From Rhodococcus sp. G-MC3 (lineage in GTDB: Bacteria > Actinomycetota > Actinomycetes > Mycobacteriales > Mycobacteriaceae): a DNA stretch of 64,000 nt. Within the stretch, counting starts at the first letter, position 1; the number at the start of each line of letters is the position of its first letter. Shown piece after piece: positions 1-64,000 of this stretch. Location: contig NZ_JASISW010000011.1 in assembly GCF_030063335.1 (NCBI RefSeq), positions 62,001 through 126,000 on the forward strand, read 5' to 3'. Both the position numbers and the translations under genes were made by a program. The notes beneath the pieces are model-generated. The model was not told the origin of the DNA, made no database searches, and saw nothing but the letters and a program-made list of their open reading frames with translations.

Positions 1-36
1 GTCTTCGAATACCGGAAGTTGTCGGCACAGAAGTAG
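1..36 (+). CDS. clpP2: ATP-dependent Clp protease proteolytic subunit 2, 3' end only
   Basis: Only the last eleven codons and the TAG stop are in the window. They read VFEYRKLSAQK, which matches the C-terminal tail style of actinobacterial ClpP2 (a tyrosine-arginine-lysine-leucine-serine run just before the end). ClpP2 is a serine protease subunit that works with ClpP1 and the ClpX or ClpC1 unfoldases in the cytoplasm. The identification relies on this short tail plus its position directly upstream of clpX, the usual actinobacterial order. The catalytic residues lie outside the window and cannot be checked. Confidence 0.75.
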   Translation, partial: VFEYRKLSAQK

Positions 37-73
37 TCCTGAGCGGGTATCTTCGCAGGACCGTCTTGCGTAT

Positions 74-102
74 CGGGTGGGTGCAGCTACTGCATCCACC
101 CG
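74..102 (+). terminator. Hairpin after clpP2, probable terminator of the clpP operon
   Basis: CGGGTGG-G-TGCAG, a three-base loop, then CTGCA-T-CCACCCG form a 13-pair stem with one G-T pair. It starts 37 bases after the clpP2 stop. No T-run follows, which is common for actinobacterial terminators, so this is inferred from stem strength and position. Confidence 0.6.
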
Positions 103-435
103 AGATGTATGACGAGCGAGATGTAGTAACGCTTCGGAGGTCTCTCGGCGATTGATTCTCCGAAGGTACGACGACTGTGGCGTCGACCGTTTCATCTCTC
201 CTCGGAATTCTCGAGAACGAGCAGACTCGGACGGCGAATCACCGGAAACAACTCACCTATGTTCCAAGAACACGGGTACGGTCGCATGCAGGGGTCGAAG
301 GCTGACATTCGACAAGTCGGTGTTTCGACAAGTCGGTGTTTCGACAATGCTGTGGATCGAGAAGTTGCTCAGGCCGATGGACATCCACCAGGGTGCTTTC
401 GGCTGAACGCGGACAAGGGAAGTAGGAACCTCCGA
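103..435 (+). other. Upstream region of clpX, no convincing gene
   Basis: Open frames cross this stretch on both strands, including one in frame with clpX that begins near 259. None resembles a known protein, and the canonical ClpX N-terminus starts only at 436. The region should hold the clpX promoter, but I could not settle on one -10/-35 pair. Its clear structure is the 16-bp tandem repeat at 308-346. Confidence 0.5.
308..346 (+). repeat. 16-bp tandem repeat upstream of clpX
   Basis: The unit TTCGACAAGTCGGTGT occurs twice in direct succession (308-323, 324-339) and is followed by a partial third copy, TTCGACA (340-346). Each unit contains the small inverted repeat CGAC-AA-GTCG. It ends about 90 bases before the clpX start, so it could be a repeated operator or part of the leader. 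Confidence 0.8.
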
Positions 436-1716
436 ATGGCACGCATCGGTGACGGTGGCGATCTGCTGAAATGCTCTTTCTGCGGTAAGAGCCAGAAGCA
501 GGTGAAGAAGCTCATTGCGGGACCAGGGGTGTACATCTGCGATGAGTGCATCGACCTGTGTAACGAGATCATCGAGGAGGAGCTCGCGGAGTCGAGCGAG
601 GTCAAGCTCGACGACCTGCCGAAGCCCTCCGAGATCCGGGACTTCCTGGAGAATTACGTTATCGGCCAGGACACGGCCAAGCGGACGCTGGCTGTAGCCG
701 TCTATAACCATTACAAGCGCATTCAGGCGGGCGACAAGGCGCGGGATGCTCGCGGTGAGACCGTTGAGCTGGCCAAGTCCAACATTCTGATGCTTGGTCC
801 CACAGGTTGTGGGAAGACCTATCTCGCGCAGACCCTGGCGAAGATGCTGAACGTACCGTTCGCCATCGCCGACGCGACTGCACTCACCGAAGCCGGTTAC
901 GTCGGTGAGGACGTCGAGAACATCCTTCTCAAGCTGATTCAAGCTGCCGACTATGACGTCAAGCGTGCCGAGACTGGAATCATCTACATCGACGAGGTCG
1001 ACAAGATCGCGCGCAAGAGTGAGAATCCGTCGATCACGCGCGATGTGTCCGGAGAAGGCGTCCAGCAGGCACTGCTGAAAATTCTCGAGGGAACGCAGGC
1101 CAGTGTTCCTCCTCAGGGTGGTCGTAAGCACCCGCATCAGGAATTCATCCAGATCGACACGACGAACGTGCTCTTCATCGTCGCCGGGGCCTTTGCCGGT
1201 CTCGAGCGGATTGTCTCCGATCGCGTCGGCAAGCGTGGCCTCGGCTTCGGCGCCGAGGTTCGATCCAAGGCGGAGATCGACACGCAGGATCACTTCGCCG
1301 AGGTGATGCCAGAAGACCTCATCAAGTTCGGTTTGATCCCTGAGTTCATCGGTCGTCTGCCGGTGATCGCCTCGGTGACCAATTTGGACAAGGAATCGCT
1401 CGTGACGATTTTGTCCGAACCGAAGAACGCTTTGGTCAAGCAGTACAGCCGGCTCTTCGAGATGGACAACGTCGAACTCGAATTCACCAAGGACGCGCTC
1501 GAGGCAATTGCCGATCAGGCGATTCTGCGCGGCACAGGTGCTCGCGGTCTTCGGGCGATCCTGGAAGAGGTCCTCAACCCAGTGATGTTCGACATTCCCA
1601 GCCGTGATGATGTCGCCAAGGTCGTCGTGACCTCGGAGACCGTCAACGACAACGTGTTGCCGACCATTGTCCCGCGCAAGCCTGAGCGGCCCGAGCGTCG
1701 CGACAAGTCTGCATAG
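436..1716 (+). CDS. clpX: ATP-dependent Clp protease ATP-binding subunit ClpX
   Basis: ClpX is the AAA+ unfoldase that feeds tagged substrates into the ClpP1P2 chamber. The 426-residue product equals the usual actinobacterial length. Residues C13, C16, C35 and C38 form the N-terminal C4 zinc-binding domain. A Walker A motif (GPTGCGKT, near residue 120) and a Walker B motif (IDEVDK, near 185) follow, and the conserved arginine-finger and sensor region (IGRLPV) is present. The ATG at 436 was chosen because it gives the canonical start [18 protein letters not shown]; the frame is open for 59 more codons upstream, but those do not look like ClpX. It follows the clpP2 end, as in mycobacteria. Confidence 0.97.
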
Positions 1717-1730
1717 GCAACCAACGTGAG

Positions 1731-1767
1731 AAAGCCCCGGGCCATCGATTCGATGGCCCGGGGCTTT
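1731..1767. terminator. Bidirectional terminator between clpX and the lactonase-like gene
   Basis: AAAGCCCCGGGCCATC and its exact complement GATGGCCCGGGGCTTT enclose a five-base loop. The stem is flanked by A on the left and T on the right, so it can end transcription of clpX (+) and of the converging gene (-). It lies 14 bases after the clpX stop and 12 bases before the opposite stop. Confidence 0.9.
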
Positions 1768-1779
1768 CGTCGTTTCGTG

Positions 1780-2637
1780 TCAGGCGATGAAGAATGCGTG
1801 AGCAGCTGGAAGTCCGGTGACCTCGCGGTGACGCACGGCGACCTCTGGATCGTGTCCTGGCACTACGAGGTGGGGTCCGTCGGCCAATTCGTTGATGCGA
1901 TCGAACGCGCCGTACATCCCGGGGAGATCGTGAAGGATCGCGAAAGGTGAATCCGTTTCGATGTTTTCGTAGAAGTGACTTGCGTCCGAGGCCACCACGA
2001 CGAATCCCTGCGCTGTGAGGATCCTGACCACAGCCGTACCTGCGGTGTGGCCGCCGACAAGATGGACCGAGAGACCGGGGAAAAGCTCAGCGTCGCCGTC
2101 GAGAATCCGAAGCCGGCTGCTCGAGCGGATGTGGGCTACGTCGGCTTCCGAATTCAGCCATTGTTCTTTCACGATTCTGCGCGCCCACGGACCGGTCCAG
2201 TATCGAAGTTCTTGCTCTTGAACCACGTACTCGGCGTTCGGAATATCGGCTACCGCACCGGTGTGATCGTAGTGAAGGTGGGTCAGCACAACAGCATCGA
2301 TTTTCTCAGCGGCGATGCCCAGTTCACCGATCAGATCGACGGGTGATCCGAAGTACTGTAGACCGGCGATGCCCGACGCCGTGTGTGGGGAGATTCCCGC
2401 ATCGATCATGACGGTTCGTGATTCCGTCACGGCCAACCAGACGTAATACGCGGTGGCGTGCGGCTCCTCTCCCCGGTCGTCGTATCCGTAAAAATGACTG
2501 CCGCGCTTTCCAGTTCGGAAGCCATATTGCACCGCATAGACACGCCAGGCATCGTCGGACGGCGGCCGGATGCTCTCGGCCGCCGTCGGAAACGGAACTT
2601 CCTGTACCACTGTTGTGTCAGACCGATGCTGGGACAA
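1780..2637 (-). CDS. Metallo-beta-lactamase-fold hydrolase, N-acyl-homoserine-lactonase family
   Basis: A 285-residue dinuclear-zinc hydrolase. The signature HLHYDH (H120, H122, D124, H125) is intact, followed by a conserved GHT histidine near 197, an aspartate in ASDASH near 217 and a histidine in VPGHD near 262, the ligand order of the AiiA/AttM lactonase group. That group opens lactone rings of acyl-homoserine lactones or gamma-butyrolactones, but the substrate here is unknown. The TTG start at 2637 lies inside the end of the upstream transporter gene (20-bp overlap). A GTG at 2610, just after the transporter stop, is an equally plausible start giving 276 residues. It is probably cotranscribed with the MHS transporter, so a lactone linked to quinate/shikimate or aromatic catabolism is a possible, unproven substrate. 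Confidence 0.8.
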   Translation of the reverse strand: MSQHRSDTTVVQEVPFPTAAESIRPPSDDAWRVYAVQYGFRTGKRGSHFYGYDDRGEEPHATAYYVWLAVTESRTVMIDAGISPHTASGIAGLQYFGSPVDLIGELGIAAEKIDAVVLTHLHYDHTGAVADIPNAEYVVQEQELRYWTGPWARRIVKEQWLNSEADVAHIRSSSRLRILDGDAELFPGLSVHLVGGHTAGTAVVRILTAQGFVVVASDASHFYENIETDSPFAILHDLPGMYGAFDRINELADGPHLVVPGHDPEVAVRHREVTGLPAAHAFFIA

Positions 2638-3976
2638 CGGATTCGGTGACGTCCTTCATGCCGAGCTTGGCGGTGGGGACTCGGAAAGTTTCGCGGGAGG
2701 TTGCAACGATCGTGATGTTGATGATGCAGAACACTGCGGTCACGATGGCGACGGGAAGCCAGGCGCCGGTTCCGTCGCCTGCGATGGCGCCGGCGATCGT
2801 GGGTGCGAAGCCGGCTATGGCGAAACCGATCTGAGTGCCGATGGCAGTACCGGACAGGCGAACCTTGGCCGGGAACATCTCGCCGTAGAACGCTGGCCAG
2901 ACTCCGCCCGTCGCGCTGTGGACGATTCCGAACATCACGATGCCGAAGGCGAAGATGAGGGCGTAGTTGCCGACGGAGATCGACCACAGGTACCCGAACA
3001 TGAGGATCGCGCACCCCGTGGAGCCGAAGATGAAGACGGGCTTGCGGCCGATTCGGTCGGACAGCTTGCCGAAGAGGGGAAGTGCAATGAGCGCAGCGAC
3101 ATTGGCGAGGACGCCTACCCAGAGCATCGGGGTGCGGTCGAGTCCGACGGTGTTGACCGCATACGACAGTGCGTAGACGGTGAAGATGGTACTGACCGAC
3201 GCGATGACTGCAGCGAATACCACCCGGAGAACCGAGCGCCAATGATCGGTGAGCAGGACCGAAAGTGGCATCTTCGGTGATTCCGCGCCCGCGATCTCTT
3301 CCTCGAACACGGGCGTCTCGTCCAAGGAACGACGGATGAGAAATGCGGCGAGTACAACGAATGCGCTGAGGATGAAGGGAATTCGCCATCCCCACGAGAG
3401 GAGCTGCTCTTCGGGAAGCATGGCGACCGGCAGGAAAACCGCGGTGGCGAGAATCTGGCCTCCCTGGGTGCCGCTGAGCGTGAAGCTGGTGAAGAATGCT
3501 CGGCGGTTGTCCGGTGAATGTTCGAGCGTCATCGAGTTCGCGCCTGCCTGCTCGCCACCTGCAGAGAATCCCTGGGCGAGTCGTAGACAGACCAAGATGA
3601 TCGGGGCCGCGATTCCGATGCTCGCGTAGCTGGGCAGTAGGCCGACTCCGAGCGTCGCCACGCCCATGAGCAACACCGTCGCGACCATGACTTTCTTGCG
3701 TCCGTACTGGTCGCCTATGTGACCGAGTACGAGAGCTCCCAGTGGTCGGGCGAGGTAACCGACGCCGAAGGTGGCCAGCGCCAACAGTGTTCCAGTGGCT
3801 GCGTTCGCGCCGGGGAAGAAGACGCGACCGAATACCAAGGCGGCAGCAGTGCCGTAGATGAAGAAGTCGTAGTACTCGAGTGCGCTTCCGATCCATGCGG
3901 CCGTAGCAGCTTTCTTCGGATTGGCTACGGTTCGGGGACGGTCCGGAACCGGGTTGGATGTCACAGGGTCGGTCAT
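2618..3976 (-). CDS. MFS transporter, metabolite:H+ symporter (MHS) family, probable shikimate/aromatic acid uptake
   Basis: A 452-residue, 12-helix membrane protein. The first cytoplasmic loop carries the MHS/MFS motif GHIGDQYGRKKVM and the matching second-half motif KLSDRIGRKPVF. The N-terminal WIGSALEYYDFFIYG block is typical of the ShiA/KgtP/ProP subgroup. Position decides the likely cargo: the next divergent genes encode a quinate/shikimate-type dehydrogenase and 3-dehydroshikimate dehydratase, so shikimate, quinate or dehydroshikimate import is the best guess. A 17-bp motif shared with the aroE promoter lies 71-87 bases upstream of the ATG, suggesting common control by the adjacent TetR protein. 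It overlaps the downstream lactonase-like gene by 20 bp. Confidence 0.85.
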   Translation of the reverse strand: MTDPVTSNPVPDRPRTVANPKKAATAAWIGSALEYYDFFIYGTAAALVFGRVFFPGANAATGTLLALATFGVGYLARPLGALVLGHIGDQYGRKKVMVATVLLMGVATLGVGLLPSYASIGIAAPIILVCLRLAQGFSAGGEQAGANSMTLEHSPDNRRAFFTSFTLSGTQGGQILATAVFLPVAMLPEEQLLSWGWRIPFILSAFVVLAAFLIRRSLDETPVFEEEIAGAESPKMPLSVLLTDHWRSVLRVVFAAVIASVSTIFTVYALSYAVNTVGLDRTPMLWVGVLANVAALIALPLFGKLSDRIGRKPVFIFGSTGCAILMFGYLWSISVGNYALIFAFGIVMFGIVHSATGGVWPAFYGEMFPAKVRLSGTAIGTQIGFAIAGFAPTIAGAIAGDGTGAWLPVAIVTAVFCIINITIVATSRETFRVPTAKLGMKDVTESVVPASV

Positions 3977-4046
3977 CGTCGTCTCTCTTCGCGTCGAATG
4001 TGGGGGAGTACACGAGGTCGACGAGCCGATACGCCGCGATCGGACC

Positions 4047-4063
4047 TTAATGTACTAACTGGT
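4047..4063 (-). promoter_or_regulatory. Candidate TetR operator upstream of the MHS transporter
   Basis: On the minus strand this reads ACCAGTTAGTACATTAA. The same motif, with 15 of 17 identical bases and in the same orientation relative to its gene, stands in front of aroE at 4897-4913. The sharing, and the TetR gene located between the two sites, is what supports a common operator or operator-promoter; no binding data are visible. Confidence 0.55.
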
Positions 4064-4158
4064 TAAAACTGGGTGTCAGTAGATAGTGAACGTGATCCGG
4101 GCCACGTGTCAACCCCTGATGTGATGGCGAAGCGGAAACGATCTTGGTCGCCGAGTTC

Positions 4159-4818
4159 TCAGGCGGTGGTCGTGGTCAGGAAGGCAATGATCATGTCGCC
4201 GAGCATCGCCCTCAGGTGTTCGCGGTGGATCGGAGCGGTGAGGTCTCGGCCGAAGAGGGCCTCGAATGTATAGCGATTGGACAGTCTGAAGACGCAGAAA
4301 CTGCTGATCGCCATATGGACGTCGAGGGCATCGACATCGGTCCGGAACAGGCCGTCGGCTTGGCCACGGGTGAGAATGCGTTCGAGTAACTCGGCGGCTG
4401 GATTTCCGAGATTGTTCAGTTCCTCGGATTTACGGATGTGCTCGCCGCGCAAGATGTTCTCGGTCGATACGAGCCGAATGAATTCGGGATTGTGCTCGTG
4501 GTGATCGAACGTCAGCGATGCGATGGCTCGAATTGCGTCCGGTGGCGAGAGCCCGGCGGTATCGAGCTCGCGTTCACGTTCGCGGATCCGGCGGTACGAG
4601 CGCTCCAGAACTGCCTGGTAGAGGCCCTCTTTGTCGGTGAAGTAGTAGTAGATCATTCGCTTGGTCGACTGAGTGCGCTCGGCGATCTCGTCGACACGGG
4701 CGCCTGCGTAGCCCTTGTCCGCGAATTCGCTCGTGGCCACATCGAGGATGTTGTGGCGAGTGGTCTCGCTGTTGCGCCGCCGCTTGCCGCCGGTGTCGGT
4801 GGTCGTGGGTCGCGTCAT
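4159..4818 (-). CDS. TetR/AcrR family transcriptional regulator
   Basis: A 219-residue one-domain regulator. The N-terminal helix-turn-helix covers about residues 17-63 (ILDVATSEFADKGYAG, then RVDEIAERTQSTKRMIYYYF), the standard TetR pattern in which the last part is the recognition helix. The C-terminal two thirds form a ligand-binding helical domain that I cannot assign to a ligand. The ATG at 4818 was chosen because the HTH then begins at the usual distance from the N-terminus; the frame extends 36 codons further without TetR character. It lies between the transporter (same strand) and divergent aroE, each preceded by the same 17-bp motif, so it is probably a local repressor responding to a shikimate-pathway or aromatic intermediate. 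Confidence 0.88.
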   Translation of the reverse strand: MTRPTTTDTGGKRRRNSETTRHNILDVATSEFADKGYAGARVDEIAERTQSTKRMIYYYFTDKEGLYQAVLERSYRRIRERERELDTAGLSPPDAIRAIASLTFDHHEHNPEFIRLVSTENILRGEHIRKSEELNNLGNPAAELLERILTRGQADGLFRTDVDALDVHMAISSFCVFRLSNRYTFEALFGRDLTAPIHREHLRAMLGDMIIAFLTTTTA

Positions 4819-4896
4819 GAATCGAAACTCTATCCGGCCGGGGTCCGCAGAAAGCTTGGGGTAAGCCACGGCGCGTAGTACCATATGAAATAACTC

Positions 4897-4913
4897 ACTA
4901 GTTCGTACATTAA
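4897..4913 (+). promoter_or_regulatory. Candidate TetR operator/promoter of aroE-qsuB
   Basis: ACTAGTTCGTACATTAA, matching 4047-4063 at 15 of 17 positions. It contains a -10-like TACATT (4906-4911) 30 bases before the aroE ATG, so a bound repressor would cover the promoter. It lies in the divergent tetR-aroE spacer and may also autoregulate tetR. Confidence 0.55.
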
Positions 4914-4940
4914 AAATCACGTTCAACGCAAGGAGTCGGC

Positions 4941-5831
4941 ATGGCCGAATCTATGATCTGTGGCCTGATCGGAACCGGTATCGGGCGCTCGCTGACGCCA
5001 CCGATGCACGAGCGAGAAGGTGCCGCGCAGGGGCTGCACTACCTCTACCGCACCATCGATCTGGATGCACGCCAACTCACGGTCGACGATCTGGCGCGGC
5101 TGGTGAACACAGCCGCCGACCTCGGTTTTCGCGGTCTCAACATCACCCACCCATGCAAACAGTTGGTTATCGCGCTGCTCGATGAACTGTCGGAGGATGC
5201 GTCTCGGCTGGGTGCGGTCAACACAGTGCTGTTCGACGGCGCCAAGAAGATCGGGCATAACACGGACTGGTCCGGCTTCGGGCGAAACTTCGACATCGGG
5301 CTGGCAGGAGCGTCGACCGGGTCGGTTGTTCAGATTGGAGCGGGGGGAGCAGGTGCTGCCGTTGCCTATGCCGTCGCGAAGAGGGGAGCCGGGCATCTGA
5401 CGGTCATCGACGCGGACCTCGCGCGGGCTACCGAATTGGCGAAGGCGATGGCGTCGCTGTTTCCGGCCGTCGACTTCGAAGCGGGCACTCCCTCCGATCT
5501 CGAGCGATCACTGGCTGCGGCCGATGGCGTCGTGCACGCGACACCGACCGGAATGGCAGCGCATCCGGGTACAGCATTCGACCCGGGACTACTGAGACCG
5601 CAGATGTGGGTTGCCGAAGTGGTTTACCGTCCGGCGGAGACCGAGTTGCTCACCGCCGCAGCCGCACTGGGATGCCGGACTCTCAGCGGTACCGGGATGG
5701 CCGTTCATCAGGCCGCCGACGCATTCGAGATCTTCACGGGGTTAGAGGCCGACACCGAGCGAATGATCGCCCACATGCAGGAACTTATCGCCTTCGAAGA
5801 TGCTACGACATCGGCCGGAGCATTGACGTGA
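4941..5831 (+). CDS. aroE: Quinate/shikimate dehydrogenase (catabolic AroE-family, probably NAD-dependent)
   Basis: It catalyses reversible oxidation of shikimate to 3-dehydroshikimate (and possibly quinate to 3-dehydroquinate). The 296-residue chain has the AroE substrate domain (GRSLTP near residue 15-20, then NITHPCK with catalytic K73) and the second catalytic aspartate in GHNTDW (D109). The Rossmann domain carries GAGGAG near 133-138. After the second beta strand there is an aspartate (TVIDADL, D157) rather than an Arg/Thr NADP-binding motif, so NAD preference is inferred, as in the Corynebacterium quinate/shikimate dehydrogenase. The SLTP variant also fits that subgroup. The ATG is preceded by AAGGAG. 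It overlaps the start of the dehydratase gene by four bases, so the two are translationally coupled. Confidence 0.9.
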   Translation: MAESMICGLIGTGIGRSLTPPMHEREGAAQGLHYLYRTIDLDARQLTVDDLARLVNTAADLGFRGLNITHPCKQLVIALLDELSEDASRLGAVNTVLFDGAKKIGHNTDWSGFGRNFDIGLAGASTGSVVQIGAGGAGAAVAYAVAKRGAGHLTVIDADLARATELAKAMASLFPAVDFEAGTPSDLERSLAAADGVVHATPTGMAAHPGTAFDPGLLRPQMWVAEVVYRPAETELLTAAAALGCRTLSGTGMAVHQAADAFEIFTGLEADTERMIAHMQELIAFEDATTSAGALT

Positions 5832-7717
5832 ACGCCGTTCGCACCGCGGTCGCGACCGTGTCACTGAGCGGATCGCTACGCGAGAAAATGGAAGCGATCT
5901 CCAGCGCAGGCTTCGACGGCTTCGAGGTGTTCGAGCCGGACCTGGTGAGCTCACCGTATTCTCCTGCGGAGATAGCGAAGCAAGCAGCAGACCTCGGTAT
6001 CACCGTCGACCTCTACCAGCCGTTCCGTGATCTGGATTCATCCGATGACACTCGTTTCGAGCGCAACCTGGTTCGGCTCGAGCGAAAGTTCGATCTCATG
6101 GAACAGTTGGGCTGCGACCTTCTCCTGGTGTGCTCGTCGCCCCTATCTGCCGCGGTGACCGACGATGGGCAGTTGATCGATCAGTTGGGCCGCGCCGCCG
6201 ACCGGGCGCGAAACCGTGGCATGCGTCTGGCCTACGAGGCGCTGGCCTGGGGGACGCACGTCAACACCTACCGCCATGCATGGGACATCGTCAGGCAGGT
6301 GGATTCGAAATCCCTCGGCACCTCCCTCGACAGTTTCCACATTCTCTCTCGTGGGGACGACCCGTCGGGGATCGTCGACATCCCCGGGGAGAAGATCTTC
6401 TTCCTGCAGCTCGCCGATGCCCCGCATCTGGTGATGGACGTTCTGCAGTGGTCGCGGCACCATCGTTGCTTTCCAGGACAGGGGAATTTCGATCTCGTCG
6501 GGTTCGGTTCCTACATAGCCGATTCCGGATATGCGGGCCCGTGGTCACTCGAGATCTTCAACGACGTGTTCCGCGAATCTGCGACCGGCCGCACTGCCGC
6601 GGATGCGCATCGGTCTCTCCTGTATCTGCAGGAACACGTTGCAGCGTATCGAGGCACGGTGACCGAGCCGTTGTTCGAAGCGCCGTCGCCTGGTCCGATC
6701 GAGAACATAGTTTCCCTTCGTGTAGCTGCCGGCCCGGTGCGGGCTGCGGAGTTGGGAAGGAGGTTGCGGCATCTGGGCTTCGACCTGACGGCAGCCCACA
6801 GCGAGCACGGACTCCAGCTTCATACGCAAGGTCCATTGGCCGTTGTGGTCGACACCACCGTCGACAGCCTGTGGACAGCTCCCGGGGTTCCCGCCCACCT
6901 GCCGGCACTTGCTCAGATCGGTGTGCGGAGTGATGCTCCCGAGCAGTGGGAGACGCGCGCGCATGCCTTCGGCGTTGCCGCGAAATCGGTGACGATGCCA
7001 GGCACTGTGGAGGCACAGGATGGCGTGGTCCGCCTGAGTATCACCGACGCGACATCACTCGATCTGCGCAGCCGCGCGAGTACTGGAGCTTGGCAGGCGG
7101 CATTCGATCTTGCTCCTCGACGATCGAATCCGCCGTCGGATCCGATCGTGACCGCCGTCGATCACATTGCTCTTGCCGTACCGGCCGACAGCTGGGACGG
7201 CATCATGTTGTTGTTGCGCTCGGTATTCGGGATGACACCCCACGAGGGACAGGACGTGGTCGACTCGGTAGGTTCGGTGCGCAGTCAGGCGCTGACTCTC
7301 GCAACTGGGCATGGAACGATCCGGATCTCGCTCAACATGGTTCCAGGGCGTTCTTCGACAACCGATCCGCTGCCGGCCGCGCGCCGGGGTGGTGTCAGTC
7401 ACATCGCCTTCGGTTGCGCGGACATCCTTGGTGCAGCTTCGGAGATGACGGACCGGGGATTCGTGCCCCTCGATATCTCGGCCAACTACTACGACGACCT
7501 CGCCGCACGTTTCGATCTCAGCACTGAACTTCTCGCCGAGATGCAGTGTTTCGGGATCCTGTACGACGCCGACGGAACGGGTGGCGAGTTTTTCCACTTC
7601 TTCACACCCGTGGTCGGTGAGGACCTGTTCTTCGAGGTCGTCGAGCGACGAGGTGGGTATTCCGGTTACGGCGAGGTCAACTCAGCGGTGAGGCTTGCCG
7701 CACAGTTGCAGTCCTGA
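5828..7717 (+). CDS. qsuB: 3-dehydroshikimate dehydratase, two-domain QsuB type
   Basis: It converts 3-dehydroshikimate to protocatechuate, the entry compound of the pca genes that follow. The 629-residue protein has two parts. Residues 1 to about 290 form a TIM-barrel sugar-phosphate-isomerase/AP-endonuclease-like domain with the metal-ligand segments LAYEALAWG, SLDSFH, FLQLADAPH and WSLEIFND. The C-terminal half resembles 4-hydroxyphenylpyruvate dioxygenase (two VOC modules), and its putative H, H, E metal site (VDHIALAV, VSHIAFG, GGEFFHFF) is intact. Corynebacterium QsuB has the same architecture and similar length. The GTG at 5828 overlaps the aroE stop (GTGA) and gives a sensible start, MNAVRTAVATVSL; the open frame runs further upstream inside aroE without dehydratase-like sequence. 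Confidence 0.92.
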   Translation: MNAVRTAVATVSLSGSLREKMEAISSAGFDGFEVFEPDLVSSPYSPAEIAKQAADLGITVDLYQPFRDLDSSDDTRFERNLVRLERKFDLMEQLGCDLLLVCSSPLSAAVTDDGQLIDQLGRAADRARNRGMRLAYEALAWGTHVNTYRHAWDIVRQVDSKSLGTSLDSFHILSRGDDPSGIVDIPGEKIFFLQLADAPHLVMDVLQWSRHHRCFPGQGNFDLVGFGSYIADSGYAGPWSLEIFNDVFRESATGRTAADAHRSLLYLQEHVAAYRGTVTEPLFEAPSPGPIENIVSLRVAAGPVRAAELGRRLRHLGFDLTAAHSEHGLQLHTQGPLAVVVDTTVDSLWTAPGVPAHLPALAQIGVRSDAPEQWETRAHAFGVAAKSVTMPGTVEAQDGVVRLSITDATSLDLRSRASTGAWQAAFDLAPRRSNPPSDPIVTAVDHIALAVPADSWDGIMLLLRSVFGMTPHEGQDVVDSVGSVRSQALTLATGHGTIRISLNMVPGRSSTTDPLPAARRGGVSHIAFGCADILGAASEMTDRGFVPLDISANYYDDLAARFDLSTELLAEMQCFGILYDADGTGGEFFHFFTPVVGEDLFFEVVERRGGYSGYGEVNSAVRLAAQLQS

Positions 7718-7722
7718 GCATT

Positions 7723-7757
7723 CCGGCTCGCGAACGCACGTGCGTTCGCGAGACCGG
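7723..7757. terminator. Bidirectional terminator between qsuB and pcaF
   Basis: CTCGCGAACGCA (7727-7738), CG, then the exact complement TGCGTTCGCGAG (7741-7752) form a perfect 12-bp stem. A further CCGG/CCGG pair extends it past one bulged A. It lies in the 52-base gap between two converging genes, so it probably serves both. Confidence 0.85.
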
Positions 7758-7769
7758 ACCTGCAACTTA

Positions 7770-8981
7770 CTACGCGAGCCGCTCGAATACTGCCGCGAGA
7801 CCTTGTCCGCCGCCGATGCACATGGTTTCCAGTCCGTAACGTGCTTCACGACGATTCATCTCACGCAGCAGCGTCGCCAGGATGCGGCCGCCGGTCGCTC
7901 CGACGGGGTGTCCAAGTGAGATTCCCGATCCATTGGGGTTGAGCCGTGAGTCGTCGGGTTCGACTCCCCACGTACGCAGCACAGCGAGAGTCTGAGCGGC
8001 AAACGCTTCGTTGAGTTCGATGACGCCCATGTCAGCCATGCTCAGGCCGATCCGAGCAAGTGCTTTCTCGCTGGCCGGGACAGGGCCGATGCCCATGGTG
8101 CGTGGTGGAACTCCAGCAACGGCCCAGCTGACCATGCGCGCAATGGGACGCAGTCCGAGAGCGGCAGCCTTCTCGGGGGTCGTGACGATGGCCAGTGCTG
8201 CGCCGTCGTTCTGTCCGCTGGCGTTACCTGCCGTGACGGTCGAGTCGGGGTCGATCTTTGCGCGGATAGCTCGCAGGGTCGAGAGGGATTCGACGCTGGT
8301 ATCGGCGCGCGGGTGCTCGTCGGTGTCGACGAGCAACGCATCCGACCTACGCTGTGGAACAGACACTCCGACGATTTCTTCGGCGAATACGCCGTTTTTC
8401 TGAGCGGCGACTGCCTTCTGGTGGGAGTGCACGGCAAGTGCGTCCTGGTCGGCTCGGCTGATCGAGAACTCGGCGCGTAGGTTCTCCGCTGTTTCGATCA
8501 TTCCGCCGGGAACGGGGTAGTTCTTTCCGCCTGCGGTGACGCGGGCACGGGCGAGGCGGTCGGAGAGTGCTACTGCCTCGGCTTTGACACCCCAGCGCAT
8601 CCCGGTGGCATAGAACTCGGCTTGGCTCATGCTTTCGACACCGCCGGCGAGGACGAGGTCGTTGCCGCCGGACTGCACCTGCATGCACGCCTGCAGTACT
8701 GCCTGCAGTCCCGACCCGCAGCGTCGGTCCACTTGCTGGCCGGGTACGTCGACGCCGAGGCCGCTGTCGAGTGCTGCCACTCGCCCGATTGCCGGAGCGT
8801 CTCCGTTCGGGGACGCTTGGCCCAGGATGACATCGTCGATGTCGGATCCGGAAATGCCGGTACGCGAGATCAGTTCGGTGATGACGGTGGCAGCGAGCGC
8901 CTCGGGAGTGATGTCGCGGAAGACTCCGCCGAATCGTCCGACGGGTGTGCGGAGAGGTTCACAGATGACTGCGTCAGGCAC
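7770..8981 (-). CDS. pcaF: Beta-ketoadipyl-CoA thiolase (acetyl-CoA acyltransferase)
   Basis: The last step of the beta-ketoadipate pathway: 3-oxoadipyl-CoA plus CoA gives succinyl-CoA and acetyl-CoA. The 403-residue thiolase has the nucleophilic cysteine in DRRCGSG (near residue 90), the histidine in GHPVGATG and the second catalytic cysteine in CIGGGQG near the C-terminus. The GTG start at 8981 follows AAGGAAG and gives MPDAVICEPLRTPVGRFGG, the normal thiolase N-terminus; the frame is open upstream into pcaR but without thiolase character. It is the last gene of the minus-strand pca operon and overlaps the end of pcaR by eight bases. Sequence alone does not separate PcaF from general acetyl-CoA acetyltransferases; context does. 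Confidence 0.9.
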   Translation of the reverse strand: MPDAVICEPLRTPVGRFGGVFRDITPEALAATVITELISRTGISGSDIDDVILGQASPNGDAPAIGRVAALDSGLGVDVPGQQVDRRCGSGLQAVLQACMQVQSGGNDLVLAGGVESMSQAEFYATGMRWGVKAEAVALSDRLARARVTAGGKNYPVPGGMIETAENLRAEFSISRADQDALAVHSHQKAVAAQKNGVFAEEIVGVSVPQRRSDALLVDTDEHPRADTSVESLSTLRAIRAKIDPDSTVTAGNASGQNDGAALAIVTTPEKAAALGLRPIARMVSWAVAGVPPRTMGIGPVPASEKALARIGLSMADMGVIELNEAFAAQTLAVLRTWGVEPDDSRLNPNGSGISLGHPVGATGGRILATLLREMNRREARYGLETMCIGGGQGLAAVFERLA

Positions 8982-9789
8982 GGAGACTTCCTTTGTGATC
9001 GGTTGATTGCGACTGCACTCGAAGAAGGTCTGTTTCGATGGCGCTGGTCGCTCGGAGAAGAGCTGGGAGCAACTGTTCTCGGACCGCGTCGGCGGAATGG
9101 CGGGCGGCCTGCGTCGATACGTTCGCCGCCGCGATGACGGCACCGGCGCTGTCGCGAACAGGAGCAGCGATCGATCTCAGACCCTCTTCGAGTTCTTGGT
9201 CGACGAGGCAGTAGCCCTGCGCGCGAACGGTATCGAGTTCGATTCTCAACGACGCCGCATCGGTGAGGGTCTTTGCCGTGAGTGCTGTCAATTGCACGCG
9301 TTCGAGATAGGCGTCGAGGTGGTCGGGCGAGAGTCCTGCCAGAAGAACGCGTCCCATCGACGTTGCATATGCCGGAAAGCGGGTGCCGATGGTGATGGCG
9401 ACGGTCATGATTCGGCTGACCGGGACACGGGCGACATAAACGACGTCGTCGCCGTCGAGAATGGATACCGACGAAGATTCGCGGACCTGTTCCGCCAGCG
9501 ATTCGAGGTGAGGTCCCGCGACGTCGGGTAGCGACAGGCTGGAGAGGTAGCTGTAGCCGAGTTCGAGGACCCGCGGGGTCAACCAGAACATAGAGCCGTC
9601 ACTGCGCACGTAGCCGAGTTCGAGGAGTGTCAGCAGGAATCGACGTGCAGTGGCCCTCGTCAGATCCGTGGACTTCGCGACGTCGGACAGTGTTCGACGG
9701 GGATTTCTCGCATCGAATGCTCTGATGACGGAGAGACCACGCGCGAGTGACTGCACGTAGTCCGGCGACGGTCCCTGTGGCTCGGTCAT
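8974..9789 (-). CDS. pcaR: IclR-family regulator of the beta-ketoadipate pathway
   Basis: A 271-residue protein with an N-terminal winged helix (VQSLARGLSVIRAFD, then TLSDVAKSTDLTRATARRFLLTL, residues about 12-60) and the IclR effector-binding domain, including the conserved segment ARVPVSRIMTVAITIGTRFPAYATSMGR (split here by its two motifs) and DQELEEGLRSIAAPVRD. This is the PcaR/PobR/CatR subgroup pattern. The ATG at 9789 overlaps the pcaL stop (ATGA), so it is coupled to the catabolic genes it probably controls. A PcaR-like box lies in the pcaH-pcaI spacer at 13860-13874. In Pseudomonas, PcaR activates with beta-ketoadipate as inducer; whether it activates or represses here cannot be read from sequence. 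Confidence 0.9.
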   Translation of the reverse strand: MTEPQGPSPDYVQSLARGLSVIRAFDARNPRRTLSDVAKSTDLTRATARRFLLTLLELGYVRSDGSMFWLTPRVLELGYSYLSSLSLPDVAGPHLESLAEQVRESSSVSILDGDDVVYVARVPVSRIMTVAITIGTRFPAYATSMGRVLLAGLSPDHLDAYLERVQLTALTAKTLTDAASLRIELDTVRAQGYCLVDQELEEGLRSIAAPVRDSAGAVIAAANVSTQAARHSADAVREQLLPALLRATSAIETDLLRVQSQSTDHKGSLRA

Positions 9790-10958
9790 GGATTCTCCGA
9801 TTCTTCCTGCTCGGCCAACGCCGCATTCGCCATGGCAAATGCGGCGTTGCTGTTCGGAACTCCGGCATAGACAGCGGTGTGGAGGAACACTTCGGCGAGC
9901 GCGTCGGGTTCGACACCTCCGCGGAGTGCCGCCCGGATGTGCATGTCCAACTCGTGCTGATTTCCGACCGCCGTCAGTATCGCGAGGGTCAGCAGACGTC
10001 GCGTTCTGTGGTCGAGTCCCTCCCGCGTCCATACGTCACCCCACCCCGTCCGGGTGATGAAATCTTGGAACGGAGCGGTGAACTCGGTCATGTGTTGGAT
10101 GCTTCGGTCGACGTGCGCGTCGCCGAGTACTTGGCGCCTGACGACCATTCCTGCGTTGTGTGCCGCGCGACGACCCGCCTCGTACGCAGTGGACGAGATG
10201 TGCTCGACGATCAGCCTCGTCACCTCACCGGCCTGCTCGACGTTCGCGAGATGCGCTGCGGGATCGAGCACATGCAAGCTCGAACGCGCGATGCCGTCGG
10301 CGATGAACTTCAGGTCGTCGGGCGGCGTAGAGGGGTCCTGCTCGCCCGCGATGACGAGAGTCGGGGCGGCGATGCGGCCGAGATCGGCCCGGTTGTCCCA
10401 TTCGGCGAGGGCCTCGCAGCAGGCGGCGTATCCCTCGTCGGCAGTGTTGATGACCATCTGCCGATGTCGAGCTGCGAGTTCGGTGTCGCGTGCGGTGAGC
10501 TCAGGTGTGAACCAGCGACCCGACACGGCGTCGGCGAGTGAGTGCGTCCCACCGCTCCGCGTAGCTTTCGCTCGTTCGATCCACGCCTGCGGTTCGCCGA
10601 ATTTTGCCGACGTACAGAGCAGCGTGAGGCTCTGCACACGTGTGGGCCGGTGAACGGCTATCCATTGTGCGACGGCACCTCCCAGCGAGAGGCCGACGAG
10701 GTGAACGCGGTCACGATCGATCGAATCGAGCACTGCGAGAACGTCTCCGGCGAGTTCGGCGATCGAATACGGTCCGGCGGGAACGGGAGATTCGCCGTGT
10801 CCGCGGAGATCGACCGCAAGAACATCGGCGACCGAAGCGAGGCCGGCGATCTGAGGATCCCACATGGATCTATCGGAACCGAGGGAGCCGATCAACACGA
10901 CGGCCGATTCGGGGGATCCGGAGCCGGCGGTGAGGGCGTAGGACAGTTCGACGGTCAT
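9786..10958 (-). CDS. pcaL: Fused 3-oxoadipate enol-lactonase / 4-carboxymuconolactone decarboxylase
   Basis: A 390-residue bifunctional enzyme. Residues 1 to about 250 are an alpha/beta hydrolase (PcaD) with nucleophile motif GLSLGG, acid in GEQDPSTP and histidine in AAHLANVEQ. Residues about 262-390 are a carboxymuconolactone decarboxylase domain (PcaC), with RRQVLGDAHVDRS and the GNQHELDMHIRAAL helix containing the conserved histidines. Together they convert 4-carboxymuconolactone to 3-oxoadipate. The PcaD-PcaC fusion is known from Rhodococcus and Streptomyces. The ATG at 10958 overlaps the pcaB stop and its own stop overlaps the pcaR start, so the operon is tightly coupled. Confidence 0.94.
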   Translation of the reverse strand: MTVELSYALTAGSGSPESAVVLIGSLGSDRSMWDPQIAGLASVADVLAVDLRGHGESPVPAGPYSIAELAGDVLAVLDSIDRDRVHLVGLSLGGAVAQWIAVHRPTRVQSLTLLCTSAKFGEPQAWIERAKATRSGGTHSLADAVSGRWFTPELTARDTELAARHRQMVINTADEGYAACCEALAEWDNRADLGRIAAPTLVIAGEQDPSTPPDDLKFIADGIARSSLHVLDPAAHLANVEQAGEVTRLIVEHISSTAYEAGRRAAHNAGMVVRRQVLGDAHVDRSIQHMTEFTAPFQDFITRTGWGDVWTREGLDHRTRRLLTLAILTAVGNQHELDMHIRAALRGGVEPDALAEVFLHTAVYAGVPNSNAAFAMANAALAEQEESENP

Positions 10959-12292
10959 GAGCTTCCTTCTGTGCGAGGGGCGGCGATGTCGAGGACTCGG
11001 TCGACGATGTCTCCTGAATGTCCCAGGTACTGCGACGGGTCGAGCAGTACACGAATTTCCGCACTGTCGAGGAATTCTGTGATGGCAGGGTCCTGGTCGA
11101 GCGCTACTCCGGACGAGCATGCCGCCGTGACGATGTCGCGGGCGCGGTCGGTATGCGAGGACAGTGCCGAGGTGACCCGCTCTGCCAGCAACAGTCCGTG
11201 AGTGATGTCGAGATTGCGGGCCATCGCATCGGCGTTCACGTGCAGTCCGGTGAGACTGACAGCGAGTTGATGTGCGCCGCCTGTCACCAACCGAAGAAGA
11301 TCGGTCAATGTTTCCCATTCGGCGTGCCAGCTCCCTGCGGCGCGTTGGTGCTCGTGCTCCATCGACGACAACATCGTAGCGACGAGACCGGGTACGCGGC
11401 GCACTGCGGCACGTGCGGTCACGGCGGCGACAGGGTTTCGCTTGTGCGGCATCGCCGAAGACCCGCCAGGTGCGTCCTCTTCGACCTCACCCACTTCGGT
11501 TGCTGCCAGCAGTGTGATGTCGAGGGCCGGCTTGGCGACGGCCCCCGCGGCGGTTCCGAGTGCACCGACGATGTCGGCGATGCGGGTTCGGTCGGTGTGC
11601 CAGGGAATGTCTTGGCGAGCGAGACCGAGTTCGTCGGCGAGAGAGTCGGCGACGAGAAGGCCCAGTGGGTGTAGAGCGGCGGATGTACCTGCGGCGCCAC
11701 CCAATTGAATTGCGAGACATGGTATGACGCGATGGACGGACTCGCGGGCACGGACGAGCCCCATGGTCCAGCCTGCGGCCACCGCGCCGAACGTGGTGGG
11801 GAGTGCCTGCTGACCGAGCGTGCGTCCCGCGGTCGGTGTATCGCGATGACGTCGAGCGAGGGCGGTACAGGCGGAAATCGCGTCGTCGAGATAACCGACA
11901 AGATCCGACAGAGCCGAACGGGTCAGGAGCATGGACGCGGTGTCCAAAATGTCCTGCGACGTTGCGCCCGGATGCACCGCGCCGGCCGGCACTCCCCGCA
12001 CGGACACCGCTCGTCGGAGGATCCCGACGAGCGGAATGACCGGATTGCCCCCGGCGACCGAAGCAGCGCCGAGTTCGGCGATGTCCAGACTGCCAGGCAA
12101 GGCGAGTTCGGACGCGACCTCGGTGACTATGACGGCGTGCTCGACGTCGACCAGACCGTGTGCCGCTGCAGACCGCGTCAGCGCGGCCTCGACGTCGAGC
12201 ATGGCGGTGACCCAGGCCTGGTCGGACACGTGTGCCGCGACGACGCCGGCACCGAATGTCGAATCGAACAGAGAACCGCGTGTGGCCGTCAT
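10955..12292 (-). CDS. pcaB: 3-carboxy-cis,cis-muconate cycloisomerase
   Basis: It cyclises 3-carboxy-cis,cis-muconate to 4-carboxymuconolactone. The 445-residue protein belongs to the fumarase/aspartase superfamily and carries the signature GGSSAMPHKRNPV with the mobile-loop serine near residue 275. The early TSQDILDT segment contributes the substrate-binding histidine/threonine region (HPGATSQD). The start at 12292 (MTATRGSLFDSTFGAG) matches family N-termini. It lies 22 bases after pcaG and overlaps pcaL by four bases. Some family members have an extra C-terminal domain; this one does not. Confidence 0.93.
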   Translation of the reverse strand: MTATRGSLFDSTFGAGVVAAHVSDQAWVTAMLDVEAALTRSAAAHGLVDVEHAVIVTEVASELALPGSLDIAELGAASVAGGNPVIPLVGILRRAVSVRGVPAGAVHPGATSQDILDTASMLLTRSALSDLVGYLDDAISACTALARRHRDTPTAGRTLGQQALPTTFGAVAAGWTMGLVRARESVHRVIPCLAIQLGGAAGTSAALHPLGLLVADSLADELGLARQDIPWHTDRTRIADIVGALGTAAGAVAKPALDITLLAATEVGEVEEDAPGGSSAMPHKRNPVAAVTARAAVRRVPGLVATMLSSMEHEHQRAAGSWHAEWETLTDLLRLVTGGAHQLAVSLTGLHVNADAMARNLDITHGLLLAERVTSALSSHTDRARDIVTAACSSGVALDQDPAITEFLDSAEIRVLLDPSQYLGHSGDIVDRVLDIAAPRTEGSS

Positions 12293-12314
12293 GGTCTCGC
12301 TTTCTTCGTGAGAT

Positions 12315-12965
12315 CTACAGGTCGAAGAACGGAGTTTCGTCACCGTCCGGATCGCTGTCCTGAAGTACCACATCGAGGTGGTAGCCGGTGGCCGTTGCTC
12401 GTGCAATCAGTTTCGTCCGTGAGCGCTCGTCCAGGCTAGCCAGCACCGGATCGGCGGCGTTGGCCACTGTCTCGTCCGGAAAGTAGATGCGTGTGACGAG
12501 TCGTTCCAGGAGTCCCCTGGCAAAAATCCCGAGGTTGATATGCGGGGCCTCGACGGCGCCGTTCTCCGCGGGTAGAGCACCAGGCTTCACTGTATGGACC
12601 ACTGCGGTTCCGGTCGAATCCGCCACGGCGCGGCCGAATCCGCGGAATCCTGTGGGGGTCGACGACGCGGATCCGCGGGGATCGTCGGGATGTTCGAAGC
12701 GGCCTACAGCATCGGCCTGCCAGGTCTCGATCATCACGTCGGACATCGGGGTGCGATCGCCGTCGACGACGCCCACCGAGATGTCGATGATGCCGTCTGT
12801 TCCCGCAGGCACCACGTCGGGGCCGTCGGCCCAGGTGAGCCCGATGTGTAAATAGGGGCCCACCGTCTGCGACGGCGTCTGGCCGAATGGAACGGTGGTG
12901 AAATCGCTGCCTGGAGCGACGGGGTAGCGCGGCGCGAAAACAGGTGTGTCGGTGGGTTCAGTCAT
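12315..12965 (-). CDS. pcaG: Protocatechuate 3,4-dioxygenase alpha subunit
   Basis: The non-catalytic alpha subunit of the ring-cleaving dioxygenase. The 216-residue chain has the intradiol dioxygenase fold (TPSQTVGPYLHIGL near the N-terminus, then VMIETWQADAVGRFEHP). As expected for an alpha subunit, the iron ligands are incomplete: the PAHIH motif of PcaH is replaced by APHINLGIF. The start at 12965 gives MTEPTDTPVFAPRYP and overlaps the pcaH stop by eight bases. Both subunits are needed for the active complex that opens protocatechuate to 3-carboxy-cis,cis-muconate. Confidence 0.94.
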   Translation of the reverse strand: MTEPTDTPVFAPRYPVAPGSDFTTVPFGQTPSQTVGPYLHIGLTWADGPDVVPAGTDGIIDISVGVVDGDRTPMSDVMIETWQADAVGRFEHPDDPRGSASSTPTGFRGFGRAVADSTGTAVVHTVKPGALPAENGAVEAPHINLGIFARGLLERLVTRIYFPDETVANAADPVLASLDERSRTKLIARATATGYHLDVVLQDSDPDGDETPFFDL

Positions 12966-13701
12966 CGTGGTCGTCTCCCTCGAATGGTGTTGCGCCTTTG
13001 CCGCGGAGCACGATGTCGAAGCGGTATCCGAGAGCCCAGTTATCCTGTGTCGCTTCATAATCGAAGACGCTGATCATGCGTGCCCGTGCGTCTTCAGGTG
13101 CGGCGTTGAAGATCGGGTCCTGGAAGAACATCGGGTCGTCCGGGAAGTACATCTGGGTGACGAGGCGTTGGGTGAAGGCTCGTCCGAACAGAGAGAAATG
13201 AATGTGAGCAGGCCGCCACGCGTTGTGGTGATTACCCCACGGGTAGGCGCCCGGCCGGATGGTCGTGAAGCGGTAGTTGCCGTGTTCGTCCGTAAGGACG
13301 CGACCGACTCCGTCGAAGTGCGGATCGAGGGGAGCTGGCCAGCTGTCGCCAACGTGCCGATATCGTCCGCCGGCATTTGCCTGCCAGACCTCGACGAGGG
13401 TGTGGGGCACGCAGCGACCGTCGCTGTCCAGAACGCGTCCGTGCACGATGATGCGCTGCCCCTGAGCTTCGCCTCCGTCGACGAGCGTCAGGTCCGCGTC
13501 CGAGGCGGTCACTCGGCCTTCGCCGAGAACGGGTCCGGTGATCTCGGTGAGACGCTGGGGGAGGAGGACGAGTGGCTGTTTCGGGCTTCGCAGCGACGTG
13601 GTCCGGTAGTCCGCGAAATCGCGAGGCGCGTTGGTTCCCGCCTGATCGCGATAGGCGGCTGCCTCGCCGGCGGCCGAATGGTTCGGCGGTAGATGGAGCA
13701 T
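12958..13701 (-). CDS. pcaH: Protocatechuate 3,4-dioxygenase beta subunit
   Basis: The iron-binding catalytic subunit. The 247-residue protein has the intradiol dioxygenase motifs LVEVWQANAGGRYRH (first ligand tyrosine) and GAYPWGNHHNAWRPAHIHFS, where the tyrosine and the two histidines of PAHIH complete the non-haem Fe(III) site. It is the first gene of the operon pcaHGBLRF. The start at 13701 (MLHLPPNHSAAGEAAAYRDQ) was preferred to upstream in-frame codons, which give no family-like sequence. The 195-base spacer to pcaI holds the divergent promoters and a PcaR-like box. Confidence 0.95.
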   Translation of the reverse strand: MLHLPPNHSAAGEAAAYRDQAGTNAPRDFADYRTTSLRSPKQPLVLLPQRLTEITGPVLGEGRVTASDADLTLVDGGEAQGQRIIVHGRVLDSDGRCVPHTLVEVWQANAGGRYRHVGDSWPAPLDPHFDGVGRVLTDEHGNYRFTTIRPGAYPWGNHHNAWRPAHIHFSLFGRAFTQRLVTQMYFPDDPMFFQDPIFNAAPEDARARMISVFDYEATQDNWALGYRFDIVLRGKGATPFEGDDHDD

Positions 13702-13859
13702 CGGGGATTCCTCACGTTCCGAATCAGATAGTGGGTAATGACAGGCAGTCGGGGCGGTGGTTCGTGATGTGGACTTATCGCCGCTATGCGAACGATGATA
13801 GAACGGTGGGGGTGATCCAGGCAATGACTTGCGGCAATTTGTTCGCAGGGCGGCGAGGT

Positions 13860-13874
13860 GTTCATATTACGCAC
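13860..13874 (+). promoter_or_regulatory. PcaR/PobR-type operator in the pcaH-pcaI spacer
   Basis: GTTCATATTACGCAC keeps the flanks GTTC...CGCAC and the spacing of the classic Pseudomonas PcaR box GTTCGATAATCGCAC, differing only in the central six bases. It lies 23 bases before the pcaI start. A looser related sequence (GAACGATGATAGAACG on the plus strand, about 13789-13804) sits nearer pcaH. Function is inferred. Confidence 0.5.
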
Positions 13875-13896
13875 AATGTTGGGTATGGTCGGCAGC

Positions 13897-14646
13897 ATGA
13901 TGGATAAAGTCGTGGCGAGTGCCGCCGAAGCCGTAGCCGACATGCCGAACGGCGCCTCCGTCGCCGTGGGAGGCTTCGGCCTGGTCGGAGTTCCCGAAAT
14001 CCTCATCGACGCAGTACTCGCCCAGGGTGCGACAGACTTGGAAATCGTCAGCAACAACTGCGGCACAGACGGTTTCGGCCTCGGCGTGCTGCTCGAAAAG
14101 CACCGGATCAGGCGGACCATCAGCTCGTACGTCGGCTCCAACAAGGAATTCGCGCGTCAGTACCTCTCGGGCGAACTCGAAGTCGAACTCACCCCGCAGG
14201 GGACCCTCGCGGAGCGTCTTCGCGCAGGTGGTGCCGGTATTCCGGCGTTCTTCACGCCTGCAGGCGTCGGAACGCAGGTCGCCGACGGCGGACTGCCTCT
14301 TCGCTACGACGGCTCTGGCGGCATTGCCGTGTCGAGCCCTCCGAAAGAGACCCGAGACTTCGATGGCACCACCTACGTGATGGAACGCGGCATCGTCGCC
14401 GATTACGCCCTCGTGCACGCGTGGAAAGGCGACCGGCACGGCAACCTCGTGTTCCATGCCAGCGCCCGCAACTTCAATCCGCCGGCCGCAACATCGGGGC
14501 GCATCACGATTGCTCAAGTCGAAGAGCTGGTCGAGCCGGGCGAGATCGGACCGGACGACATTCACACACCGGGCATTCATGTGCAGCGCGTCGTGCATGT
14601 TGGCAAGGTAACGGTAGGAATCGAACAGCGGACGGTACGAGCATGA
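13897..14646 (+). CDS. pcaI: 3-oxoadipate CoA-transferase subunit A
   Basis: The alpha subunit of succinyl-CoA:3-oxoadipate CoA-transferase, which activates 3-oxoadipate for thiolysis. The 249-residue chain has the CoA-transferase I signature region [18 protein letters not shown] and the [15 protein letters not shown] segment, typical of the A subunit. The start is uncertain: in-frame GTG/ATG codons occur at 13858, 13876, 13885, 13897 and 13900. 13897 ([17 protein letters not shown]) matches family N-termini and leaves the PcaR-like box upstream of the gene. No strong Shine-Dalgarno precedes it, and TATGGT at 13884-13889 could be a -10 giving a leaderless transcript. It overlaps pcaJ by four bases. 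Confidence 0.92.
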
Positions 14647-15287
14647 GCGAGACGATCACCAAGCTGACCCGCGGACAGATGGCCGCTCGCGTCGCACAGG
14701 AACTGAACGACGGCGAATACGTGAATCTCGGAATCGGGATGCCGACCCTGGTTCCCAACTATCTGTCGACCGACATCACCGTCGTCCTGCACTCCGAGAA
14801 CGGTGTTCTCGGCGTCGGTCCTTACCCGACCGAAGAAGAACTCGACCCCGAGGTGATCAACGCGGGGAAGGAAACCATCACCGTCCTACCCGGAGCGTCC
14901 TACTTCGATTCGGCGCAGTCGTTCGGCATGATTCGCGGCGGCCAAGTGGACGTCGCCGTCCTCGGTGCCATGCAGGTCAGCCAGACCGGCGACCTCGCGA
15001 ACTGGATGATCCCCGGTCATATGGTCAAGGGCATGGGCGGTGCGATGGACCTCGTCCACGGTGCACGGCGCGTGCTGGTGATGATGGAACACGTCTCGAA
15101 GGAGGGGGAGCCGAAGATCCTCGAATCCTGCTCGCTCCCACTGACAGGCAAGGGGTGCGTACAGCGCATCATCACCGATATGGCGGTTCTCGACGTCACC
15201 CCAGACGGGCTCGTTCTCGTCGAAACCGCGCCCGGAATCACCGCGGAACAAGTACGCGCGGCGACGGGTGCACCACTCAGCGTGTGA
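14643..15287 (+). CDS. pcaJ: 3-oxoadipate CoA-transferase subunit B
   Basis: The beta subunit of the CoA-transferase. The 214-residue chain contains [13 protein letters not shown] and the SENGVLG motif, whose glutamate is the covalent CoA acceptor in this family. It continues with [22 protein letters not shown] split around the conserved GAS..D region. The ATG at 14643 overlaps the pcaI stop (ATGA). Its 3' end overlaps the converging fdhD gene by eleven bases. Confidence 0.94.
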
Positions 15288-16101
15288 TGCGGTGCGTGTG
15301 CGAGTACAGGTTCATGTTCTCGCCTCGTAGGAACCCCACCACCGTCAGCCCTGATTCCTCGGCCAGGTCGACCGCAAGCGAGGACGGCGCCGACACCGCC
15401 GCAAGAATAGGAACCCCTGCCATCACAGCTTTCTGAGCTAGTTCGAACGACGCGCGCCCGCTGACCATCAGAGTGGTTCCAGTCATCGGGATGCGTCCCT
15501 CGCCCGTTGCCCAACCGACGACTTTGTCTACTGCGTTGTGGCGTCCCACGTCCTCGCGCAGCACCAGCATGGTGCCATCGGTGTCGAACAGGGCTGCAGC
15601 GTGCAGTCCACCGGTCGAGTCGAAGACCTTCTGGGACTTCCTCAACGTGTCGGGCATGGTGGCGAGCACCGACGCCTTGACCTCCACATCGTCTGCCGCG
15701 GGGGAGTGGACGGTCTTCAGTCGGACCGCGTCCAGAGATCCCTTGCCGCAGACTCCGCACGACGAGGTCGTGTAGAAATTGCGTTCCACACCCGGTTGCG
15801 GCGGCGGGACACCGGCCGCCAGCGTGATGTCGAGAACGTTGTAGGTGTTCTGGCCCTGGTCGTCGACCCCGTCGCAGTACCTGGCGACGGCAATGTCGTC
15901 GCGGCCCACGATCACACCCTCGGTGAGCAAAAAGCCGTGGGCCAAATCGACATCGTGGCCAGGCGTGCGCATCGTAACCGCGAGTGCCGAGCCGTTCACC
16001 CGGATCTCCAGCGGCTCCTCGACGACGAGAGTGTCGGGTCTGCTGGTCTCGTGCGACCCGCGGATGCGTACAACCGGACGTCTGGCGGTGATTCGTCCCA
16101 T
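15277..16101 (-). CDS. fdhD: Formate dehydrogenase accessory sulfurtransferase FdhD
   Basis: FdhD passes sulfur from a cysteine desulfurase to the molybdenum cofactor of formate dehydrogenases. The 274-residue protein has the conserved double-cysteine motif [11 protein letters not shown] and the C-terminal [19 protein letters not shown] and [11 protein letters not shown] blocks of the family. No formate dehydrogenase or other molybdoenzyme gene lies in the window, so its partner is elsewhere. It converges on pcaJ with an eleven-base overlap and is unlikely to belong to the aromatic pathway. The start gives [15 protein letters not shown], normal for actinobacterial FdhD. Confidence 0.94.
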
Positions 16102-16197
16102 CGTTCGATTATGCGCTCACTGATCCGAACGACGGTCCGGTGCGCTGGTTCGCCTGTCCCGCTTGGCATCGGACGGGCTTGCTGAAGGGAGGCAGAT

Positions 16198-16213
16198 TCG
16201 AACATGTGTTCGA
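16198..16213. promoter_or_regulatory. LexA (SOS) box
   Basis: TCGAACATGTGTTCGA is a perfect match to the actinobacterial SOS box TCGAAC-N4-GTTCGA, with both six-base arms exact. It lies 32 bases upstream of the HNH gene start, followed by a -10-like TTATGT. LexA binding here would make the gene damage-inducible. Confidence 0.85.
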
Positions 16214-16244
16214 CATTTGGCTGGATTTGGGTTATGTTTGTCGT

Positions 16245-18239
<1,995 letters not shown>

Positions 18240-18546
18240 AACCGGCGCGTGCCGGCAGATCACAGGGCACACAACTACACCGGCCAGCGTGCGACGCAGA
18301 ACGAGAGACCTGCGGCGCCGCACAGCCATGTCCGCAGGCCGGCTTCCGGCCGTTTCACAATGGCAGCGCGAAGTCGCCACCGGAAGCGTCGAGACCGGAA
18401 GGGAAATCGAGAGCCAGCACCCGCAGCCTGATCCGATAGATATCCGTCGTTACTACCATCGAGGGCCCGCCCCGCCATTCGGGTTGAGCTACCTCCGGCC
18501 CAACTAGTACAGACTGATAGCCCGAGTACAGACCGCTGGCCGCAGA
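18240..18546. other. Convergent spacer between the HNH gene and malQ
   Basis: No gene is supported here. The only structure I see is a small hairpin, GGCCGG-CTT-CCGGCC (18337-18351) followed by GTTT, a possible weak terminator for the HNH gene. Short open frames crossing the spacer have no recognisable features. Confidence 0.5.
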
Positions 18547-20682
18547 TCAGTTGGCGGCACGCAATGCCGCCACCAGCGACACCATTCTCGGGTGATCGAC
18601 GAGGTCGTCGATCCACACCGCGTCTCCCTTGTCATCGGCCAACGGAATTCGCCAGTTCTCGTACTGGGTCTCGTCTGTCCCCGGTTGATTCTGAATGCGG
18701 TTCTCGCCGACCGCATCGACGAGCGCGATCCCGATGAGCACCGACGGACTTCGCGCGATCAAGCGGTACAACGCTTCGACCGTGTCCTTCTCCGACGCGT
18801 CCGTGGGTAGCAGCCCTCGCTCTCGCCCGAGATCGAGCACTGCCTCCCGCCCCTCGGTATCCTGCTTCTTCTCCTCGTCCAGATCGCGTTCGAGCAGTCC
18901 GAGACGTGAGCGAAGCGCGATGTGCTCACCTCTGAGGTAGCCGACCGTCGGTGGGAGGTCGTGTGTGGTGACCGACGTCAGGCACAGCTCACGGTAGTTC
19001 TCTGGAGCGATGGGCCGATCGCCGTCGTTCTCGAACCACAGAATGGACGTGCCGAACAGGCCTCGCTGCGCCAGATACTCCTGCACACGAGGTTCGAACA
19101 CCCCGAGATCTTCGCCGACGACTACTGCACCTGCTCGCTCGGCTTCGAGCACGAGAATGCCGATGAGCGCTTCGTGGTCGTACTGCACGTAGGAGCCCTC
19201 GCCGGGTGACGCGGCGCCCTCCGGTATCCACCAGAGACGGAACAATCCGAGAATGTGATCGACGCGGATGCCGCCTGCGTGGCGAAGCACCGTTCGTAGC
19301 ATGTCCCGATACGGCGCGTACCCCAGTTCCCGCAACTTGTCCGGGTTCCATGGAGGCTGGTTCCAGTTCTGGCCCTGCTGGTTGAAGTTGTCCGGTGGTG
19401 CGCCCACAGTCACCCCGCTGGTCAGCGCGTCTCCCGGCGTCCACGCGTCGGCACCGCGGCGGTGAACGCCCACGGCCAGATCGTGCATCACGCCGATGTC
19501 CATTCCGGACTGCAGCGCTGCCGACTGTGCGCGTGCCAGTTGCTCATCGCATATCCATTGCAGCCACCGGTGGAACTGGATTTTGTCGGCGGCCGAGTCG
19601 CGGAATGCCGTTGCGAAGTCGGTGCCCGGGTGTGCCGCATCCTCGCGCCAAGCCTTGTCGTCCGGACCGTACTTCTCGGCGAGCGCACACCACAGCGCGA
19701 AATCGTCGAGACCGCGTCCTTCGCGCTCGCAGAAGGCGCCGAACTCCGCTGCGCGTGCTGCCGACCGAGGCACTCGGAAGATTCGCTTCAGCGCGCGCAG
19801 CTTTGCGCGAAACGAGGGATCGCGATCGATTCGTTTGGTGCGCTTGTTCGCCTTGGCGAACTGTCGAGCAGATTCTCTGACCTTCGAATATTGATCGCGA
19901 GGCAAGTATGCCGTTTCGGCGATGTCTTCGACTCGGATGTACATCGGATCGAAAAATCTGCGTGTGGTCGGGAGGTACGGCGACGCTTCGACGGGAGGGG
20001 TAGGCCGCTGCGCGTGCATGGGATTGACCAGAACGTAGTCGAATCCGTGAACGCTGCCCGCGACGGACGCCAGATCTGCCAGATCGGCGTAGTCGCCCAC
20101 GCCCCACGACCTGTCCGAGCGGATCGAGTACAGCTGGGTGAGCAGTCCGGTCCGCTGGTGATCGAGGAGCGCGTCGTTGGTCGACAGACGGCGAGGAGTG
20201 ATAACCACACTGCACTGCGCCCGCGCGCTGTGCACCGAGTCGGGCGAACTCACCGCAACGAGGGTGTGCCAACCGGTGTCGATGTCCGACGGTAGTTCGA
20301 ACGTTGCTCGTCCGACGAGGAAGTCGTCGACAAGGCGTGGTTCGACCCACAGTTGAAGTTGGGTGACAGGAAGTTGCTCACCGGCCTCGGTAACGAGGTG
20401 GACGGCCACCGGATCGCCGTGCGGTACATGAACACTCACCTCGGTGGCGACGCCTTCGACTGCGACGACAACAGGTGGAAGCATGCGCCTCCACGGCGCC
20501 AACTCCAGGTCGACCAGCGCCACCTCGACGTCGGACTCGGTGGTCGCCTCGATGCCGCGCGCGCTCAGGATTCCACGAAGCGTCGAGTCGGACACGTCGC
20601 GACGGACCTTGTCCCAACCCTGATACCACGTTGACACCCCGCACCGCTGGGCGAGAACCCGCAACTGCTCTGTGTAACTCAC
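18547..20682 (-). CDS. malQ: 4-alpha-glucanotransferase (amylomaltase)
   Basis: It disproportionates alpha-1,4-glucans in maltodextrin/glycogen metabolism in the cytoplasm. The 711-residue protein is a GH77 enzyme: nucleophile aspartate in GGIRVDHILGLFRLWW, acid/base glutamate in VGEDLGVFEP and third acid in TTHDLPPTVGYL. The N-terminal 150 residues form the extra beta-sandwich domain typical of long actinobacterial MalQ proteins. The GTG at 20682 (MSYTEQLRVLAQRCGV) is the likely start; the open frame continues over 200 codons upstream through the divergent rsbW region and is not coding there. There is no glycogen-operon neighbour; it diverges from rsbW-sigF. Confidence 0.93.
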   Translation of the reverse strand: MSYTEQLRVLAQRCGVSTWYQGWDKVRRDVSDSTLRGILSARGIEATTESDVEVALVDLELAPWRRMLPPVVVAVEGVATEVSVHVPHGDPVAVHLVTEAGEQLPVTQLQLWVEPRLVDDFLVGRATFELPSDIDTGWHTLVAVSSPDSVHSARAQCSVVITPRRLSTNDALLDHQRTGLLTQLYSIRSDRSWGVGDYADLADLASVAGSVHGFDYVLVNPMHAQRPTPPVEASPYLPTTRRFFDPMYIRVEDIAETAYLPRDQYSKVRESARQFAKANKRTKRIDRDPSFRAKLRALKRIFRVPRSAARAAEFGAFCEREGRGLDDFALWCALAEKYGPDDKAWREDAAHPGTDFATAFRDSAADKIQFHRWLQWICDEQLARAQSAALQSGMDIGVMHDLAVGVHRRGADAWTPGDALTSGVTVGAPPDNFNQQGQNWNQPPWNPDKLRELGYAPYRDMLRTVLRHAGGIRVDHILGLFRLWWIPEGAASPGEGSYVQYDHEALIGILVLEAERAGAVVVGEDLGVFEPRVQEYLAQRGLFGTSILWFENDGDRPIAPENYRELCLTSVTTHDLPPTVGYLRGEHIALRSRLGLLERDLDEEKKQDTEGREAVLDLGRERGLLPTDASEKDTVEALYRLIARSPSVLIGIALVDAVGENRIQNQPGTDETQYENWRIPLADDKGDAVWIDDLVDHPRMVSLVAALRAAN

Positions 20683-20745
20683 ACCGCTGATCGTGCCAGC
20701 CGCGGCCGTCGGCGTCACCTGCTGTGGGCGTCGTGTCGACAGTGA

Positions 20746-20769
20746 GATTGAACTTTGGAGACCCGGGTA
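20746..20769 (+). promoter_or_regulatory. Candidate SigF-type promoter of rsbW-sigF
   Basis: GATT (20746-20749), 15 bases, then GGGTA (20765-20769) resembles the SigF consensus GTTT-N15-17-GGGTA with one mismatch in the -35 element. It lies about 130 bases upstream of rsbW, so the 14-bp tandem repeat would fall in the transcribed leader. SigF autoregulation is common, but this match alone is modest. Confidence 0.4.
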
Positions 20770-20830
20770 CTCTGGGCGCGGTCGAAATTTCACCGCGGTC
20801 GGCTCCAAAATTTTGTTTATTGCACGCTGC

Positions 20831-20881
20831 TCGAAACACGAATCTCGAAACACGAATCTCGAAACACGAATCTCGAAACAC
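20831..20881 (+). repeat. 14-bp tandem repeat in the rsbW-sigF leader
   Basis: Three exact copies of TCGAAACACGAATC (20831-20872) are followed by a partial fourth, TCGAAACAC. The repeat ends 15 bases before the rsbW ATG, next to its ribosome-binding site, and the unit length is not a multiple of three, as allowed in untranslated DNA. Confidence 0.92.
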
Positions 20882-20896
20882 AGACAGGGAGCGCGA

Positions 20897-21319
20897 ATGA
20901 CTGGCGTCGGCAAGATCGAAGAGCTGGAACGAGATTCCGGCGCACCGGTCGAGCTGCGGGTGGTTGCCGACGCCGAGCAGTTGCCGGTCGTGCGCGCTGT
21001 TGCCGAAACTCTCGCCGTCCTGGGCGATTTCACACTGGACGATATTGCGGACATCAAGTTGGCCGTGGACGAGGTGTGTTCCGAGCTGATCTCGGGTGCT
21101 GTCGCCGATGCCGAACTGACGTGCTCTTTCGTCGTCAGCAGCGCCGCGATGCGTATCACCACCACGTCCGTGGTCGAGGAGGGGCGCGTTCCCACATCCG
21201 ACAGCTTCGGCTGGCATGTTCTCCAAACGCTGACCGACTCGATAGCGCTGAGCGCATCGTCGGTCGACGGCGGATCGGTCGTTGTCGTGGACGTAGTCAA
21301 GCGGAGGAGCAACATCTAG
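20897..21319 (+). CDS. rsbW: Anti-sigma factor, RsbW-type serine kinase/ATPase domain
   Basis: A 140-residue single-domain HATPase_c protein that presumably binds and inhibits the SigF encoded by the next gene. The N-box region is recognisable as DIKLAVDEVCSELI, but the glycine-rich ATP lid (G1/G2 boxes, expected in the GWHVLQTLTDS area) is degenerate, as in mycobacterial UsfX/RsbW. The ATG at 20897 is preceded by CAGGGAGCG at good spacing; an upstream in-frame extension would read through the tandem repeat. It overlaps the sigF GTG by one base, the standard anti-sigma/sigma arrangement. Partner-switching antagonists are not encoded nearby. Confidence 0.88.
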   Translation: MTGVGKIEELERDSGAPVELRVVADAEQLPVVRAVAETLAVLGDFTLDDIADIKLAVDEVCSELISGAVADAELTCSFVVSSAAMRITTTSVVEEGRVPTSDSFGWHVLQTLTDSIALSASSVDGGSVVVVDVVKRRSNI

Positions 21320-22104
21320 TGCCCGCTCCGTACGAAAAACCGGCGCGGCGTCAGTCGGACGATTACAGCGAAGTAGTACCTCTCATTCAGGAGATGCAAG
21401 CCCTGCCCAAAGACTCGGCTCAGAGGCAAGTCCTGCGGGATCGAATCATCACGCGCTGCCTGCCACTCGCCGAGCACATCGCTCGTCGCTTCGGCGGCCG
21501 AGGCGAGGCACACGAGGACTTGCTGCAGGTAGCTCGCCTTGGGCTGGTGAATGCCGTCGACAGATTCGATATCGAGCGGGGTTCGGACTTCGTGTCCTTC
21601 GCCGTACCGACCATCATGGGTGAAGCGCGCCGCTACTTCCGCGACGCCGGCTGGTCGGTGCGTGTGCCGCGCCGGATGAAGGAGCTCAACTCGATGATCT
21701 CCGGTGCCGTCGGAACGTTGTCGCAGAAACTTGGGCGCGCACCGACGGCGAGTGAGATCGCCGCCGAACTGGACATCGACGTGAAAGAGGCGTCCCAGGC
21801 ACTGCTTGCACGCAGCGCCTACCAGACCGTCTCGGTCGATTCGGTGGTGAGCGATGACCGGCTGCCACTGATGGACACCCTCGGCGCTGCCGATCCCGAG
21901 CTCGAGAAGATGGAGAGTTACCTCACCGTTCGGCCCGCTCTCGAGAAGCTGCCGGAGAGGGAACGGCAGATCGTGGTTCTCCGGTTCTTCGGTTCGATGA
22001 CTCAGACGCAGATCGCCGAGCGGATGGGTATCTCGCAGATGCACGTGTCGAGGATTCTGTCTCGCACGCTTACTCAGCTGCGCGAGGATCTCGGGCCGAG
22101 CTGA
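21319..22104 (+). CDS. sigF: RNA polymerase sigma factor SigF (SigB/SigF/SigG subfamily)
   Basis: A 261-residue group 3 sigma factor for general stress and stationary-phase genes. Region 2 is clear (PLAEHIARRFGGRGEAHEDLLQ, RFDIERGSDFVSFAVPTIMGEARRYFRD split into its motifs), region 3 contains LSQKLGRAPTASEIAAEL, and region 4 ends with the HTH QTQIAERMGISQMHVSRIL. The GTG at 21319 overlaps the rsbW stop by one base, so sigma and anti-sigma are co-translated. The predicted promoter recognised would be GTTT-N15-17-GGGTA; similar sequences occur upstream of rsbW and, more weakly, upstream of the ectoine genes. Confidence 0.93.
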   Translation: MPAPYEKPARRQSDDYSEVVPLIQEMQALPKDSAQRQVLRDRIITRCLPLAEHIARRFGGRGEAHEDLLQVARLGLVNAVDRFDIERGSDFVSFAVPTIMGEARRYFRDAGWSVRVPRRMKELNSMISGAVGTLSQKLGRAPTASEIAAELDIDVKEASQALLARSAYQTVSVDSVVSDDRLPLMDTLGAADPELEKMESYLTVRPALEKLPERERQIVVLRFFGSMTQTQIAERMGISQMHVSRILSRTLTQLREDLGPS

Positions 22105-22172
22105 GGCGGCGCGCGAGCTCGTCGTAGCATCGGCCCTCAGTCGGTGTGGGCGAGTTCTAGGAGCGATGCGAC

Positions 22173-24164
22173 GTGTCCGAATCAGGCAGGATCTTCGACG
22201 ACCTAGGGGACTACGTGGCTGCGCCGCGGGTGTCGGACCTTGCGGTGTCCGTCGACGGCTCACGTGCGGTGGTGGCGATTTCGGAGCCGACCGCAGACGG
22301 AACCAAGTACGAGAGCGCGCTGTGGTCCATCGATGTGAACGGCTCGGCAGCGGCGCGGCGGCTGACCTGGAACGAAGGTGGGGCGAGCGGGCCGGTTTTC
22401 CACTCTTCGGGGGAGCTGCTGTTTCTGCGGCAGAGATCGAAACTCGACGAGTCCTCGGCGATCTGGTCATTGCCGACGGGTGTCGGTGAAGCGCGTGTGC
22501 TGGCTGCTCGCGGCGCGGGGTTCTCGGGTGTACGTGCCGCTGCCGAGTCGCCGGTGTTCGTGGCTGTATCGGACGTATTTCCCTCTGCCGACACTGACGA
22601 GAAGGACGAGCAAATTCGGCTGTTGCGCAGGGACAGCAAGATCGACGCCGTTCTGCATGCGGGTTACCCCGTGCGTTACTGGGATCACGACCTCGGGCCG
22701 GCGACTCCGCACCTTTACGCGAGTAGCAGCGGCGACGTGGTTCAGCGGATCACGTCGAGCACTGCCGCCGCACTGCACGAGGCGGATTACGACATCAGCT
22801 CGGACGGAACCTTCGTCGTGACCACGTGGACGGTCCCGGGGGCATTGGCAACGTCACGGTCCGTCCTGGTCAGAATTGATGTGCAGTCCGGCGAACGTAC
22901 CGTTCTCGTCGACGACGTCGATGCCGACCTCGGTTCGCCGGCGATCTCGCCCGACGGGACGAGCATTGTTTTCGTGCGCGAATCTCTGTCGACGCCCGAG
23001 GATGCACCACGAATAACGTTGCAGCTTTACTCGTTCGGCGATCGAACCGTCGCCGACCAGGCGCCGGGGTGGGACCGATGGCCGGGGGATCCAGTCTGGC
23101 TGCGCGACGGCAGCGGCGTTCTCGTGGTCGCCGACGACAACGGCCGCGCGCCCATCTTCGTGATCCGCGGCGGCCGAGCCACCAAGCTGACCGACACCGA
23201 CAGTGCCTACAGTCACGTGCATGCCGCATCGGACGGCTCGATCTTTGCGCTGGAGGCGTCGTACGCCGCGCCGCCGCACCCCGTGCGCATCGATGTAGCG
23301 ACGGGCGAGGTCCAGGCTCTACGCCTCGCCGAGGAGCTACCCGAGCTCCCTGGAACCTTCACCGAGATCGAGACCACGGCAGCGGATGGACGCCGAGTCA
23401 GAGGATGGCTGGCGTTACCCGACGGTGCAGCCGAGGCCTCTAAAGCGCCGTTGCTGCTGTGGATACACGGTGGACCCCTCGGATCGTGGAATACCTGGTC
23501 GTGGCGTTGGAATCCCTGGCTCCTCGTCGCGAAGGGATACGCGGTACTACTGCCGGACCCCGCGCTGTCCACTGGATACGGCCAGGAGTTCATCCAACGA
23601 GGTTGGGGGCGCTGGGGCAGTAAACCGTTCACCGATCTGATGGCGATCACCGACGCAGCCACCGAGCGAACTGATATCGACGAGGACCGCACCGCGGCGA
23701 TGGGCGGGTCTTTCGGCGGTTACATGGCCAACTGGATCGCCGGTCACACCGACAGATTCGATGCGATCGTCACCCACGCCAGCCTGTGGGCGCTCGATCA
23801 ATTCGGCCCGACCACCGACGTCGCCTACTACTGGCAACGGGAGATGTCGCCGGAGATGGCCGTCGAGAATTCACCGCACCTGTACGTCGCGGACATCGTC
23901 ACACCGATGCTCGTCATACATGGTGACAAGGACTATCGCGTTCCGATCGGGGAAGGGCTGAGGCTCTGGTACGAGCTGCTCAGCGAGTCGGGACTGCCTG
24001 CAGACGACGAGGGCAAGACCGATCACCGCCTTCTGTACTTTCCCTCCGAGAATCACTGGGTGTTGACGCCTCAGCACGCGAGAATCTGGTACGAGGTTGT
24101 GTTCGCATTCCTCGCTGAGCATGTTCTGGGCGAGGCTGTTGCGTTGCCGGAGACCCTTGGCTGA
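22173..24164 (+). CDS. S9 family (prolyl oligopeptidase-like) serine peptidase
   Basis: A 663-residue cytoplasmic peptidase with no signal sequence. The N-terminal about 380 residues look like a beta-propeller of the WD40-like/TolB type (repeated AISPDGTSIVF-like strands). The C-terminal alpha/beta hydrolase domain has the oxyanion segment LLLWIHGGP, nucleophile GGSFGGYMANW (serine near 511), acid in HGDKDYRVP (near 583) and histidine in SENHWV (near 628). This order fits acylaminoacyl-peptidase/dipeptidyl-peptidase relatives; the substrate is unknown. GTG 22173 is preceded by AGGAG at suitable distance. It is probably transcribed alone. Confidence 0.9.
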   Translation: MSESGRIFDDLGDYVAAPRVSDLAVSVDGSRAVVAISEPTADGTKYESALWSIDVNGSAAARRLTWNEGGASGPVFHSSGELLFLRQRSKLDESSAIWSLPTGVGEARVLAARGAGFSGVRAAAESPVFVAVSDVFPSADTDEKDEQIRLLRRDSKIDAVLHAGYPVRYWDHDLGPATPHLYASSSGDVVQRITSSTAAALHEADYDISSDGTFVVTTWTVPGALATSRSVLVRIDVQSGERTVLVDDVDADLGSPAISPDGTSIVFVRESLSTPEDAPRITLQLYSFGDRTVADQAPGWDRWPGDPVWLRDGSGVLVVADDNGRAPIFVIRGGRATKLTDTDSAYSHVHAASDGSIFALEASYAAPPHPVRIDVATGEVQALRLAEELPELPGTFTEIETTAADGRRVRGWLALPDGAAEASKAPLLLWIHGGPLGSWNTWSWRWNPWLLVAKGYAVLLPDPALSTGYGQEFIQRGWGRWGSKPFTDLMAITDAATERTDIDEDRTAAMGGSFGGYMANWIAGHTDRFDAIVTHASLWALDQFGPTTDVAYYWQREMSPEMAVENSPHLYVADIVTPMLVIHGDKDYRVPIGEGLRLWYELLSESGLPADDEGKTDHRLLYFPSENHWVLTPQHARIWYEVVFAFLAEHVLGEAVALPETLG

Positions 24165-24219
24165 ACTCGAAGCAAAAGGGGCTGTCGGAGCGCACGAGCC
24201 TGACCACTAGAATCGACCG

Positions 24220-26940
24220 GTGACCAGTTCAGCACCAGAGACCCCAGACAGCCCAGCCCAGGCGCAGGAGCGCAGCCTGCCCAGTGACCGAAGTGAGCTA
24301 CCGAAGAGCTGGGACCCCAGTGCGGTAGAGGCGGAGCTGTATCAGGGCTGGGTTGACGCCGGTTACTTCGAGGCCGATGCGACCAGCGGAAAGCCCCCGT
24401 ATTCGATTGTCCTCCCGCCGCCGAATGTCACGGGCAGTTTGCACATGGGTCACGCGCTCGACCACACACTGATGGATGCATTGAGTCGTCGCAAACGGAT
24501 GCTCGGCTACGAAGTGCTGTGGCTACCAGGCATGGATCACGCCGGAATCGCGACCCAGACGGTCGTGGAGAAGCAGCTAGCTGTCGAGGGCAAGACCAAG
24601 GAAGACTTCGGTCGCGAGTCGTTCATCGACAAGGTGTGGGACTGGAAGCGCCAATCGGGCGGCACCATCGGTGGGCAGATGCGTCGCATCGGTGACGGCG
24701 TCGACTGGAGTCGCGAACGCTTCACCATGGACGACGGCCTTTCTCGCGCGGTACAGACCATCTTCAAGCGCATGTACGAAGATGGGTTGATCTACCGCGC
24801 CGAGCGCCTCGTGAACTGGTCGCCGGTTCTGCAGACTGCAATCTCCGATATCGAGGTCAAGTTCGAGGACGTCGAGGGCGAGCTCGTGTCGCTGCGCTAC
24901 GGATCGTTGAACGACGACGAGCCGCATGTCATCGTCGCCACCACGCGTGTCGAGACCATGCTGGGCGACACCGCCGTTGCCGTGCACCCCGAAGACGAGC
25001 GCTACAAGCACCTCGTCGGGACCACCCTCGACCACCCGTTCACGGGCAGACAGATTCCCATCATCGCCGACGACTACGTCGACCCTGAATTCGGCACCGG
25101 CGCAGTAAAGATCACGCCTGCACACGATCCGAACGACTTCGAGATGGGCGTTCGGCACAACCTGCCGATGCCGACCGTCATGGACAAAGCAGGCCGAATC
25201 GCCGACACCGGAACGGAGTTCGACGGTCTCGATCGCTTCGAGGCTCGAGTCAAGGTGCGCGAGGCACTCGCGGCACAGGGCCGCGTCGTCGCCGAGAAGC
25301 GGCCGTACCTCCACAGTGTCGGGCACTCGGAACGCAGTGGCGAGTCCATCGAGCCGCGACTTTCCCTTCAGTGGTGGGTCAAGGTCGACGGTCTCGCGAA
25401 GGCCGCCGGGGACGCAGTCCGCAACGGCAGCACCGTCATTCATCCGCCGAGCCAGGAACCGCGCTGGTTCGCCTGGATCGACAACATGCACGACTGGTGC
25501 ATCTCGCGGCAGTTGTGGTGGGGACATCGCATCCCGATCTGGTACGGCCCGGACGGCGAGACCGCATGCCTCGGTCCCGACGAGATGGCCCCCGCGGGCT
25601 GGACGCAGGATCCCGACGTGCTCGACACGTGGTTCTCGTCAGGGCTGTGGCCGTTCTCGACCATGGGATGGCCCGAAGCGACGGACGAACTCGCGAAGTT
25701 CTACCCGACCAGTGTGCTCGTCACCGGCTACGACATCCTGTTCTTCTGGGTTGCGCGGATGATGATGTTCGGCACCTACGTCTCCTCGGATCCCTCGATC
25801 ACGGCGGGGGAGAACGGCGGACAGGTTCCGTTCCAGGACATCTTCTTGCATGGTCTGGTGCGCGATCAGTTCGGAAAAAAGATGTCGAAGTCACGCGGTA
25901 ACGGCATCGATCCGCTCGACTGGGTTGACCGATTCGGCGCGGACGCATTGCGTTTCACGCTTGCTCGCGGAGCGAACCCGGGTGCAGATCTGTCGGTGGG
26001 CGAGGATCACGCCCAGTCCTCGCGCAACTTTGCCAACAAGCTGTTCAACGCAACGAAATTCGCGTTGATGAACGGTGCGGCTCCCGCCCCGCTGCCTCCG
26101 CGCGTCGATCTGACCGACGCCGATCGATGGATTCTCGACCGACTCGATCACGTCCGCGGCGAGGTCGATGGCGCATTCGACCGCTACGAGTTCAGCAAGG
26201 CCTGCGAGGCTCTTTATCACTTCGCCTGGGACGAAGTCTGCGACTGGTACTTGGAAATCGCGAAGGTGCAGTTCTCGGACGAGACTCTGACCGAGTCGAC
26301 TCGCGTCGTCCTCGGAAACGTGTTGGATGCTCTTCTGCGCCTGCTTCACCCGGTGATTCCGTTCGTGACGGAGACACTGTGGAAGGTGCTGACCGGTGGT
26401 GAGTCCGTGGTGATTGCTTCCTGGCCGAAGGCGTCGAACGAGATCGCGGATCCTGTCGCTGCCCGACGTGTCTCCGATATGCAGAAGTTGATCACCGAAG
26501 TGAGGCGTTTCCGGAGCGACCAGGGGCTCAAGCCGTCCCAGAAAGTCGCTGCGAAGCTCGTGGGCATCGACGATGCAGATTTGGCGGGGCAGGTGCCTGC
26601 GACACGTGCGCTCGCGAAGATCACCGAACCCGAAGACGGCTTCAGCGCGACCGCTTCCGTCGAGGTGCGTTTGACCAATGCAACGGTCACGGTGGAACTC
26701 GATACGTCGGGCACCGTCGACCTGGTTGCCGAGCGCGCCAGGCTCGTCAAAGATCTGGCTGCGGCGGAGAAAGAGTTGGCTCAAACAACCGGGAAGCTCG
26801 GCAACGAAGCTTTTCTGGCTAAAGCGCCCGATGCCGTCGTGGACAAGATTCGTTCACGTCGCCAGATCGCCACCGAGGAGATTGCGCGCATACAGGCTCG
26901 TCTCGACGACGCGGGCCGGCTCGAATCGATGGGCAACTAG
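24220..26940 (+). CDS. valS: Valyl-tRNA synthetase
   Basis: It charges tRNA-Val in the cytoplasm. The 906-residue class I synthetase has the HIGH-type motif [13 protein letters not shown] (near residues 70-80), the CP1 editing domain with [15 protein letters not shown], the KMSKS loop [15 protein letters not shown] near 553, an anticodon-binding helical domain and the C-terminal coiled coil ([19 protein letters not shown]). Length and all motifs are normal. The GTG start at 24220 gives [14 protein letters not shown], a short disordered extension usual in actinobacteria. Its stop overlaps the folC GTG by one base. Confidence 0.97.
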
Positions 26941-28364
26941 TGTCCGAGTTCGGTTCGACTCCAAGACAACCCGACCCAGTCGACCTCGCCGAGCTCGTCC
27001 TCGTGGAGGCCGCCCTGGACACTCGCTGGCCCGAGACCAAGATCGAGCCGAGTATCGCCCGCATCGCGGCGCTGATGGACCTGCTGGGTTCGCCACAGAA
27101 GGCCTATCCGTCGATTCATGTCGCCGGCACGAACGGGAAGACGTCGGTGACGCGCATGATCGATGCGTTGCTGACGCACTTTCATCGCAGGACCGGTAGG
27201 ACCACGAGTCCGCATCTGCAATTGGCGACCGAACGGATCAGTATCGACGGCGCACCGATCTCGCCGCGTCTCTACGTGGACACGTACAACGAGATCGCCC
27301 CGTTCGTGGAGATGGTCGACATGCAGTCCGAAGCTGCTGGGGGCCCGCGAATGAGCAAATTCGAGGTCACCACGGCAATGGCGTTCGCCGCATTCGCGGA
27401 GGCGCCCGTCGAGGTGGCCGTGGTGGAGGTAGGCCTCGGTGGGCGCTGGGACGCCACCAACGTCGTCGACGGCGAGGTCGCCGTGATTACCCCGATCGAC
27501 ATCGACCACGTCGAATTTCTCGGGAGCGATCTGGCAGGAATAGCCGCCGAGAAGGCCGGGATCATCAAGAAGGCGCCCGATCGACTCGATCCCCGCGACA
27601 CCGTCGCGATCATCGCTGAACAGAAGCCCGAGGTCACCGAGGTCCTGCTGCGTGCTGCCGTCGAGGCGGACGCGGCGGTCGCGCGGCAGGGCTCGGAATT
27701 TCGCGTCCTTGCGCGCCGAATCGCGGTCGGGGGTCAGCAGCTGGAACTGCAGGGACTCGGCGGTGTCTACACCGACATCTTCCTGCCGCTCCACGGTGAA
27801 CATCAAGCGCACAACGCCTCGCTCGCCCTCGCGGCAGTCGAGGCGTTCTTCGGGGCAGGGCCCGATCGTCAGCTCGACGCCGATATCGTCCGCGCGGCGT
27901 TTTCCTCGATCGTCAATCCCGGCCGCCTGGAACGGGTTAGAAATGCGCCGACCGTGTTTCTCGATGCCGCACACAACCCGCACGGAGCACGTGCCCTGGC
28001 CGCCACTCTCGCCGAGGAATTCGATTTCCGTAAGTTGGTGGGTGTCGTCAGCGTGATGGGTGACAAGGACGTCGAGCAGATGCTCGCCGCGCTCGAGCCT
28101 GTCTTCGACGAGATAGTCGTCACGCACAACGGTTCTCCGCGGGCGATGGACGTCGAAGAACTGGCGAACCTGGCCGTGGCCAAGTTCGGCGACGAACGGG
28201 TCGTGGTGGCATCGACGCTTCCCGACGCACTCGAGACTGCAATAGGTCTCGCGGAAGAAGTCGCCGATCCAGGCGAGACCGTGTCCGGCGCCGGCGTAAT
28301 CGTCACCGGTTCGGTCGTGACGGCAGGCGCAGCGAGAACACTCTTCGGAAAGGAACCGGTATGA
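26940..28364 (+). CDS. folC: Folylpolyglutamate synthase / dihydrofolate synthase
   Basis: It adds glutamate to dihydropteroate and folates. The 474-residue Mur-ligase-family protein has the P-loop HVAGTNGKTS near residues 61-70, the GLGGRWDATN motif and the C-terminal FLDAAHNPHGA ligand-binding motif. GTG 26940 overlaps the valS stop by one base; valS-folC is the conserved mycobacterial arrangement. It overlaps the DUF4233 gene by four bases. Confidence 0.96.
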   Translation: MSEFGSTPRQPDPVDLAELVLVEAALDTRWPETKIEPSIARIAALMDLLGSPQKAYPSIHVAGTNGKTSVTRMIDALLTHFHRRTGRTTSPHLQLATERISIDGAPISPRLYVDTYNEIAPFVEMVDMQSEAAGGPRMSKFEVTTAMAFAAFAEAPVEVAVVEVGLGGRWDATNVVDGEVAVITPIDIDHVEFLGSDLAGIAAEKAGIIKKAPDRLDPRDTVAIIAEQKPEVTEVLLRAAVEADAAVARQGSEFRVLARRIAVGGQQLELQGLGGVYTDIFLPLHGEHQAHNASLALAAVEAFFGAGPDRQLDADIVRAAFSSIVNPGRLERVRNAPTVFLDAAHNPHGARALAATLAEEFDFRKLVGVVSVMGDKDVEQMLAALEPVFDEIVVTHNGSPRAMDVEELANLAVAKFGDERVVVASTLPDALETAIGLAEEVADPGETVSGAGVIVTGSVVTAGAARTLFGKEPV

Positions 28365-28780
28365 GCGAGGAAGCGCCGGATTCAGCTCAGTCCCGAACGC
28401 CAAGGTTCAAGCCGCCGACGAACGACCCATGGAAGGGGTTCAGGGGAGTGTGCTCCGGCACGCTCATTCTGGAGATGATCGTCATTCTGCTGGCATTGCC
28501 GGTGGTGTCGACGGTGGGCGGCGGACTCACGTGGTTCTCCACCCTCTACATCGTCGTGTTGGCAATCCTGATGGTGCTGACATGCGGAATTCAGAAGCGG
28601 CCCTACGCGATGCAGATCAACATCGCCATTCAGGTGCTCGTACTGCTCGGAGTGTTCATTCACCTCTCCATCGGCATCGTCGGAGTCATCTTCGGTGCAG
28701 TGTGGGTCTACTTGCTCTATCTGCGCAGAGACATTGCGCGTCGCATCGAGCGAGGCATGCTCTACGGCCAGCGAGACTGA
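28361..28780 (+). CDS. DUF4233 membrane protein
   Basis: A 139-residue actinobacterial membrane protein of unknown function. After a hydrophilic N-terminus it has four hydrophobic segments at about residues 32-50, 55-74, 84-100 and 102-120, and a basic C-terminal tail (RRDIARRIERGM). The family motif region FRGVCSGTLILE precedes the first helix. It sits between folC (ATGA overlap) and ndk, as its counterpart does in mycobacteria, but the conserved position does not reveal a role. Confidence 0.88.
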   Translation: MSEEAPDSAQSRTPRFKPPTNDPWKGFRGVCSGTLILEMIVILLALPVVSTVGGGLTWFSTLYIVVLAILMVLTCGIQKRPYAMQINIAIQVLVLLGVFIHLSIGIVGVIFGAVWVYLLYLRRDIARRIERGMLYGQRD

Positions 28781-28836
28781 GATACGCGGCAGACTGACCG
28801 CAGGCTGCCGCGGGACATCCACTACGCTTCGGTGTC

Positions 28837-29250
28837 GTGACTGAGCGCACCCTTGTATTGATCAAGCCAGACGGAGTTTCCCGCCGATACGTCGGGGAGA
28901 TACTCGGCCGCGTCGAGAAGAAGGGACTGAGCATCGCTGCACTCGAGCTCAAGTCCGTTCCGCTCGAGCTGGCGACCGCCCACTACGCCGAACATGACGG
29001 CAAGCCGTTCTTCCCGGCCTTGCTCGACTTCATCACCTCGGGACCTGTCGTTGCCGCCGTGCTCGAAGGACCGCGCGCCATCGCCGCGTTCCGTCAGATC
29101 GCGGGCGGAACCGATCCGGTGGAGAAAGCGGTTCCCGGGACCATTCGAGGTGACCTCGCACTGGACGGACAGCAGAACCTCGTCCACGGATCCGACTCTG
29201 TCGAGTCGGCCGAACGCGAGATCTCGCTCTGGTTTCCGGCACTCGGCTGA
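28837..29250 (+). CDS. ndk: Nucleoside diphosphate kinase
   Basis: It transfers the gamma-phosphate from NTPs to NDPs through a phosphohistidine. The 137-residue chain is the normal length, with [13 protein letters not shown] at the N-terminus and the active-site histidine in [12 protein letters not shown] near residue 117. GTG 28837 is the only start that gives the complete beta-1 strand ([13 protein letters not shown]). It is followed by a long hairpin terminator. Confidence 0.97.
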
Positions 29251-29260
29251 CTCGTCCACT

Positions 29261-29308
29261 AACCCGCCACGCCGGAAGACACTGCGATCTTCAGCGGTGT
29301 GGCGGGTT
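29261..29308 (+). terminator. Hairpin after ndk
   Basis: AACCCGCCACGCC (29261-29273) pairs with GGTGTGGCGGGTT (29296-29308), with one G-T pair, and the loop carries a smaller stem GAAGA/TCTTC. It starts ten bases after the ndk stop. The T-run is poor. Confidence 0.75.
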
Positions 29309-29738
29309 GGCTTCGGTCGGTGTGGGATACTCGAGAAAGTTGCTTTCACAGTTTCAGCTCCAACGTCAACAAGTCTTGCAGTACGTCAGAACCAAAATTT
29401 CAGCAGGACGATCGAACGCCACCACACGTGACGTTCTCGTGAAGGCAACCGGATGACACCCGCAGTGCGATGCCCGTCATCGCTGCCGGCGGTGTGGGAA
29501 GACCCCACATGGCTCGGCATGCTTGATGATCAGGCGCTCGGACTCGGGAAACGAAGAGCCATCCAGCAGGGCATCGCGCTCGGCGTACCGGCCACACGCT
29601 GTGGACAGTGCACCAGGCGCGGAGCGGAACCAGACCAACTGACGCCGGAACCGGCGTCAGAACACAAGGATTGCTCTCGCGTGGCCGCGTCACACCAGTA
29701 CATCGGGTGGACGCGCCCGGGGGCCCGAGGAGATATAC
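29309..29738 (+). promoter_or_regulatory. Structured upstream/leader region of rne
   Basis: No gene is supported in these 430 bases. It contains a series of hairpins: TGTGGG-aagac-CCCACA (29493-29509), CCACA-CGC-TGTGG (29592-29604) and a perfect palindrome CTGACGCCGG-AA-CCGGCGTCAG (29639-29660). A GAGGAG ribosome-binding site follows near 29727. A long structured 5' leader is usual for rne, where RNase E often controls its own mRNA; that such feedback operates here is inference. Confidence 0.6.
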
Positions 29739-32700
29739 GTGGCCGATCAAGCCCCGCCCGAAGATGTACAGAATTCGAACTCAGGAAGTTCAGCAGGTGA
29801 CGACAGTACGTCTGCGTTGGAAACTCCCACGTTCCCGGACCGCCTGCGCGTCCACGCGCTCGCAAAGATCCTCGGCGTCACCAGCAAACAGGTGCTCGCC
29901 AAGCTGGGTGAGCTCGGTATAGAGGCGCGCAGCGCCCAGTCGAGCCTTGGACGAGACGTCGCCGAGACGGTCCAGAGTGCATTTGCCGCACCGGACTCCG
30001 CTGCGCTCGATGTGGGTGCGGCCGATCCGACCGTCCCATTGACGGATGCGGCGCCAGTAGTTCCCGTTCCGCCCGTCGATGTGGGAACTCCTGTGCGTGA
30101 AGAGCCCGCGGCGCCGGAAACGGATCCGTCCACGCGTGCCGAGCCCGAGAACAGCCTGTTCTCCACGCCCTTGGCCCAGCCGGCGCCCGCAACGCGCACA
30201 GGCGATGCATCCGATTCTGTGGCGCCGGCACGGACAGCTTTTGCTACACCGCTGTTCCTTCAGCCGGAAGCCGCGGTCGAGGCGGCGCCGAAGCGTCGCC
30301 GTAGCCGGAAAGCCGCAGGCCCCGCCGCAGAGGCCACATCGAACGATGGGCCGGAAGTCTCCGCGACCGAGCAGGCTGCCGATTCCGGCAGTCCCGCAGC
30401 GCCCCCGACCGTCGTCGAATCGAAGTCCCGTGAATCCGAACGGGCTGACAACAACGACGACGACGACGAGGTCGATACAAGCGGAGATTCGGAGTCCGAT
30501 TCGTCGACGTCCGACGATGGCGACGACGATCAGTCACAGCCACGTCGTCGACGTCGTGGACGTCGTGGTCGCGGCCGTGGTCGTGGCGACCAGGCGAGTG
30601 ACGGCAACTCCGACGACAACGACAACGACGACAACGAGGACTCCGACGACTCGTCGGACAATCGCTCGTCCGACGATTCCGGATCCGAAGACACCTCGTC
30701 GAACACGACTCCCGCCGACGGTGCAGACGTAGAAGACGACTCCGCTTCCACGGATGAATCTGCAGACGGTGACTCCGGCGACAAGCCCACCGGTGAGCGA
30801 CGCTCGCGTCGTCGGAGCCGGTCTCGCTCGGGTTCGCGATCGAGCGATGCCGCCGACGACGAGGATTCGACGCCATCGTCGGATTCCGACGATGCCGAGG
30901 ACGAGGCAGCCGAATCCTCGTCGGCGCAATCGTCGTCCGAAGATTCCGACGACGATGACGATCAGGACGGCGCGGACGGTTCGAGTAGGCGTCGCCGTCG
31001 CCGTCGTCGTCGCCGAAGCTCGGGCGACGCAGCGTCCGACTCGGCGTCGTCCGAGGATGATCCACTCAACACAGTCGTCCACGAGCGTGAGCCGAGGAAC
31101 AAGGCTCGCAACAAGGACGAAGTTCAGGGCATTTCCGGATCGACGCGCCTCGAGGCCAAGCGTCAGCGACGCCGTGACGGCCGCGACGCCGGCCGTCGTC
31201 GACCCCCGATCCTGACCGAATCCGAATTCCTCGCACGACGCGAGTCGGTGGATCGCGTCATGGTGGTTCGCGAGAAGTCGTTCCCTGAGCAGGGGGAGAC
31301 CACCCAGGTCGCCGTGCTCGAAGACGGCGTTCTCGTCGAGCACTTCGTGACGAGCAGTGCTTCGGCATCGATGGTGGGCAATGTCTACCTCGGACGGGTG
31401 CAGAACGTGCTGCCCAGCATGGAAGCTGCGTTCGTCGATATCGGTCGCGGACGCAATGGCGTGCTGTACGCAGGTGAGGTCAACTGGGACGCCGCAGGAC
31501 TCGGCGGAAACTCGCGCAAGATCGAGCAGGCCCTCAAGCCGGGTGACCAGGTTCTCGTGCAGGTCAGCAAGGATCCGGTAGGGCACAAGGGTGCTCGGCT
31601 TACGACGCAGCTGTCGTTGGCCGGCCGGTACCTCGTGTACGTGCCCGGCGGCAGTTCCACCGGCATCAGCCGCAAACTTCCCGATACCGAGCGCAAGCGC
31701 CTGAAGGAAATCCTTCGCGACATCGTGCCGTCGGAGGCCGGAGTCATCATCCGCACCGCGGCCGAGGGCGTCAGCGAAGACGAGCTCGCCCGCGACGTCG
31801 AGCGGTTGCAGGCTCAGTGGGCCAGCATCGAAGAGGCGTCCGCGAATGCGGAAACGGGCAAGGGAAGCCAACCTCAGACTCTCTACGAAGAGCCCGATCT
31901 CTTGGTCAAGGTCATTCGTGATCTGTTCAACGAGGACTTCGTCAAGCTGGTCATCGAGGGCGAGAAGGCGTGGTCCACCACCTCGAACTACATCGAGACA
32001 GTCGCGGCGGACATGATGCCGAAGTTGGAGCGCCATGTCGCCGAATCCGGGAAACCGGACGTGTTCGAGGCTCATCGCATCGATGAGCAGTTGGCGAAGG
32101 CTCTGGATCGGAAAGTGTGGCTGCCCTCGGGCGGAACGCTGGTAATCGATCGCACCGAAGCTATGACCGTGGTCGATGTCAACACCGGCAAGTTCACCGG
32201 GTCGGGTGGAAACCTGGAAGAGACGGTCACGCGAAACAACCTGGAGGCGGCCGAAGAGGTCGTTCGTCAGATGCGGCTGCGTGACATCGGCGGGATGATC
32301 GTCGTCGACTTCATCGACATGGTCCTCGAATCGAACCGTGACCTGGTCCTGCGTCGATTGACCGAGGCGCTCGGGCGCGATCGAACGCGGCATCAGGTCT
32401 CCGAGGTCACCTCGCTCGGACTCGTCCAGATGACCCGCAAGAAGATGGGTACGGGCTTGGTCGAAGCGTTCTCGACCACCTGCGAGCATTGCCAGGGTCG
32501 GGGGATCATCGTGCATCCGTTCCCGGTCGACGCGAAGCCCGACGACGGGCAGCGGGGCGGTTCTGCGCGAAGCGAATCGGGATCGCAGCGCAAGCGTCGC
32601 GGTCGCGACAAGGCAGACAACGCCGGCTCGAACTCGACCCCGCATTCCGGGTCGCCTGCGCCTACGCCCGAACACGACGAGCATGGGGTCGATCCTTCGG

Positions 32701-33467
32701 TCAAGCGTGCGCACCCTGTGGCTCTGGCCATGGCTGCACACCATGACGAGGTCGTGGCCGACGTGACGCCGGCAGATGTGTTCGATCACAACGCCGACGG
32801 GTCCGCGGGGCCGGATGCGCAGGTCATCGACGCAGTCGACGTCGCAGCGGTTCAGGGTGAGTCGATTCAGGACGCCGCAGCCGACAGCGTCGTCGTGGAA
32901 TCCGTTTCCACCGGGGACACAGGAAACTCTGAGCCCACCGCCAGCGGCCGCCGCTCCGGCAGGAGTGGTAGGCGAAAGGCCTCACGGCCGACTGCAGCCG
33001 CTCGGCACGAGGTGTCGACTGGGTCTGACGCTGCGGGCGCACCGGGTGCCGACGTGTCTACACCCACCGAAGACGACACCGCCTCATCCAACGGTGCTGC
33101 TCCTGCAGTGATGCCGGAGGCTGCCGCTGCGCACGCAGTCGAAGAGTCGACTGCCGGTTCACCGACTGTCGATTCACCGACTGCCGACCCCGCGGAAGGT
33201 CAGCCTGTCGTCAAGGCCAGGCGCGGCCGACGGGTGGCGCGGAAGGCCGCGGCTCCCACGGCCGAGACGCCGGACGCCGGTGCGGTTTTCGTGATCCCTG
33301 CTACGTCGGACGAGGTGACCAATAAGGGTGAACCAGAGGTAGCTCCGATGACGACGCCGGCATTTACGCAGGTCGATGCGTCCGAAGTGGCGGTGGAGCA
33401 GCCGGTGAGCAAGCCGCGGAGGCGGCGCGCGGCGGCACGCCCGGCGGGTCCGCCGGTAGACGCGTAG
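29739..33467 (+). CDS. rne: Ribonuclease E/G family protein
   Basis: The main endoribonuclease for mRNA decay and rRNA processing. The 1242-residue product is long compared with about 950 in M. tuberculosis. It begins with an IF2-N-like module (VHALAKILGVTSKQVLAKLGELG split at about 37-58), then about 300 residues of highly acidic Asp/Ser runs alternating with Arg-rich blocks. The conserved core starts near residue 490: S1 domain (NVYLGRVQNVLPSMEAAFVDIG about 541-562), catalytic aspartates in VVDVNTGKF (near 812) and VVDFIDM (near 857), and zinc-link cysteines CEHCQGRG (near 915). The C-terminal 300 residues are again low-complexity with Arg-rich patches, probably the degradosome scaffold. 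GTG 29739 follows GAGGAG. Confidence 0.95.
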   Translation: MADQAPPEDVQNSNSGSSAGDDSTSALETPTFPDRLRVHALAKILGVTSKQVLAKLGELGIEARSAQSSLGRDVAETVQSAFAAPDSAALDVGAADPTVPLTDAAPVVPVPPVDVGTPVREEPAAPETDPSTRAEPENSLFSTPLAQPAPATRTGDASDSVAPARTAFATPLFLQPEAAVEAAPKRRRSRKAAGPAAEATSNDGPEVSATEQAADSGSPAAPPTVVESKSRESERADNNDDDDEVDTSGDSESDSSTSDDGDDDQSQPRRRRRGRRGRGRGRGDQASDGNSDDNDNDDNEDSDDSSDNRSSDDSGSEDTSSNTTPADGADVEDDSASTDESADGDSGDKPTGERRSRRRSRSRSGSRSSDAADDEDSTPSSDSDDAEDEAAESSSAQSSSEDSDDDDDQDGADGSSRRRRRRRRRRSSGDAASDSASSEDDPLNTVVHEREPRNKARNKDEVQGISGSTRLEAKRQRRRDGRDAGRRRPPILTESEFLARRESVDRVMVVREKSFPEQGETTQVAVLEDGVLVEHFVTSSASASMVGNVYLGRVQNVLPSMEAAFVDIGRGRNGVLYAGEVNWDAAGLGGNSRKIEQALKPGDQVLVQVSKDPVGHKGARLTTQLSLAGRYLVYVPGGSSTGISRKLPDTERKRLKEILRDIVPSEAGVIIRTAAEGVSEDELARDVERLQAQWASIEEASANAETGKGSQPQTLYEEPDLLVKVIRDLFNEDFVKLVIEGEKAWSTTSNYIETVAADMMPKLERHVAESGKPDVFEAHRIDEQLAKALDRKVWLPSGGTLVIDRTEAMTVVDVNTGKFTGSGGNLEETVTRNNLEAAEEVVRQMRLRDIGGMIVVDFIDMVLESNRDLVLRRLTEALGRDRTRHQVSEVTSLGLVQMTRKKMGTGLVEAFSTTCEHCQGRGIIVHPFPVDAKPDDGQRGGSARSESGSQRKRRGRDKADNAGSNSTPHSGSPAPTPEHDEHGVDPSVKRAHPVALAMAAHHDEVVADVTPADVFDHNADGSAGPDAQVIDAVDVAAVQGESIQDAAADSVVVESVSTGDTGNSEPTASGRRSGRSGRRKASRPTAAARHEVSTGSDAAGAPGADVSTPTEDDTASSNGAAPAVMPEAAAAHAVEESTAGSPTVDSPTADPAEGQPVVKARRGRRVARKAAAPTAETPDAGAVFVIPATSDEVTNKGEPEVAPMTTPAFTQVDASEVAVEQPVSKPRRRRAAARPAGPPVDA

Positions 33468-33486
33468 GGCACGGGGGACAGGCGGT

Positions 33487-33516
33487 TTGACCACGGCGGC
33501 CCGTCTGCCGTAACCT
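33487..33516 (+). promoter_or_regulatory. Probable sigma-70-type promoter of rplU-rpmA
   Basis: TTGACC (33487-33492), 18 bases, then TAACCT (33511-33516). Transcription would begin near 33523, leaving a leader of about 150 bases before rplU. The position, right after rne, and the good -35 support it. Confidence 0.55.
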
Positions 33517-33671
33517 TGATAAGTCGCTCCCGGTGACACCGTTCTGTTGTGCCTTGATTACTTTCTGGCCGTGAACCGTTCACCTGGGAGTTGGAAAACC
33601 AGCAAGATCAGACCAGTCGTGTTGCCATGGGCAGCGCGAGCAAGTTCGAAGAAGCAAGGGGTAGCCCTCCG

Positions 33672-33983
33672 ATGGCAACGTACGCGATCGTCAAGACCGG
33701 CGGAAAGCAGTACAAGGTCGCTGTTGGTGACCTCGTCAAGGTCGAGAAGATCGAGGGAGCGCCCGGCACTGCTGTCTCGCTTGCTCCGGTCCTCGTCGTA
33801 GACGGATCCGACCTGACCACAGATGCAGACAAGCTGGCGAAGATCTCCGTCGCCGGTGAGATCGTCGAGCACACCAAGGGCCCGAAGATCCGCATCCACA
33901 AGTTCAAGAACAAGACCGGTTACCACAAGCGTCAGGGCCACAGGCAGAAGCTGACCATCCTCAAGGTCACCGGTATCAAGTAA
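33672..33983 (+). CDS. rplU: 50S ribosomal protein L21
   Basis: A 103-residue ribosomal protein with the family start [16 protein letters not shown] and the C-terminal [19 protein letters not shown]-binding tail. The ATG at 33672 gives the canonical length; the frame is open 27 codons upstream, without conserved sequence. It is followed by rpmA after 66 bases, the universal rplU-rpmA pair. Confidence 0.98.
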
Positions 33984-34049
33984 CCAGTTTTTTCACAGCC
34001 GGTTTCTTGATAAGAGCTGGCGTTCTTCTTACCCGAGGAGGGTACGCAC

Positions 34050-34313
34050 ATGGCACATAAGAAGGGTGCATCAAGCTCCCGTAACGGTCGCGATTCGAAC
34101 TCACAGCGCCTCGGCGTCAAGCGTTTCGGCGGCCAGACGGTCAGCGCAGGCGAGATCATCGTTCGCCAGCGTGGCACGCACTTTCACCCCGGCATCAATG
34201 TCGGCCGTGGCGGCGACGACACTCTGTTCGCTTTGTCCGCAGGCGCAGTCGAGTTCGGCGCCAAGCGTGGACGCAAGACCGTGAACATCGTTCCGGTCGC
34301 AGTCGAGGCCTAG
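34050..34313 (+). CDS. rpmA: 50S ribosomal protein L27
   Basis: An 87-residue protein with the conserved start [20 protein letters not shown] and [14 protein letters not shown]. The N-terminal tail lies near the peptidyl-transferase centre in known ribosomes. No cleavable N-terminal extension of the Firmicutes type is present. A GAGGAGGG site precedes the ATG, and a strong hairpin terminator follows. Confidence 0.98.
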
Positions 34314-34390
34314 TCTCCGCTGCATCAACTGCGTCGGTAGTCGTTCGGACACCTCCGGATGGCTCACGACGCGCCCAAAGCTAGTCGATG

Positions 34391-34426
34391 AGGGCGGACC
34401 AGGGTCTAAGAACCCCGGTCCGCCCT
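34391..34426 (+). terminator. Terminator after rpmA
   Basis: AGGGCGGACC (34391-34400) pairs with GGTCCGCCCT (34417-34426), and an inner GGG/CCC pair closes the loop. It is followed by TATCGT. It separates rplU-rpmA from obg. Confidence 0.85.
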
Positions 34427-34491
34427 TATCGTATGTATGGGCATCGAACAATTTCGGTCGTAATCCGGCCGAGGAAGGATCGAAGGCAGCT

Positions 34492-35940
34492 ATGTCGCGA
34501 TTCATCGACCGCGTGGTTCTACACGTGACCGCGGGTAAAGGCGGCAACGGCTGCTCCTCTGTCCACCGTGAGAAGTTCAAGCCGCTAGGCGGACCCGACG
34601 GTGGCAATGGTGGACGTGGCGGCGGCGTGATCTTCGTCGTCGATCGCAGCGTGCACACGCTCCTCGACTTCCACTTCAATTCTCATGCAAAGGGAACCAA
34701 CGGAACCCAGGGCATGGGCGGCAATCGTGAGGGCGCAAACGGCGACGACTTGATCCTCAAAGTCCCCGACGGCACCGTCGTCCTCGACAAGGACGGCCGC
34801 ATCCTTGCCGACATGACCGGCGAAGGAACGAGATTCGACGCAGCCCCCGGCGGTCGCGGCGGACTCGGCAATGCCGCGCTCGCCTCCAAGGCTCGCAAGG
34901 CTCCCGGCTTCGCGCTCCTGGGTGAGGACGGCATCGAGCGCGACCTGATCCTCGAACTGAAGTCGGTTGCCGACGTCGGCCTCGTCGGTTTCCCCTCCGC
35001 AGGCAAGTCCTCTCTCGTCTCGGTTCTATCGGCCGCGAAGCCGAAAATCGCGGACTACCCGTTCACGACGCTCGTGCCGAACCTCGGCGTGGTGTCGAGC
35101 GGTGACACAACACTCACAGTCGCGGATGTGCCAGGGCTCATTCCGGGTGCCTCTGAGGGCCGCGGGCTCGGACTGGAATTTCTGCGCCACATCGAACGCT
35201 GCGCAGTGCTGGCGCACGTCGTGGATTGCGCGACGCTCGATCCCGGTCGCGATCCGGTCTCCGATGTCGACGCGCTCGAAGCGGAACTGGCAGCGTACAA
35301 GCCTGCGCTGTCGGGTGATGCAAGCCTCGGTGACCTCGCCGACCGCCCGCGCATCGTCGTACTCAACAAAGCCGATATTCCCGAGGCCGCGGAACTGGCC
35401 GAGATGGTCACGCCCGAGTTCGAGGCTCGCGGGTGGCAAGTGTTCACGATCTCGGCCATCAGCCGAGAAGGCTTGAAGCCGTTGATCTTCGCGCTGGCCA
35501 AGATGGTCGAGGACTATCGCGTCGCGCATCCGCCCGCCGAACCGAGGCGTGCAGTTCTGCGGCCGGTCCCACGGAACGAGGATGGCTTCCAGGTCGTCAA
35601 GGACCCGGACGTCCCCGGTGGTTTCATCGTCCTGGGCACTCGCCCGGAGCGCTGGGTCGCACAGACTCAGTTCAGCAACGACGAGGCTGTCGGATATCTG
35701 GCGGACAGGCTCGCCCGCCTGGGCGTCGAAGCGGCACTGATCAAACTGGGCGCAGAGCCTGGTGCTTCGGTCACCATCGGCACGGTGTCGTTCGACTGGG
35801 AGCCGATGACTCCGTCCGGTGTCGAGGTGACGCGGACGGGCCGCGGAACGGACGCACGGCTCGATCAGGTCGATCGTATCGGCGCCGACGAACGCAAGCA
35901 TGCTCGTCGAGTCCGGCGCGGACTCGACACCGAGGAATGA
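34492..35940 (+). CDS. obg: GTPase Obg/CgtA
   Basis: An essential GTPase linked to 50S ribosome assembly and stress signalling. The 482-residue protein has the glycine-rich Obg fold (residues 1 to about 158, starting [20 protein letters not shown]), a GTPase domain with P-loop GFPSAGKSS near 166-174, switch [10 protein letters not shown] and NKADIP, and the C-terminal OCT domain. It follows rplU-rpmA as in most bacteria. The stop overlaps the proB ATG (ATGA). Confidence 0.96.
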
Positions 35941-37079
35941 CCGACATTGCAGCCGAATTCAATTCGGCTGCACTGTCCGCGACAAGAAGGTCGGTCGCCG
36001 GCGCAAAGCGGATAGTCGTCAAGATCGGTTCGTCTGCGCTGACCTCTCTGGAGGGTGGCCTCGAGATCGAGTGGCTCGATGCTCTCGCCGACGCCGTCGA
36101 GGCACGGATGCGCGCAGGCACCGACGTGGTCGTCGTGTCGTCGGGAGCCATCGGTGCGGGCATCGCTCCGCTCGGATTGTCCAAGCGGCCAAGGGATTTG
36201 GCGACCAAGCAGGCAGCGGCCAGCGTTGGACAGCTGGCGCTCGCGCATGCATGGGGTACGTCGTTCGCACGATACGACAGGACTGTCGGCCAGGTTCTCC
36301 TGACAGCGGAAGACATCGCGCGGCGCACGAACCACCGCAATGCTCAACGAACCCTCGATCGATTGCGTTCGCTGGGTGCAGTGGCCATCGTCAACGAGAA
36401 CGACACCGTTGCGACGGCCGAGATCCGGTTCGGTGACAATGACCGGTTGGCGGCGCTCGTCGCGCATCTTGTCGGTGCCGATGCCCTCGTGTTGTTGTCC
36501 GATGTCGACGGCCTCTACGACGGAGATCCGCGCAAGGGCGACGCGACACTCATTTCGGAGGTGGACAGCCCCGAGGACCTCGACGGGGTGGTCGCGGGTT
36601 CCGGGGGAGCACTCGGTACTGGCGGAATGGCCTCGAAGCTGTCCGCTGCCAGGCTCGCGGCGGACTCCGGTGTGCCCGTGCTTCTCGCGGCGGCGGCCGA
36701 TGCACACGTTGCTTTGACCACAGCCGAGGTCGGAACAGCGTTTGCGGCTCGGCCGGTAAGACTGTCCTCCCGCAAGTTCTGGGTGCGTCACGCCGCGGAT
36801 GTGCAAGGCGATCTGCGCCTCGACGCAGGTGCTGTGCGCGCCGTCGTCGACAAGCGGCGATCGCTTCTCTCGGCAGGAGTTACCGGGATCACCGGACGTT
36901 TCTACGGCGGCGACGTTGTGTCGCTGAGCGATCCCGACGGTCTCGTCGTTGCCCGAGGCGTAGTCGCGTACGACGCGTCCGAGCTCGCTGGGATGGTCGG
37001 CAAATCGAGCTCGACTCTCTCGCCCGAGCTACAGCGACCGGTTGTTCACGTCGACGATCTGGTGCCGGTGACTGTGTAG
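35937..37079 (+). CDS. proB: Glutamate 5-kinase
   Basis: The first step of proline synthesis: phosphorylation of glutamate. The 380-residue chain has an amino-acid kinase domain ([56 protein letters not shown]) and a C-terminal PUA domain from about residue 285. The ATG at 35937 overlaps the obg stop. The next proline gene, proA, is 21.7 kb downstream, beyond a large accessory block. Confidence 0.97.
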
Positions 37080-37145
37080 TTTCCACTGGACAACACGATC
37101 TCGAGCGTGGCGTTCAGGGCCGATCCACGAAGCTGGCTGACAAAG

Positions 37146-38006
37146 CTATTCACGTGGCGCAAGTGTGGCGAGAAGCGTCGCGAGCGTCTCGGAGCAGCCT
37201 GCATGACTGCTGACGGCTGCGAACTCGTCACCCCGGGTGGTGCCGCGGTTGACGATAACGATCGTTTTTCCCGCCTTCGCTGCTCGACGCACGAACCGGA
37301 GACCGGACATGACGGTCAGCGAGGATCCGAGGACGAGCAAGGCGTCACTACGGTCGACGAGGTCGAAGGCTTCAGCCACCCGTGGCTTGGGCACGCTTTC
37401 GCCGAAGTAGACGATGTCCGGCTTGAGGACGCCACCGCAGTGTGCGCAGTCGACCATCCGGAAGTGTGCGGTACTGGTGATGACGGCATCGGCATCTGGC
37501 GCGATCTCGACGCCGTCCGCCGCTGCCACGCTCTCGATGAAGCCGGGGTTCTCGTGATCGAGCCGCCGAGCGAGCTCGAACCGCGAGACGAGCTGCTCGC
37601 AACCAAGACAACGCACGCGGGCGTAGACACCGTGTAAATCGATGACTCGGCGGCTGCCGGCCTTGGTGTGCAGCATGTCGACGTTCTGGGTGATGACGCC
37701 CGAGACGACTCCCCGGCGTTCCAGTTCGGCTAGGGCGCGGTGCCCGTTGTTGGGCTTCGCTGCGTCCATGTGACGCCAACCGACATGATTACGTGCCCAG
37801 TAATGACGGCGGAACTCGTCGTCACCGATGAATTGCTGAAATGTCATCGGGTTCCGAGGCGGCGAATCCGGCCCGCGGTAATCGGGGATTCCGGAGTCGG
37901 TGGACATCCCTGCCCCGGTCACTACGGCGACGGCTTTACCCGCCAGCAGCCGGACGATGGTGTCGAGTTGCTGGTCGGGGGAGTCGAGTCGAGCTGGTGA
38001 AGCCAC
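37146..38006 (-). CDS. Sir2-family NAD-dependent protein deacetylase (sirtuin)
   Basis: A 286-residue sirtuin that removes acyl groups from lysines using NAD. It has GAGMSTDSGIPDYRG (about 31-45), TQNVDMLHTKAG, the catalytic histidine in DLHG and two zinc CxxC pairs (CLGC and CAHC). The final NAD-binding motifs GSSLTVMSG and IVNRG are present. The GTG at 38006 gives MASPARLDSPDQQ. It converges on proB and leads away from ectC; no operon partner is seen. Class and substrate are undetermined. Confidence 0.93.
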   Translation of the reverse strand: MASPARLDSPDQQLDTIVRLLAGKAVAVVTGAGMSTDSGIPDYRGPDSPPRNPMTFQQFIGDDEFRRHYWARNHVGWRHMDAAKPNNGHRALAELERRGVVSGVITQNVDMLHTKAGSRRVIDLHGVYARVRCLGCEQLVSRFELARRLDHENPGFIESVAAADGVEIAPDADAVITSTAHFRMVDCAHCGGVLKPDIVYFGESVPKPRVAEAFDLVDRSDALLVLGSSLTVMSGLRFVRRAAKAGKTIVIVNRGTTRGDEFAAVSSHAGCSETLATLLATLAPRE

Positions 38007-38037
38007 GCACTCCAGATTAGCGCTCAGTAGCTGCCCA

Positions 38038-38089
38038 GGGGATCGAGGCGGGGGATCGAGACGGGGGATTGACCCAGGGGATCGCGCGG
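38038..38089. repeat. 13-bp imperfect tandem repeat, sir2-ectC spacer
   Basis: Four consecutive 13-base units beginning GGGGAT: GGGGATCGAGGCG, GGGGATCGAGACG, GGGGATTGACCCA, GGGGATCGCGCGG. It lies just upstream of the sirtuin start (32 bases before its GTG on that strand), so it may influence that promoter. Confidence 0.8.
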
Positions 38090-38285
38090 GCTGCGAGGTC
38101 TTCGCGAGCGACGAACCGGGCCACGTTCGCTTATCGAACCAGATTTGGATGCGGATACAGCTCCGCCCCGCTCGATCGCGTTCGCCATCTTTCGGTCCTG
38201 TTCGGGTCCGGCGGCGATTGTTTTCGAGCGGGGCGAAGTTACGTCTGCGAGTTCAGGGCGCAGCCTGCGGGGTGAGCCAAGAGCC

Positions 38286-38684
38286 CTACGCGGGTACCTC
38301 TACGAGCGGGTACACGCCGTTCTCGTCGTGGGTTTCGTTCCCCACCACGGGAGGGTTGAAGACGCACAGCATGCGCATCTGTGTGCGTGGTTCCACAGTG
38401 TGGCGCTCGTTGCCGTTGAGCAGGTACATCGAGCCTGCACCGAGTTCGTAGGTCTCACCGGTCTCGCGATCGGTCAGTGTGCCTTCGCCCTCGATGAGCC
38501 AGACGGCTTCGATGTGGTTGGCGTAATGGAATTCGTTCACCGTTCCGGCCGCGATGGTGGTCTCGTGGAAAGAGAACCCGACCTTGTCGCCGCCGAGGAC
38601 GATTCGCTTGCTTCTCCAGTTGCCGTCTTCGCTCGAAATGTCGCGATCGGTTCCGGTGATTTCTTCGGTGGTACGTACGATCAT
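38286..38684 (-). CDS. ectC: L-ectoine synthase
   Basis: A cupin enzyme that closes N-gamma-acetyl-2,4-diaminobutyrate to the compatible solute ectoine. The 132-residue chain is the normal length and carries family motifs [43 protein letters not shown] (residues around the metal/substrate pocket) and [14 protein letters not shown]. The ATG has an AAGGGAG site. It is the last ect gene, separated from ectB by 106 bases that contain two tandem repeat blocks. No hydroxylase gene ectD is in the window, so hydroxyectoine is not predicted from this locus. Confidence 0.97.
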
Positions 38685-38707
38685 GTGTTACTCCCTTCGA
38701 TCAAGCT

Positions 38708-38776
38708 CAGTGCTGTGCCAGTGCTGTGCCCAGTGGTTCAGGGGACGGTGGTTCAGGGGACGGTGGTTCAGGGGAC
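38708..38776. repeat. Two adjacent tandem repeat blocks in the ectB-ectC spacer
   Basis: Block one is two copies of the 11-mer CAGTGCTGTGC (38708-38729). Block two is 2.8 copies of the 15-mer GGTTCAGGGGACGGT (38735-38776). They fill most of the 106-base spacer. The dosage of ectC relative to ectAB could depend on this sequence if it affects the mRNA. Confidence 0.88.
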
Positions 38777-38790
38777 CAAGGAAAAATGGC

Positions 38791-40065
38791 TCAGGAGAGC
38801 ACTTTTGCGACAGCGCCTTCGAGAATGTCCAATCCGCGGTCCAGTTCCTCGATGGTGGTGGTCAGCGGCGGTAGCAGCTTGACGACCTCATCCTTGGGAC
38901 CGGCCGTCTCGACGAGCAACCGCTCGTCGTAGGCAAGCTGGGACACCTTGGATGCCAGTTCTGGATTGTCGAACACCAGAGCTTGAACCATTCCGCGACC
39001 ACGAGTGGAGATTCCGTCGAACTCGGCGCACAACTTGATGAAGCGATCCTGGATGTGCTCGCCCTTGGCAAGTACTTCCTTTTCGAACGTGTCATCCGAC
39101 CAGTACGTGTCGATTGCAGTCTTCGACGTGACGAAGGACGGGTTGAAACCGCGGAACGTGCCGTTGTGCTCACCCGGTGCCCAGACATCGAGCTCGGGCT
39201 TGAAGAGAGTGAGCGCCATCGGCATTCCATAACCGCCGATGGACTTCGACAGAGTGACGATGTCAGGAACGATGCCGGCCTCCTCGAAGGAGAAGAACTG
39301 ACCGGTCCGACCGCAGCCCATCTGAACGTCGTCGACGATCAACAGAATGTCGCGACGCGAGCACAGTTCGGCCAAGGCGCGCAACCACTCCGGGCGTGCG
39401 ACGTTGATGCCACCCTCGCCCTGGATGGTCTCGACGATCACTGCTGCCGGACGGTTGAATCCACTGCCCGAGTCGTCGAGGACTCGCTCGAACCACTGGA
39501 AGTCTTCGGTGACGCCGCCGAAGTAATTGTCGTAGGGCATCGGCGTGGTGTGTACCAGCGGGATTCCGGCGCCAGCTCGCTTCATGGAATTGCCGGTGAC
39601 CGACAACGCGCCGAGTGTCATACCGTGGAATGCGTTGGTGAAGTTGATGATCGACTCGCGGCCGGTCACCTTACGGGCGAGCTTGAGAGCCGCCTCGACC
39701 GTGTTGGCGCCTGTGGGGCCGGGGAACTGGACCTTGTAGTCCAGTCCGCGCGGGTCGAGAATGTTCTTCTTGAACGATTCGAGGAATTCACGCTTGGCGA
39801 CGGTCGACATGTCGAGACCGTGCGTGATGCCGTCGGACTGGATGTAGTCGACGAGCGCGTCCTTGAGGATCTGGTTGTTGTGGCCGTAGTTCAGTGCGCC
39901 TGCGCCACCGAAGAAGTCGAGGTACTCGAGACCATCCTCGTCGACGAGAGTCGAGTTCTTTGCGGTCTTGAACACGGCCGGCCACTGGCGGCTGTAGCTA
40001 CGGACTGCGGACTCGACGGTCTCGAAAACGTCGAGTTTCTCTGTGGTCTGGGTCTTTTCGGTCAT
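38791..40065 (-). CDS. ectB: Diaminobutyrate-2-oxoglutarate transaminase (EctB module, possible internal start)
   Basis: It transaminates aspartate semialdehyde to 2,4-diaminobutyrate. From the ATG at 40065 the product is 424 residues, the normal EctB length, starting MTEKTQTTEKLDVFETVES. It shows the class III aminotransferase pattern: GPTGANTVEAALKLAR, DDVQMGCGRTG and the PLP lysine in TLSKSIGG. GAAAGGAACAAG precedes this ATG as a usable ribosome-binding site, so free EctB could be made. The upstream ectA frame runs into it without any stop codon; see the combined entry. Confidence 0.93.
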   Translation of the reverse strand: MTEKTQTTEKLDVFETVESAVRSYSRQWPAVFKTAKNSTLVDEDGLEYLDFFGGAGALNYGHNNQILKDALVDYIQSDGITHGLDMSTVAKREFLESFKKNILDPRGLDYKVQFPGPTGANTVEAALKLARKVTGRESIINFTNAFHGMTLGALSVTGNSMKRAGAGIPLVHTTPMPYDNYFGGVTEDFQWFERVLDDSGSGFNRPAAVIVETIQGEGGINVARPEWLRALAELCSRRDILLIVDDVQMGCGRTGQFFSFEEAGIVPDIVTLSKSIGGYGMPMALTLFKPELDVWAPGEHNGTFRGFNPSFVTSKTAIDTYWSDDTFEKEVLAKGEHIQDRFIKLCAEFDGISTRGRGMVQALVFDNPELASKVSQLAYDERLLVETAGPKDEVVKLLPPLTTTIEELDRGLDILEGAVAKVLS

Positions 40066-40614
40066 GTTCTGCTTGTTCCTTTCGTTTGTGCGCACGGGGG
40101 CATCGCCTACTGTGTAGAGCTCTTCTGCCTCGTGGCTATCAGGGAAATCATTGGGTGCGAACAGATCCGATTTTCTGATCTCGGTTCCCCGTGTTCGGGC
40201 GAGGGCCGTGAACAGCGCGATCGACGCTTCGTTGTCGGGGCTGATCGTTGTTTCGAGATGTGTGATGCCCTGAGGGGTAAGGCGGTCCAGCAGTTCGTTG
40301 AGCATCCGTCCGGCGAGGCCCTTGCCCCGCTGATCGGAGTCGACTGCGACCTGCCACACAAAAAATGTTGCGGGCGAATCTTGTCGGATGTAGCCGGTCA
40401 CGAAACCGACTGCTCGTCCGTCCACATCCGAAACCACTGAAGTGGCGGCGAAATCTCTGCACCATAGGATGTACGAGTAACTCGAATTGAGATCGAGTAC
40501 TTTTGAATCTCGAGCGATCTCCCAGAGCCGGACTCCGTCGGAAATACGTGGACCACGAAACTTCACTGCGTCCGGCGCAGTGACTGGGGTTGCTCTCAGG
40601 GATGCGGGCTTCAT
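38791..40614 (-). CDS. ectA: EctA and EctB in one continuous open frame (diaminobutyrate acetyltransferase fused to transaminase)
   Basis: The EctA part (residues 1-183) is a GNAT acetyltransferase that makes N-gamma-acetyl-2,4-diaminobutyrate: VRLWEIARDSKVLDLNSSYSY is split around the family's LNSSYxY motif, followed by CoA-binding QRGKGLAGRML. After HEAEELYTVGDAPVRTNERNKQN the frame passes directly into EctB at MTEKTQ; every codon from 40140 to 40063 is sense. In most ectoine loci ectA ends with its own stop a few bases before ectB. Here EctA cannot be released as a separate chain unless the protein is cleaved or the sequence has an error. The ATG at 40614 was preferred to one at 40653, which would add an unusual hydrophobic leader and overlaps a candidate promoter. 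The total would be 607 residues. Confidence 0.82.
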   Translation of the reverse strand: MKPASLRATPVTAPDAVKFRGPRISDGVRLWEIARDSKVLDLNSSYSYILWCRDFAATSVVSDVDGRAVGFVTGYIRQDSPATFFVWQVAVDSDQRGKGLAGRMLNELLDRLTPQGITHLETTISPDNEASIALFTALARTRGTEIRKSDLFAPNDFPDSHEAEELYTVGDAPVRTNERNKQNMTEKTQTTEKLDVFETVESAVRSYSRQWPAVFKTAKNSTLVDEDGLEYLDFFGGAGALNYGHNNQILKDALVDYIQSDGITHGLDMSTVAKREFLESFKKNILDPRGLDYKVQFPGPTGANTVEAALKLARKVTGRESIINFTNAFHGMTLGALSVTGNSMKRAGAGIPLVHTTPMPYDNYFGGVTEDFQWFERVLDDSGSGFNRPAAVIVETIQGEGGINVARPEWLRALAELCSRRDILLIVDDVQMGCGRTGQFFSFEEAGIVPDIVTLSKSIGGYGMPMALTLFKPELDVWAPGEHNGTFRGFNPSFVTSKTAIDTYWSDDTFEKEVLAKGEHIQDRFIKLCAEFDGISTRGRGMVQALVFDNPELASKVSQLAYDERLLVETAGPKDEVVKLLPPLTTTIEELDRGLDILEGAVAKVLS

Positions 40615-40654
40615 AGGAAATACAAACGTAACAAGGAGCCCTTGGGTTTTCATC

Positions 40655-40681
40655 TACCTGCGCACATTGGTCTCCGAAACC
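40655..40681 (-). promoter_or_regulatory. Candidate SigF-like promoter upstream of ectABC
   Basis: On the minus strand GGTTT (plus 40677-40681), 17 bases, then AGGTA (plus 40655-40659), one mismatch from the SigF consensus GGTTT-N15-17-GGGTA. Transcription would begin near 40648 and leave about 34 bases before the ATG at 40614. Short motifs like this arise by chance, so confidence is low. Confidence 0.3.
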
Positions 40682-40708
40682 CCCGCTCCTGCGCAGGTGA
40701 CAGGGTGA

Positions 40709-40726
40709 TTGTGACGCTGGTCACAA
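40709..40726. promoter_or_regulatory. CRP/GlxR-type operator upstream of ectABC
   Basis: TTGTGAC-GCTG-GTCACAA is a perfect inverted repeat and contains the full consensus TGTGA-N6-TCACA of mycobacterial Crp and corynebacterial GlxR. It lies in the 187-base spacer between recQ and ectA, about 95 bases upstream of the ectA ATG. With the promoter proposed at 40655-40681 its centre would be near -70, a usual activator position. Confidence 0.75.
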
Positions 40727-40801
40727 AGTGTCGATGTATGCTACCGCGGGCCTGTTTCGATGGTGACTACCGGCGTCGATGGTGAGGCTGAACTTACTGT
40801 C

Positions 40802-42910
40802 CTATTTGGGTGTTGCAAGCGCGAACGGTAGGACGGCGTCTGCGCCTGCGTGCTTCAGTGCAACTGCTGCGCACGTGAACGTCCATCCGGTGTCGGTGGT
40901 CAGGTCGACCAGCAGAATGGGACCGTCGGTGGCGGTGAGGTCAGGGACTTCCCATGAATCGACGAGGCCGGCCACTCGGAATGCGGAATTGGCGGCAGTG
41001 ACGGGTGGGTGTTCGGGGCGCTGCCGAAGAACTCCCAGGTCGGTGAGCCTGCCGATACGTGCCAGCTCGCCGGCCACCGATCGGACAAGAGTCGGATGGC
41101 TGTCAGAATCGATCGCGATGACCGCGGTCGGGCGAGTTGTCCAGTCCCACGAAGCGAGGACCTTGATGCACCCGTCGACCAATGCCGGCGGTGCAAGCCC
41201 ATCGGGTCCGCCAAGGACCGTGCGCAATCGAGAACCCCAGCCCAGGTCGGTGAGCCTCCCCAGGATCCGACCTGGTTCCGGGCCGTCGGCGATCTTTCCG
41301 GAGAGCGAGACTCCAAGCTTCTTCATTCCGCTCGGCCACTGCTTGCGCGGCGGGAGATCGAGGCCCGGTCGATCAAGCCGGGCCTTCGCCGACTCCACGG
41401 CGGCGGGGTCGACCTGTGATGAGTAAGTCTGACCTGTGCAATTGTCGCAGCGACCACACTGGCTGGAAGCCGCGCCCAGGTCCGGATCGTCCAATTGGCG
41501 ACGGAGAAATTCCATACGGCACCCATCGGTGCGTTGGTAGTCGATCATGGCTTGCTGTTCCGAGTCTCTGGCTTGCTCGAGACGCTCGTAGCGCGCCGCG
41601 TCGTACGTCCAGGGTTGCCCGGTGGAGATCCATCCGCCTCGTACGCGCTGAACGGCTCCGTCCACGTCGAGGACCTTGAGCACCATCTCGAGCCGGCTGC
41701 GGTTCAGGTCGATCAACGGCTCCAACGCGGGCGTGGATTGCGGTTTCACTGGATCGAGTGCGTCGATGACCTGTCTGACCACGTGCTCGCGAGGAAAAGC
41801 GACGGATGCGAAATAACTCCAGATCTGCTTGTCCTCGTGACCGGGAAGCAGAATTACTTCTGCGCGTTCGGTGGCGCGGCCGGCGCGCCCGACCTGCTGG
41901 TAGTACGAGATGGGGGAGGACGGCGCACCCATGTGGACGACGAAACCCAGGTCGGGTTTGTCGAAGCCCATTCCTAGCGCCGATGTGGCGACCAGAGCCT
42001 TCACGTTGTTGTCGAGAAGGTCCCGTTCGAGGGATTCGCGTTCGGTGGTGTCGGTCTGGCCGGTATACGCGGCGACGGCCAAGCCCTGGTCGGAGAGCAG
42101 GCTCGCCAGGTCACGAGCTGCGGAGACGGTCAACGTGTAGATGATCCCCGATCCAGGCAGTTGCGCCAGGTGCGAGGCCAGCCACGCAGCTCGCTGGGTC
42201 GTGTTCTCGATCTGGACCACCGAGAGATGCAGCGACTCGCGCTCCAGACCGCCGCGGAGCACCAGCGTGTCCCCGCCGCCGACGCCCAGTTGTGCCGCAA
42301 CGTCGGCGACAACTCGGTCGTTCGCGGTTGCGGTGGTAGCCAGCACGGGTATGCCCTCGCGTAGTTCGGAGATCAAGGTGCGAATCCGGCGGTAGTCCGG
42401 ACGGAAGTCGTGACCCCAATCCGATACACAGTGCGCCTCGTCGACCACCACGAGGCCGGCATCTCCAGCAAGAGATGGGAGCACCTGATCTCGAAAATCG
42501 GGATTGTTGAGCCGCTCGGGGCTGACGAGCAGGACGTCGAGCCTGCCCGCGGCGACGTCGGCGTGGACGTCCTCCCATTCGGTCATGTTCCCGGAATTTA
42601 TGGTGGCGGCCTTGACTCCCGCCCGTTCGGCCGCTGCGACCTGGTTGCGCATCAACGCCAACAGCGGAGAGACGATGACTGTGGGGCCCAGTCCCTGTGC
42701 ACGAAGCAATTTGGCAGCGATGAAGTAGACGGCGGACTTGCCCCAGCCGGTGCGCTGGACGACGAGTGCTCGCCTTCGCTGAACCACGAGTGCCTCGATG
42801 GCAACCCACTGGTCCTCTCTCAGGTTCGCGTTCGGGCCCGCGAGTTCGCGAAGGAGGCGTTCGGCGTCGGCGCGGAGGTCTGTCGTCGGCGTTTCCGCGG
42901 CGGTGGTCAT
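40802..42910 (-). CDS. RecQ-family ATP-dependent DNA helicase with C-terminal PRTase-like segment
   Basis: A 702-residue superfamily 2 helicase for DNA repair or replication restart. Helicase motifs are complete: Walker A QRTGWGKSAVYF near 52-63, DEAH box VVDEAHCVSDWGHDFRP, and motif VI QQVGRAGRATE. A RecQ zinc cluster follows (CRMEFLRRQL, then CGRCDNCTG). The last about 40 residues contain GPILLVDLTTDTGWTFTCAA, which resembles the PRPP-binding signature of phosphoribosyltransferases (ILLVDD..TTG.T), a combination known to me from actinobacterial RecQ-like proteins but not functionally explained. The ATG at 42910 gives MTTAAETPTTDLRADAERLL; sequence upstream lies in the divergent crcB region. 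Confidence 0.9.
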   Translation of the reverse strand: MTTAAETPTTDLRADAERLLRELAGPNANLREDQWVAIEALVVQRRRALVVQRTGWGKSAVYFIAAKLLRAQGLGPTVIVSPLLALMRNQVAAAERAGVKAATINSGNMTEWEDVHADVAAGRLDVLLVSPERLNNPDFRDQVLPSLAGDAGLVVVDEAHCVSDWGHDFRPDYRRIRTLISELREGIPVLATTATANDRVVADVAAQLGVGGGDTLVLRGGLERESLHLSVVQIENTTQRAAWLASHLAQLPGSGIIYTLTVSAARDLASLLSDQGLAVAAYTGQTDTTERESLERDLLDNNVKALVATSALGMGFDKPDLGFVVHMGAPSSPISYYQQVGRAGRATERAEVILLPGHEDKQIWSYFASVAFPREHVVRQVIDALDPVKPQSTPALEPLIDLNRSRLEMVLKVLDVDGAVQRVRGGWISTGQPWTYDAARYERLEQARDSEQQAMIDYQRTDGCRMEFLRRQLDDPDLGAASSQCGRCDNCTGQTYSSQVDPAAVESAKARLDRPGLDLPPRKQWPSGMKKLGVSLSGKIADGPEPGRILGRLTDLGWGSRLRTVLGGPDGLAPPALVDGCIKVLASWDWTTRPTAVIAIDSDSHPTLVRSVAGELARIGRLTDLGVLRQRPEHPPVTAANSAFRVAGLVDSWEVPDLTATDGPILLVDLTTDTGWTFTCAAVALKHAGADAVLPFALATPK

Positions 42911-42992
42911 TGCACCATCGTGCCGCACGCGTCCGACACGGGAACGGTGCCCGGCGGGCGATACCCTGACCGAACAGACGATGGAGGCGGAA

Positions 42993-43490
42993 ATGGTGGA
43001 CGGTCGGTACCCGGGCGATTCGCACGCCGAACTCCCGATGGACTCGGACGTCGACGATGTCGCCGCAGTCTCGGGTCCTGTGAGGCCCCTCCATCTGCGT
43101 CCGGTCGCGCTCGTTCTCGTCTTCGTCGGCGGTGTCGCCGGGACAATGGCGCGGTACGGCATCGAGGTGGCGATACCTCACCGAAGTCCCGACTGGCCGG
43201 TCGCGACGTTCGTGATCAACCTGCTCGGAGCTTTTCTGCTGGGGCTCGTGCTGGAACGCCTCGTACGGCGAGGCCCTGATGTCGGTGTGCGCCAGCGAGT
43301 TCGACTCCTCGTCGGGACCGGTTTCTGTGGAGCGTTCACCACGTACAGCACCTTCGCCCTGGAAACGGTAGTGCTGACCCGAGACGGTCACCTTCCGACC
43401 GCGCTCGCCTACGCGGTGTCTACTGTCGTGCTCGGTGCGCTTGCAGCATGGCTGGGAGTCGTGCTCGGTGCCCGCAAGGCCAGCCGATGA
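42993..43490 (+). CDS. crcB: Fluoride efflux channel CrcB/Fluc, first subunit
   Basis: A small membrane channel exporting fluoride. The 165-residue chain has four helices after a 40-residue hydrophilic N-terminus. Family motifs are GGVAGTMARYGIE, FVINLLGAFLLGL and GTGFCGAFTTYSTFALE. The ATG at 42993 is preceded by GGAGGCGGAA at ideal distance; an ATG at 42981 is the alternative. It overlaps the second crcB gene (ATGA). Paired crcB genes usually form heterodimeric or dual-topology-derived channels. I found no recognisable fluoride riboswitch in the 82-base gap to recQ. Confidence 0.93.
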   Translation: MVDGRYPGDSHAELPMDSDVDDVAAVSGPVRPLHLRPVALVLVFVGGVAGTMARYGIEVAIPHRSPDWPVATFVINLLGAFLLGLVLERLVRRGPDVGVRQRVRLLVGTGFCGAFTTYSTFALETVVLTRDGHLPTALAYAVSTVVLGALAAWLGVVLGARKASR

Positions 43491-43858
43491 TCGTCCTGCT
43501 ACTGGCCATGGCCGGTGCGCTCGGCGCGACCGCCCGTTTCGTGGTGGATTCGTTCGTGAAATCAAAGCTCCGCGGAACATCGTTCCCGTGGGCGACGGTA
43601 GGTATCAACATCACCGGGTCGCTTGTCCTGGGGTTCCTCGCGGGACTGGTGGTGTTCCGGAACGGGTCCAACGATCTGCAGACCGTGATCGGAACGGGCT
43701 TCTGCGGCGGCTACACCACGTTCAGTACCGCCAGTTACGAGACGGTGCGGTTGGTGCAGTCCGGCAAACGTTTCCAGGCACTGATCAGTTCGGTCGGCAC
43801 GCTGACGCTGTCGATCGGCGCCTGTGCCGGGGGCTTCGCGGCCGCGGGCGTGATCTGA
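43487..43858 (+). CDS. crcB: Fluoride efflux channel CrcB/Fluc, second subunit
   Basis: A 123-residue partner of the preceding gene, with MIVLLLAMAGALGATARFVVD, GINITGSLVLGFLAG and GTGFCGGYTTFSTASYE, four helices and no N-terminal extension. Its start overlaps the stop of the first crcB by four bases. The two proteins share the core motifs but differ in termini, as expected for a pair inserted in opposite orientation. It converges on the LysR gene; a short direct repeat (CCCGCCGTTCCGTC twice, about 43901-43936) spans the end of the spacer and the LysR C-terminus. Confidence 0.93.
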   Translation: MIVLLLAMAGALGATARFVVDSFVKSKLRGTSFPWATVGINITGSLVLGFLAGLVVFRNGSNDLQTVIGTGFCGGYTTFSTASYETVRLVQSGKRFQALISSVGTLTLSIGACAGGFAAAGVI

Positions 43859-43912
43859 CACCGAGACGCTCCACTGCAGCAGGATTCCGTCCCTGGCGTC
43901 CCCGCCGTTCCG

Positions 43913-44812
43913 TCAGCGTTCCCGCCGTTCCGTCGCGATGTCGAGGAAGTCACGCCTCGGACCACGGAGTGGCTCCTGCTTGCTCCAGATCGCCCGGAGT
44001 TGCCGCGGCATCGATACACCGTCGATGCTGATCTGGACCAGGCGACCGTCTCTGATGTCCGAGGCGACGGCGAGTGAGGACAATACGCTCGGCGCGTTTG
44101 CCGAGACCACCGCAGCCTTGATCGCAGTGACCGAATTGAGTTCGAGCAGAGGCGGTTCCGACGGGTGGACTGTACTTTCGAACGTCGTGCGCGTCCCCGA
44201 GCCCGGTTCGCGTTGCACCAACGCAGAAGACGCCAACTCTGCAGCCGTCACGGAACCGGTTGCTGCCCAGGGATGATTCGGGCCGGTCACCACCACCAGT
44301 TCGTCGGTGGCGACGACTCGCGTATCAAGGCCGCTCGGGATGTCGGGCCCCTCGACGAAGCCGATGTCGGCAAGGCCGTCGAGCACGTGCCGGCTGACTT
44401 CGGCCGAGTTCATCAGCCGCATCCGCGTGTGAACGCCGGGGTGACGGCTGCCCATCGCCGCGATCCAACCAGGCGCAAGATGTTCGGCAACCGTCATGCT
44501 CGCGGCGACCGTCAGATGGGCATTTTCCTCCTGGAGCAGCGAGTTCACGCCGGTGCCGAACCTTTCTGCGGCGTTCAGTACGTTCTCGGCCCATTCGAGT
44601 ACTGCCACACCTTCGGGCGTCAGACCGACACCGCTGCTAGACCGGTCGAAGACGCGAAGGCCGACATCTCGCTCGGCGGCGCGAACGCGTGCGCTGACTG
44701 CCTGCTGGCTCAATCCGTGCTCCCGTCCCGCTGCACTCATGCTGCCGAGGCGAGCAACGGACACAATCACGTCCAACGCCGCGAGATCGGGAACGCGCGG
44801 AGAGAGAGTCAT
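43913..44812 (-). CDS. LysR-family transcriptional regulator
   Basis: A 299-residue LysR protein. The N-terminal HTH is at about residues 22-45 (GSMSAAGREHGLSQQAVSARVR), followed by the linker and a two-lobe periplasmic-binding-like effector domain (LDTRVVATDELVVVTGPNHPW, GSGTRTTFE). The effector is unknown. Its ATG overlaps the ribokinase stop (ATGA), so both are translated from one mRNA. Unlike classical LysR genes it is not divergent from its probable target but downstream of it. Confidence 0.9.
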   Translation of the reverse strand: MTLSPRVPDLAALDVIVSVARLGSMSAAGREHGLSQQAVSARVRAAERDVGLRVFDRSSSGVGLTPEGVAVLEWAENVLNAAERFGTGVNSLLQEENAHLTVAASMTVAEHLAPGWIAAMGSRHPGVHTRMRLMNSAEVSRHVLDGLADIGFVEGPDIPSGLDTRVVATDELVVVTGPNHPWAATGSVTAAELASSALVQREPGSGTRTTFESTVHPSEPPLLELNSVTAIKAAVVSANAPSVLSSLAVASDIRDGRLVQISIDGVSMPRQLRAIWSKQEPLRGPRRDFLDIATERRER

Positions 44813-45684
44813 GGCTTTACCGTATCGGCCAGTATCGACTCGATGTCCGATCGCATGCCGGACGAGGACCCTGCACCGCGCCTGGTCGTAGCGAATGCTC
44901 CGGCTGCACAGGCCCAGCCGAGTGCTTCCTCGGATCCGCTGAACCACTCGGCGGCCAAAGCGCCGGTGAACGCATCGCCTGCCCCCGTCGTATCGATGGC
45001 TTCGACCTCGGGCGCGCGAACGTCGAAGCTCGACGTCGGTCCTCGGTACCGTGCGCCCGCAGCTCCGAGGGTGGTGACGACATGGTCGATTCGGTCGAGC
45101 ACGTCGGTGCCGACGGCCTCTGCTTCGGCCTCGTTGACGACGAGAACGTCCACTGTGGCGACGAGATCGTCCGGCAGTACCTGAACAGGGGATGGGTTCA
45201 GCATCACCAGCGTGCCGTGAGCGTGCGCGTGTGCAGCTCCGGCAACGACGGTGCTCATCGGAATTTCCAACTGGCACAGCAGGATATCGGCATCGGCGAT
45301 TGTCGACAGTTCGTCGTCGGTCAGGTCGTCGACCGAGCTGTTGGCTCCCGCGACCACGACGATCGAGTTCTGACCGGCGTGATCGACGGTGATCGCTGCG
45401 ATCCCGCTCGGGCCTGCCACTCGCCGGAGGTGCAAGGTGTCGACGCCTGCATCGGCCAGGCTCGCGGCCAGTTCGTCCGCAAACGCGTCGTCGCCGACGG
45501 CCCCGTGAAATGCAGTGCTCGCTCCCGACCGCGCGGCCGCGATTGCCTGGTTGGCACCCTTGCCGCCCTGCGAGGTCGAGAACGTGTCGCCGAGAACGGT
45601 CTCGCCCGGGCGGGGAAGTGTCGCAGCCACGGTGGTGAGGTCCATGTTGATGCTGCCCAGAACGGTCACTCGTGTCGTCGTCAT
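44809..45684 (-). CDS. rbsK: PfkB-family carbohydrate kinase, ribokinase-like
   Basis: A 291-residue sugar/nucleoside kinase with the PfkB signatures SQGGKGANQAIAAAR (near residue 38) and DTTGAGDAFTGALA (near 240, with the catalytic aspartate). VLGSINMD at the N-terminus is typical for ribokinase, and the anion-hole region is intact. The ATG at 45684 was chosen over 45720 because it gives the normal ribokinase start MTTTRVTVLGSINMD. The operon rbsK-lysR diverges from the aminotransferase operon, sharing a 122-base spacer that holds the GntR-type palindrome. Ribose is the family's main substrate, but no ribose transporter is nearby. Confidence 0.85.
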   Translation of the reverse strand: MTTTRVTVLGSINMDLTTVAATLPRPGETVLGDTFSTSQGGKGANQAIAAARSGASTAFHGAVGDDAFADELAASLADAGVDTLHLRRVAGPSGIAAITVDHAGQNSIVVVAGANSSVDDLTDDELSTIADADILLCQLEIPMSTVVAGAAHAHAHGTLVMLNPSPVQVLPDDLVATVDVLVVNEAEAEAVGTDVLDRIDHVVTTLGAAGARYRGPTSSFDVRAPEVEAIDTTGAGDAFTGALAAEWFSGSEEALGWACAAGAFATTRRGAGSSSGMRSDIESILADTVKP

Positions 45685-45760
45685 ACCTGAAGAATGCGGC
45701 TTCGCCACCCGTGCGCGCAAAGGTACGTCGGGGTGTCACGAAACGTGCACCGCACGGATC

Positions 45761-45784
45761 TTGCAGATTGTTGACAATCTGCAA
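45761..45784. promoter_or_regulatory. GntR operator 1, upstream of the aminotransferase operon
   Basis: A perfect inverted repeat with 11-base arms TTGCAGATTGT and ACAATCTGCAA around two bases (TG). The core GATTGT-NN-ACAATC recurs upstream of the DoeA-like gene at 52315-52328. TTGACA inside the palindrome (45771-45776) is also a perfect -35 hexamer, so a bound regulator would block polymerase. The FadR/GntR core TNGT-N-ACNA pattern is compatible. It is 22 bases from the aminotransferase ATG. Confidence 0.75.
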
Positions 45785-45806
45785 ATTCTGATCCACGATT
45801 GCTGCC

Positions 45807-47072
45807 ATGACAGCGCCGACCCGCACCCACCTCAGCCCCGCACTCAAGCAAGCCACTCCGGTTGTCGTCGACTATGCGGCCGGCAGCTGGATTTATGGAA
45901 CCGACGGAAACCGATACCTCGACTTCACCACGGGGATCGGTGTCACCAGCACCGGACACTGCCATCCTCGCGTCGTCGAAGCGGCCCGCGAGCAGGTCGG
46001 CAAGATCATCCACGCCCAGTACACGACTGTCATGCACAAGCCGCTTCTCGAACTCACGGAGAAACTCGGAGACTTCCTGCCCACCGGACTCGACAGCGTC
46101 TTCTACGCCAACTCCGGATCCGAGGCCGTCGAAGCCTCCATTCGCCTGGCGCGTATGGCGACCGGTCGCCCGAACATCATCGCCTTCCACGGCGGCTTCC
46201 ACGGTCGCACCGTTGCGGCCGCGTCGTTGACGACAGCGGGAACGAAGTTTCGCTCCGGCTTCGCGCCGATCATGGGTGGTGTCCACATCGCACCGTTCCC
46301 GTATGCATTTCGGTACGGCTGGGACATGGACACCGCGATCGACTTCGCGCTGACAGAACTCGACTACCTTCTGGCCACGATCTCGAGCCCCGCCGACACA
46401 GCAGCGTTCATCATCGAACCGGTCCTCGGTGACGGCGGCTATCTCCCGACGCCCCCGGCATTCCTCGAAGGAGTGCGCGCGCGTGCCGACGAGCACGGCA
46501 TCGTACTGATCGTCGACGAGGTACAGGCAGGCGTCGGGCGCACCGGAAAGTTTTGGGGCCACGAGCATTCGAGCGCCAAGCCCGACATTGTCATCACGGC
46601 GAAAGGGCTCGCATCCGGGTTCCCGATCTCCGCGATCGCGGCCTCGACCGAACTGATGTCGAAGGCATGGCCAGGGTCGCAGGGAGGAACTTACGGCGGC
46701 AACGCCGTTGCGGCCGCCGCCGCGGTAGCCACGCTCGACGTTGTCCGGGACGAAGGTCTTGTGGAGAACGCAGCCGAACAAGGCGAGAAGTTGCTCGGCG
46801 GGCTGAAGGAACTGCAGCAGCAGTATTCGGCAATCGGTGATGCTCGCGGCCTGGGGTTGATGCAGGCACTCGAATTCGTCGACGGCGACGGCAAGCCCGA
46901 CGCTGCAGCAGCCGCCCGCGTTCAGCAGACTGCGATTTCGGAGGGCCTGCTGCTGCTCACCTGCGGTGCGCTCGGGAATGTCGTACGAGTGATCCCCGCG
47001 CTCGTCGTTACCGACGACGAGATTACCGAGGGTCTCGACGCGATCGCGCGGACACTGAAGCGAGCACTGTGA
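45807..47072 (+). CDS. Class III aminotransferase (GabT/DoeD-like)
   Basis: A 421-residue PLP enzyme that moves a terminal amino group to 2-oxoglutarate. Motifs: GTDGNRYLDFTTGIGV, NSGSEAVEASIRLAR, FHGRT, LIVDEVQAGVGRTG and the PLP lysine in ITAKGLASGFP near residue 266. GABA and L-2,4-diaminobutyrate are both possible donors. Next to an aldehyde dehydrogenase and a DoeA-like hydrolase, a DoeD role (2,4-diaminobutyrate to aspartate semialdehyde) is attractive but inferred. The ATG has no clear Shine-Dalgarno; with -35 TTGACA in the upstream palindrome the transcript may be nearly leaderless. It overlaps the next gene by four bases (GTGA). Confidence 0.88.
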   Translation: MTAPTRTHLSPALKQATPVVVDYAAGSWIYGTDGNRYLDFTTGIGVTSTGHCHPRVVEAAREQVGKIIHAQYTTVMHKPLLELTEKLGDFLPTGLDSVFYANSGSEAVEASIRLARMATGRPNIIAFHGGFHGRTVAAASLTTAGTKFRSGFAPIMGGVHIAPFPYAFRYGWDMDTAIDFALTELDYLLATISSPADTAAFIIEPVLGDGGYLPTPPAFLEGVRARADEHGIVLIVDEVQAGVGRTGKFWGHEHSSAKPDIVITAKGLASGFPISAIAASTELMSKAWPGSQGGTYGGNAVAAAAAVATLDVVRDEGLVENAAEQGEKLLGGLKELQQQYSAIGDARGLGLMQALEFVDGDGKPDAAAAARVQQTAISEGLLLLTCGALGNVVRVIPALVVTDDEITEGLDAIARTLKRAL

Positions 47073-50044
47073 CAGCAATCGACACCGCGACAGCCATTGA
47101 CACCGAGCTCGTAGATGTCGATACCCTCCTCGCCGTGTTGCTGAGGGCGGGAATCGACGTCGATTCCAGTCCGCGGCGGCTCGCCGAATACTCCTACGAC
47201 GCGTCGAACTATCGCGTGCCGCCCCTGGCCGTGGCGTTCCCGCGCTCGGCCGAGGATGTGAGAGCAGTCGTGTTGGCCTGCGCAGAGGGTGAGATTCCGG
47301 TAGTCAGCCGCGGGGGCGGAACGTCGATGGCAGGCAATGCAATCGGCGCAGGCGTCGTGCTCGACTTCTCACGGCACATGAACAACGTCGTATCGATCGA
47401 CGAAAGCGCACAATCGGCCGTCGTCGAACCGGGCATCGTCATCTCCGAACTTGCCGCTGCCGCGTCGGCAGCGACGAACGGCGCTCTGACCTACGCCCCC
47501 GACCCGTCGAGCCGGACACGGGCGACGGTCGGGGGAGCGATCGGCAACGATGCGTGCGGCAACCACTCCGTTCGATACGGCCGCACTGCGGATCACACGA
47601 TTGCGCTCGACGTGGTGACGGCCGCAGGCCATCTGCTACGGGCCACCAGGTCGGGAATCTGCGCGGTCGACCCGGAGGATGCCGCTGCAGTGGAGGCAGC
47701 GTCCCGTATCACCGCCGAACTTCAGGCGCTCGTGTCGGACAACATGGCTCACTTCCGCCTCGAGCTCGCCCGAATCGCACGCCAGGTGTCAGGCTTCCAT
47801 CTGTCGACGTTGCTGCCCGAGAACGGATTCGACGTTGCCCGTGCTTTGGTCGGCAGCGAGGGCACATGTGCCATCGTCGTCGCGGCGACCGTCGCACTCG
47901 TCCCGGTGCCGCCCGCGGCGCTGCTTCTGAGCCTCGGTTACGAAGACGTAGTGGAGGCGGCGCAGGATGTCATGGCCATCCTGGAATTCGCGCCTGCAGC
48001 CGTCGAAGGCATCGACGAGAAAATTGTCGAGACCATGCAGTTCAGGCGCGGACAGGACTCAGTCCGCGGTTTGCCGTCGGGAAATGCTTGGCTCTACGTC
48101 GATCTCGACGGTGAGAATGCTGCCGAGGTCGAGGAGAAAGCTAAACGGTTGCTGGCGCGGCTGACCGACCTCGGCAGGCTGAAGGACGGACGCATTGTCG
48201 CCGATCCTGCCGAACGCAAGTCGCTGTGGCGGGTTCGGGAGGACGGTGCAGGGCTTTCGGCACGGTTGGCCAGCGGGGCCGGGAGTGGAGCTCGCGGAAT
48301 GACCCCTGTGACCGAATCGTGGCCGGGTTGGGAAGATTCTGCGGTCGCACCGGAGAATCTTGCCGCATATCTTGCCGAGTTCCGCGATCTTCTGGCTGCT
48401 CATTCGCTGACCGGTGTGATGTACGGGCACTTCGGTGCCGGCTGTATGCACGTGCGCATCACGTTCGATCAGCGCACCGAGAGCGGGCGTGCGGCCATGG
48501 CCGGCTTCTTGCGTGCTGCGGCGGAACTCGTCGTGCGCCACGGAGGTTCGCTGTCCGGTGAGCACGGCGACGGTAGGGCACGATCCGAGCTGCTCCCGGT
48601 GATGTATTCGCAGGCGATGCTCGACGCTTTCGCGCGGTTCAAGACCATCTGGGATCCGACGTCACTGTTGAATCCCGGCAATATCACCGATCCGGTGCCG
48701 ATGATGAACGACCTTGCATTGCAGGGGATTCCGAACCGAGAATGGAAGACCACCTTCGAGCTTCATCAGATCGGAAGCAAGACCGACCTGGATCCGTTCG
48801 TCCACGCCACCCAAGCCTGCGTCGGTGTCGGTCGATGCCGATCGAGCAGTGGCGGCGTAATGTGCCCCAGTTTTCGCGCCACCGGGGACGAGAAGGATTC
48901 CACTCGTGGTCGTGCCCGAGTGCTGCAGGAGATGGTTCGCACCTCGAAGACTGTCACCGACGGCTGGGCATCGACCTCGGTCAAGGAATCTCTGGATCTG
49001 TGCCTGTCCTGCAAAGCTTGCTCGTCCGACTGCCCGGTCGGTGTGGACATGGCCACCTACAAGGCGGAATTCCTCGATCACCACTACGCGGGCAAGCTTC
49101 GGCCGATGGCTCATTACTCGCTGGGGTGGTTGCCCCGCTGGCTGAAGTTGACGTCGCGGATCGCGCCGCTGCTGAACGCGGCGCTCACACCCAAGACCGG
49201 GAAGTTGGCTGCGAAACTGGGTGGACTGACGACGAAGAGGTCGTTGCCGCGTTTCGCCTCCCGCAAGGAACTACGGTCTCAGATCACCTCATCGGTGGTC
49301 GGCGGTGATGTCGTTCTGTTCGTCGATTCGTTCACACAGGGATTTCGGCCCGAGATCGTCGGCGCGGCCACCCGTGTGCTCGCCGATGCTGGACGGACGG
49401 CCGAATGCCGAACCGATGTCTGTTGCGGACTCACCTGGATCTCGACGGGCCAGTTGGCAACGGCCCGAAAGATTCTGGCGCGGACGGCCGATGCGCTCGA
49501 CGATGGCACCGGCCGACCGATAGTTGTCACCGAGCCGAGTTGTGCCGCTGCTCTGAAGAAGGATCTACCGGAACTGGTGAACACCGACGCAGCGCGTCGC
49601 GTGGCTGCCCGAGTCCAGAGTTTCGCCGGCGCAGTCATCGAACAGGCAGCGGGAGGGTGGACGCCGTCGGCGCATGTTCCGAACGAGGTGACCGTGCAGA
49701 CTCACTGCCACGAGTACGCAGTCTTCGGGGAAGCTACTCAGCGCAAAGCTCTTGCAGCGGCGGGAATCACCTCGGTCGACGAGGCGACGGGCTGCTGCGG
49801 GGTGGCGGGCAACTTCGGATTCGAGCCCGACCATTACGAGCTCAGTATGAAGGTGGCCGAGCAGGCGCTTGCTCCTGCGATCCGACGAGCCGGTGACCGA
49901 CCGATTCTCACCGATGGCTTCAGTTGCCACATGCAGGTACGAGAACTCACGGGAGATCACAGCGCCGGAGCCTCGACACATTTGGCGCTCATTCTCGATC
50001 CTGGGCCGAATGGCCCCATCGACAGAAAGGATGAACACTCGTGA
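47069..50044 (+). CDS. FAD-linked oxidase with Fe-S and CCG domains (D-2-hydroxyacid / D-2-hydroxyglutarate dehydrogenase type)
   Basis: A 991-residue respiratory-type flavoenzyme of the YdiJ/D-lactate dehydrogenase architecture. An FAD_binding_4 domain (about 50-200, with SRGGGTSMAGNAIG and GGAIGNDACGNHS) is followed by the FAD-oxidase C domain (about 270-550, ending GSLSGEHGDGRARSELL), a ferredoxin-like region with CVGVGRC and CLSCKACSSDCPVG (about 583-658), and CCG cysteine domains (CCGLTW near 786, GCCGVAGNFG near 909). It oxidises a D-2-hydroxyacid and passes electrons to the respiratory chain in relatives. GTG 47069 overlaps the aminotransferase stop. A second, NAD-type D-2-hydroxyacid dehydrogenase closes the neighbouring operon, so a 2-oxo/2-hydroxyacid intermediate is likely. 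Confidence 0.9.
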   Translation: MTAIDTATAIDTELVDVDTLLAVLLRAGIDVDSSPRRLAEYSYDASNYRVPPLAVAFPRSAEDVRAVVLACAEGEIPVVSRGGGTSMAGNAIGAGVVLDFSRHMNNVVSIDESAQSAVVEPGIVISELAAAASAATNGALTYAPDPSSRTRATVGGAIGNDACGNHSVRYGRTADHTIALDVVTAAGHLLRATRSGICAVDPEDAAAVEAASRITAELQALVSDNMAHFRLELARIARQVSGFHLSTLLPENGFDVARALVGSEGTCAIVVAATVALVPVPPAALLLSLGYEDVVEAAQDVMAILEFAPAAVEGIDEKIVETMQFRRGQDSVRGLPSGNAWLYVDLDGENAAEVEEKAKRLLARLTDLGRLKDGRIVADPAERKSLWRVREDGAGLSARLASGAGSGARGMTPVTESWPGWEDSAVAPENLAAYLAEFRDLLAAHSLTGVMYGHFGAGCMHVRITFDQRTESGRAAMAGFLRAAAELVVRHGGSLSGEHGDGRARSELLPVMYSQAMLDAFARFKTIWDPTSLLNPGNITDPVPMMNDLALQGIPNREWKTTFELHQIGSKTDLDPFVHATQACVGVGRCRSSSGGVMCPSFRATGDEKDSTRGRARVLQEMVRTSKTVTDGWASTSVKESLDLCLSCKACSSDCPVGVDMATYKAEFLDHHYAGKLRPMAHYSLGWLPRWLKLTSRIAPLLNAALTPKTGKLAAKLGGLTTKRSLPRFASRKELRSQITSSVVGGDVVLFVDSFTQGFRPEIVGAATRVLADAGRTAECRTDVCCGLTWISTGQLATARKILARTADALDDGTGRPIVVTEPSCAAALKKDLPELVNTDAARRVAARVQSFAGAVIEQAAGGWTPSAHVPNEVTVQTHCHEYAVFGEATQRKALAAAGITSVDEATGCCGVAGNFGFEPDHYELSMKVAEQALAPAIRRAGDRPILTDGFSCHMQVRELTGDHSAGASTHLALILDPGPNGPIDRKDEHS

Positions 50045-51504
50045 CCACATCTCTGACGCGTTCCGACATTACCTCTCCGACCGGTCTTTTCATCGGTGGA
50101 AGCTGGCGAGAAGGGAACAGTAGGAAGAAGTTCGACGTCGTGGACCCCGCCACCGGTGACGTCATTGCTGAAGTCTCCGACGGCGACGTCACCGATGCCG
50201 AGGCCGCGATGGCCGCCGCCGACGGAGCGCAGGCGTCGTGGGCTGCGACGTCGCCACGTGAGCGCAGTGTGATCCTGCGTCGCGCATTCGAGTTGATCAT
50301 CGAACGCACCGATGAGCTCGCCGCAATCATCACCGCGGAAATGGGGAAGCCCTTGGCCGATGCACGCGGCGAGGTCGCCTACGGCGCGGAGTTCTTTCGC
50401 TGGTTCTCCGAAGAAGCAGTACGTATCTCGGGTGATCACACTCTGACAGGCGACGGCAAGAATCGGATCATCGTCACGCGCGCACCCGTCGGGCCGTGCA
50501 TTCTGGTGACGCCCTGGAACTTTCCGCTCGCGATGGGTACCCGAAAGATCGGACCTGCTCTGGCCGCAGGCTGCACGGTGGTGTTCAAGCCTGCCGAGCA
50601 GACGCCGTTGACGGCACTCGCCCTCGCCGGCATTCTTGTCGAAGCAGGCGTGCCCGACGGAGTAGTCAACGTAGTTCCCACCACCGATGCTGCCGGAGTC
50701 GTCGGGTCGTGGATGGCAAGCGGGGTGGCCCGCAAGATCAGCTTCACCGGATCGACCGCCGTCGGCAAGATCCTCCTCGCGCAGGCGGCGCCGACGGTGA
50801 TGCGCACGTCGATGGAGCTCGGTGGGAACGCGCCGTTCATCGTTGCCGAGGGCGCCGATGTCGATCGTGCCGTCGACGGAGCCATGGTCGCGAAGATGCG
50901 GAACATGGGCGAGGCATGTACTGCGGCCAACAGATTCTTTGTGCAGCGTTCTCTCGCAGCCGAATTCGCCGACAAGCTCGGTGCCCGAATGGGTGCGATG
51001 AAGGTCGGTTCGGGTAGCGCCGACGGCGTCGAGGTCGGTCCACTGATCGATCAGGATGGACGTGCCAAAGTTCAGCACCTCGTCGATGATGCTCTCGGTC
51101 GCGGTGCACGAGCGGTCGTCGGCGGAAAGGAGGACCCGGGTCCGGGATACTTCTACCCGCCGACGGTGCTGGACTCGGTCGACTCGGCGTCGGAGCTGAT
51201 GTCCACGGAGATCTTCGGCCCGGTCGCTGCTGTCGTTCCGTACGACACCGAGGACGAGGTGATCGCCCTCGCCAACGACACCGAATGGGGCCTCGTCGGG
51301 TACGTCTACACCCAGGACATCGACCGGGCGTTGCGGATGGGGGAGCGTCTGGAAGTGGGGATGGTCGGGCTCAACACCGGCCTCGTCTCCAATCCGGCCG
51401 CGCCGTTCGGCGGCGTCAAGCAGTCGGGGCTCGGCCGCGAGGGCGGCAAGGTCGGTATCGACGAGTTCCTGGAGTACAAATATTTCGCTATCCCCAGGTC
51501 CTAG
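50041..51504 (+). CDS. NAD(P)-dependent aldehyde dehydrogenase (succinate-semialdehyde dehydrogenase-like)
   Basis: A 487-residue ALDH, closest in style to GabD. Motifs: TPWNFPLAMGTRKIGPALAA, FTGSTAVGK, catalytic glutamate in MELGGNAPF and catalytic cysteine in MGEACTAANR. In the proposed pathway it would oxidise aspartate semialdehyde (DoeC role) or succinate semialdehyde, the product of the preceding aminotransferase. GTG 50041 overlaps the previous stop by four bases. The family alone cannot fix the substrate. Confidence 0.9.
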   Translation: MTTSLTRSDITSPTGLFIGGSWREGNSRKKFDVVDPATGDVIAEVSDGDVTDAEAAMAAADGAQASWAATSPRERSVILRRAFELIIERTDELAAIITAEMGKPLADARGEVAYGAEFFRWFSEEAVRISGDHTLTGDGKNRIIVTRAPVGPCILVTPWNFPLAMGTRKIGPALAAGCTVVFKPAEQTPLTALALAGILVEAGVPDGVVNVVPTTDAAGVVGSWMASGVARKISFTGSTAVGKILLAQAAPTVMRTSMELGGNAPFIVAEGADVDRAVDGAMVAKMRNMGEACTAANRFFVQRSLAAEFADKLGARMGAMKVGSGSADGVEVGPLIDQDGRAKVQHLVDDALGRGARAVVGGKEDPGPGYFYPPTVLDSVDSASELMSTEIFGPVAAVVPYDTEDEVIALANDTEWGLVGYVYTQDIDRALRMGERLEVGMVGLNTGLVSNPAAPFGGVKQSGLGREGGKVGIDEFLEYKYFAIPRS

Positions 51505-51518
51505 CAGGAGGTCCAACA

Positions 51519-52256
51519 GTGGTGACAAGAAACGCAGGCGCCGCTTCGCGGAGGTTGACGCCCATCAACGCCAGGAACACGTCGATGGTGATCGCCGATC
51601 AAATCCGCGATCGCATCATCGACGGGTCCTATGCGCCGGGGGAACAGGTCAACGAGGCGAACGTTGCCGCCGAACTCGAAATCTCTCGCGGACCGGTTCG
51701 AGAAGCCCTGCAGCGCCTCAACCAAGAGGGGCTGCTGGTGAGTTATCGAAATCGCGGTGTCTTCGTGGTCGAGCTCTGCAGCGGCGATGTGGCCGAGATC
51801 TACGAGGCGCGCGCGGCGATCGAAGTGGGTGCCGCCTGGACGCTGGTGCACGGTGAGAAATCGGTGCTCACGGCAACCGCTGCCGCGCTGTCGGCGGTGG
51901 TCGATCAGATGCAGCCGTTCATCGACCGAGCGGATTGGCTGGGTCTCGCCGAGCGTGACCTGGCCTTCCACACGGCTCTGGTGGCGGCCACCTCGAACAG
52001 TCGGATGTCTCGGATGTACGCGACCCTGGCTGCCGAGGCTCGTATCTGCATGGCGAACCTCGAAACTGCCTACTACCGCCCAGAGGCGCTGGTGGAAGAG
52101 CATCAACTGCTGGTCGACCTGCTTCTGGGCGGGGACTGGTCGGCTCTCGAAGCGGGCGTGCACGAGCATATGGACACTGCCATTCACGATCTGACGCGTG
52201 CGATGCACGACCAAGCGGCCGAGGATGCGGATTCCGTTCTGGCCAAACCCAGTTAG
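51519..52256 (+). CDS. GntR-family regulator, FadR subfamily (FCD domain)
   Basis: A 245-residue repressor-type protein. The winged helix covers about residues 18-80 (NTSMVIADQIRDRIIDGSYAPGE, then EISRGPVREALQRLNQEGLL split at the recognition helix), and the C-terminal FCD effector domain carries the metal/ligand pattern ERDLAFHTALVAATSN and LVEEHQLLVDLLL. AGGAGG stands seven bases before GTG 51519 (a second GTG follows at once). It is the last gene of the aminotransferase operon. The palindrome GATTGT-NN-ACAATC in front of both this operon and the next one is the probable binding site, so it would control both and itself. Confidence 0.9.
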   Translation: MVTRNAGAASRRLTPINARNTSMVIADQIRDRIIDGSYAPGEQVNEANVAAELEISRGPVREALQRLNQEGLLVSYRNRGVFVVELCSGDVAEIYEARAAIEVGAAWTLVHGEKSVLTATAAALSAVVDQMQPFIDRADWLGLAERDLAFHTALVAATSNSRMSRMYATLAAEARICMANLETAYYRPEALVEEHQLLVDLLLGGDWSALEAGVHEHMDTAIHDLTRAMHDQAAEDADSVLAKPS

Positions 52257-52314
52257 CCGCAACGAAGAAGTAACACGAGTTGCCTTGCGGCGACGACCCT
52301 TCTGCGCTTAGCCT

Positions 52315-52333
52315 GATTGTCAACAATCTGCAA
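52315..52333. promoter_or_regulatory. GntR operator 2, upstream of the DoeA-like operon
   Basis: GATTGT-CA-ACAATC (52315-52328) followed by TGCAA (to 52333). Its right half is identical to operator 1 over eleven bases; the outer left arm is degenerate. The core is the exact reverse complement of operator 1's core. It is 53 bases before the GTG at 52386. Confidence 0.7.
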
Positions 52334-52385
52334 AACGCACATGGGTGGTCGAAGGCCACCCGCGATGCCTCGAAAGGGGGTACCA

Positions 52386-53666
52386 GTGAACGAGAACGAG
52401 TACTACCCCGCCGAACTCACCAGCGCGGTCGGCGCGGATCATGCGCCAGGGCTTGCCGAATACGTCGACCTACCGAACAGCACACCGATCACGTTCACCG
52501 ACGAGGAGTACTCCACCCGTCTCGCGGCAGTGCGGGCTCGGATGGCGTCGCAGAATCTGCACGCTCTCATCGTGACCGATCCGTCGAACCTCTACTACCT
52601 GCTCGGCTACAACGCGCTCTCGTTCTACACCCCGCAGATGCTGTACGTGCCGCTCGAAGGCGAACTCTACTTCTTCGCCCGTGAGATGGATGCCAACGGA
52701 GCGTTCAGGACGTCCTGGCTGCCACAGGACCAGACATTCGGCTATCCCGAGACATTCGTGCAGCGCAAGGACACCCACCCGTTCGTCTGGGTGGCGCAGA
52801 AGCTCCGCGAACTGGGTCTGGTGAACAACTTCTCGCACGGCCAGGTCGGTCTGGAGATGGATTCCTACTACTTCAGCCCGAAAGCATTCGAAGCGCTCGT
52901 GAAGTTGTTGCCGGAGTACCGGTTCACCGATTCTTACGAGCTGATCAACTGGGCGCGCGTGATCAAGTCTCCGGCCGAGATCGATCTGATGCGCGGTGCC
53001 GCGCAGGTGTGCGAATCGGCGATGGCGGCGGCCTACGAGGCCATCGTCGTCGGCGCTCGCCAGTGCGATGCCGCGGCAGCGATCCTGAATGCTCAGGTGC
53101 GGGGCACGGCGGACTTCGGTGGCGATCACCCGGCGATCGTGCCGATGCTGCCCACCGGTGCCGGCGCCGACACCCCGCACCTGACCTGGTCGGACCAGGT
53201 ATTCATTGCGGGGGAGACCACGGTCGTGGAGTTGGCAGGAGTGTTTCGCCGCTACCACGTACCGATGGCGAGGACTGTTGTCCTCGGGCGACCGAGTGCT
53301 CGTCTGGATTACCTCGCGCAATCCACCGGCGAAGCATTGAACGAGGTGCTGGCAACTGTGCGTCCCGGCGTCACGACCAACGAACTCGCGCAGGTCTGGA
53401 ACGTCAGCCTCGCGAAACACGGCCTGCACAAGCCGTCGCGCATCGGATACTCCATCGGCATCGCGTATGCACCGGACTGGGGCGAGCGAACCGTGAGCAT
53501 CAGAACCGACGACGACACCGTGCTCGCGGAGAACATGACATTCCACATCATCGGTGGAATGTGGATGGACGACTACGGATACGAAGTCTCCGAAGCCGTG
53601 CGCGTGACCGCCGACGGCCTGGAAACTTTCACCGCGTACCCGCGGCAACTACTGACGAAGGAGTGA
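52386..53666 (+). CDS. doeA: M24-family hydrolase resembling ectoine hydrolase DoeA/EutD
   Basis: DoeA opens the ectoine ring to N-acetyl-2,4-diaminobutyrate. The 426-residue protein has the creatinase-N plus pita-bread layout. Several blocks agree with my memory of Halomonas DoeA: VTDPSN (63-68), REMDANGA (99-106), GLEMDSYYFSP (155-165) and GIAYAPDWGERT (358-369). Most M24 metal ligands are absent: the usual DxG...SD pair reads ELAG...VP (282-293), the GHG histidine is Y355 in GYSIG, and the glutamate of IEPG is replaced in HIIGG; only the last glutamate (E403) remains. This argues against an Xaa-Pro peptidase and fits non-metal M24 members. GTG 52386 follows AAAGGGGG. Confidence 0.72.
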   Translation: MNENEYYPAELTSAVGADHAPGLAEYVDLPNSTPITFTDEEYSTRLAAVRARMASQNLHALIVTDPSNLYYLLGYNALSFYTPQMLYVPLEGELYFFAREMDANGAFRTSWLPQDQTFGYPETFVQRKDTHPFVWVAQKLRELGLVNNFSHGQVGLEMDSYYFSPKAFEALVKLLPEYRFTDSYELINWARVIKSPAEIDLMRGAAQVCESAMAAAYEAIVVGARQCDAAAAILNAQVRGTADFGGDHPAIVPMLPTGAGADTPHLTWSDQVFIAGETTVVELAGVFRRYHVPMARTVVLGRPSARLDYLAQSTGEALNEVLATVRPGVTTNELAQVWNVSLAKHGLHKPSRIGYSIGIAYAPDWGERTVSIRTDDDTVLAENMTFHIIGGMWMDDYGYEVSEAVRVTADGLETFTAYPRQLLTKE

Positions 53667-53669
53667 GAG

Positions 53670-54899
53670 ATGATCGCCACCACCATTCCGTGGGCCTTGC
53701 GCACCGACAAGCTGGTGGGATCGGTGATCGACTCGTCGACATCGCTTCTCGCCGCGCAGAAACACGACATCGTCCGTTTTGCGATGGGATCGCCTGCCGC
53801 GGAGACTGTTCCAGCAGCTGTATTCTCCGACATCGCATCGGCCGTCATGACGAGCGACGCAATGGACTACGCTGCCACCGAAGGTGACCCCGGCCTGCTC
53901 GACGCGCTCCTCGGCTACCTGGACTCCGTCGGCGAACCGTCATCGGCAGATCGCATCGTGATCACCTCTGGCGGCATGCAGGGACTCGATCTGGCGTGCA
54001 AACTGTTCATCGATCCGGGTGACCTGGTCATCGTCGAAAGTCCCACGTACACCAACGGAACCGCGACCGTTCTCAGCTATGGCGGTGATGTGCTCGAAGC
54101 GCCGATGGACAGCGATGGACTCATCGTCGAAGCGTTCCCCGAACTGGTCGAGCAGGCGGGCCGTCTGCCGAAGATGATCTACGTGATTCCCAATTTCCAG
54201 AACCCCTCCGGCACCACCATGTCGCTGGCACGCCGAACCCTGCTCCTCGAACTCGCACACAAGTGGGGTGCGGTGATTCTCGACGACGACCCGTACGGCC
54301 TCCTTCGTTTCGAGGGCAAGCACATTCCGAGTTTCAACGCACTGAGTCCTGGCGATCCGCTGGTGTTCTCGGTGCGAACGTTCTCGAAGATGATCGCGCC
54401 TGGACTTCGTGTGGGCTGGGTCGATGCAGCGCCCGAGGCGCGGCAGTTGTTGATCAACGCCAAGCAGGCGATGGACACATGCACCAATCTTCCTGCTCAG
54501 CGGATGATCGCCGAGTTCATCCGCCGCGGTCACCTGCACACGCATCTCCGCTCTCTCGGCACGGTTTATCGGCCGCGCAAGATAGCTATGCAGCGCAGCC
54601 TGGACAGGTACTTCGGTGATCGTATTGCCACCACGGATCCCGAAGGCGGCTTCTTTCTGTGGGCAACCTTGCGCGGCGCTGCCGCGGCAGTCTCGACGCA
54701 GGATTTGTTCGAAGTCGCTCTCGCAGAGGGGGTTGCCTATATTCCGGGGCCCGCGCTGTCGGTCGGCGGCAAGTTCCACGATTCGCTGCGTTTATGCTTC
54801 GCGTCGTCGACTCCCGAGCGGATCGACGAGGGTGTGAAAAGGCTTGCGGCGGCGGTCGACAGGTCGATGGCAATGCTCGCGAGCGATCCGACTCGATGA
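53670..54899 (+). CDS. Class I/II PLP-dependent aminotransferase (MocR-/2-aminoadipate-type catalytic domain)
   Basis: A 409-residue fold-type I aminotransferase without a DNA-binding domain. Motifs: ITSGGMQGLDLACKLF, YVIPNFQNPSGTTMS, LDDDPYGLLRFEG and the PLP lysine in RTFSKMIAPGLRVGW near 237. GAAGGAG precedes the ATG, three bases after the DoeA-like gene. It ends with an ATGA overlap into the M20 gene. Substrate unknown; an alpha-transamination of an amino acid released in this pathway would give a 2-oxoacid usable by the two D-2-hydroxyacid dehydrogenases. Confidence 0.88.
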   Translation: MIATTIPWALRTDKLVGSVIDSSTSLLAAQKHDIVRFAMGSPAAETVPAAVFSDIASAVMTSDAMDYAATEGDPGLLDALLGYLDSVGEPSSADRIVITSGGMQGLDLACKLFIDPGDLVIVESPTYTNGTATVLSYGGDVLEAPMDSDGLIVEAFPELVEQAGRLPKMIYVIPNFQNPSGTTMSLARRTLLLELAHKWGAVILDDDPYGLLRFEGKHIPSFNALSPGDPLVFSVRTFSKMIAPGLRVGWVDAAPEARQLLINAKQAMDTCTNLPAQRMIAEFIRRGHLHTHLRSLGTVYRPRKIAMQRSLDRYFGDRIATTDPEGGFFLWATLRGAAAAVSTQDLFEVALAEGVAYIPGPALSVGGKFHDSLRLCFASSTPERIDEGVKRLAAAVDRSMAMLASDPTR

Positions 54900-56140
54900 C
54901 CGAATTGGATCTGCTGCTGCAGGGCGCCATCGACTCCGAAGAGATTCTTGCGCTGGCATCGGCGTTGATCGATGCTGGCGGTGAAAACCCAGGAAGCACC
55001 GAGGGTGGTGTCGTGGAGGTGCTCGCCGAACACTGCAGGGCACTCGGTTTCGTTATCGAGATCGACGAAGTGGTTCCTGGCAGACCCAATATCGTTGTCT
55101 CGGTCGGTGGCTCGGATCAGCCGGGTGTCCTGTTCATCGGCCACTCGGATGTGGTTCCCGCAGGCGGCGGGTGGACGACGGATCCCTTCGGCGCGGTGGT
55201 GAAAGACGGCCGTCTGTTCGGGCGTGGATCGTGCGACATGAAAGGTGGCTTGGCCGCCGTCGTGATCGCGATGGCTGCTTTGAAGCGCTGTGGCGCACTC
55301 GGTTCGGCGCCCGTATCGCTGGCGTGCCTCGTCGACGAGGAGGACACCGGTCTGGGCATCCGCTCGTTCGTCGGACAATCGCCGTCCGTCAGGCAATCGC
55401 CGTCCGTCAGACAAACGAATCGACGCGAGTACTCGCACTGCATCGTCGCGGAACCAACCGATCTGGTGACCATCACCGGATGCCGGGGTGCAGCAAACCT
55501 CGACATCACGGTGACCGGACGCTCAGCGCATGCAGGCAAGCCGGCGAACGGCCGAAACGCGGTATCCGCGGCAGCACGCATCGTGGTGTTGATCGATTCG
55601 ATGGCCGAGGCGCTGCGATCGGAACCCCATCCCATTCTCGGTGCTGCGACCTGGAACGTCGGCACCATCGTCGGAGGCACCGGAACCTCGATGGTCGCCG
55701 ACAGCTGCGTTCTGACCGTGGATCGACGGTTGTTGCCCGGTGAGGACGCCCACGACATCGCATCCAAGCTGCGACAAGAGATTGAATCCGCGGGAATATC
55801 GGGGGACGGAATCGAGGTGTCGGTGACAGTGTCGATGGAGATGCCGGGCTTCCTGACCAGCGAGGACGCTGGAATTTCGACGTCAGCGGTGCGCGCCGTT
55901 GCGGACGTCGTCGGCCATCGGGGCACCGGTGTGTGGACCGCGTCCTGTGACGGTGGCTTCATTGCGCGCGACATGGGTATTCCCACCGTCGTACTGGGTC
56001 CTGGAGAAATCGAACTGCAAGCTCATCAGCCCGACGAATCGGTTTCGGTCCAGCAATTGTGCGACAGCGCAAGGGTGTACGCGCTGTTGGCATCGAAAAT
56101 CACTGCGCGACCAGGTGTTATGACGAACTCCCTGGGGTAG
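54896..56140 (+). CDS. M20-family amidohydrolase (ArgE/DapE type), candidate N-acetyl-diaminobutyrate deacetylase
   Basis: A 414-residue zinc hydrolase. The site is complete: H83 and D85 in GHSDVVP, D114 in GRGSCDMKGG, catalytic E148 and ligand E149 in VDEEDTGLG, E186 in AEPTD and the C-terminal histidine in ELQAHQPDESV. The dimerisation domain (GRSAHAGKP) is present. In known ectoine catabolism the deacetylase DoeB belongs to the AstE/aspartoacylase family, which is missing here, so this enzyme may fill that step; that is inference. A six-residue duplication (QSPSVR twice) inserts after residue 160. The ATG overlaps the aminotransferase stop. Confidence 0.88.
   Translation: MTELDLLLQGAIDSEEILALASALIDAGGENPGSTEGGVVEVLAEHCRALGFVIEIDEVVPGRPNIVVSVGGSDQPGVLFIGHSDVVPAGGGWTTDPFGAVVKDGRLFGRGSCDMKGGLAAVVIAMAALKRCGALGSAPVSLACLVDEEDTGLGIRSFVGQSPSVRQSPSVRQTNRREYSHCIVAEPTDLVTITGCRGAANLDITVTGRSAHAGKPANGRNAVSAAARIVVLIDSMAEALRSEPHPILGAATWNVGTIVGGTGTSMVADSCVLTVDRRLLPGEDAHDIASKLRQEIESAGISGDGIEVSVTVSMEMPGFLTSEDAGISTSAVRAVADVVGHRGTGVWTASCDGGFIARDMGIPTVVLGPGEIELQAHQPDESVSVQQLCDSARVYALLASKITARPGVMTNSLG
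55376..55415 (+). repeat. 18-bp in-frame duplication in the M20 gene
   Basis: CAATCGCCGTCCGTCAGG is followed by the same 18-mer with one change and then by CAAA, so the peptide QSPSVR is doubled. It lies in a surface segment between the catalytic glutamates and AEPTD. Confidence 0.85.
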
Positions 56141-56234
56141 GTCGAAAACCGATGTACTTGCTTGCGTAAAGTGGAACGCTGCGAAGTACCAGCCCGACGC
56201 TCGACGTTATTGACAAAGCGAGAGGTATTGGACC

Positions 56235-57719
56235 TTGACACAGTCATCAAGCAGTAGGTCTGCAAGTAGTGGGTCAACCAGTAGTGGGTCTACCAGAAGT
56301 ATCGGCGCAGATGGTTCCGCGACCGGTTATCCGCCGGATCGCAGGGAGCTCAGTCCCGAAGAGAACAAGGTTTTGCGCAGAGCTATCGGTGGTTCCGCCC
56401 TCGGTAACGCCGTCGAGTGGTTCGATTACGCGGTGTACGGCTATCTGGCCGTGTACATCGCAGCAAACTTTTTCCCATCGGAGGACGGCGGCGCGAGTCT
56501 GTTGTCGACGTTCGCGGTGCTCGCAGCGTCGTTCATCATTCGTCCGATCGGCGGCATCGTGCTCGGCCCACTCGGCGACCGCATCGGTCGACAAAAGGTG
56601 CTGGTCCTGACGGTGACCATGATGACGCTGGCGACGGCGGCGATCGGAATTCTGCCGACCTTCGACACCGTCGGAATCTTGGCCCCGATTCTTTTGCTCA
56701 TGTGCCGTTTGGTGCAGGGCTTCTCCACCGGCGGTGAATACGGCGGTGCGGCAGTGTTCATGGCCGAGTACGCGCCGGATCGGCGTCGTGGTTTCTTCGG
56801 TTCTTTCCTCGAATTCGGCACACTTGCAGGCACTGTCGTAGGCGCGACATTGTGCACGCTGCTGAACCTCGGTCTGGGCGACGACACCATGGAGGCATGG
56901 GGCTGGAGAATCCCGTTCCTGCTGACGTTGCCACTTGGACTCGTTGCACTTTGGCTACGTACGCGCCTCGAAGATTCTCCCGTGTTCGCCGAGGCCAAAG
57001 CCGAAGGCGAGACCGTGTCCGAGGGTGCGCAGGGTGGCGCGATCGCCTCGCTCAAGACCACCATGACGTACTGGCAGCGCATTCTCATTCTGATGGGCTT
57101 CGTGCTGCTCCTCAATATCGCCTACTACACCGTGCTGACGTTCTTACCGTCGTACCTGAGTGACACGTTGGGCCACAGCACTACCCAGTCCAACTTCACA
57201 CTCGTCGTGATCATGCTGATCATGATGGCAATCATCAATCCGATCGGTTCGTTGTCGGATCGAATCGGCCGCAAGCCGTTGTTGCTTGCTGCCTGCGTCG
57301 GCTACTTCGTGTTCAGTGTTCCGCTGTTCCTGCTGATCATCAACACCGGACTTGTCGGCCAGACGGTCGGGCTGCTCGGCCTGGGAATTCTGCTCGTCAT
57401 CATGTGCTCGTGTGTGTCATCGACACTTCCCGCGCTGTTCCCGACGCAGGTTCGCTACGGCGCCTTCGCAATCGGATACAACGTGTCGACGTCGCTGTTC
57501 GGAGGTACCGCTCCGCTGATCCTGACGTTCCTGATCGACAAGACCGGGTCGAACCTGATCCCGGGTTGGTACATGATGCTGGCCGCCGCGATCGCATTCG
57601 TCCCGATCCTGCTGATGCCTGAAACTGCAGGTCGCTCACTTCGCGGAACTCAGTGCCCAGGCGACAACGATGACGAGGTTGCTGCCTCGGGTGTCGAGCT
57701 CGTGGGATACAAGTCCTAG
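56235..57719 (+). CDS. MFS transporter, MHS family, ProP-like (probable osmolyte/ectoine uptake)
   Basis: A 494-residue proton symporter with 12 predicted helices. Motifs: GNAVEWFDYAVYGYLAVYIA, GPLGDRIGRQKVLV, STGGEYGGAAVFMAEYAPDRRRGF and SLSDRIGRKPLLL, all typical of ProP and its relatives, which import proline, betaine and ectoine. Location after a DoeA-like hydrolase makes ectoine or a related solute likely. The TTG start at 56235 follows AGAGG; no in-frame ATG exists before the first helix. The N-terminal 20 residues are a Ser/Gly repeat. It lacks the long C-terminal coiled coil of E. coli ProP, which is involved in osmosensing there. Confidence 0.87.
   Translation: MTQSSSSRSASSGSTSSGSTRSIGADGSATGYPPDRRELSPEENKVLRRAIGGSALGNAVEWFDYAVYGYLAVYIAANFFPSEDGGASLLSTFAVLAASFIIRPIGGIVLGPLGDRIGRQKVLVLTVTMMTLATAAIGILPTFDTVGILAPILLLMCRLVQGFSTGGEYGGAAVFMAEYAPDRRRGFFGSFLEFGTLAGTVVGATLCTLLNLGLGDDTMEAWGWRIPFLLTLPLGLVALWLRTRLEDSPVFAEAKAEGETVSEGAQGGAIASLKTTMTYWQRILILMGFVLLLNIAYYTVLTFLPSYLSDTLGHSTTQSNFTLVVIMLIMMAIINPIGSLSDRIGRKPLLLAACVGYFVFSVPLFLLIINTGLVGQTVGLLGLGILLVIMCSCVSSTLPALFPTQVRYGAFAIGYNVSTSLFGGTAPLILTFLIDKTGSNLIPGWYMMLAAAIAFVPILLMPETAGRSLRGTQCPGDNDDEVAASGVELVGYKS
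56250..56294 (+). repeat. 15-bp in-frame tandem repeat at the N-terminus of the ProP-like gene
   Basis: Three 15-base units (AGCAGTAGGTCTGCA, AGTAGTGGGTCAACC, AGTAGTGGGTCTACC) encode SSRSA-SSGST-SSGST before the first transmembrane helix. Confidence 0.85.
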
Positions 57720-58684
57720 TGACGGGGAGGCCGGTGGTCGTCGTCTTGCACGCCGACCACCTCCCCGAGGGGCTCGACTCGGTGTCGGAAGTGGCCGATA
57801 TCCGTTATGCCACAGCCGATACTCTCGGCGACGCTGTTCCCGGTGCCGACGTGCTGCTGCTGTGGGACTTCTTCTCGCCAGCAGTGAAGAAAGTGTGGCA
57901 TCTCTGCGATTCGTTGAAATGGATTCACATCGCCGCAGCGGGAGTCGATTCTCTCATGTTCGACGATCTCGTCGAATCCGATGTGGTAGTGACGAATTCG
58001 CGAGGTGTCTTCGATCGCCCGATCGCCGAATTCGTTCTCGGCCAGATTCTCGCCTTCGCAAAGGGTTCGTCGAATTCAGAAGCGCTGCAACGGCAGAAGA
58101 TTTGGAAGCACCGGGAATCGGAGCGCATCGACACCGCTCGCGCGATGATCGTCGGAACCGGCGCGATCGGACGCGAAACAGCGAGATTGCTGAGCGCTGT
58201 AGGAATGTCGGTGTCCGGCGTCGGTCGCACGGCGCGCACCGGCGACGTCGATTTCGGAGAGGTCTATGCGAGCGCGGATCTGTCATCGGTGATCGAAGGC
58301 GTCGATTATCTGGTCCTGCTTGCGCCGCTGACCGAAGCCACGCGAGGGCTTGTCGACGCGCAGGTGCTCGAAGCGGTAACTCCTGGTATCCGAGTGATCA
58401 ACGTGGGCCGGGGAGAACTTCTCGAGATCGACGCACTTCTCGCAGGGCTTCGCTCCGGACGGGTCGTGGGAGCGGCGTTGGACGTGTTCGATGCGGAACC
58501 GTTGCCACCGGACAGTGAGCTGTGGACGACGGAGAATGTGGTGATCACCCCGCACATGAGCGGCGATGCAGTCGGCTGGCGTGGTCGCCTCGCGGAGCTG
58601 TTCGTCGCCAATTTCCACCGGTACAACGGCGCCGAGACCCTTGCCAACGTCGTCGACAAGAGGCTCGGATTCGTCTCGAACTGA
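57719..58684 (+). CDS. NAD-dependent D-2-hydroxyacid dehydrogenase
   Basis: A 321-residue enzyme that interconverts 2-oxoacids and D-2-hydroxyacids. Rossmann motif VGTGAIGRETARLL near 141-154, then NVGRGELLE with the substrate arginine, DVFDAEPLP with the glutamate region and the catalytic histidine in ITPHMSGD near 279. It belongs to the GhrA/SerA-like group; the substrate is unknown. GTG 57719 overlaps the transporter stop by one base, so it is the fifth gene of the DoeA-like operon. Together with the FAD/Fe-S D-2-hydroxyacid dehydrogenase of the sister operon it suggests a hydroxyacid intermediate or overflow product. Confidence 0.9.
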   Translation: MTGRPVVVVLHADHLPEGLDSVSEVADIRYATADTLGDAVPGADVLLLWDFFSPAVKKVWHLCDSLKWIHIAAAGVDSLMFDDLVESDVVVTNSRGVFDRPIAEFVLGQILAFAKGSSNSEALQRQKIWKHRESERIDTARAMIVGTGAIGRETARLLSAVGMSVSGVGRTARTGDVDFGEVYASADLSSVIEGVDYLVLLAPLTEATRGLVDAQVLEAVTPGIRVINVGRGELLEIDALLAGLRSGRVVGAALDVFDAEPLPPDSELWTTENVVITPHMSGDAVGWRGRLAELFVANFHRYNGAETLANVVDKRLGFVSN

Positions 58685-58801
58685 CAGTCGCCTCGCCCGA
58701 GGCCACGATGTGCTCGGCCTGCTCGACCGCAGGAAGCGTCCACTCGTCCCGCGCTGGACCGCGGTGCGGGTAGGGCGGCCTTTCTGGTTACTGTGTAGGA
58801 C

Positions 58802-60085
58802 ATGACTGCAGCATCCCTGTCTGCCGAATCGAGTTCAGCGCACGCCGATGAGCGGGAAGCGGTCCACGCCGCGGCTCGTCGCGCGCGCGTTGCATCGCGG
58901 GCACTGGCACTTCTGACCACCGCCGAGAAGGATGCAGCGCTGCATGCCGCAGCCGACGCAGTCCTGGCCGCAGCTCCACTGGTGCTCGCGGCGAACACCG
59001 TGGACGTCGATGCCGCGCGCGCGGCTGGAACCGACGAGGGGCTGCTGGACAGACTGCGTCTGACCGAGGCACGAATCGAAGGTATCGCTGCCGGCCTTCG
59101 GCAGGTAGCTGCGCTACCCGACCCGATCGGTGAGGTCTTGCGCGGGTCCACCCTCCCCAACGGCCTGGAAATCCGTCAGCTTCGAGTACCTCTCGGCGTC
59201 GTGGGCATGGTGTACGAAGCGCGGCCGAACGTGACCGTCGACGCGTTCGGGCTTGCGTTCAAGTCCGGGAACGCGGCGTTGCTGCGCGGATCTTCGTCGG
59301 CTGCGCTATCCAACGAGGCTCTCGTCGAGGCACTTCGGCAGTCACTGCAGAACAGTGGGCTGCCGATCGATTCGGTCCAGCTCCTCAGCAGTGCAGACCG
59401 TTCGTCGGTGACGCATCTGATCCAGGCCAGAGGCCTCGTCGACGTGGTCATTCCTCGGGGCGGTGCAGGCCTGATCGCTGCCGTCGTTCGGGATGCGACG
59501 GTGCCGACGATCGAGACCGGGGTGGGCAACTGCCACATCTACGTGCATTCCGCGGCGGACCTCGAGATGGCGGAGAAGATCGTTCTCAACTCGAAGACCC
59601 GCCGGGTGAGTGTCTGCAACGCGGCTGAGACCGTCCTCGTCGATACCGCGATCGCTGACATCGCGGTTCCGCAGCTGCTTCAGGCATTCCAGATGCACAG
59701 TGTCGTCGTTCACGGTGACCTGCCTGGGCTCGTGCCGGCAACCGACAAGGATTGGGCGGAGGAGTACCTCTCGCTCGATGTCGCGTTGAAGGTGGTCGAT
59801 GGAATCGACGCCGCGATTTCTCACATCGACACCTACGGCACCGGGCACACCGAAGCGATCGTGACCTCGGATCTGCGGGCAGCCCGCGAGTTCACCACCA
59901 GAGTCGACGCGGCTGCCGTCATGGTGAACGCATCCACCTCGTTCACCGACGGTGAGCAATTCGGATTCGGTGCCGAAATCGGCATCTCGACGCAGAAGCT
60001 GCATGCTCGCGGACCAATGGGTTTGCCAGAACTGACCTCGACCAAATGGACCGTCTGGGGCGAAGGCCACACCCGCGCGGTGTAG
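58802..60085 (+). CDS. proA: Glutamate-5-semialdehyde dehydrogenase (gamma-glutamyl phosphate reductase)
   Basis: The second step of proline synthesis. The 427-residue ALDH-like enzyme has [27 protein letters not shown], the catalytic cysteine in [12 protein letters not shown] near 276 and [13 protein letters not shown] at the C-terminus. TGTAGGAC precedes the ATG. It resumes the conserved backbone after the accessory block. Confidence 0.97.
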
Positions 60086-60125
60086 CCGTCACAACGCGTT
60101 GTAGACGTAATAACTAGGAGCAATC

Positions 60126-61013
60126 GTGGACCGAGCAGTACCGACATCGCTGCCGCTGTTCGGCAGCGTGAACGACGTCGTATCGAGGCTCGCCGAGACG
60201 GGGTATCTGGCAAACAAGGCGACTGCCACGTCGGTATTCCTTGCCGACAGGTTGGGCAAGCCTTTGCTCATCGAGGGACCCGCAGGTGTCGGAAAGACCG
60301 AATTGGCGCGCGCGGTTGCACAGACGACGGGTGCCGAGCTTGTGCGGCTCCAGTGCTACGAAGGTGTCGACGAGGCGCGAGCACTGTACGAGTGGAACCA
60401 CGCGAAGCAGATTCTGCGCATCCAATCGAGTTCGGCAGGCCATCAGGATTGGGACGAAACCAAGCTCGATGTGTTTTCCGAGGAGTTCCTTCTTGCCCGT
60501 CCGCTTTTGCACGCAATTCGCCGTGAGGACCCGACGGTATTGCTGATCGACGAAACCGACAAAGCCGACGTCGAGATCGAAGGGCTTCTTCTGGAAGTGC
60601 TCAGCGATTTCGCGGTGACCATTCCCGAGCTCGGCACGATTACCGCCACGAGGAAGCCGTTCGCGGTACTCACCTCGAATGCGACTCGTGAGCTGTCCGA
60701 GGCGTTGAAGCGCCGTTGCCTGTTCTTGCACCTGGACTTTCCCGACGAAGATCTGGAACGACGCATCCTTGCCAGTCGGGTTCCCGAGCTGCCGGAAGCA
60801 CTTGCGGAGCAGTTGGTTCGGACGGTGCGAGTCATGCGCGCCATGCAGCTCAAGAAGTTGCCCTCGGTCGCCGAGACCATCGACTGGGGCCGTACCTTGC
60901 TGGCCCTGGGCATGGACACCCTCGACGACGACGCTGTTCGCGCCACAATGGGCGTCGTGCTCAAACACCAGTCCGATCAGGACAAGGTTGCAGCCGAGCT
61001 GCGGCTGAACTGA
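60126..61013 (+). CDS. MoxR-family AAA+ ATPase
   Basis: A 295-residue AAA+ protein. Walker A GPAGVGKTE near 52-60, Walker B LLIDETDKAD near 138-147, sensor SNATRELSEALKRRC. MoxR ATPases act as chaperones together with VWA-domain partners, and the next gene encodes one, one base later. The target complex is unknown (CoxD/CoxE-like pairs help mature metal enzymes). GTG 60126 follows AGGAGCAATC. The pair has the same position in M. tuberculosis (Rv2426c-Rv2425c). Confidence 0.92.
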   Translation: MDRAVPTSLPLFGSVNDVVSRLAETGYLANKATATSVFLADRLGKPLLIEGPAGVGKTELARAVAQTTGAELVRLQCYEGVDEARALYEWNHAKQILRIQSSSAGHQDWDETKLDVFSEEFLLARPLLHAIRREDPTVLLIDETDKADVEIEGLLLEVLSDFAVTIPELGTITATRKPFAVLTSNATRELSEALKRRCLFLHLDFPDEDLERRILASRVPELPEALAEQLVRTVRVMRAMQLKKLPSVAETIDWGRTLLALGMDTLDDDAVRATMGVVLKHQSDQDKVAAELRLN

Positions 61014-61014
61014 C

Positions 61015-62430
61015 ATGCACTCTCCGCACGGGTTCCCGGGGCATCTCGTCGGCTTCGTCGAGGCGCTGCGCAAGCGCGGAATAGCCGTCGGGCCCTCGGA
61101 GACCGTTGATGCCGGCCGCGTCGTATCGGTACTCGATCTGCTCGATCGGGAAGCTCTGCGGGAAGGCCTTGCCTGTTCACTGTTGCGTCGCCCGACCCAC
61201 CGCGCGACGTTCGATGCGCTGTTCGACTTGTGGTTTCCGGCTGCGATGGGTCAGCGCGATACCGGGCAGATCGACACCGCGCTTCCTCGGAACGAGGCCG
61301 GCGAGGTCGACTTCGCGGCGCTCCGCGAGCTGATCACCGAACTCCTCGTCGACGGCAGCGCGCAATCGCTGGAACTGACACAGATGCTCGCGGCGCAGAT
61401 CGTGGAGGAATTGGGCCAGTACAAGTCCGCGAACGGACCGTCGTTCTCGGCGTACCAGGCGTTGCGCGACGTCGCCCCGGACACGTTGCTGAGCAAGATT
61501 CTGGAAGGTCTTCTCGGCAATGCCAAGGGTGGATCGGACCGACCGAACGGAAGCTACGTCGACGAAGTTGCCAAGCGTACTGCGGCACAGAGAATTTCCG
61601 ATTTGCGCAAGCTGGTCGAGAACGAAACCAGGCGCCGTGCCGCCGAGCAACTCGGGCGTGATCGGGTGGCGAGCTACGGTGTTCCCAAGCTTGCCGAGGA
61701 AGTCGATTTTCTTCGCGCCTCGGACACCGAGATGCTCGCACTCAGACGCAGTGTGACCCCATTGGCACGACTGCTCGCGAGCAGACTGGCAGTGCGGCGC
61801 AGTCGCAGCAGGGCAGGCTCGATCGATCTGCGGCGAACACTGCGGAAGTCGATGTCCACCGGCGGAGTGCCGATCGATCTGGTGCAGCGCAAACCCCGTC
61901 GGGCGAGGCCGGAACTCGTGGTGCTGTGTGACGTGTCGGGATCCGTTGCGGGGTTCAGTCATTTCACGCTGCTTCTCGTCCATGCACTTCGCGAACAGTT
62001 CTCGAGAGTTCGGATCTTTGCGTTCATCGATTCGACCGACGAAGTCACCCGGTTCTTCGACTCCGGTGCGGACCTCGGCGCAGCAATGTCACGGATCATT
62101 CGTGAGTCGGACCTGATCACCTACGACGGGCATTCGGACTACGGAAATGCCTTCGAAACGTTCGACGACAAGTACGCCCAGGCAGTGACGTCGCGCACCT
62201 CCGTGCTCGTCCTGGGCGATGGACGCACCAACTACCGAGATCCGAAGGTCGCTGCGCTGGCGCACACGGTCTCCGTCGCCAAGCACGCATACTGGCTCAA
62301 CCCGGAACCGAAAGGGCAATGGGGTTCGGGCGACTCGGCCGCATCGCTCTACGAAGACGTCATCAGCATGTACGAGTGCCGATCCGCCCAGCAGCTCGGC
62401 GATATAGTCTCGCGACTCCTGCCGGTGTGA
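61015..62430 (+). CDS. VWA-domain protein, CoxE-like
   Basis: A 471-residue partner of the MoxR ATPase. The N-terminal 270 residues are helical with charged segments ([16 protein letters not shown]). The C-terminal VWA domain starts near 300 with the metal-ion-dependent adhesion motif [11 protein letters not shown] (DxSxS) and continues with [13 protein letters not shown] and [14 protein letters not shown]. No signal peptide, so it is cytoplasmic. Function beyond MoxR partnership is not known. Confidence 0.9.
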
Positions 62431-62483
62431 GAACGGCGAGTGCGGGGACGGAGAAGGTCACCAGCGAAGTAAGCTCGTCAACC

Positions 62484-63203
62484 GTGCCACAACAACCCGA
62501 GGCGGTCCGCAAGCTGGGAGTGATGGGCGGAACGTTCGATCCCATCCACCACGGTCACCTTGTCGCAGCTAGTGAGGTCGCCAACAGCTTCGGTCTGGAC
62601 GAAGTCATCTTCGTTCCTACCGGTACGCCCTGGCAGAAGGAAGGCAAGGTCGTCAGCCCTGCCGAGGACCGGTACCTGATGACCGTCATCGCCACCGCGT
62701 CCAATCCGAGGTTTTCGGTCAGCCGCGTCGACGTGGACCGCCAGAAATTGACCTACACCGTCGATACGCTTCGCGACCTGCGCGAACAGCATCCGGCAGC
62801 CGAGTTGTACTTCATCACAGGGGCCGATGCGCTCGAGAGTATCCTGACCTGGCAGAACTGGGAGGAGCTGTTCGAGCTGGCGAAATTCGTCGGAGTGTCT
62901 CGGCCCGGGTTCGAACTCGGGGTCGAACATCTTGCCGACCATCTCCAGGATCTTCCGGAAGATGCACTGACGCTCATCGAGATTCCGGCGCTGGCGATTT
63001 CCTCTACCGAATGCAGGCTGCGGGCCAGCGAGAACCGCCCGGTGTGGTATCTCGTTCCCGACGGGGTGGTCCAGTACATCTCGAAGAGAAATCTGTACCG
63101 ACCCAGGGGCGAACAACGTCTCGACGGTTCCGTCACCATGTCGGAACCGGCTCCTCAGAAACACCAGCAACACGATCCACCCAATGAAAGAGAAGTTAAG
63201 TGA
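62484..63203 (+). CDS. nadD: Nicotinate-nucleotide adenylyltransferase
   Basis: It makes deamido-NAD from nicotinate mononucleotide and ATP. With the GTG at 62484 the product is 239 residues, [20 protein letters not shown], with the nucleotidyltransferase motif [11 protein letters not shown] and C-terminal ISSTECR. A GTG at 62427, overlapping the VWA stop (GTGA), would add 19 residues; neither has a strong ribosome-binding site. I preferred the shorter form because known NadD proteins begin close to GGTFDP. The C-terminal 30 residues are an unusual polar extension. It overlaps rsfS by four bases. Confidence 0.93.
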
Positions 63204-63589
63204 CTGCTACAGACCAGGCAACCTCGATCGCGCGCATCGCGGCACTCGCAGCCGACGACAAGCTGGCGCTCGACGTGGTCGTGCTCGATGTCTCGGACCA
63301 GCTGTATATCACCGATTGTTTCGTGATCGCATCCGCGCCCAACGAGCGTCAGGTCAACGCGATCGTCGAGAACATCGAGGACAAGCTCCGCGAAGCGGGA
63401 CACAAGCCCGTCCGCAAAGAAGGCACCCGCGAGGGCCGGTGGGCATTGCTCGACTACATCGATGTCGTCGTTCACGTCCAGCACAACGACGAGCGGAACT
63501 TCTACGCCCTCGAGCGCCTGTGGAAGGACTGCCCGTCGATCGAGGTTCCCGGGCTCGGTGAGCGTCCGGACGCGGAACCTACCCAGTGA
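63200..63589 (+). CDS. rsfS: Ribosomal silencing factor RsfS
   Basis: A 129-residue protein that binds L14 and blocks subunit joining in starvation. It has the family motifs [24 protein letters not shown] (split around TDxFVIASG-like) and [19 protein letters not shown] 63200 overlaps the nadD stop by four bases and AAAGAGAAG precedes it. nadD-rsfS-phosphatase is the conserved actinobacterial order. Confidence 0.96.
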
Positions 63590-64000
63590 GCCATGAGGTC
63601 AAGCGGCAACTGATTCTGCTGCGGCACGGACAGACCGAGTACAACGCAACGGATCGGATGCAAGGGCAGCTCGACACCGATCTCACCGAGTTGGGTTGCA
63701 GTCAGGCGAAGGCAGCGGCTGCCGAACTGGCCACCCGCGCCCCTGTGCGAATAGTCTCCTCCGATCTCAAGCGTGCTTACGAGACTGCCGTCGCGCTCGG
63801 TGAGGCAAGTAATCTTTCGGTCGGTGTCGACGAGCGTCTCCGCGAGACTCATTTAGGGGAGTGGCAGGGATTGACACACCTCGACGTCGATGCCCTCTCG
63901 CCCGGTGCGAGGCTTGCCTGGCGCGCCGACGCGACCATTGCACCGCCGTCGGGCGAAAGCCGCATCGACGTCGCGCGTCGTAGTGTGCCGGTCGTCGAAG
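63586..64000 (+). CDS. gpgP: Histidine phosphatase family protein, probable glucosyl-3-phosphoglycerate phosphatase, 5' part
   Basis: The frame is open to the window end (138 complete codons), so the gene is truncated by the border. It begins [20 protein letters not shown], with the catalytic RHG motif, and continues with SSDLKRAYETA and the acid-loop RETHLGEWQGLT, all phosphoglycerate-mutase-superfamily signatures. The GpgP role, in methylglucose lipopolysaccharide synthesis, is inferred from the same position after rsfS in M. tuberculosis (Rv2419c). GTG 63586 overlaps the rsfS stop. Confidence 0.85.
   Translation, partial: MSHEVKRQLILLRHGQTEYNATDRMQGQLDTDLTELGCSQAKAAAAELATRAPVRIVSSDLKRAYETAVALGEASNLSVGVDERLRETHLGEWQGLTHLDVDALSPGARLAWRADATIAPPSGESRIDVARRSVPVVE

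Follow-up and report, generated by a model that had tools for sequence, protein, structure and literature searches.

The single ectoine degradation route worked out so far comes from Proteobacteria and finishes at aspartate. It is encoded by EutD-EutE-Ssd-Atf (DoeABCD) clusters, such as those of Leisingera (L137) and S. meliloti (L132), with the MocR-type EnuR as regulator. Boas Lichty et al. (2026, PMC13188858) described clusters that lack EutE in Actinomycetota and Bacillota; these, like a Priestia locus (L134), combine EutD, an M20-type amidohydrolase, an aldehyde dehydrogenase and ProP or another transporter. In addition, NCBIfam already includes an M20-type acetyl-diaminobutyrate deacetylase of ectoine catabolism, DoeB2 (NF038260), and doeBDAC genes have been described in Tsukamurella (PMC7192451), which belongs to the same order of Actinomycetes as our strain.

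By analyzing 64,000 nucleotides of Rhodococcus sp. G-MC3 (the window), we found a gene set that shares with the proteobacterial clusters an M24 hydrolase (42-43% identical), an SSADH-like dehydrogenase and an aminotransferase. In contrast to these clusters, the window has no EutE, its locus gave no match to EutB/EutC, a GabT-like enzyme stands where they have an Atf-type one, the regulator belongs to the GntR/FCD family, and a second aminotransferase (AT1), an NAD(P)-type D-2-hydroxyacid dehydrogenase (D2HADH) and a YdiJ-like enzyme come in addition. The EutE-less clusters have the composition given above in common with the window, but they also carry EutB/EutC, a gene resembling homoserine dehydrogenase and an aminotransferase that is either cystathionine-gamma-synthase-like or of another kind, and their M20 proteins are weakly similar to that of the window or under the reporting limit.

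The genes and superfamilies of the original prediction were recovered as open frames at about the expected positions with agreeing family profiles, and its proposal of two operons is backed by two predicted operator sites. The first, a palindrome with no strand assigned (ATTGTTGACAAT, 45767..45778), precedes four genes of the + strand: AT3, a class III, GABA-transaminase-like aminotransferase (45807..47072; open frame, profile and PDB matches), the YdiJ-like FAD/4Fe-4S D-2-hydroxyacid dehydrogenase (47069..50044), a succinate-semialdehyde-dehydrogenase-like aldehyde dehydrogenase (ALDH, 50041..51504) and the GntR/FCD regulator (51519..52256; open frame and profiles, with the start picked within the frame). 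The second (ATTGTCAACAAT, 52316..52327, likewise unstranded) lies before the EutD/DoeA-like M24 hydrolase (52386..53666), followed on the same strand by AT1, a class I enzyme of the LysN/KAT II type (53670..54899; profiles and comparison), an M20 deacylase of the ArgE/DapE type (54896..56140), a ProP-like MFS transporter (56235..57719; PRK10642, 433 bits for a cut-off of 544) and D2HADH (57719..58684; profiles and comparison). For EutD, the start at 52386 follows the original prediction and the purine-rich stretch ahead of it, while searches ran from 52365. AT1 comes directly after EutD and the start of M20 overlaps the end of AT1. EutD-AT1-M20-MFS lies within AT3-YdiJ-ALDH-GntR-D2HADH.

The description of the M24 protein as a DoeA-like hydrolase agrees with its best matches. 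Its top NCBIfam model is TIGR02993 (ectoine_eutD) at 424 bits, under the cut-off of 613 and far ahead of the second model, DoeA_2 (234 bits), and its top PDB match is the ectoine hydrolase DoeA (6twj/6twk). Nevertheless, the score under the family cut-off would also suit an enzyme opening a different cyclic compound in a cluster that does not serve ectoine. First, by-eye reading of neighbour names puts proteins 47-49% identical to it beside 5-oxoprolinase-like genes, and counting the columns that EutD proteins of ectoine gene clusters have in common did not separate ectoine hydrolases from these relatives (77 of 85 core columns kept in our EutD, 76-77 in theirs). Second, other genera have the palindrome also at genes for an amidase and for proteins resembling EutA (84-106 bits against a cut-off of 318). 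We consider this alternative improbable, as DoeA is the closest solved relative, the operon includes a ProP-like transporter, and ectoine synthesis genes, namely ectC (38286-38684, - strand) and ectA-ectB in a single frame (38791-40653, - strand), are found 12-14 kb upstream of EutD. Such genes were also nearby in all five own-genus loci retrieved that far (L110-L114). The Rhodococcus gene set probably serves to degrade ectoine, a stress protectant; we infer this substrate from similarity and gene context. A second EutD in the same genome was sought and rejected, the remaining M24 matches being just 25-39% identical to EutD.

No AstE-type DoeB had been predicted, and a profile search with TIGR02994, which gave 620 bits on a genuine EutE as a control, indeed returned no match in the strain's own genome and none in the 59 EutD-positive genomes of the family; on these searches we dropped the idea of a hidden DoeB. 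The M20 enzyme sits in the doeA operon, as claimed, and contains GHSDV (82), CDMKGG (113), DEEDTG (147), EPTD (186) and QAHQPD (375), which we take to carry its zinc/catalytic residues, in agreement with an alignment with ArgE. It exceeds the ArgE/DapE cut-off (TIGR01910, 224.8 bits vs 217.6). We rejected membership in DoeB2, whose model NF038260 (cut-off 550 bits) does not appear among the 25 top-scoring models (of 56), which go down to 76.8 bits. An M20 enzyme standing in for DoeB is plausible, and it would be of a known kind, given the M20-type DoeB2 in NCBIfam; both predicted roles, ectoine as substrate and M20 as the replacing deacetylase, fit the context. In the family, 16 EutD-negative genomes have retained M20 as well, and it may therefore have a different function.

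Of all genes of the locus, AT1 is tied most closely to EutD: it occurs in 59 of 59 EutD-positive family genomes and in 1 of 242 EutD-negative ones. On plasmids, 29 records matched AT1, and the 12 listed (32-37% identity) offered no helpful context. AT3, originally called DoeD-like, did not keep that name. Its identity is 29.6% with Atf from the canonical Leisingera cluster, a protein of a different subfamily (842 bits on PRK07482), vs 41.5-44.2% with annotated GabT proteins; its top PDB match is GabT (299 bits), and it stays under the GABA aminotransferase cut-off (TIGR00700, 374 bits vs 506.65). AT3 is thus GABA-transaminase-like by sequence, and we rejected it as DoeD. ALDH and canonical Ssd are 45% identical and both match the SSADH model, each under its cut-off (TIGR01780, 571 bits vs 646 for ALDH).

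These data bear on the route first proposed, which runs to aspartate and assigns the second aminotransferase and the hydroxyacid dehydrogenases to a side branch. In the form weighed here, EutD would yield alpha-acetyl-diaminobutyrate, M20 would act as DoeB, AT3 would form aspartate semialdehyde, ALDH aspartate and AT1 would convert aspartate to oxaloacetate, with the hydroxyacid enzymes serving another purpose within the regulon. It follows the established pathway order and agrees with the identity between ALDH and Ssd, with an ArgE-like M20 suited to an alpha-acetyl substrate, and with the M20-type enzyme and aldehyde dehydrogenase of the EutE-less Bacillota clusters (PMC13188858; also L134). 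It is the weaker reading, and rather unlikely, because AT1 is the gene most tied to EutD and the class III aminotransferase is GabT-like, not DoeD. A variant in which the acetyl group is kept late, AT3 acting on alpha-acetyl-diaminobutyrate, ALDH giving N-acetylaspartate and M20 releasing aspartate, would suit the ArgE-like M20 and the fact that AT3 also matches models of acetylornithine aminotransferases (431 bits on PRK05769, whose cut-off is 552), but it leaves AT1, D2HADH and YdiJ without a task; direct support for it was not found and we regard it as very improbable.

The two D-2-hydroxyacid dehydrogenases, predicted as a pair, are both present but of unlike kinds, FAD/4Fe-4S YdiJ-type at 47069 and NAD(P)-type at 57719. 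In the former, FAD, CCG and 4Fe-4S domains were found, and its score on NF049975 is 432 bits, under the cut-off of 1350. Four EutD-negative relatives (L170, L171, L173 and L174) have AT3-YdiJ-ALDH-GntR-D2HADH in unchanged order without EutD. Since this module exists without EutD and shares its operator, the hydroxyacid enzymes fit poorly as the side branch of an aspartate-ending route, which would leave D2HADH and YdiJ unexplained although they have operon and operator in common with AT3 in EutD-negative relatives. Taken alone, D2HADH carries little weight, as it occurs in 105 of 242 EutD-negative genomes. The YdiJ-like gene is missing in 3 of 10 EutD-positive genomes checked, and its locus copy in L013, L027, L092, L107 and L150.

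The same 12-letter palindrome, ATTGTNNACAAT, is exact ahead of both operons (45767 and 52316). In 1.68 Mb of related loci we counted 132 exact copies, spread over 82 sources, vs 0.12 expected, and 12 copies of the next palindrome of similar composition. For 131 of them a regulon gene was found inside the distance that we had set, and the last one is 31 bp before EutD in L150. By contrast, L105 and L107 have no operator, and AT3 and ALDH are absent at the locus. The palindrome would be the operator of the GntR regulator, which the accessible part of the MocR regulon paper (PMC5320631) does not cover, and it can serve as a marker of the regulon in further genomes.

Our tentative reading, to which we give close to an even chance, is that an ectoine-opening module with its own operator sits inside the AT3/YdiJ-like/ALDH/GntR/D2HADH operon and that ectoine is degraded via D-malate to oxaloacetate. 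EutD would convert ectoine to N-acetyl-diaminobutyrate, from which M20 would take off acetate, and AT1 would remove the alpha-amino group of diaminobutyrate. Reduction of the 2-oxo acid by D2HADH would then yield (R)-4-amino-2-hydroxybutyrate (2-hydroxy-GABA), AT3 and ALDH would convert this to D-malate in a GABA-shunt-like manner, and the YdiJ-like enzyme would oxidize D-malate to oxaloacetate. M20 would act before AT1 if the EutD product is the alpha-acetyl isomer and after D2HADH if it is gamma-acetyl; the product is reported to be mainly or partly alpha-acetyl, on which AT1 could act only once it is deacetylated, a point against the route. Among enzymes with a name, AT3 and ALDH come nearest to GabT and GabD of the GABA shunt, and the FAD/FeS enzyme to the D-2-hydroxyglutarate dehydrogenase YdiJ, and none of the three attains the equivalog cut-off; the window enzymes would instead use the 2-hydroxy forms of GABA and succinate semialdehyde, and D-malate. 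D2HGDH enzymes are reported to accept D-malate (PMC10034468, PMC7801405). The D-malate route gives every enzyme of the cluster a use. The genomes that lack the YdiJ-like gene, the frequency of D2HADH in EutD-negative genomes, and L105 and L107 with neither operator nor AT3 and ALDH at the locus speak against it.

If correct, ectoine-making bacteria would form no aspartate semialdehyde, the ectoine precursor, during degradation, and breakdown would be separated from synthesis in cells doing both. The D-malate route would also explain how ectoine could be used by these Gram-positive bacteria without EutE and Atf and assign tasks to several enzymes so far named by family alone. Among the literature matches listed, mostly outside subscription papers and thus no proof of absence, no paper describes an ectoine route by way of D-malate or a hydroxy acid. 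The newer part is the tie between EutD and AT1, the module that stands alone in relatives, the operator common to both operons and an AT3 that resembles GabT.

It is possible, with somewhat under an even chance, that Actinomycetota have a second ectoine route by alpha-deamination of diaminobutyrate, via (R)-4-amino-2-hydroxybutyrate and D-malate. A similar logic, EutD next to a D-2-hydroxyacid dehydrogenase, may have arisen separately in haloarchaea: M24 adjoins such a gene in L135 and L146, which favours the D-malate reading, and L040 has no D2HADH match, which speaks against it. Also in its favour, the second record of a search with D2HADH only comes from Mesorhizobium, in a region where doeA lies at a distance of 3.4 kb; the cluster there looks decayed, Ssd being split in two pieces, which counts against it. 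Further points against are that neither D2HADH nor AT1 gave a match at ten distant loci with EutD in the phylum (38-42%), nine of which matched M20, and that R. jostii (L184) has AT3, ALDH and YdiJ with no D2HADH within 29 kb. In favour, D2HADH-EutD-AT1-M20 is contiguous in L150 and D2HADH-EutD-AT1 is retained in L107. Finally, and likewise in its favour, an Arthrobacter locus (L161) encodes AT3, ALDH and D2HADH together with a tartrate dehydrogenase family enzyme above its cut-off.

By family matches, the nine genes between 45807 and 58684, all open frames on a common strand, encode a class III aminotransferase (AT3, 45807..47072), a YdiJ-like FAD/FeS protein (47069..50044), an SSADH-like aldehyde dehydrogenase (ALDH), a GntR regulator with an FCD domain, the M24 protein EutD (DoeA), a class I aminotransferase (AT1, 53670..54899), an ArgE/DapE deacylase (M20), a ProP-like MFS transporter and a D-2-hydroxyacid dehydrogenase (D2HADH, 57719..58684), which confirms the gene content predicted for a putative ectoine-degradation regulon. 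The source genome measures 5.6 Mb with a completeness rating of 100%, and the contigs with the closest EutD come from Rhodococcus/Rhodococcoides; among these 24 loci, L027 is at 73% and all the others (23) are at 84-93%.

The original prediction also held that an AstE-type DoeB is missing. Indeed, the EutE/DoeB model TIGR02994, which gave 620 bits on a genuine EutE as positive control, had no match in the source genome or in any of the 59 EutD-positive genomes of the family. The window M20 scored 224.8 bits against TIGR01910 (cut-off 217.6), and the DoeB2 model NF038260 was outside the best 25 of the 56 models matching it; judged by these scores, it belongs to an M20 type other than DoeB2. DoeB2 (NF038260, NCBIfam) is an M20-type deacetylase already catalogued in place of EutE. 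An excerpt of Boas Lichty et al. 2026 (PMC13188858) describes EutE-less Bacillota clusters with an amidohydrolase gene and candidate clusters from Actinomycetes and Archaea, and a passage of PMC7192451 notes a doeBDAC cluster in Tsukamurella. Replacement of DoeB by M20 is thus a plausible prediction of a known kind, the idea being present in NF038260 and in that excerpt of PMC13188858.

We found EutD (E<=1e-60) in 59 of 301 family genomes, covering 6 of 31 genera. Draws of the family that matched this one in size and genome handles had AT1 (E<=1e-90) in 60 genomes (all 59 EutD-positive ones and G028), M20 (E<=1e-70) in 75 (16 besides the EutD-positive 59) and D2HADH (E<=1e-55) in 164 (105 besides these 59), overlaps being judged by eye; these counts are not independent because the genomes are related, the genes adjacent and the E thresholds our own choice. 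M20 adjoins EutD as closely as AT1 does, yet their distributions differ (75 vs 60 genomes). Co-occurrence of M20 with EutD therefore held in 59/59 EutD-positive genomes but was not exclusive, M20 being found in 16 EutD-negative ones as well.

We then compared 58 EutD neighbourhoods (24 own-genus and 34 others; L007 ends at a contig end). AT1 was present in 58, M20 in 57, D2HADH in 55, AT3 in 55 (truncated in L092), ALDH in 54, the MFS gene in 53 and YdiJ in 52. The neighbourhood without M20, L107, has it elsewhere in the genome, and in L090, L093 and L106 the contig that carries EutD also carries D2HADH, ~12.6-18 kb away. YdiJ was missing in 3 of 10 EutD-positive genomes checked, and two more had it only as a 48% copy elsewhere. 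AT3 and ALDH are missing at L105 and L107, whose genomes hold AT3 relatives at 37-42% only; L107 retains D2HADH, EutD and AT1. At L150, from a different order of the same class, D2HADH-EutD-AT1-M20 are contiguous and AT3 lies ~1 kb further.

A part of the cluster also exists without EutD. Four EutD-negative genomes (L170, L171, L173, L174) carry AT3-YdiJ-ALDH-GntR-D2HADH in identical order and direction, with EutD, AT1 and M20 unmatched within 20 kb; in the window, GntR and D2HADH are separated by EutD, AT1, M20 and the MFS gene. Five further loci (L172, L176, L177, L178, L180) have this module in part, and R. jostii L184 has AT3, ALDH and YdiJ, D2HADH not being found in 29 kb. M20 itself occurs with the remaining genes kept and EutD and AT1 missing (L167), beside an AT1 remnant (L181), in YdiJ-AT1-M20 with D2HADH present but EutD missing (L162), with the MFS gene (L165, L166) or alone (L163, L164, L168, L169, L179), and may therefore have an additional role. 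On two Arthrobacter plasmids (L161, L186), AT3 and ALDH accompany a tartrate dehydrogenase family enzyme (TIGR02089, 516 bits against a cut-off of 470, in L161; from annotation in L186). This family takes in D-malate dehydrogenases. In L161 the AT3/ALDH group directly adjoins a D2HADH of 51% identity. The plasmid clusters (L161:26715-33933 and L186) also contain FAD oxidases, a haloacid-dehalogenase-like gene and an amino-acid ABC transporter.

The best PDB match of AT3 is GabT (299 bits), and AT3 is 41.5-44.2% identical to annotated GabT and 29.6% to canonical Atf (DoeD); it has GDGG at the position of E. coli GabT GEGG (E211, PDB alignment). ALDH is SSADH-like and 45% identical to canonical Ssd (DoeC). 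The closest solved relatives of AT1 are archaeal multi-substrate and alpha-aminoadipate aminotransferases, which work on alpha-amino groups. We propose with moderate confidence a route in which diaminobutyrate would be converted to 4-amino-2-oxobutanoate, (R)-4-amino-2-hydroxybutyrate, 2-hydroxy-4-oxobutanoate, D-malate and finally oxaloacetate, as this predicted route gives every gene of the cluster a place; the aspartate route of the original prediction is the weaker one. The position of the M20 step would be set by the acetyl isomer released by EutD, an alpha product placing M20 first. Parts of the published accounts give an alpha:gamma ratio of 2:1 for H. elongata DoeA (PMC5924519), mainly the alpha isomer for the R. 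pomeroyi and Methylomicrobium enzymes (PMC8739950, PMC7192451), and acceptance of D-malate by D-2-hydroxyglutarate dehydrogenases (PMC10034468, PMC7801405).

Outside the family, Haladaptatus L135 and Halobaculum L146 group M24, D-2-hydroxyacid dehydrogenase, amidohydrolase, threonine-dehydratase-like and class III aminotransferase genes, the L135 dehydrogenase being 33% identical to D2HADH; D2HADH was unmatched in Natrarchaeobius L040. With D2HADH as the sole query, 100 plasmid records were matched; in the second on the list, a region from Mesorhizobium, doeA lies 3.4 kb off, and the region is decayed in appearance, with Ssd split in two pieces. A hydroxyacid dehydrogenase gene of undefined role, hdhD, lies within a known ectoine cluster, according to a section of PMC5924519. 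At ten distant EutD loci of the same phylum, M20 was matched in nine and AT1 and D2HADH in none, which argues against generality. Separately, a Roseateles sp. XES5 plasmid (L136:5391-11359) has EutA, M24 and M20 genes near an annotated L-2-hydroxyglutarate oxidase and lacks doeB within that stretch, a further EutE-less cluster with a hydroxyacid enzyme.

Two palindromes, ATTGTTGACAAT at 45767 and ATTGTCAACAAT at 52316, lie upstream of AT3 and EutD, respectively, each followed by CTGCAAA. A looser two-mismatch pattern was unremarkable in the window (8 matches, shuffle mean 4.1). The window and 81 loci together (1,675,366 bases) contain 132 copies of the exact ATTGTNNACAAT, against 0.12 expected by base composition, and the most frequent of 159 other palindromes of like composition has 12 copies in the same bases. 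The abundance of ATTGTNNACAAT is partly common descent, because the loci were fetched for carrying these genes and include near copies (L027, L109). Allowing one mismatch adds just three sites. Assigned to the closest gene, within a range of -60 to 260 bases relative to its extrapolated start, the sites belong to AT3 (65), EutD (23), amidase (18), a second GntR (11), EutA-like genes (6), D2HADH (5), ALDH (2) and YdiJ (1), and the remaining one is 31 bases upstream of EutD in L150. A set of 17 spread loci has 29 palindromes; L105 and L107 have 0, and the EutD-upstream site is missing in two of the 24 own-genus loci (L025, L027). The palindrome also precedes AT3 on the Arthrobacter plasmids. In the Rhodococcus loci L184 and L185 it stands one frame earlier, upstream of a gene that precedes AT3 and looks glutamate-dehydrogenase-like by eye, and it is absent from Shinella L187. 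We infer that GntR binds this putative operator. In other genera (L170:10528-14072, L075:15933-18184 and relatives) the palindrome is common to EutA-like proteins (one or two per palindrome locus, 84-106 bits, under the cut-off) and an amidase (PRK06169, above the cut-off).

The substrate is probably ectoine or hydroxyectoine. The nearest solved relative of EutD is DoeA, the cluster includes a ProP-like transporter, and ectC and ectA-ectB lie 12-14 kb upstream of EutD in the window, as they do nearby in 5/5 own-genus loci fetched far enough. However, the EutD family score is under its cut-off, and relatives adjoining 5-oxoprolinase-like genes are conserved to the same degree as the window EutD. 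M24 proteins of 47-49% identity adjoin a 5-oxoprolinase-like set (by eye) in L031, L036 and L045 (Thalassobaculum and relatives). Finally, ectA and ectB form a single 620-residue frame on the reverse strand (38791-40653; EctA 180 bits and EctB 642 bits, both above cut-off), possibly a fused ectoine synthesis protein; of the loci L110-L114, four (L110, L111, L113 and L114) show the single frame, the reading of L112 being ambiguous.
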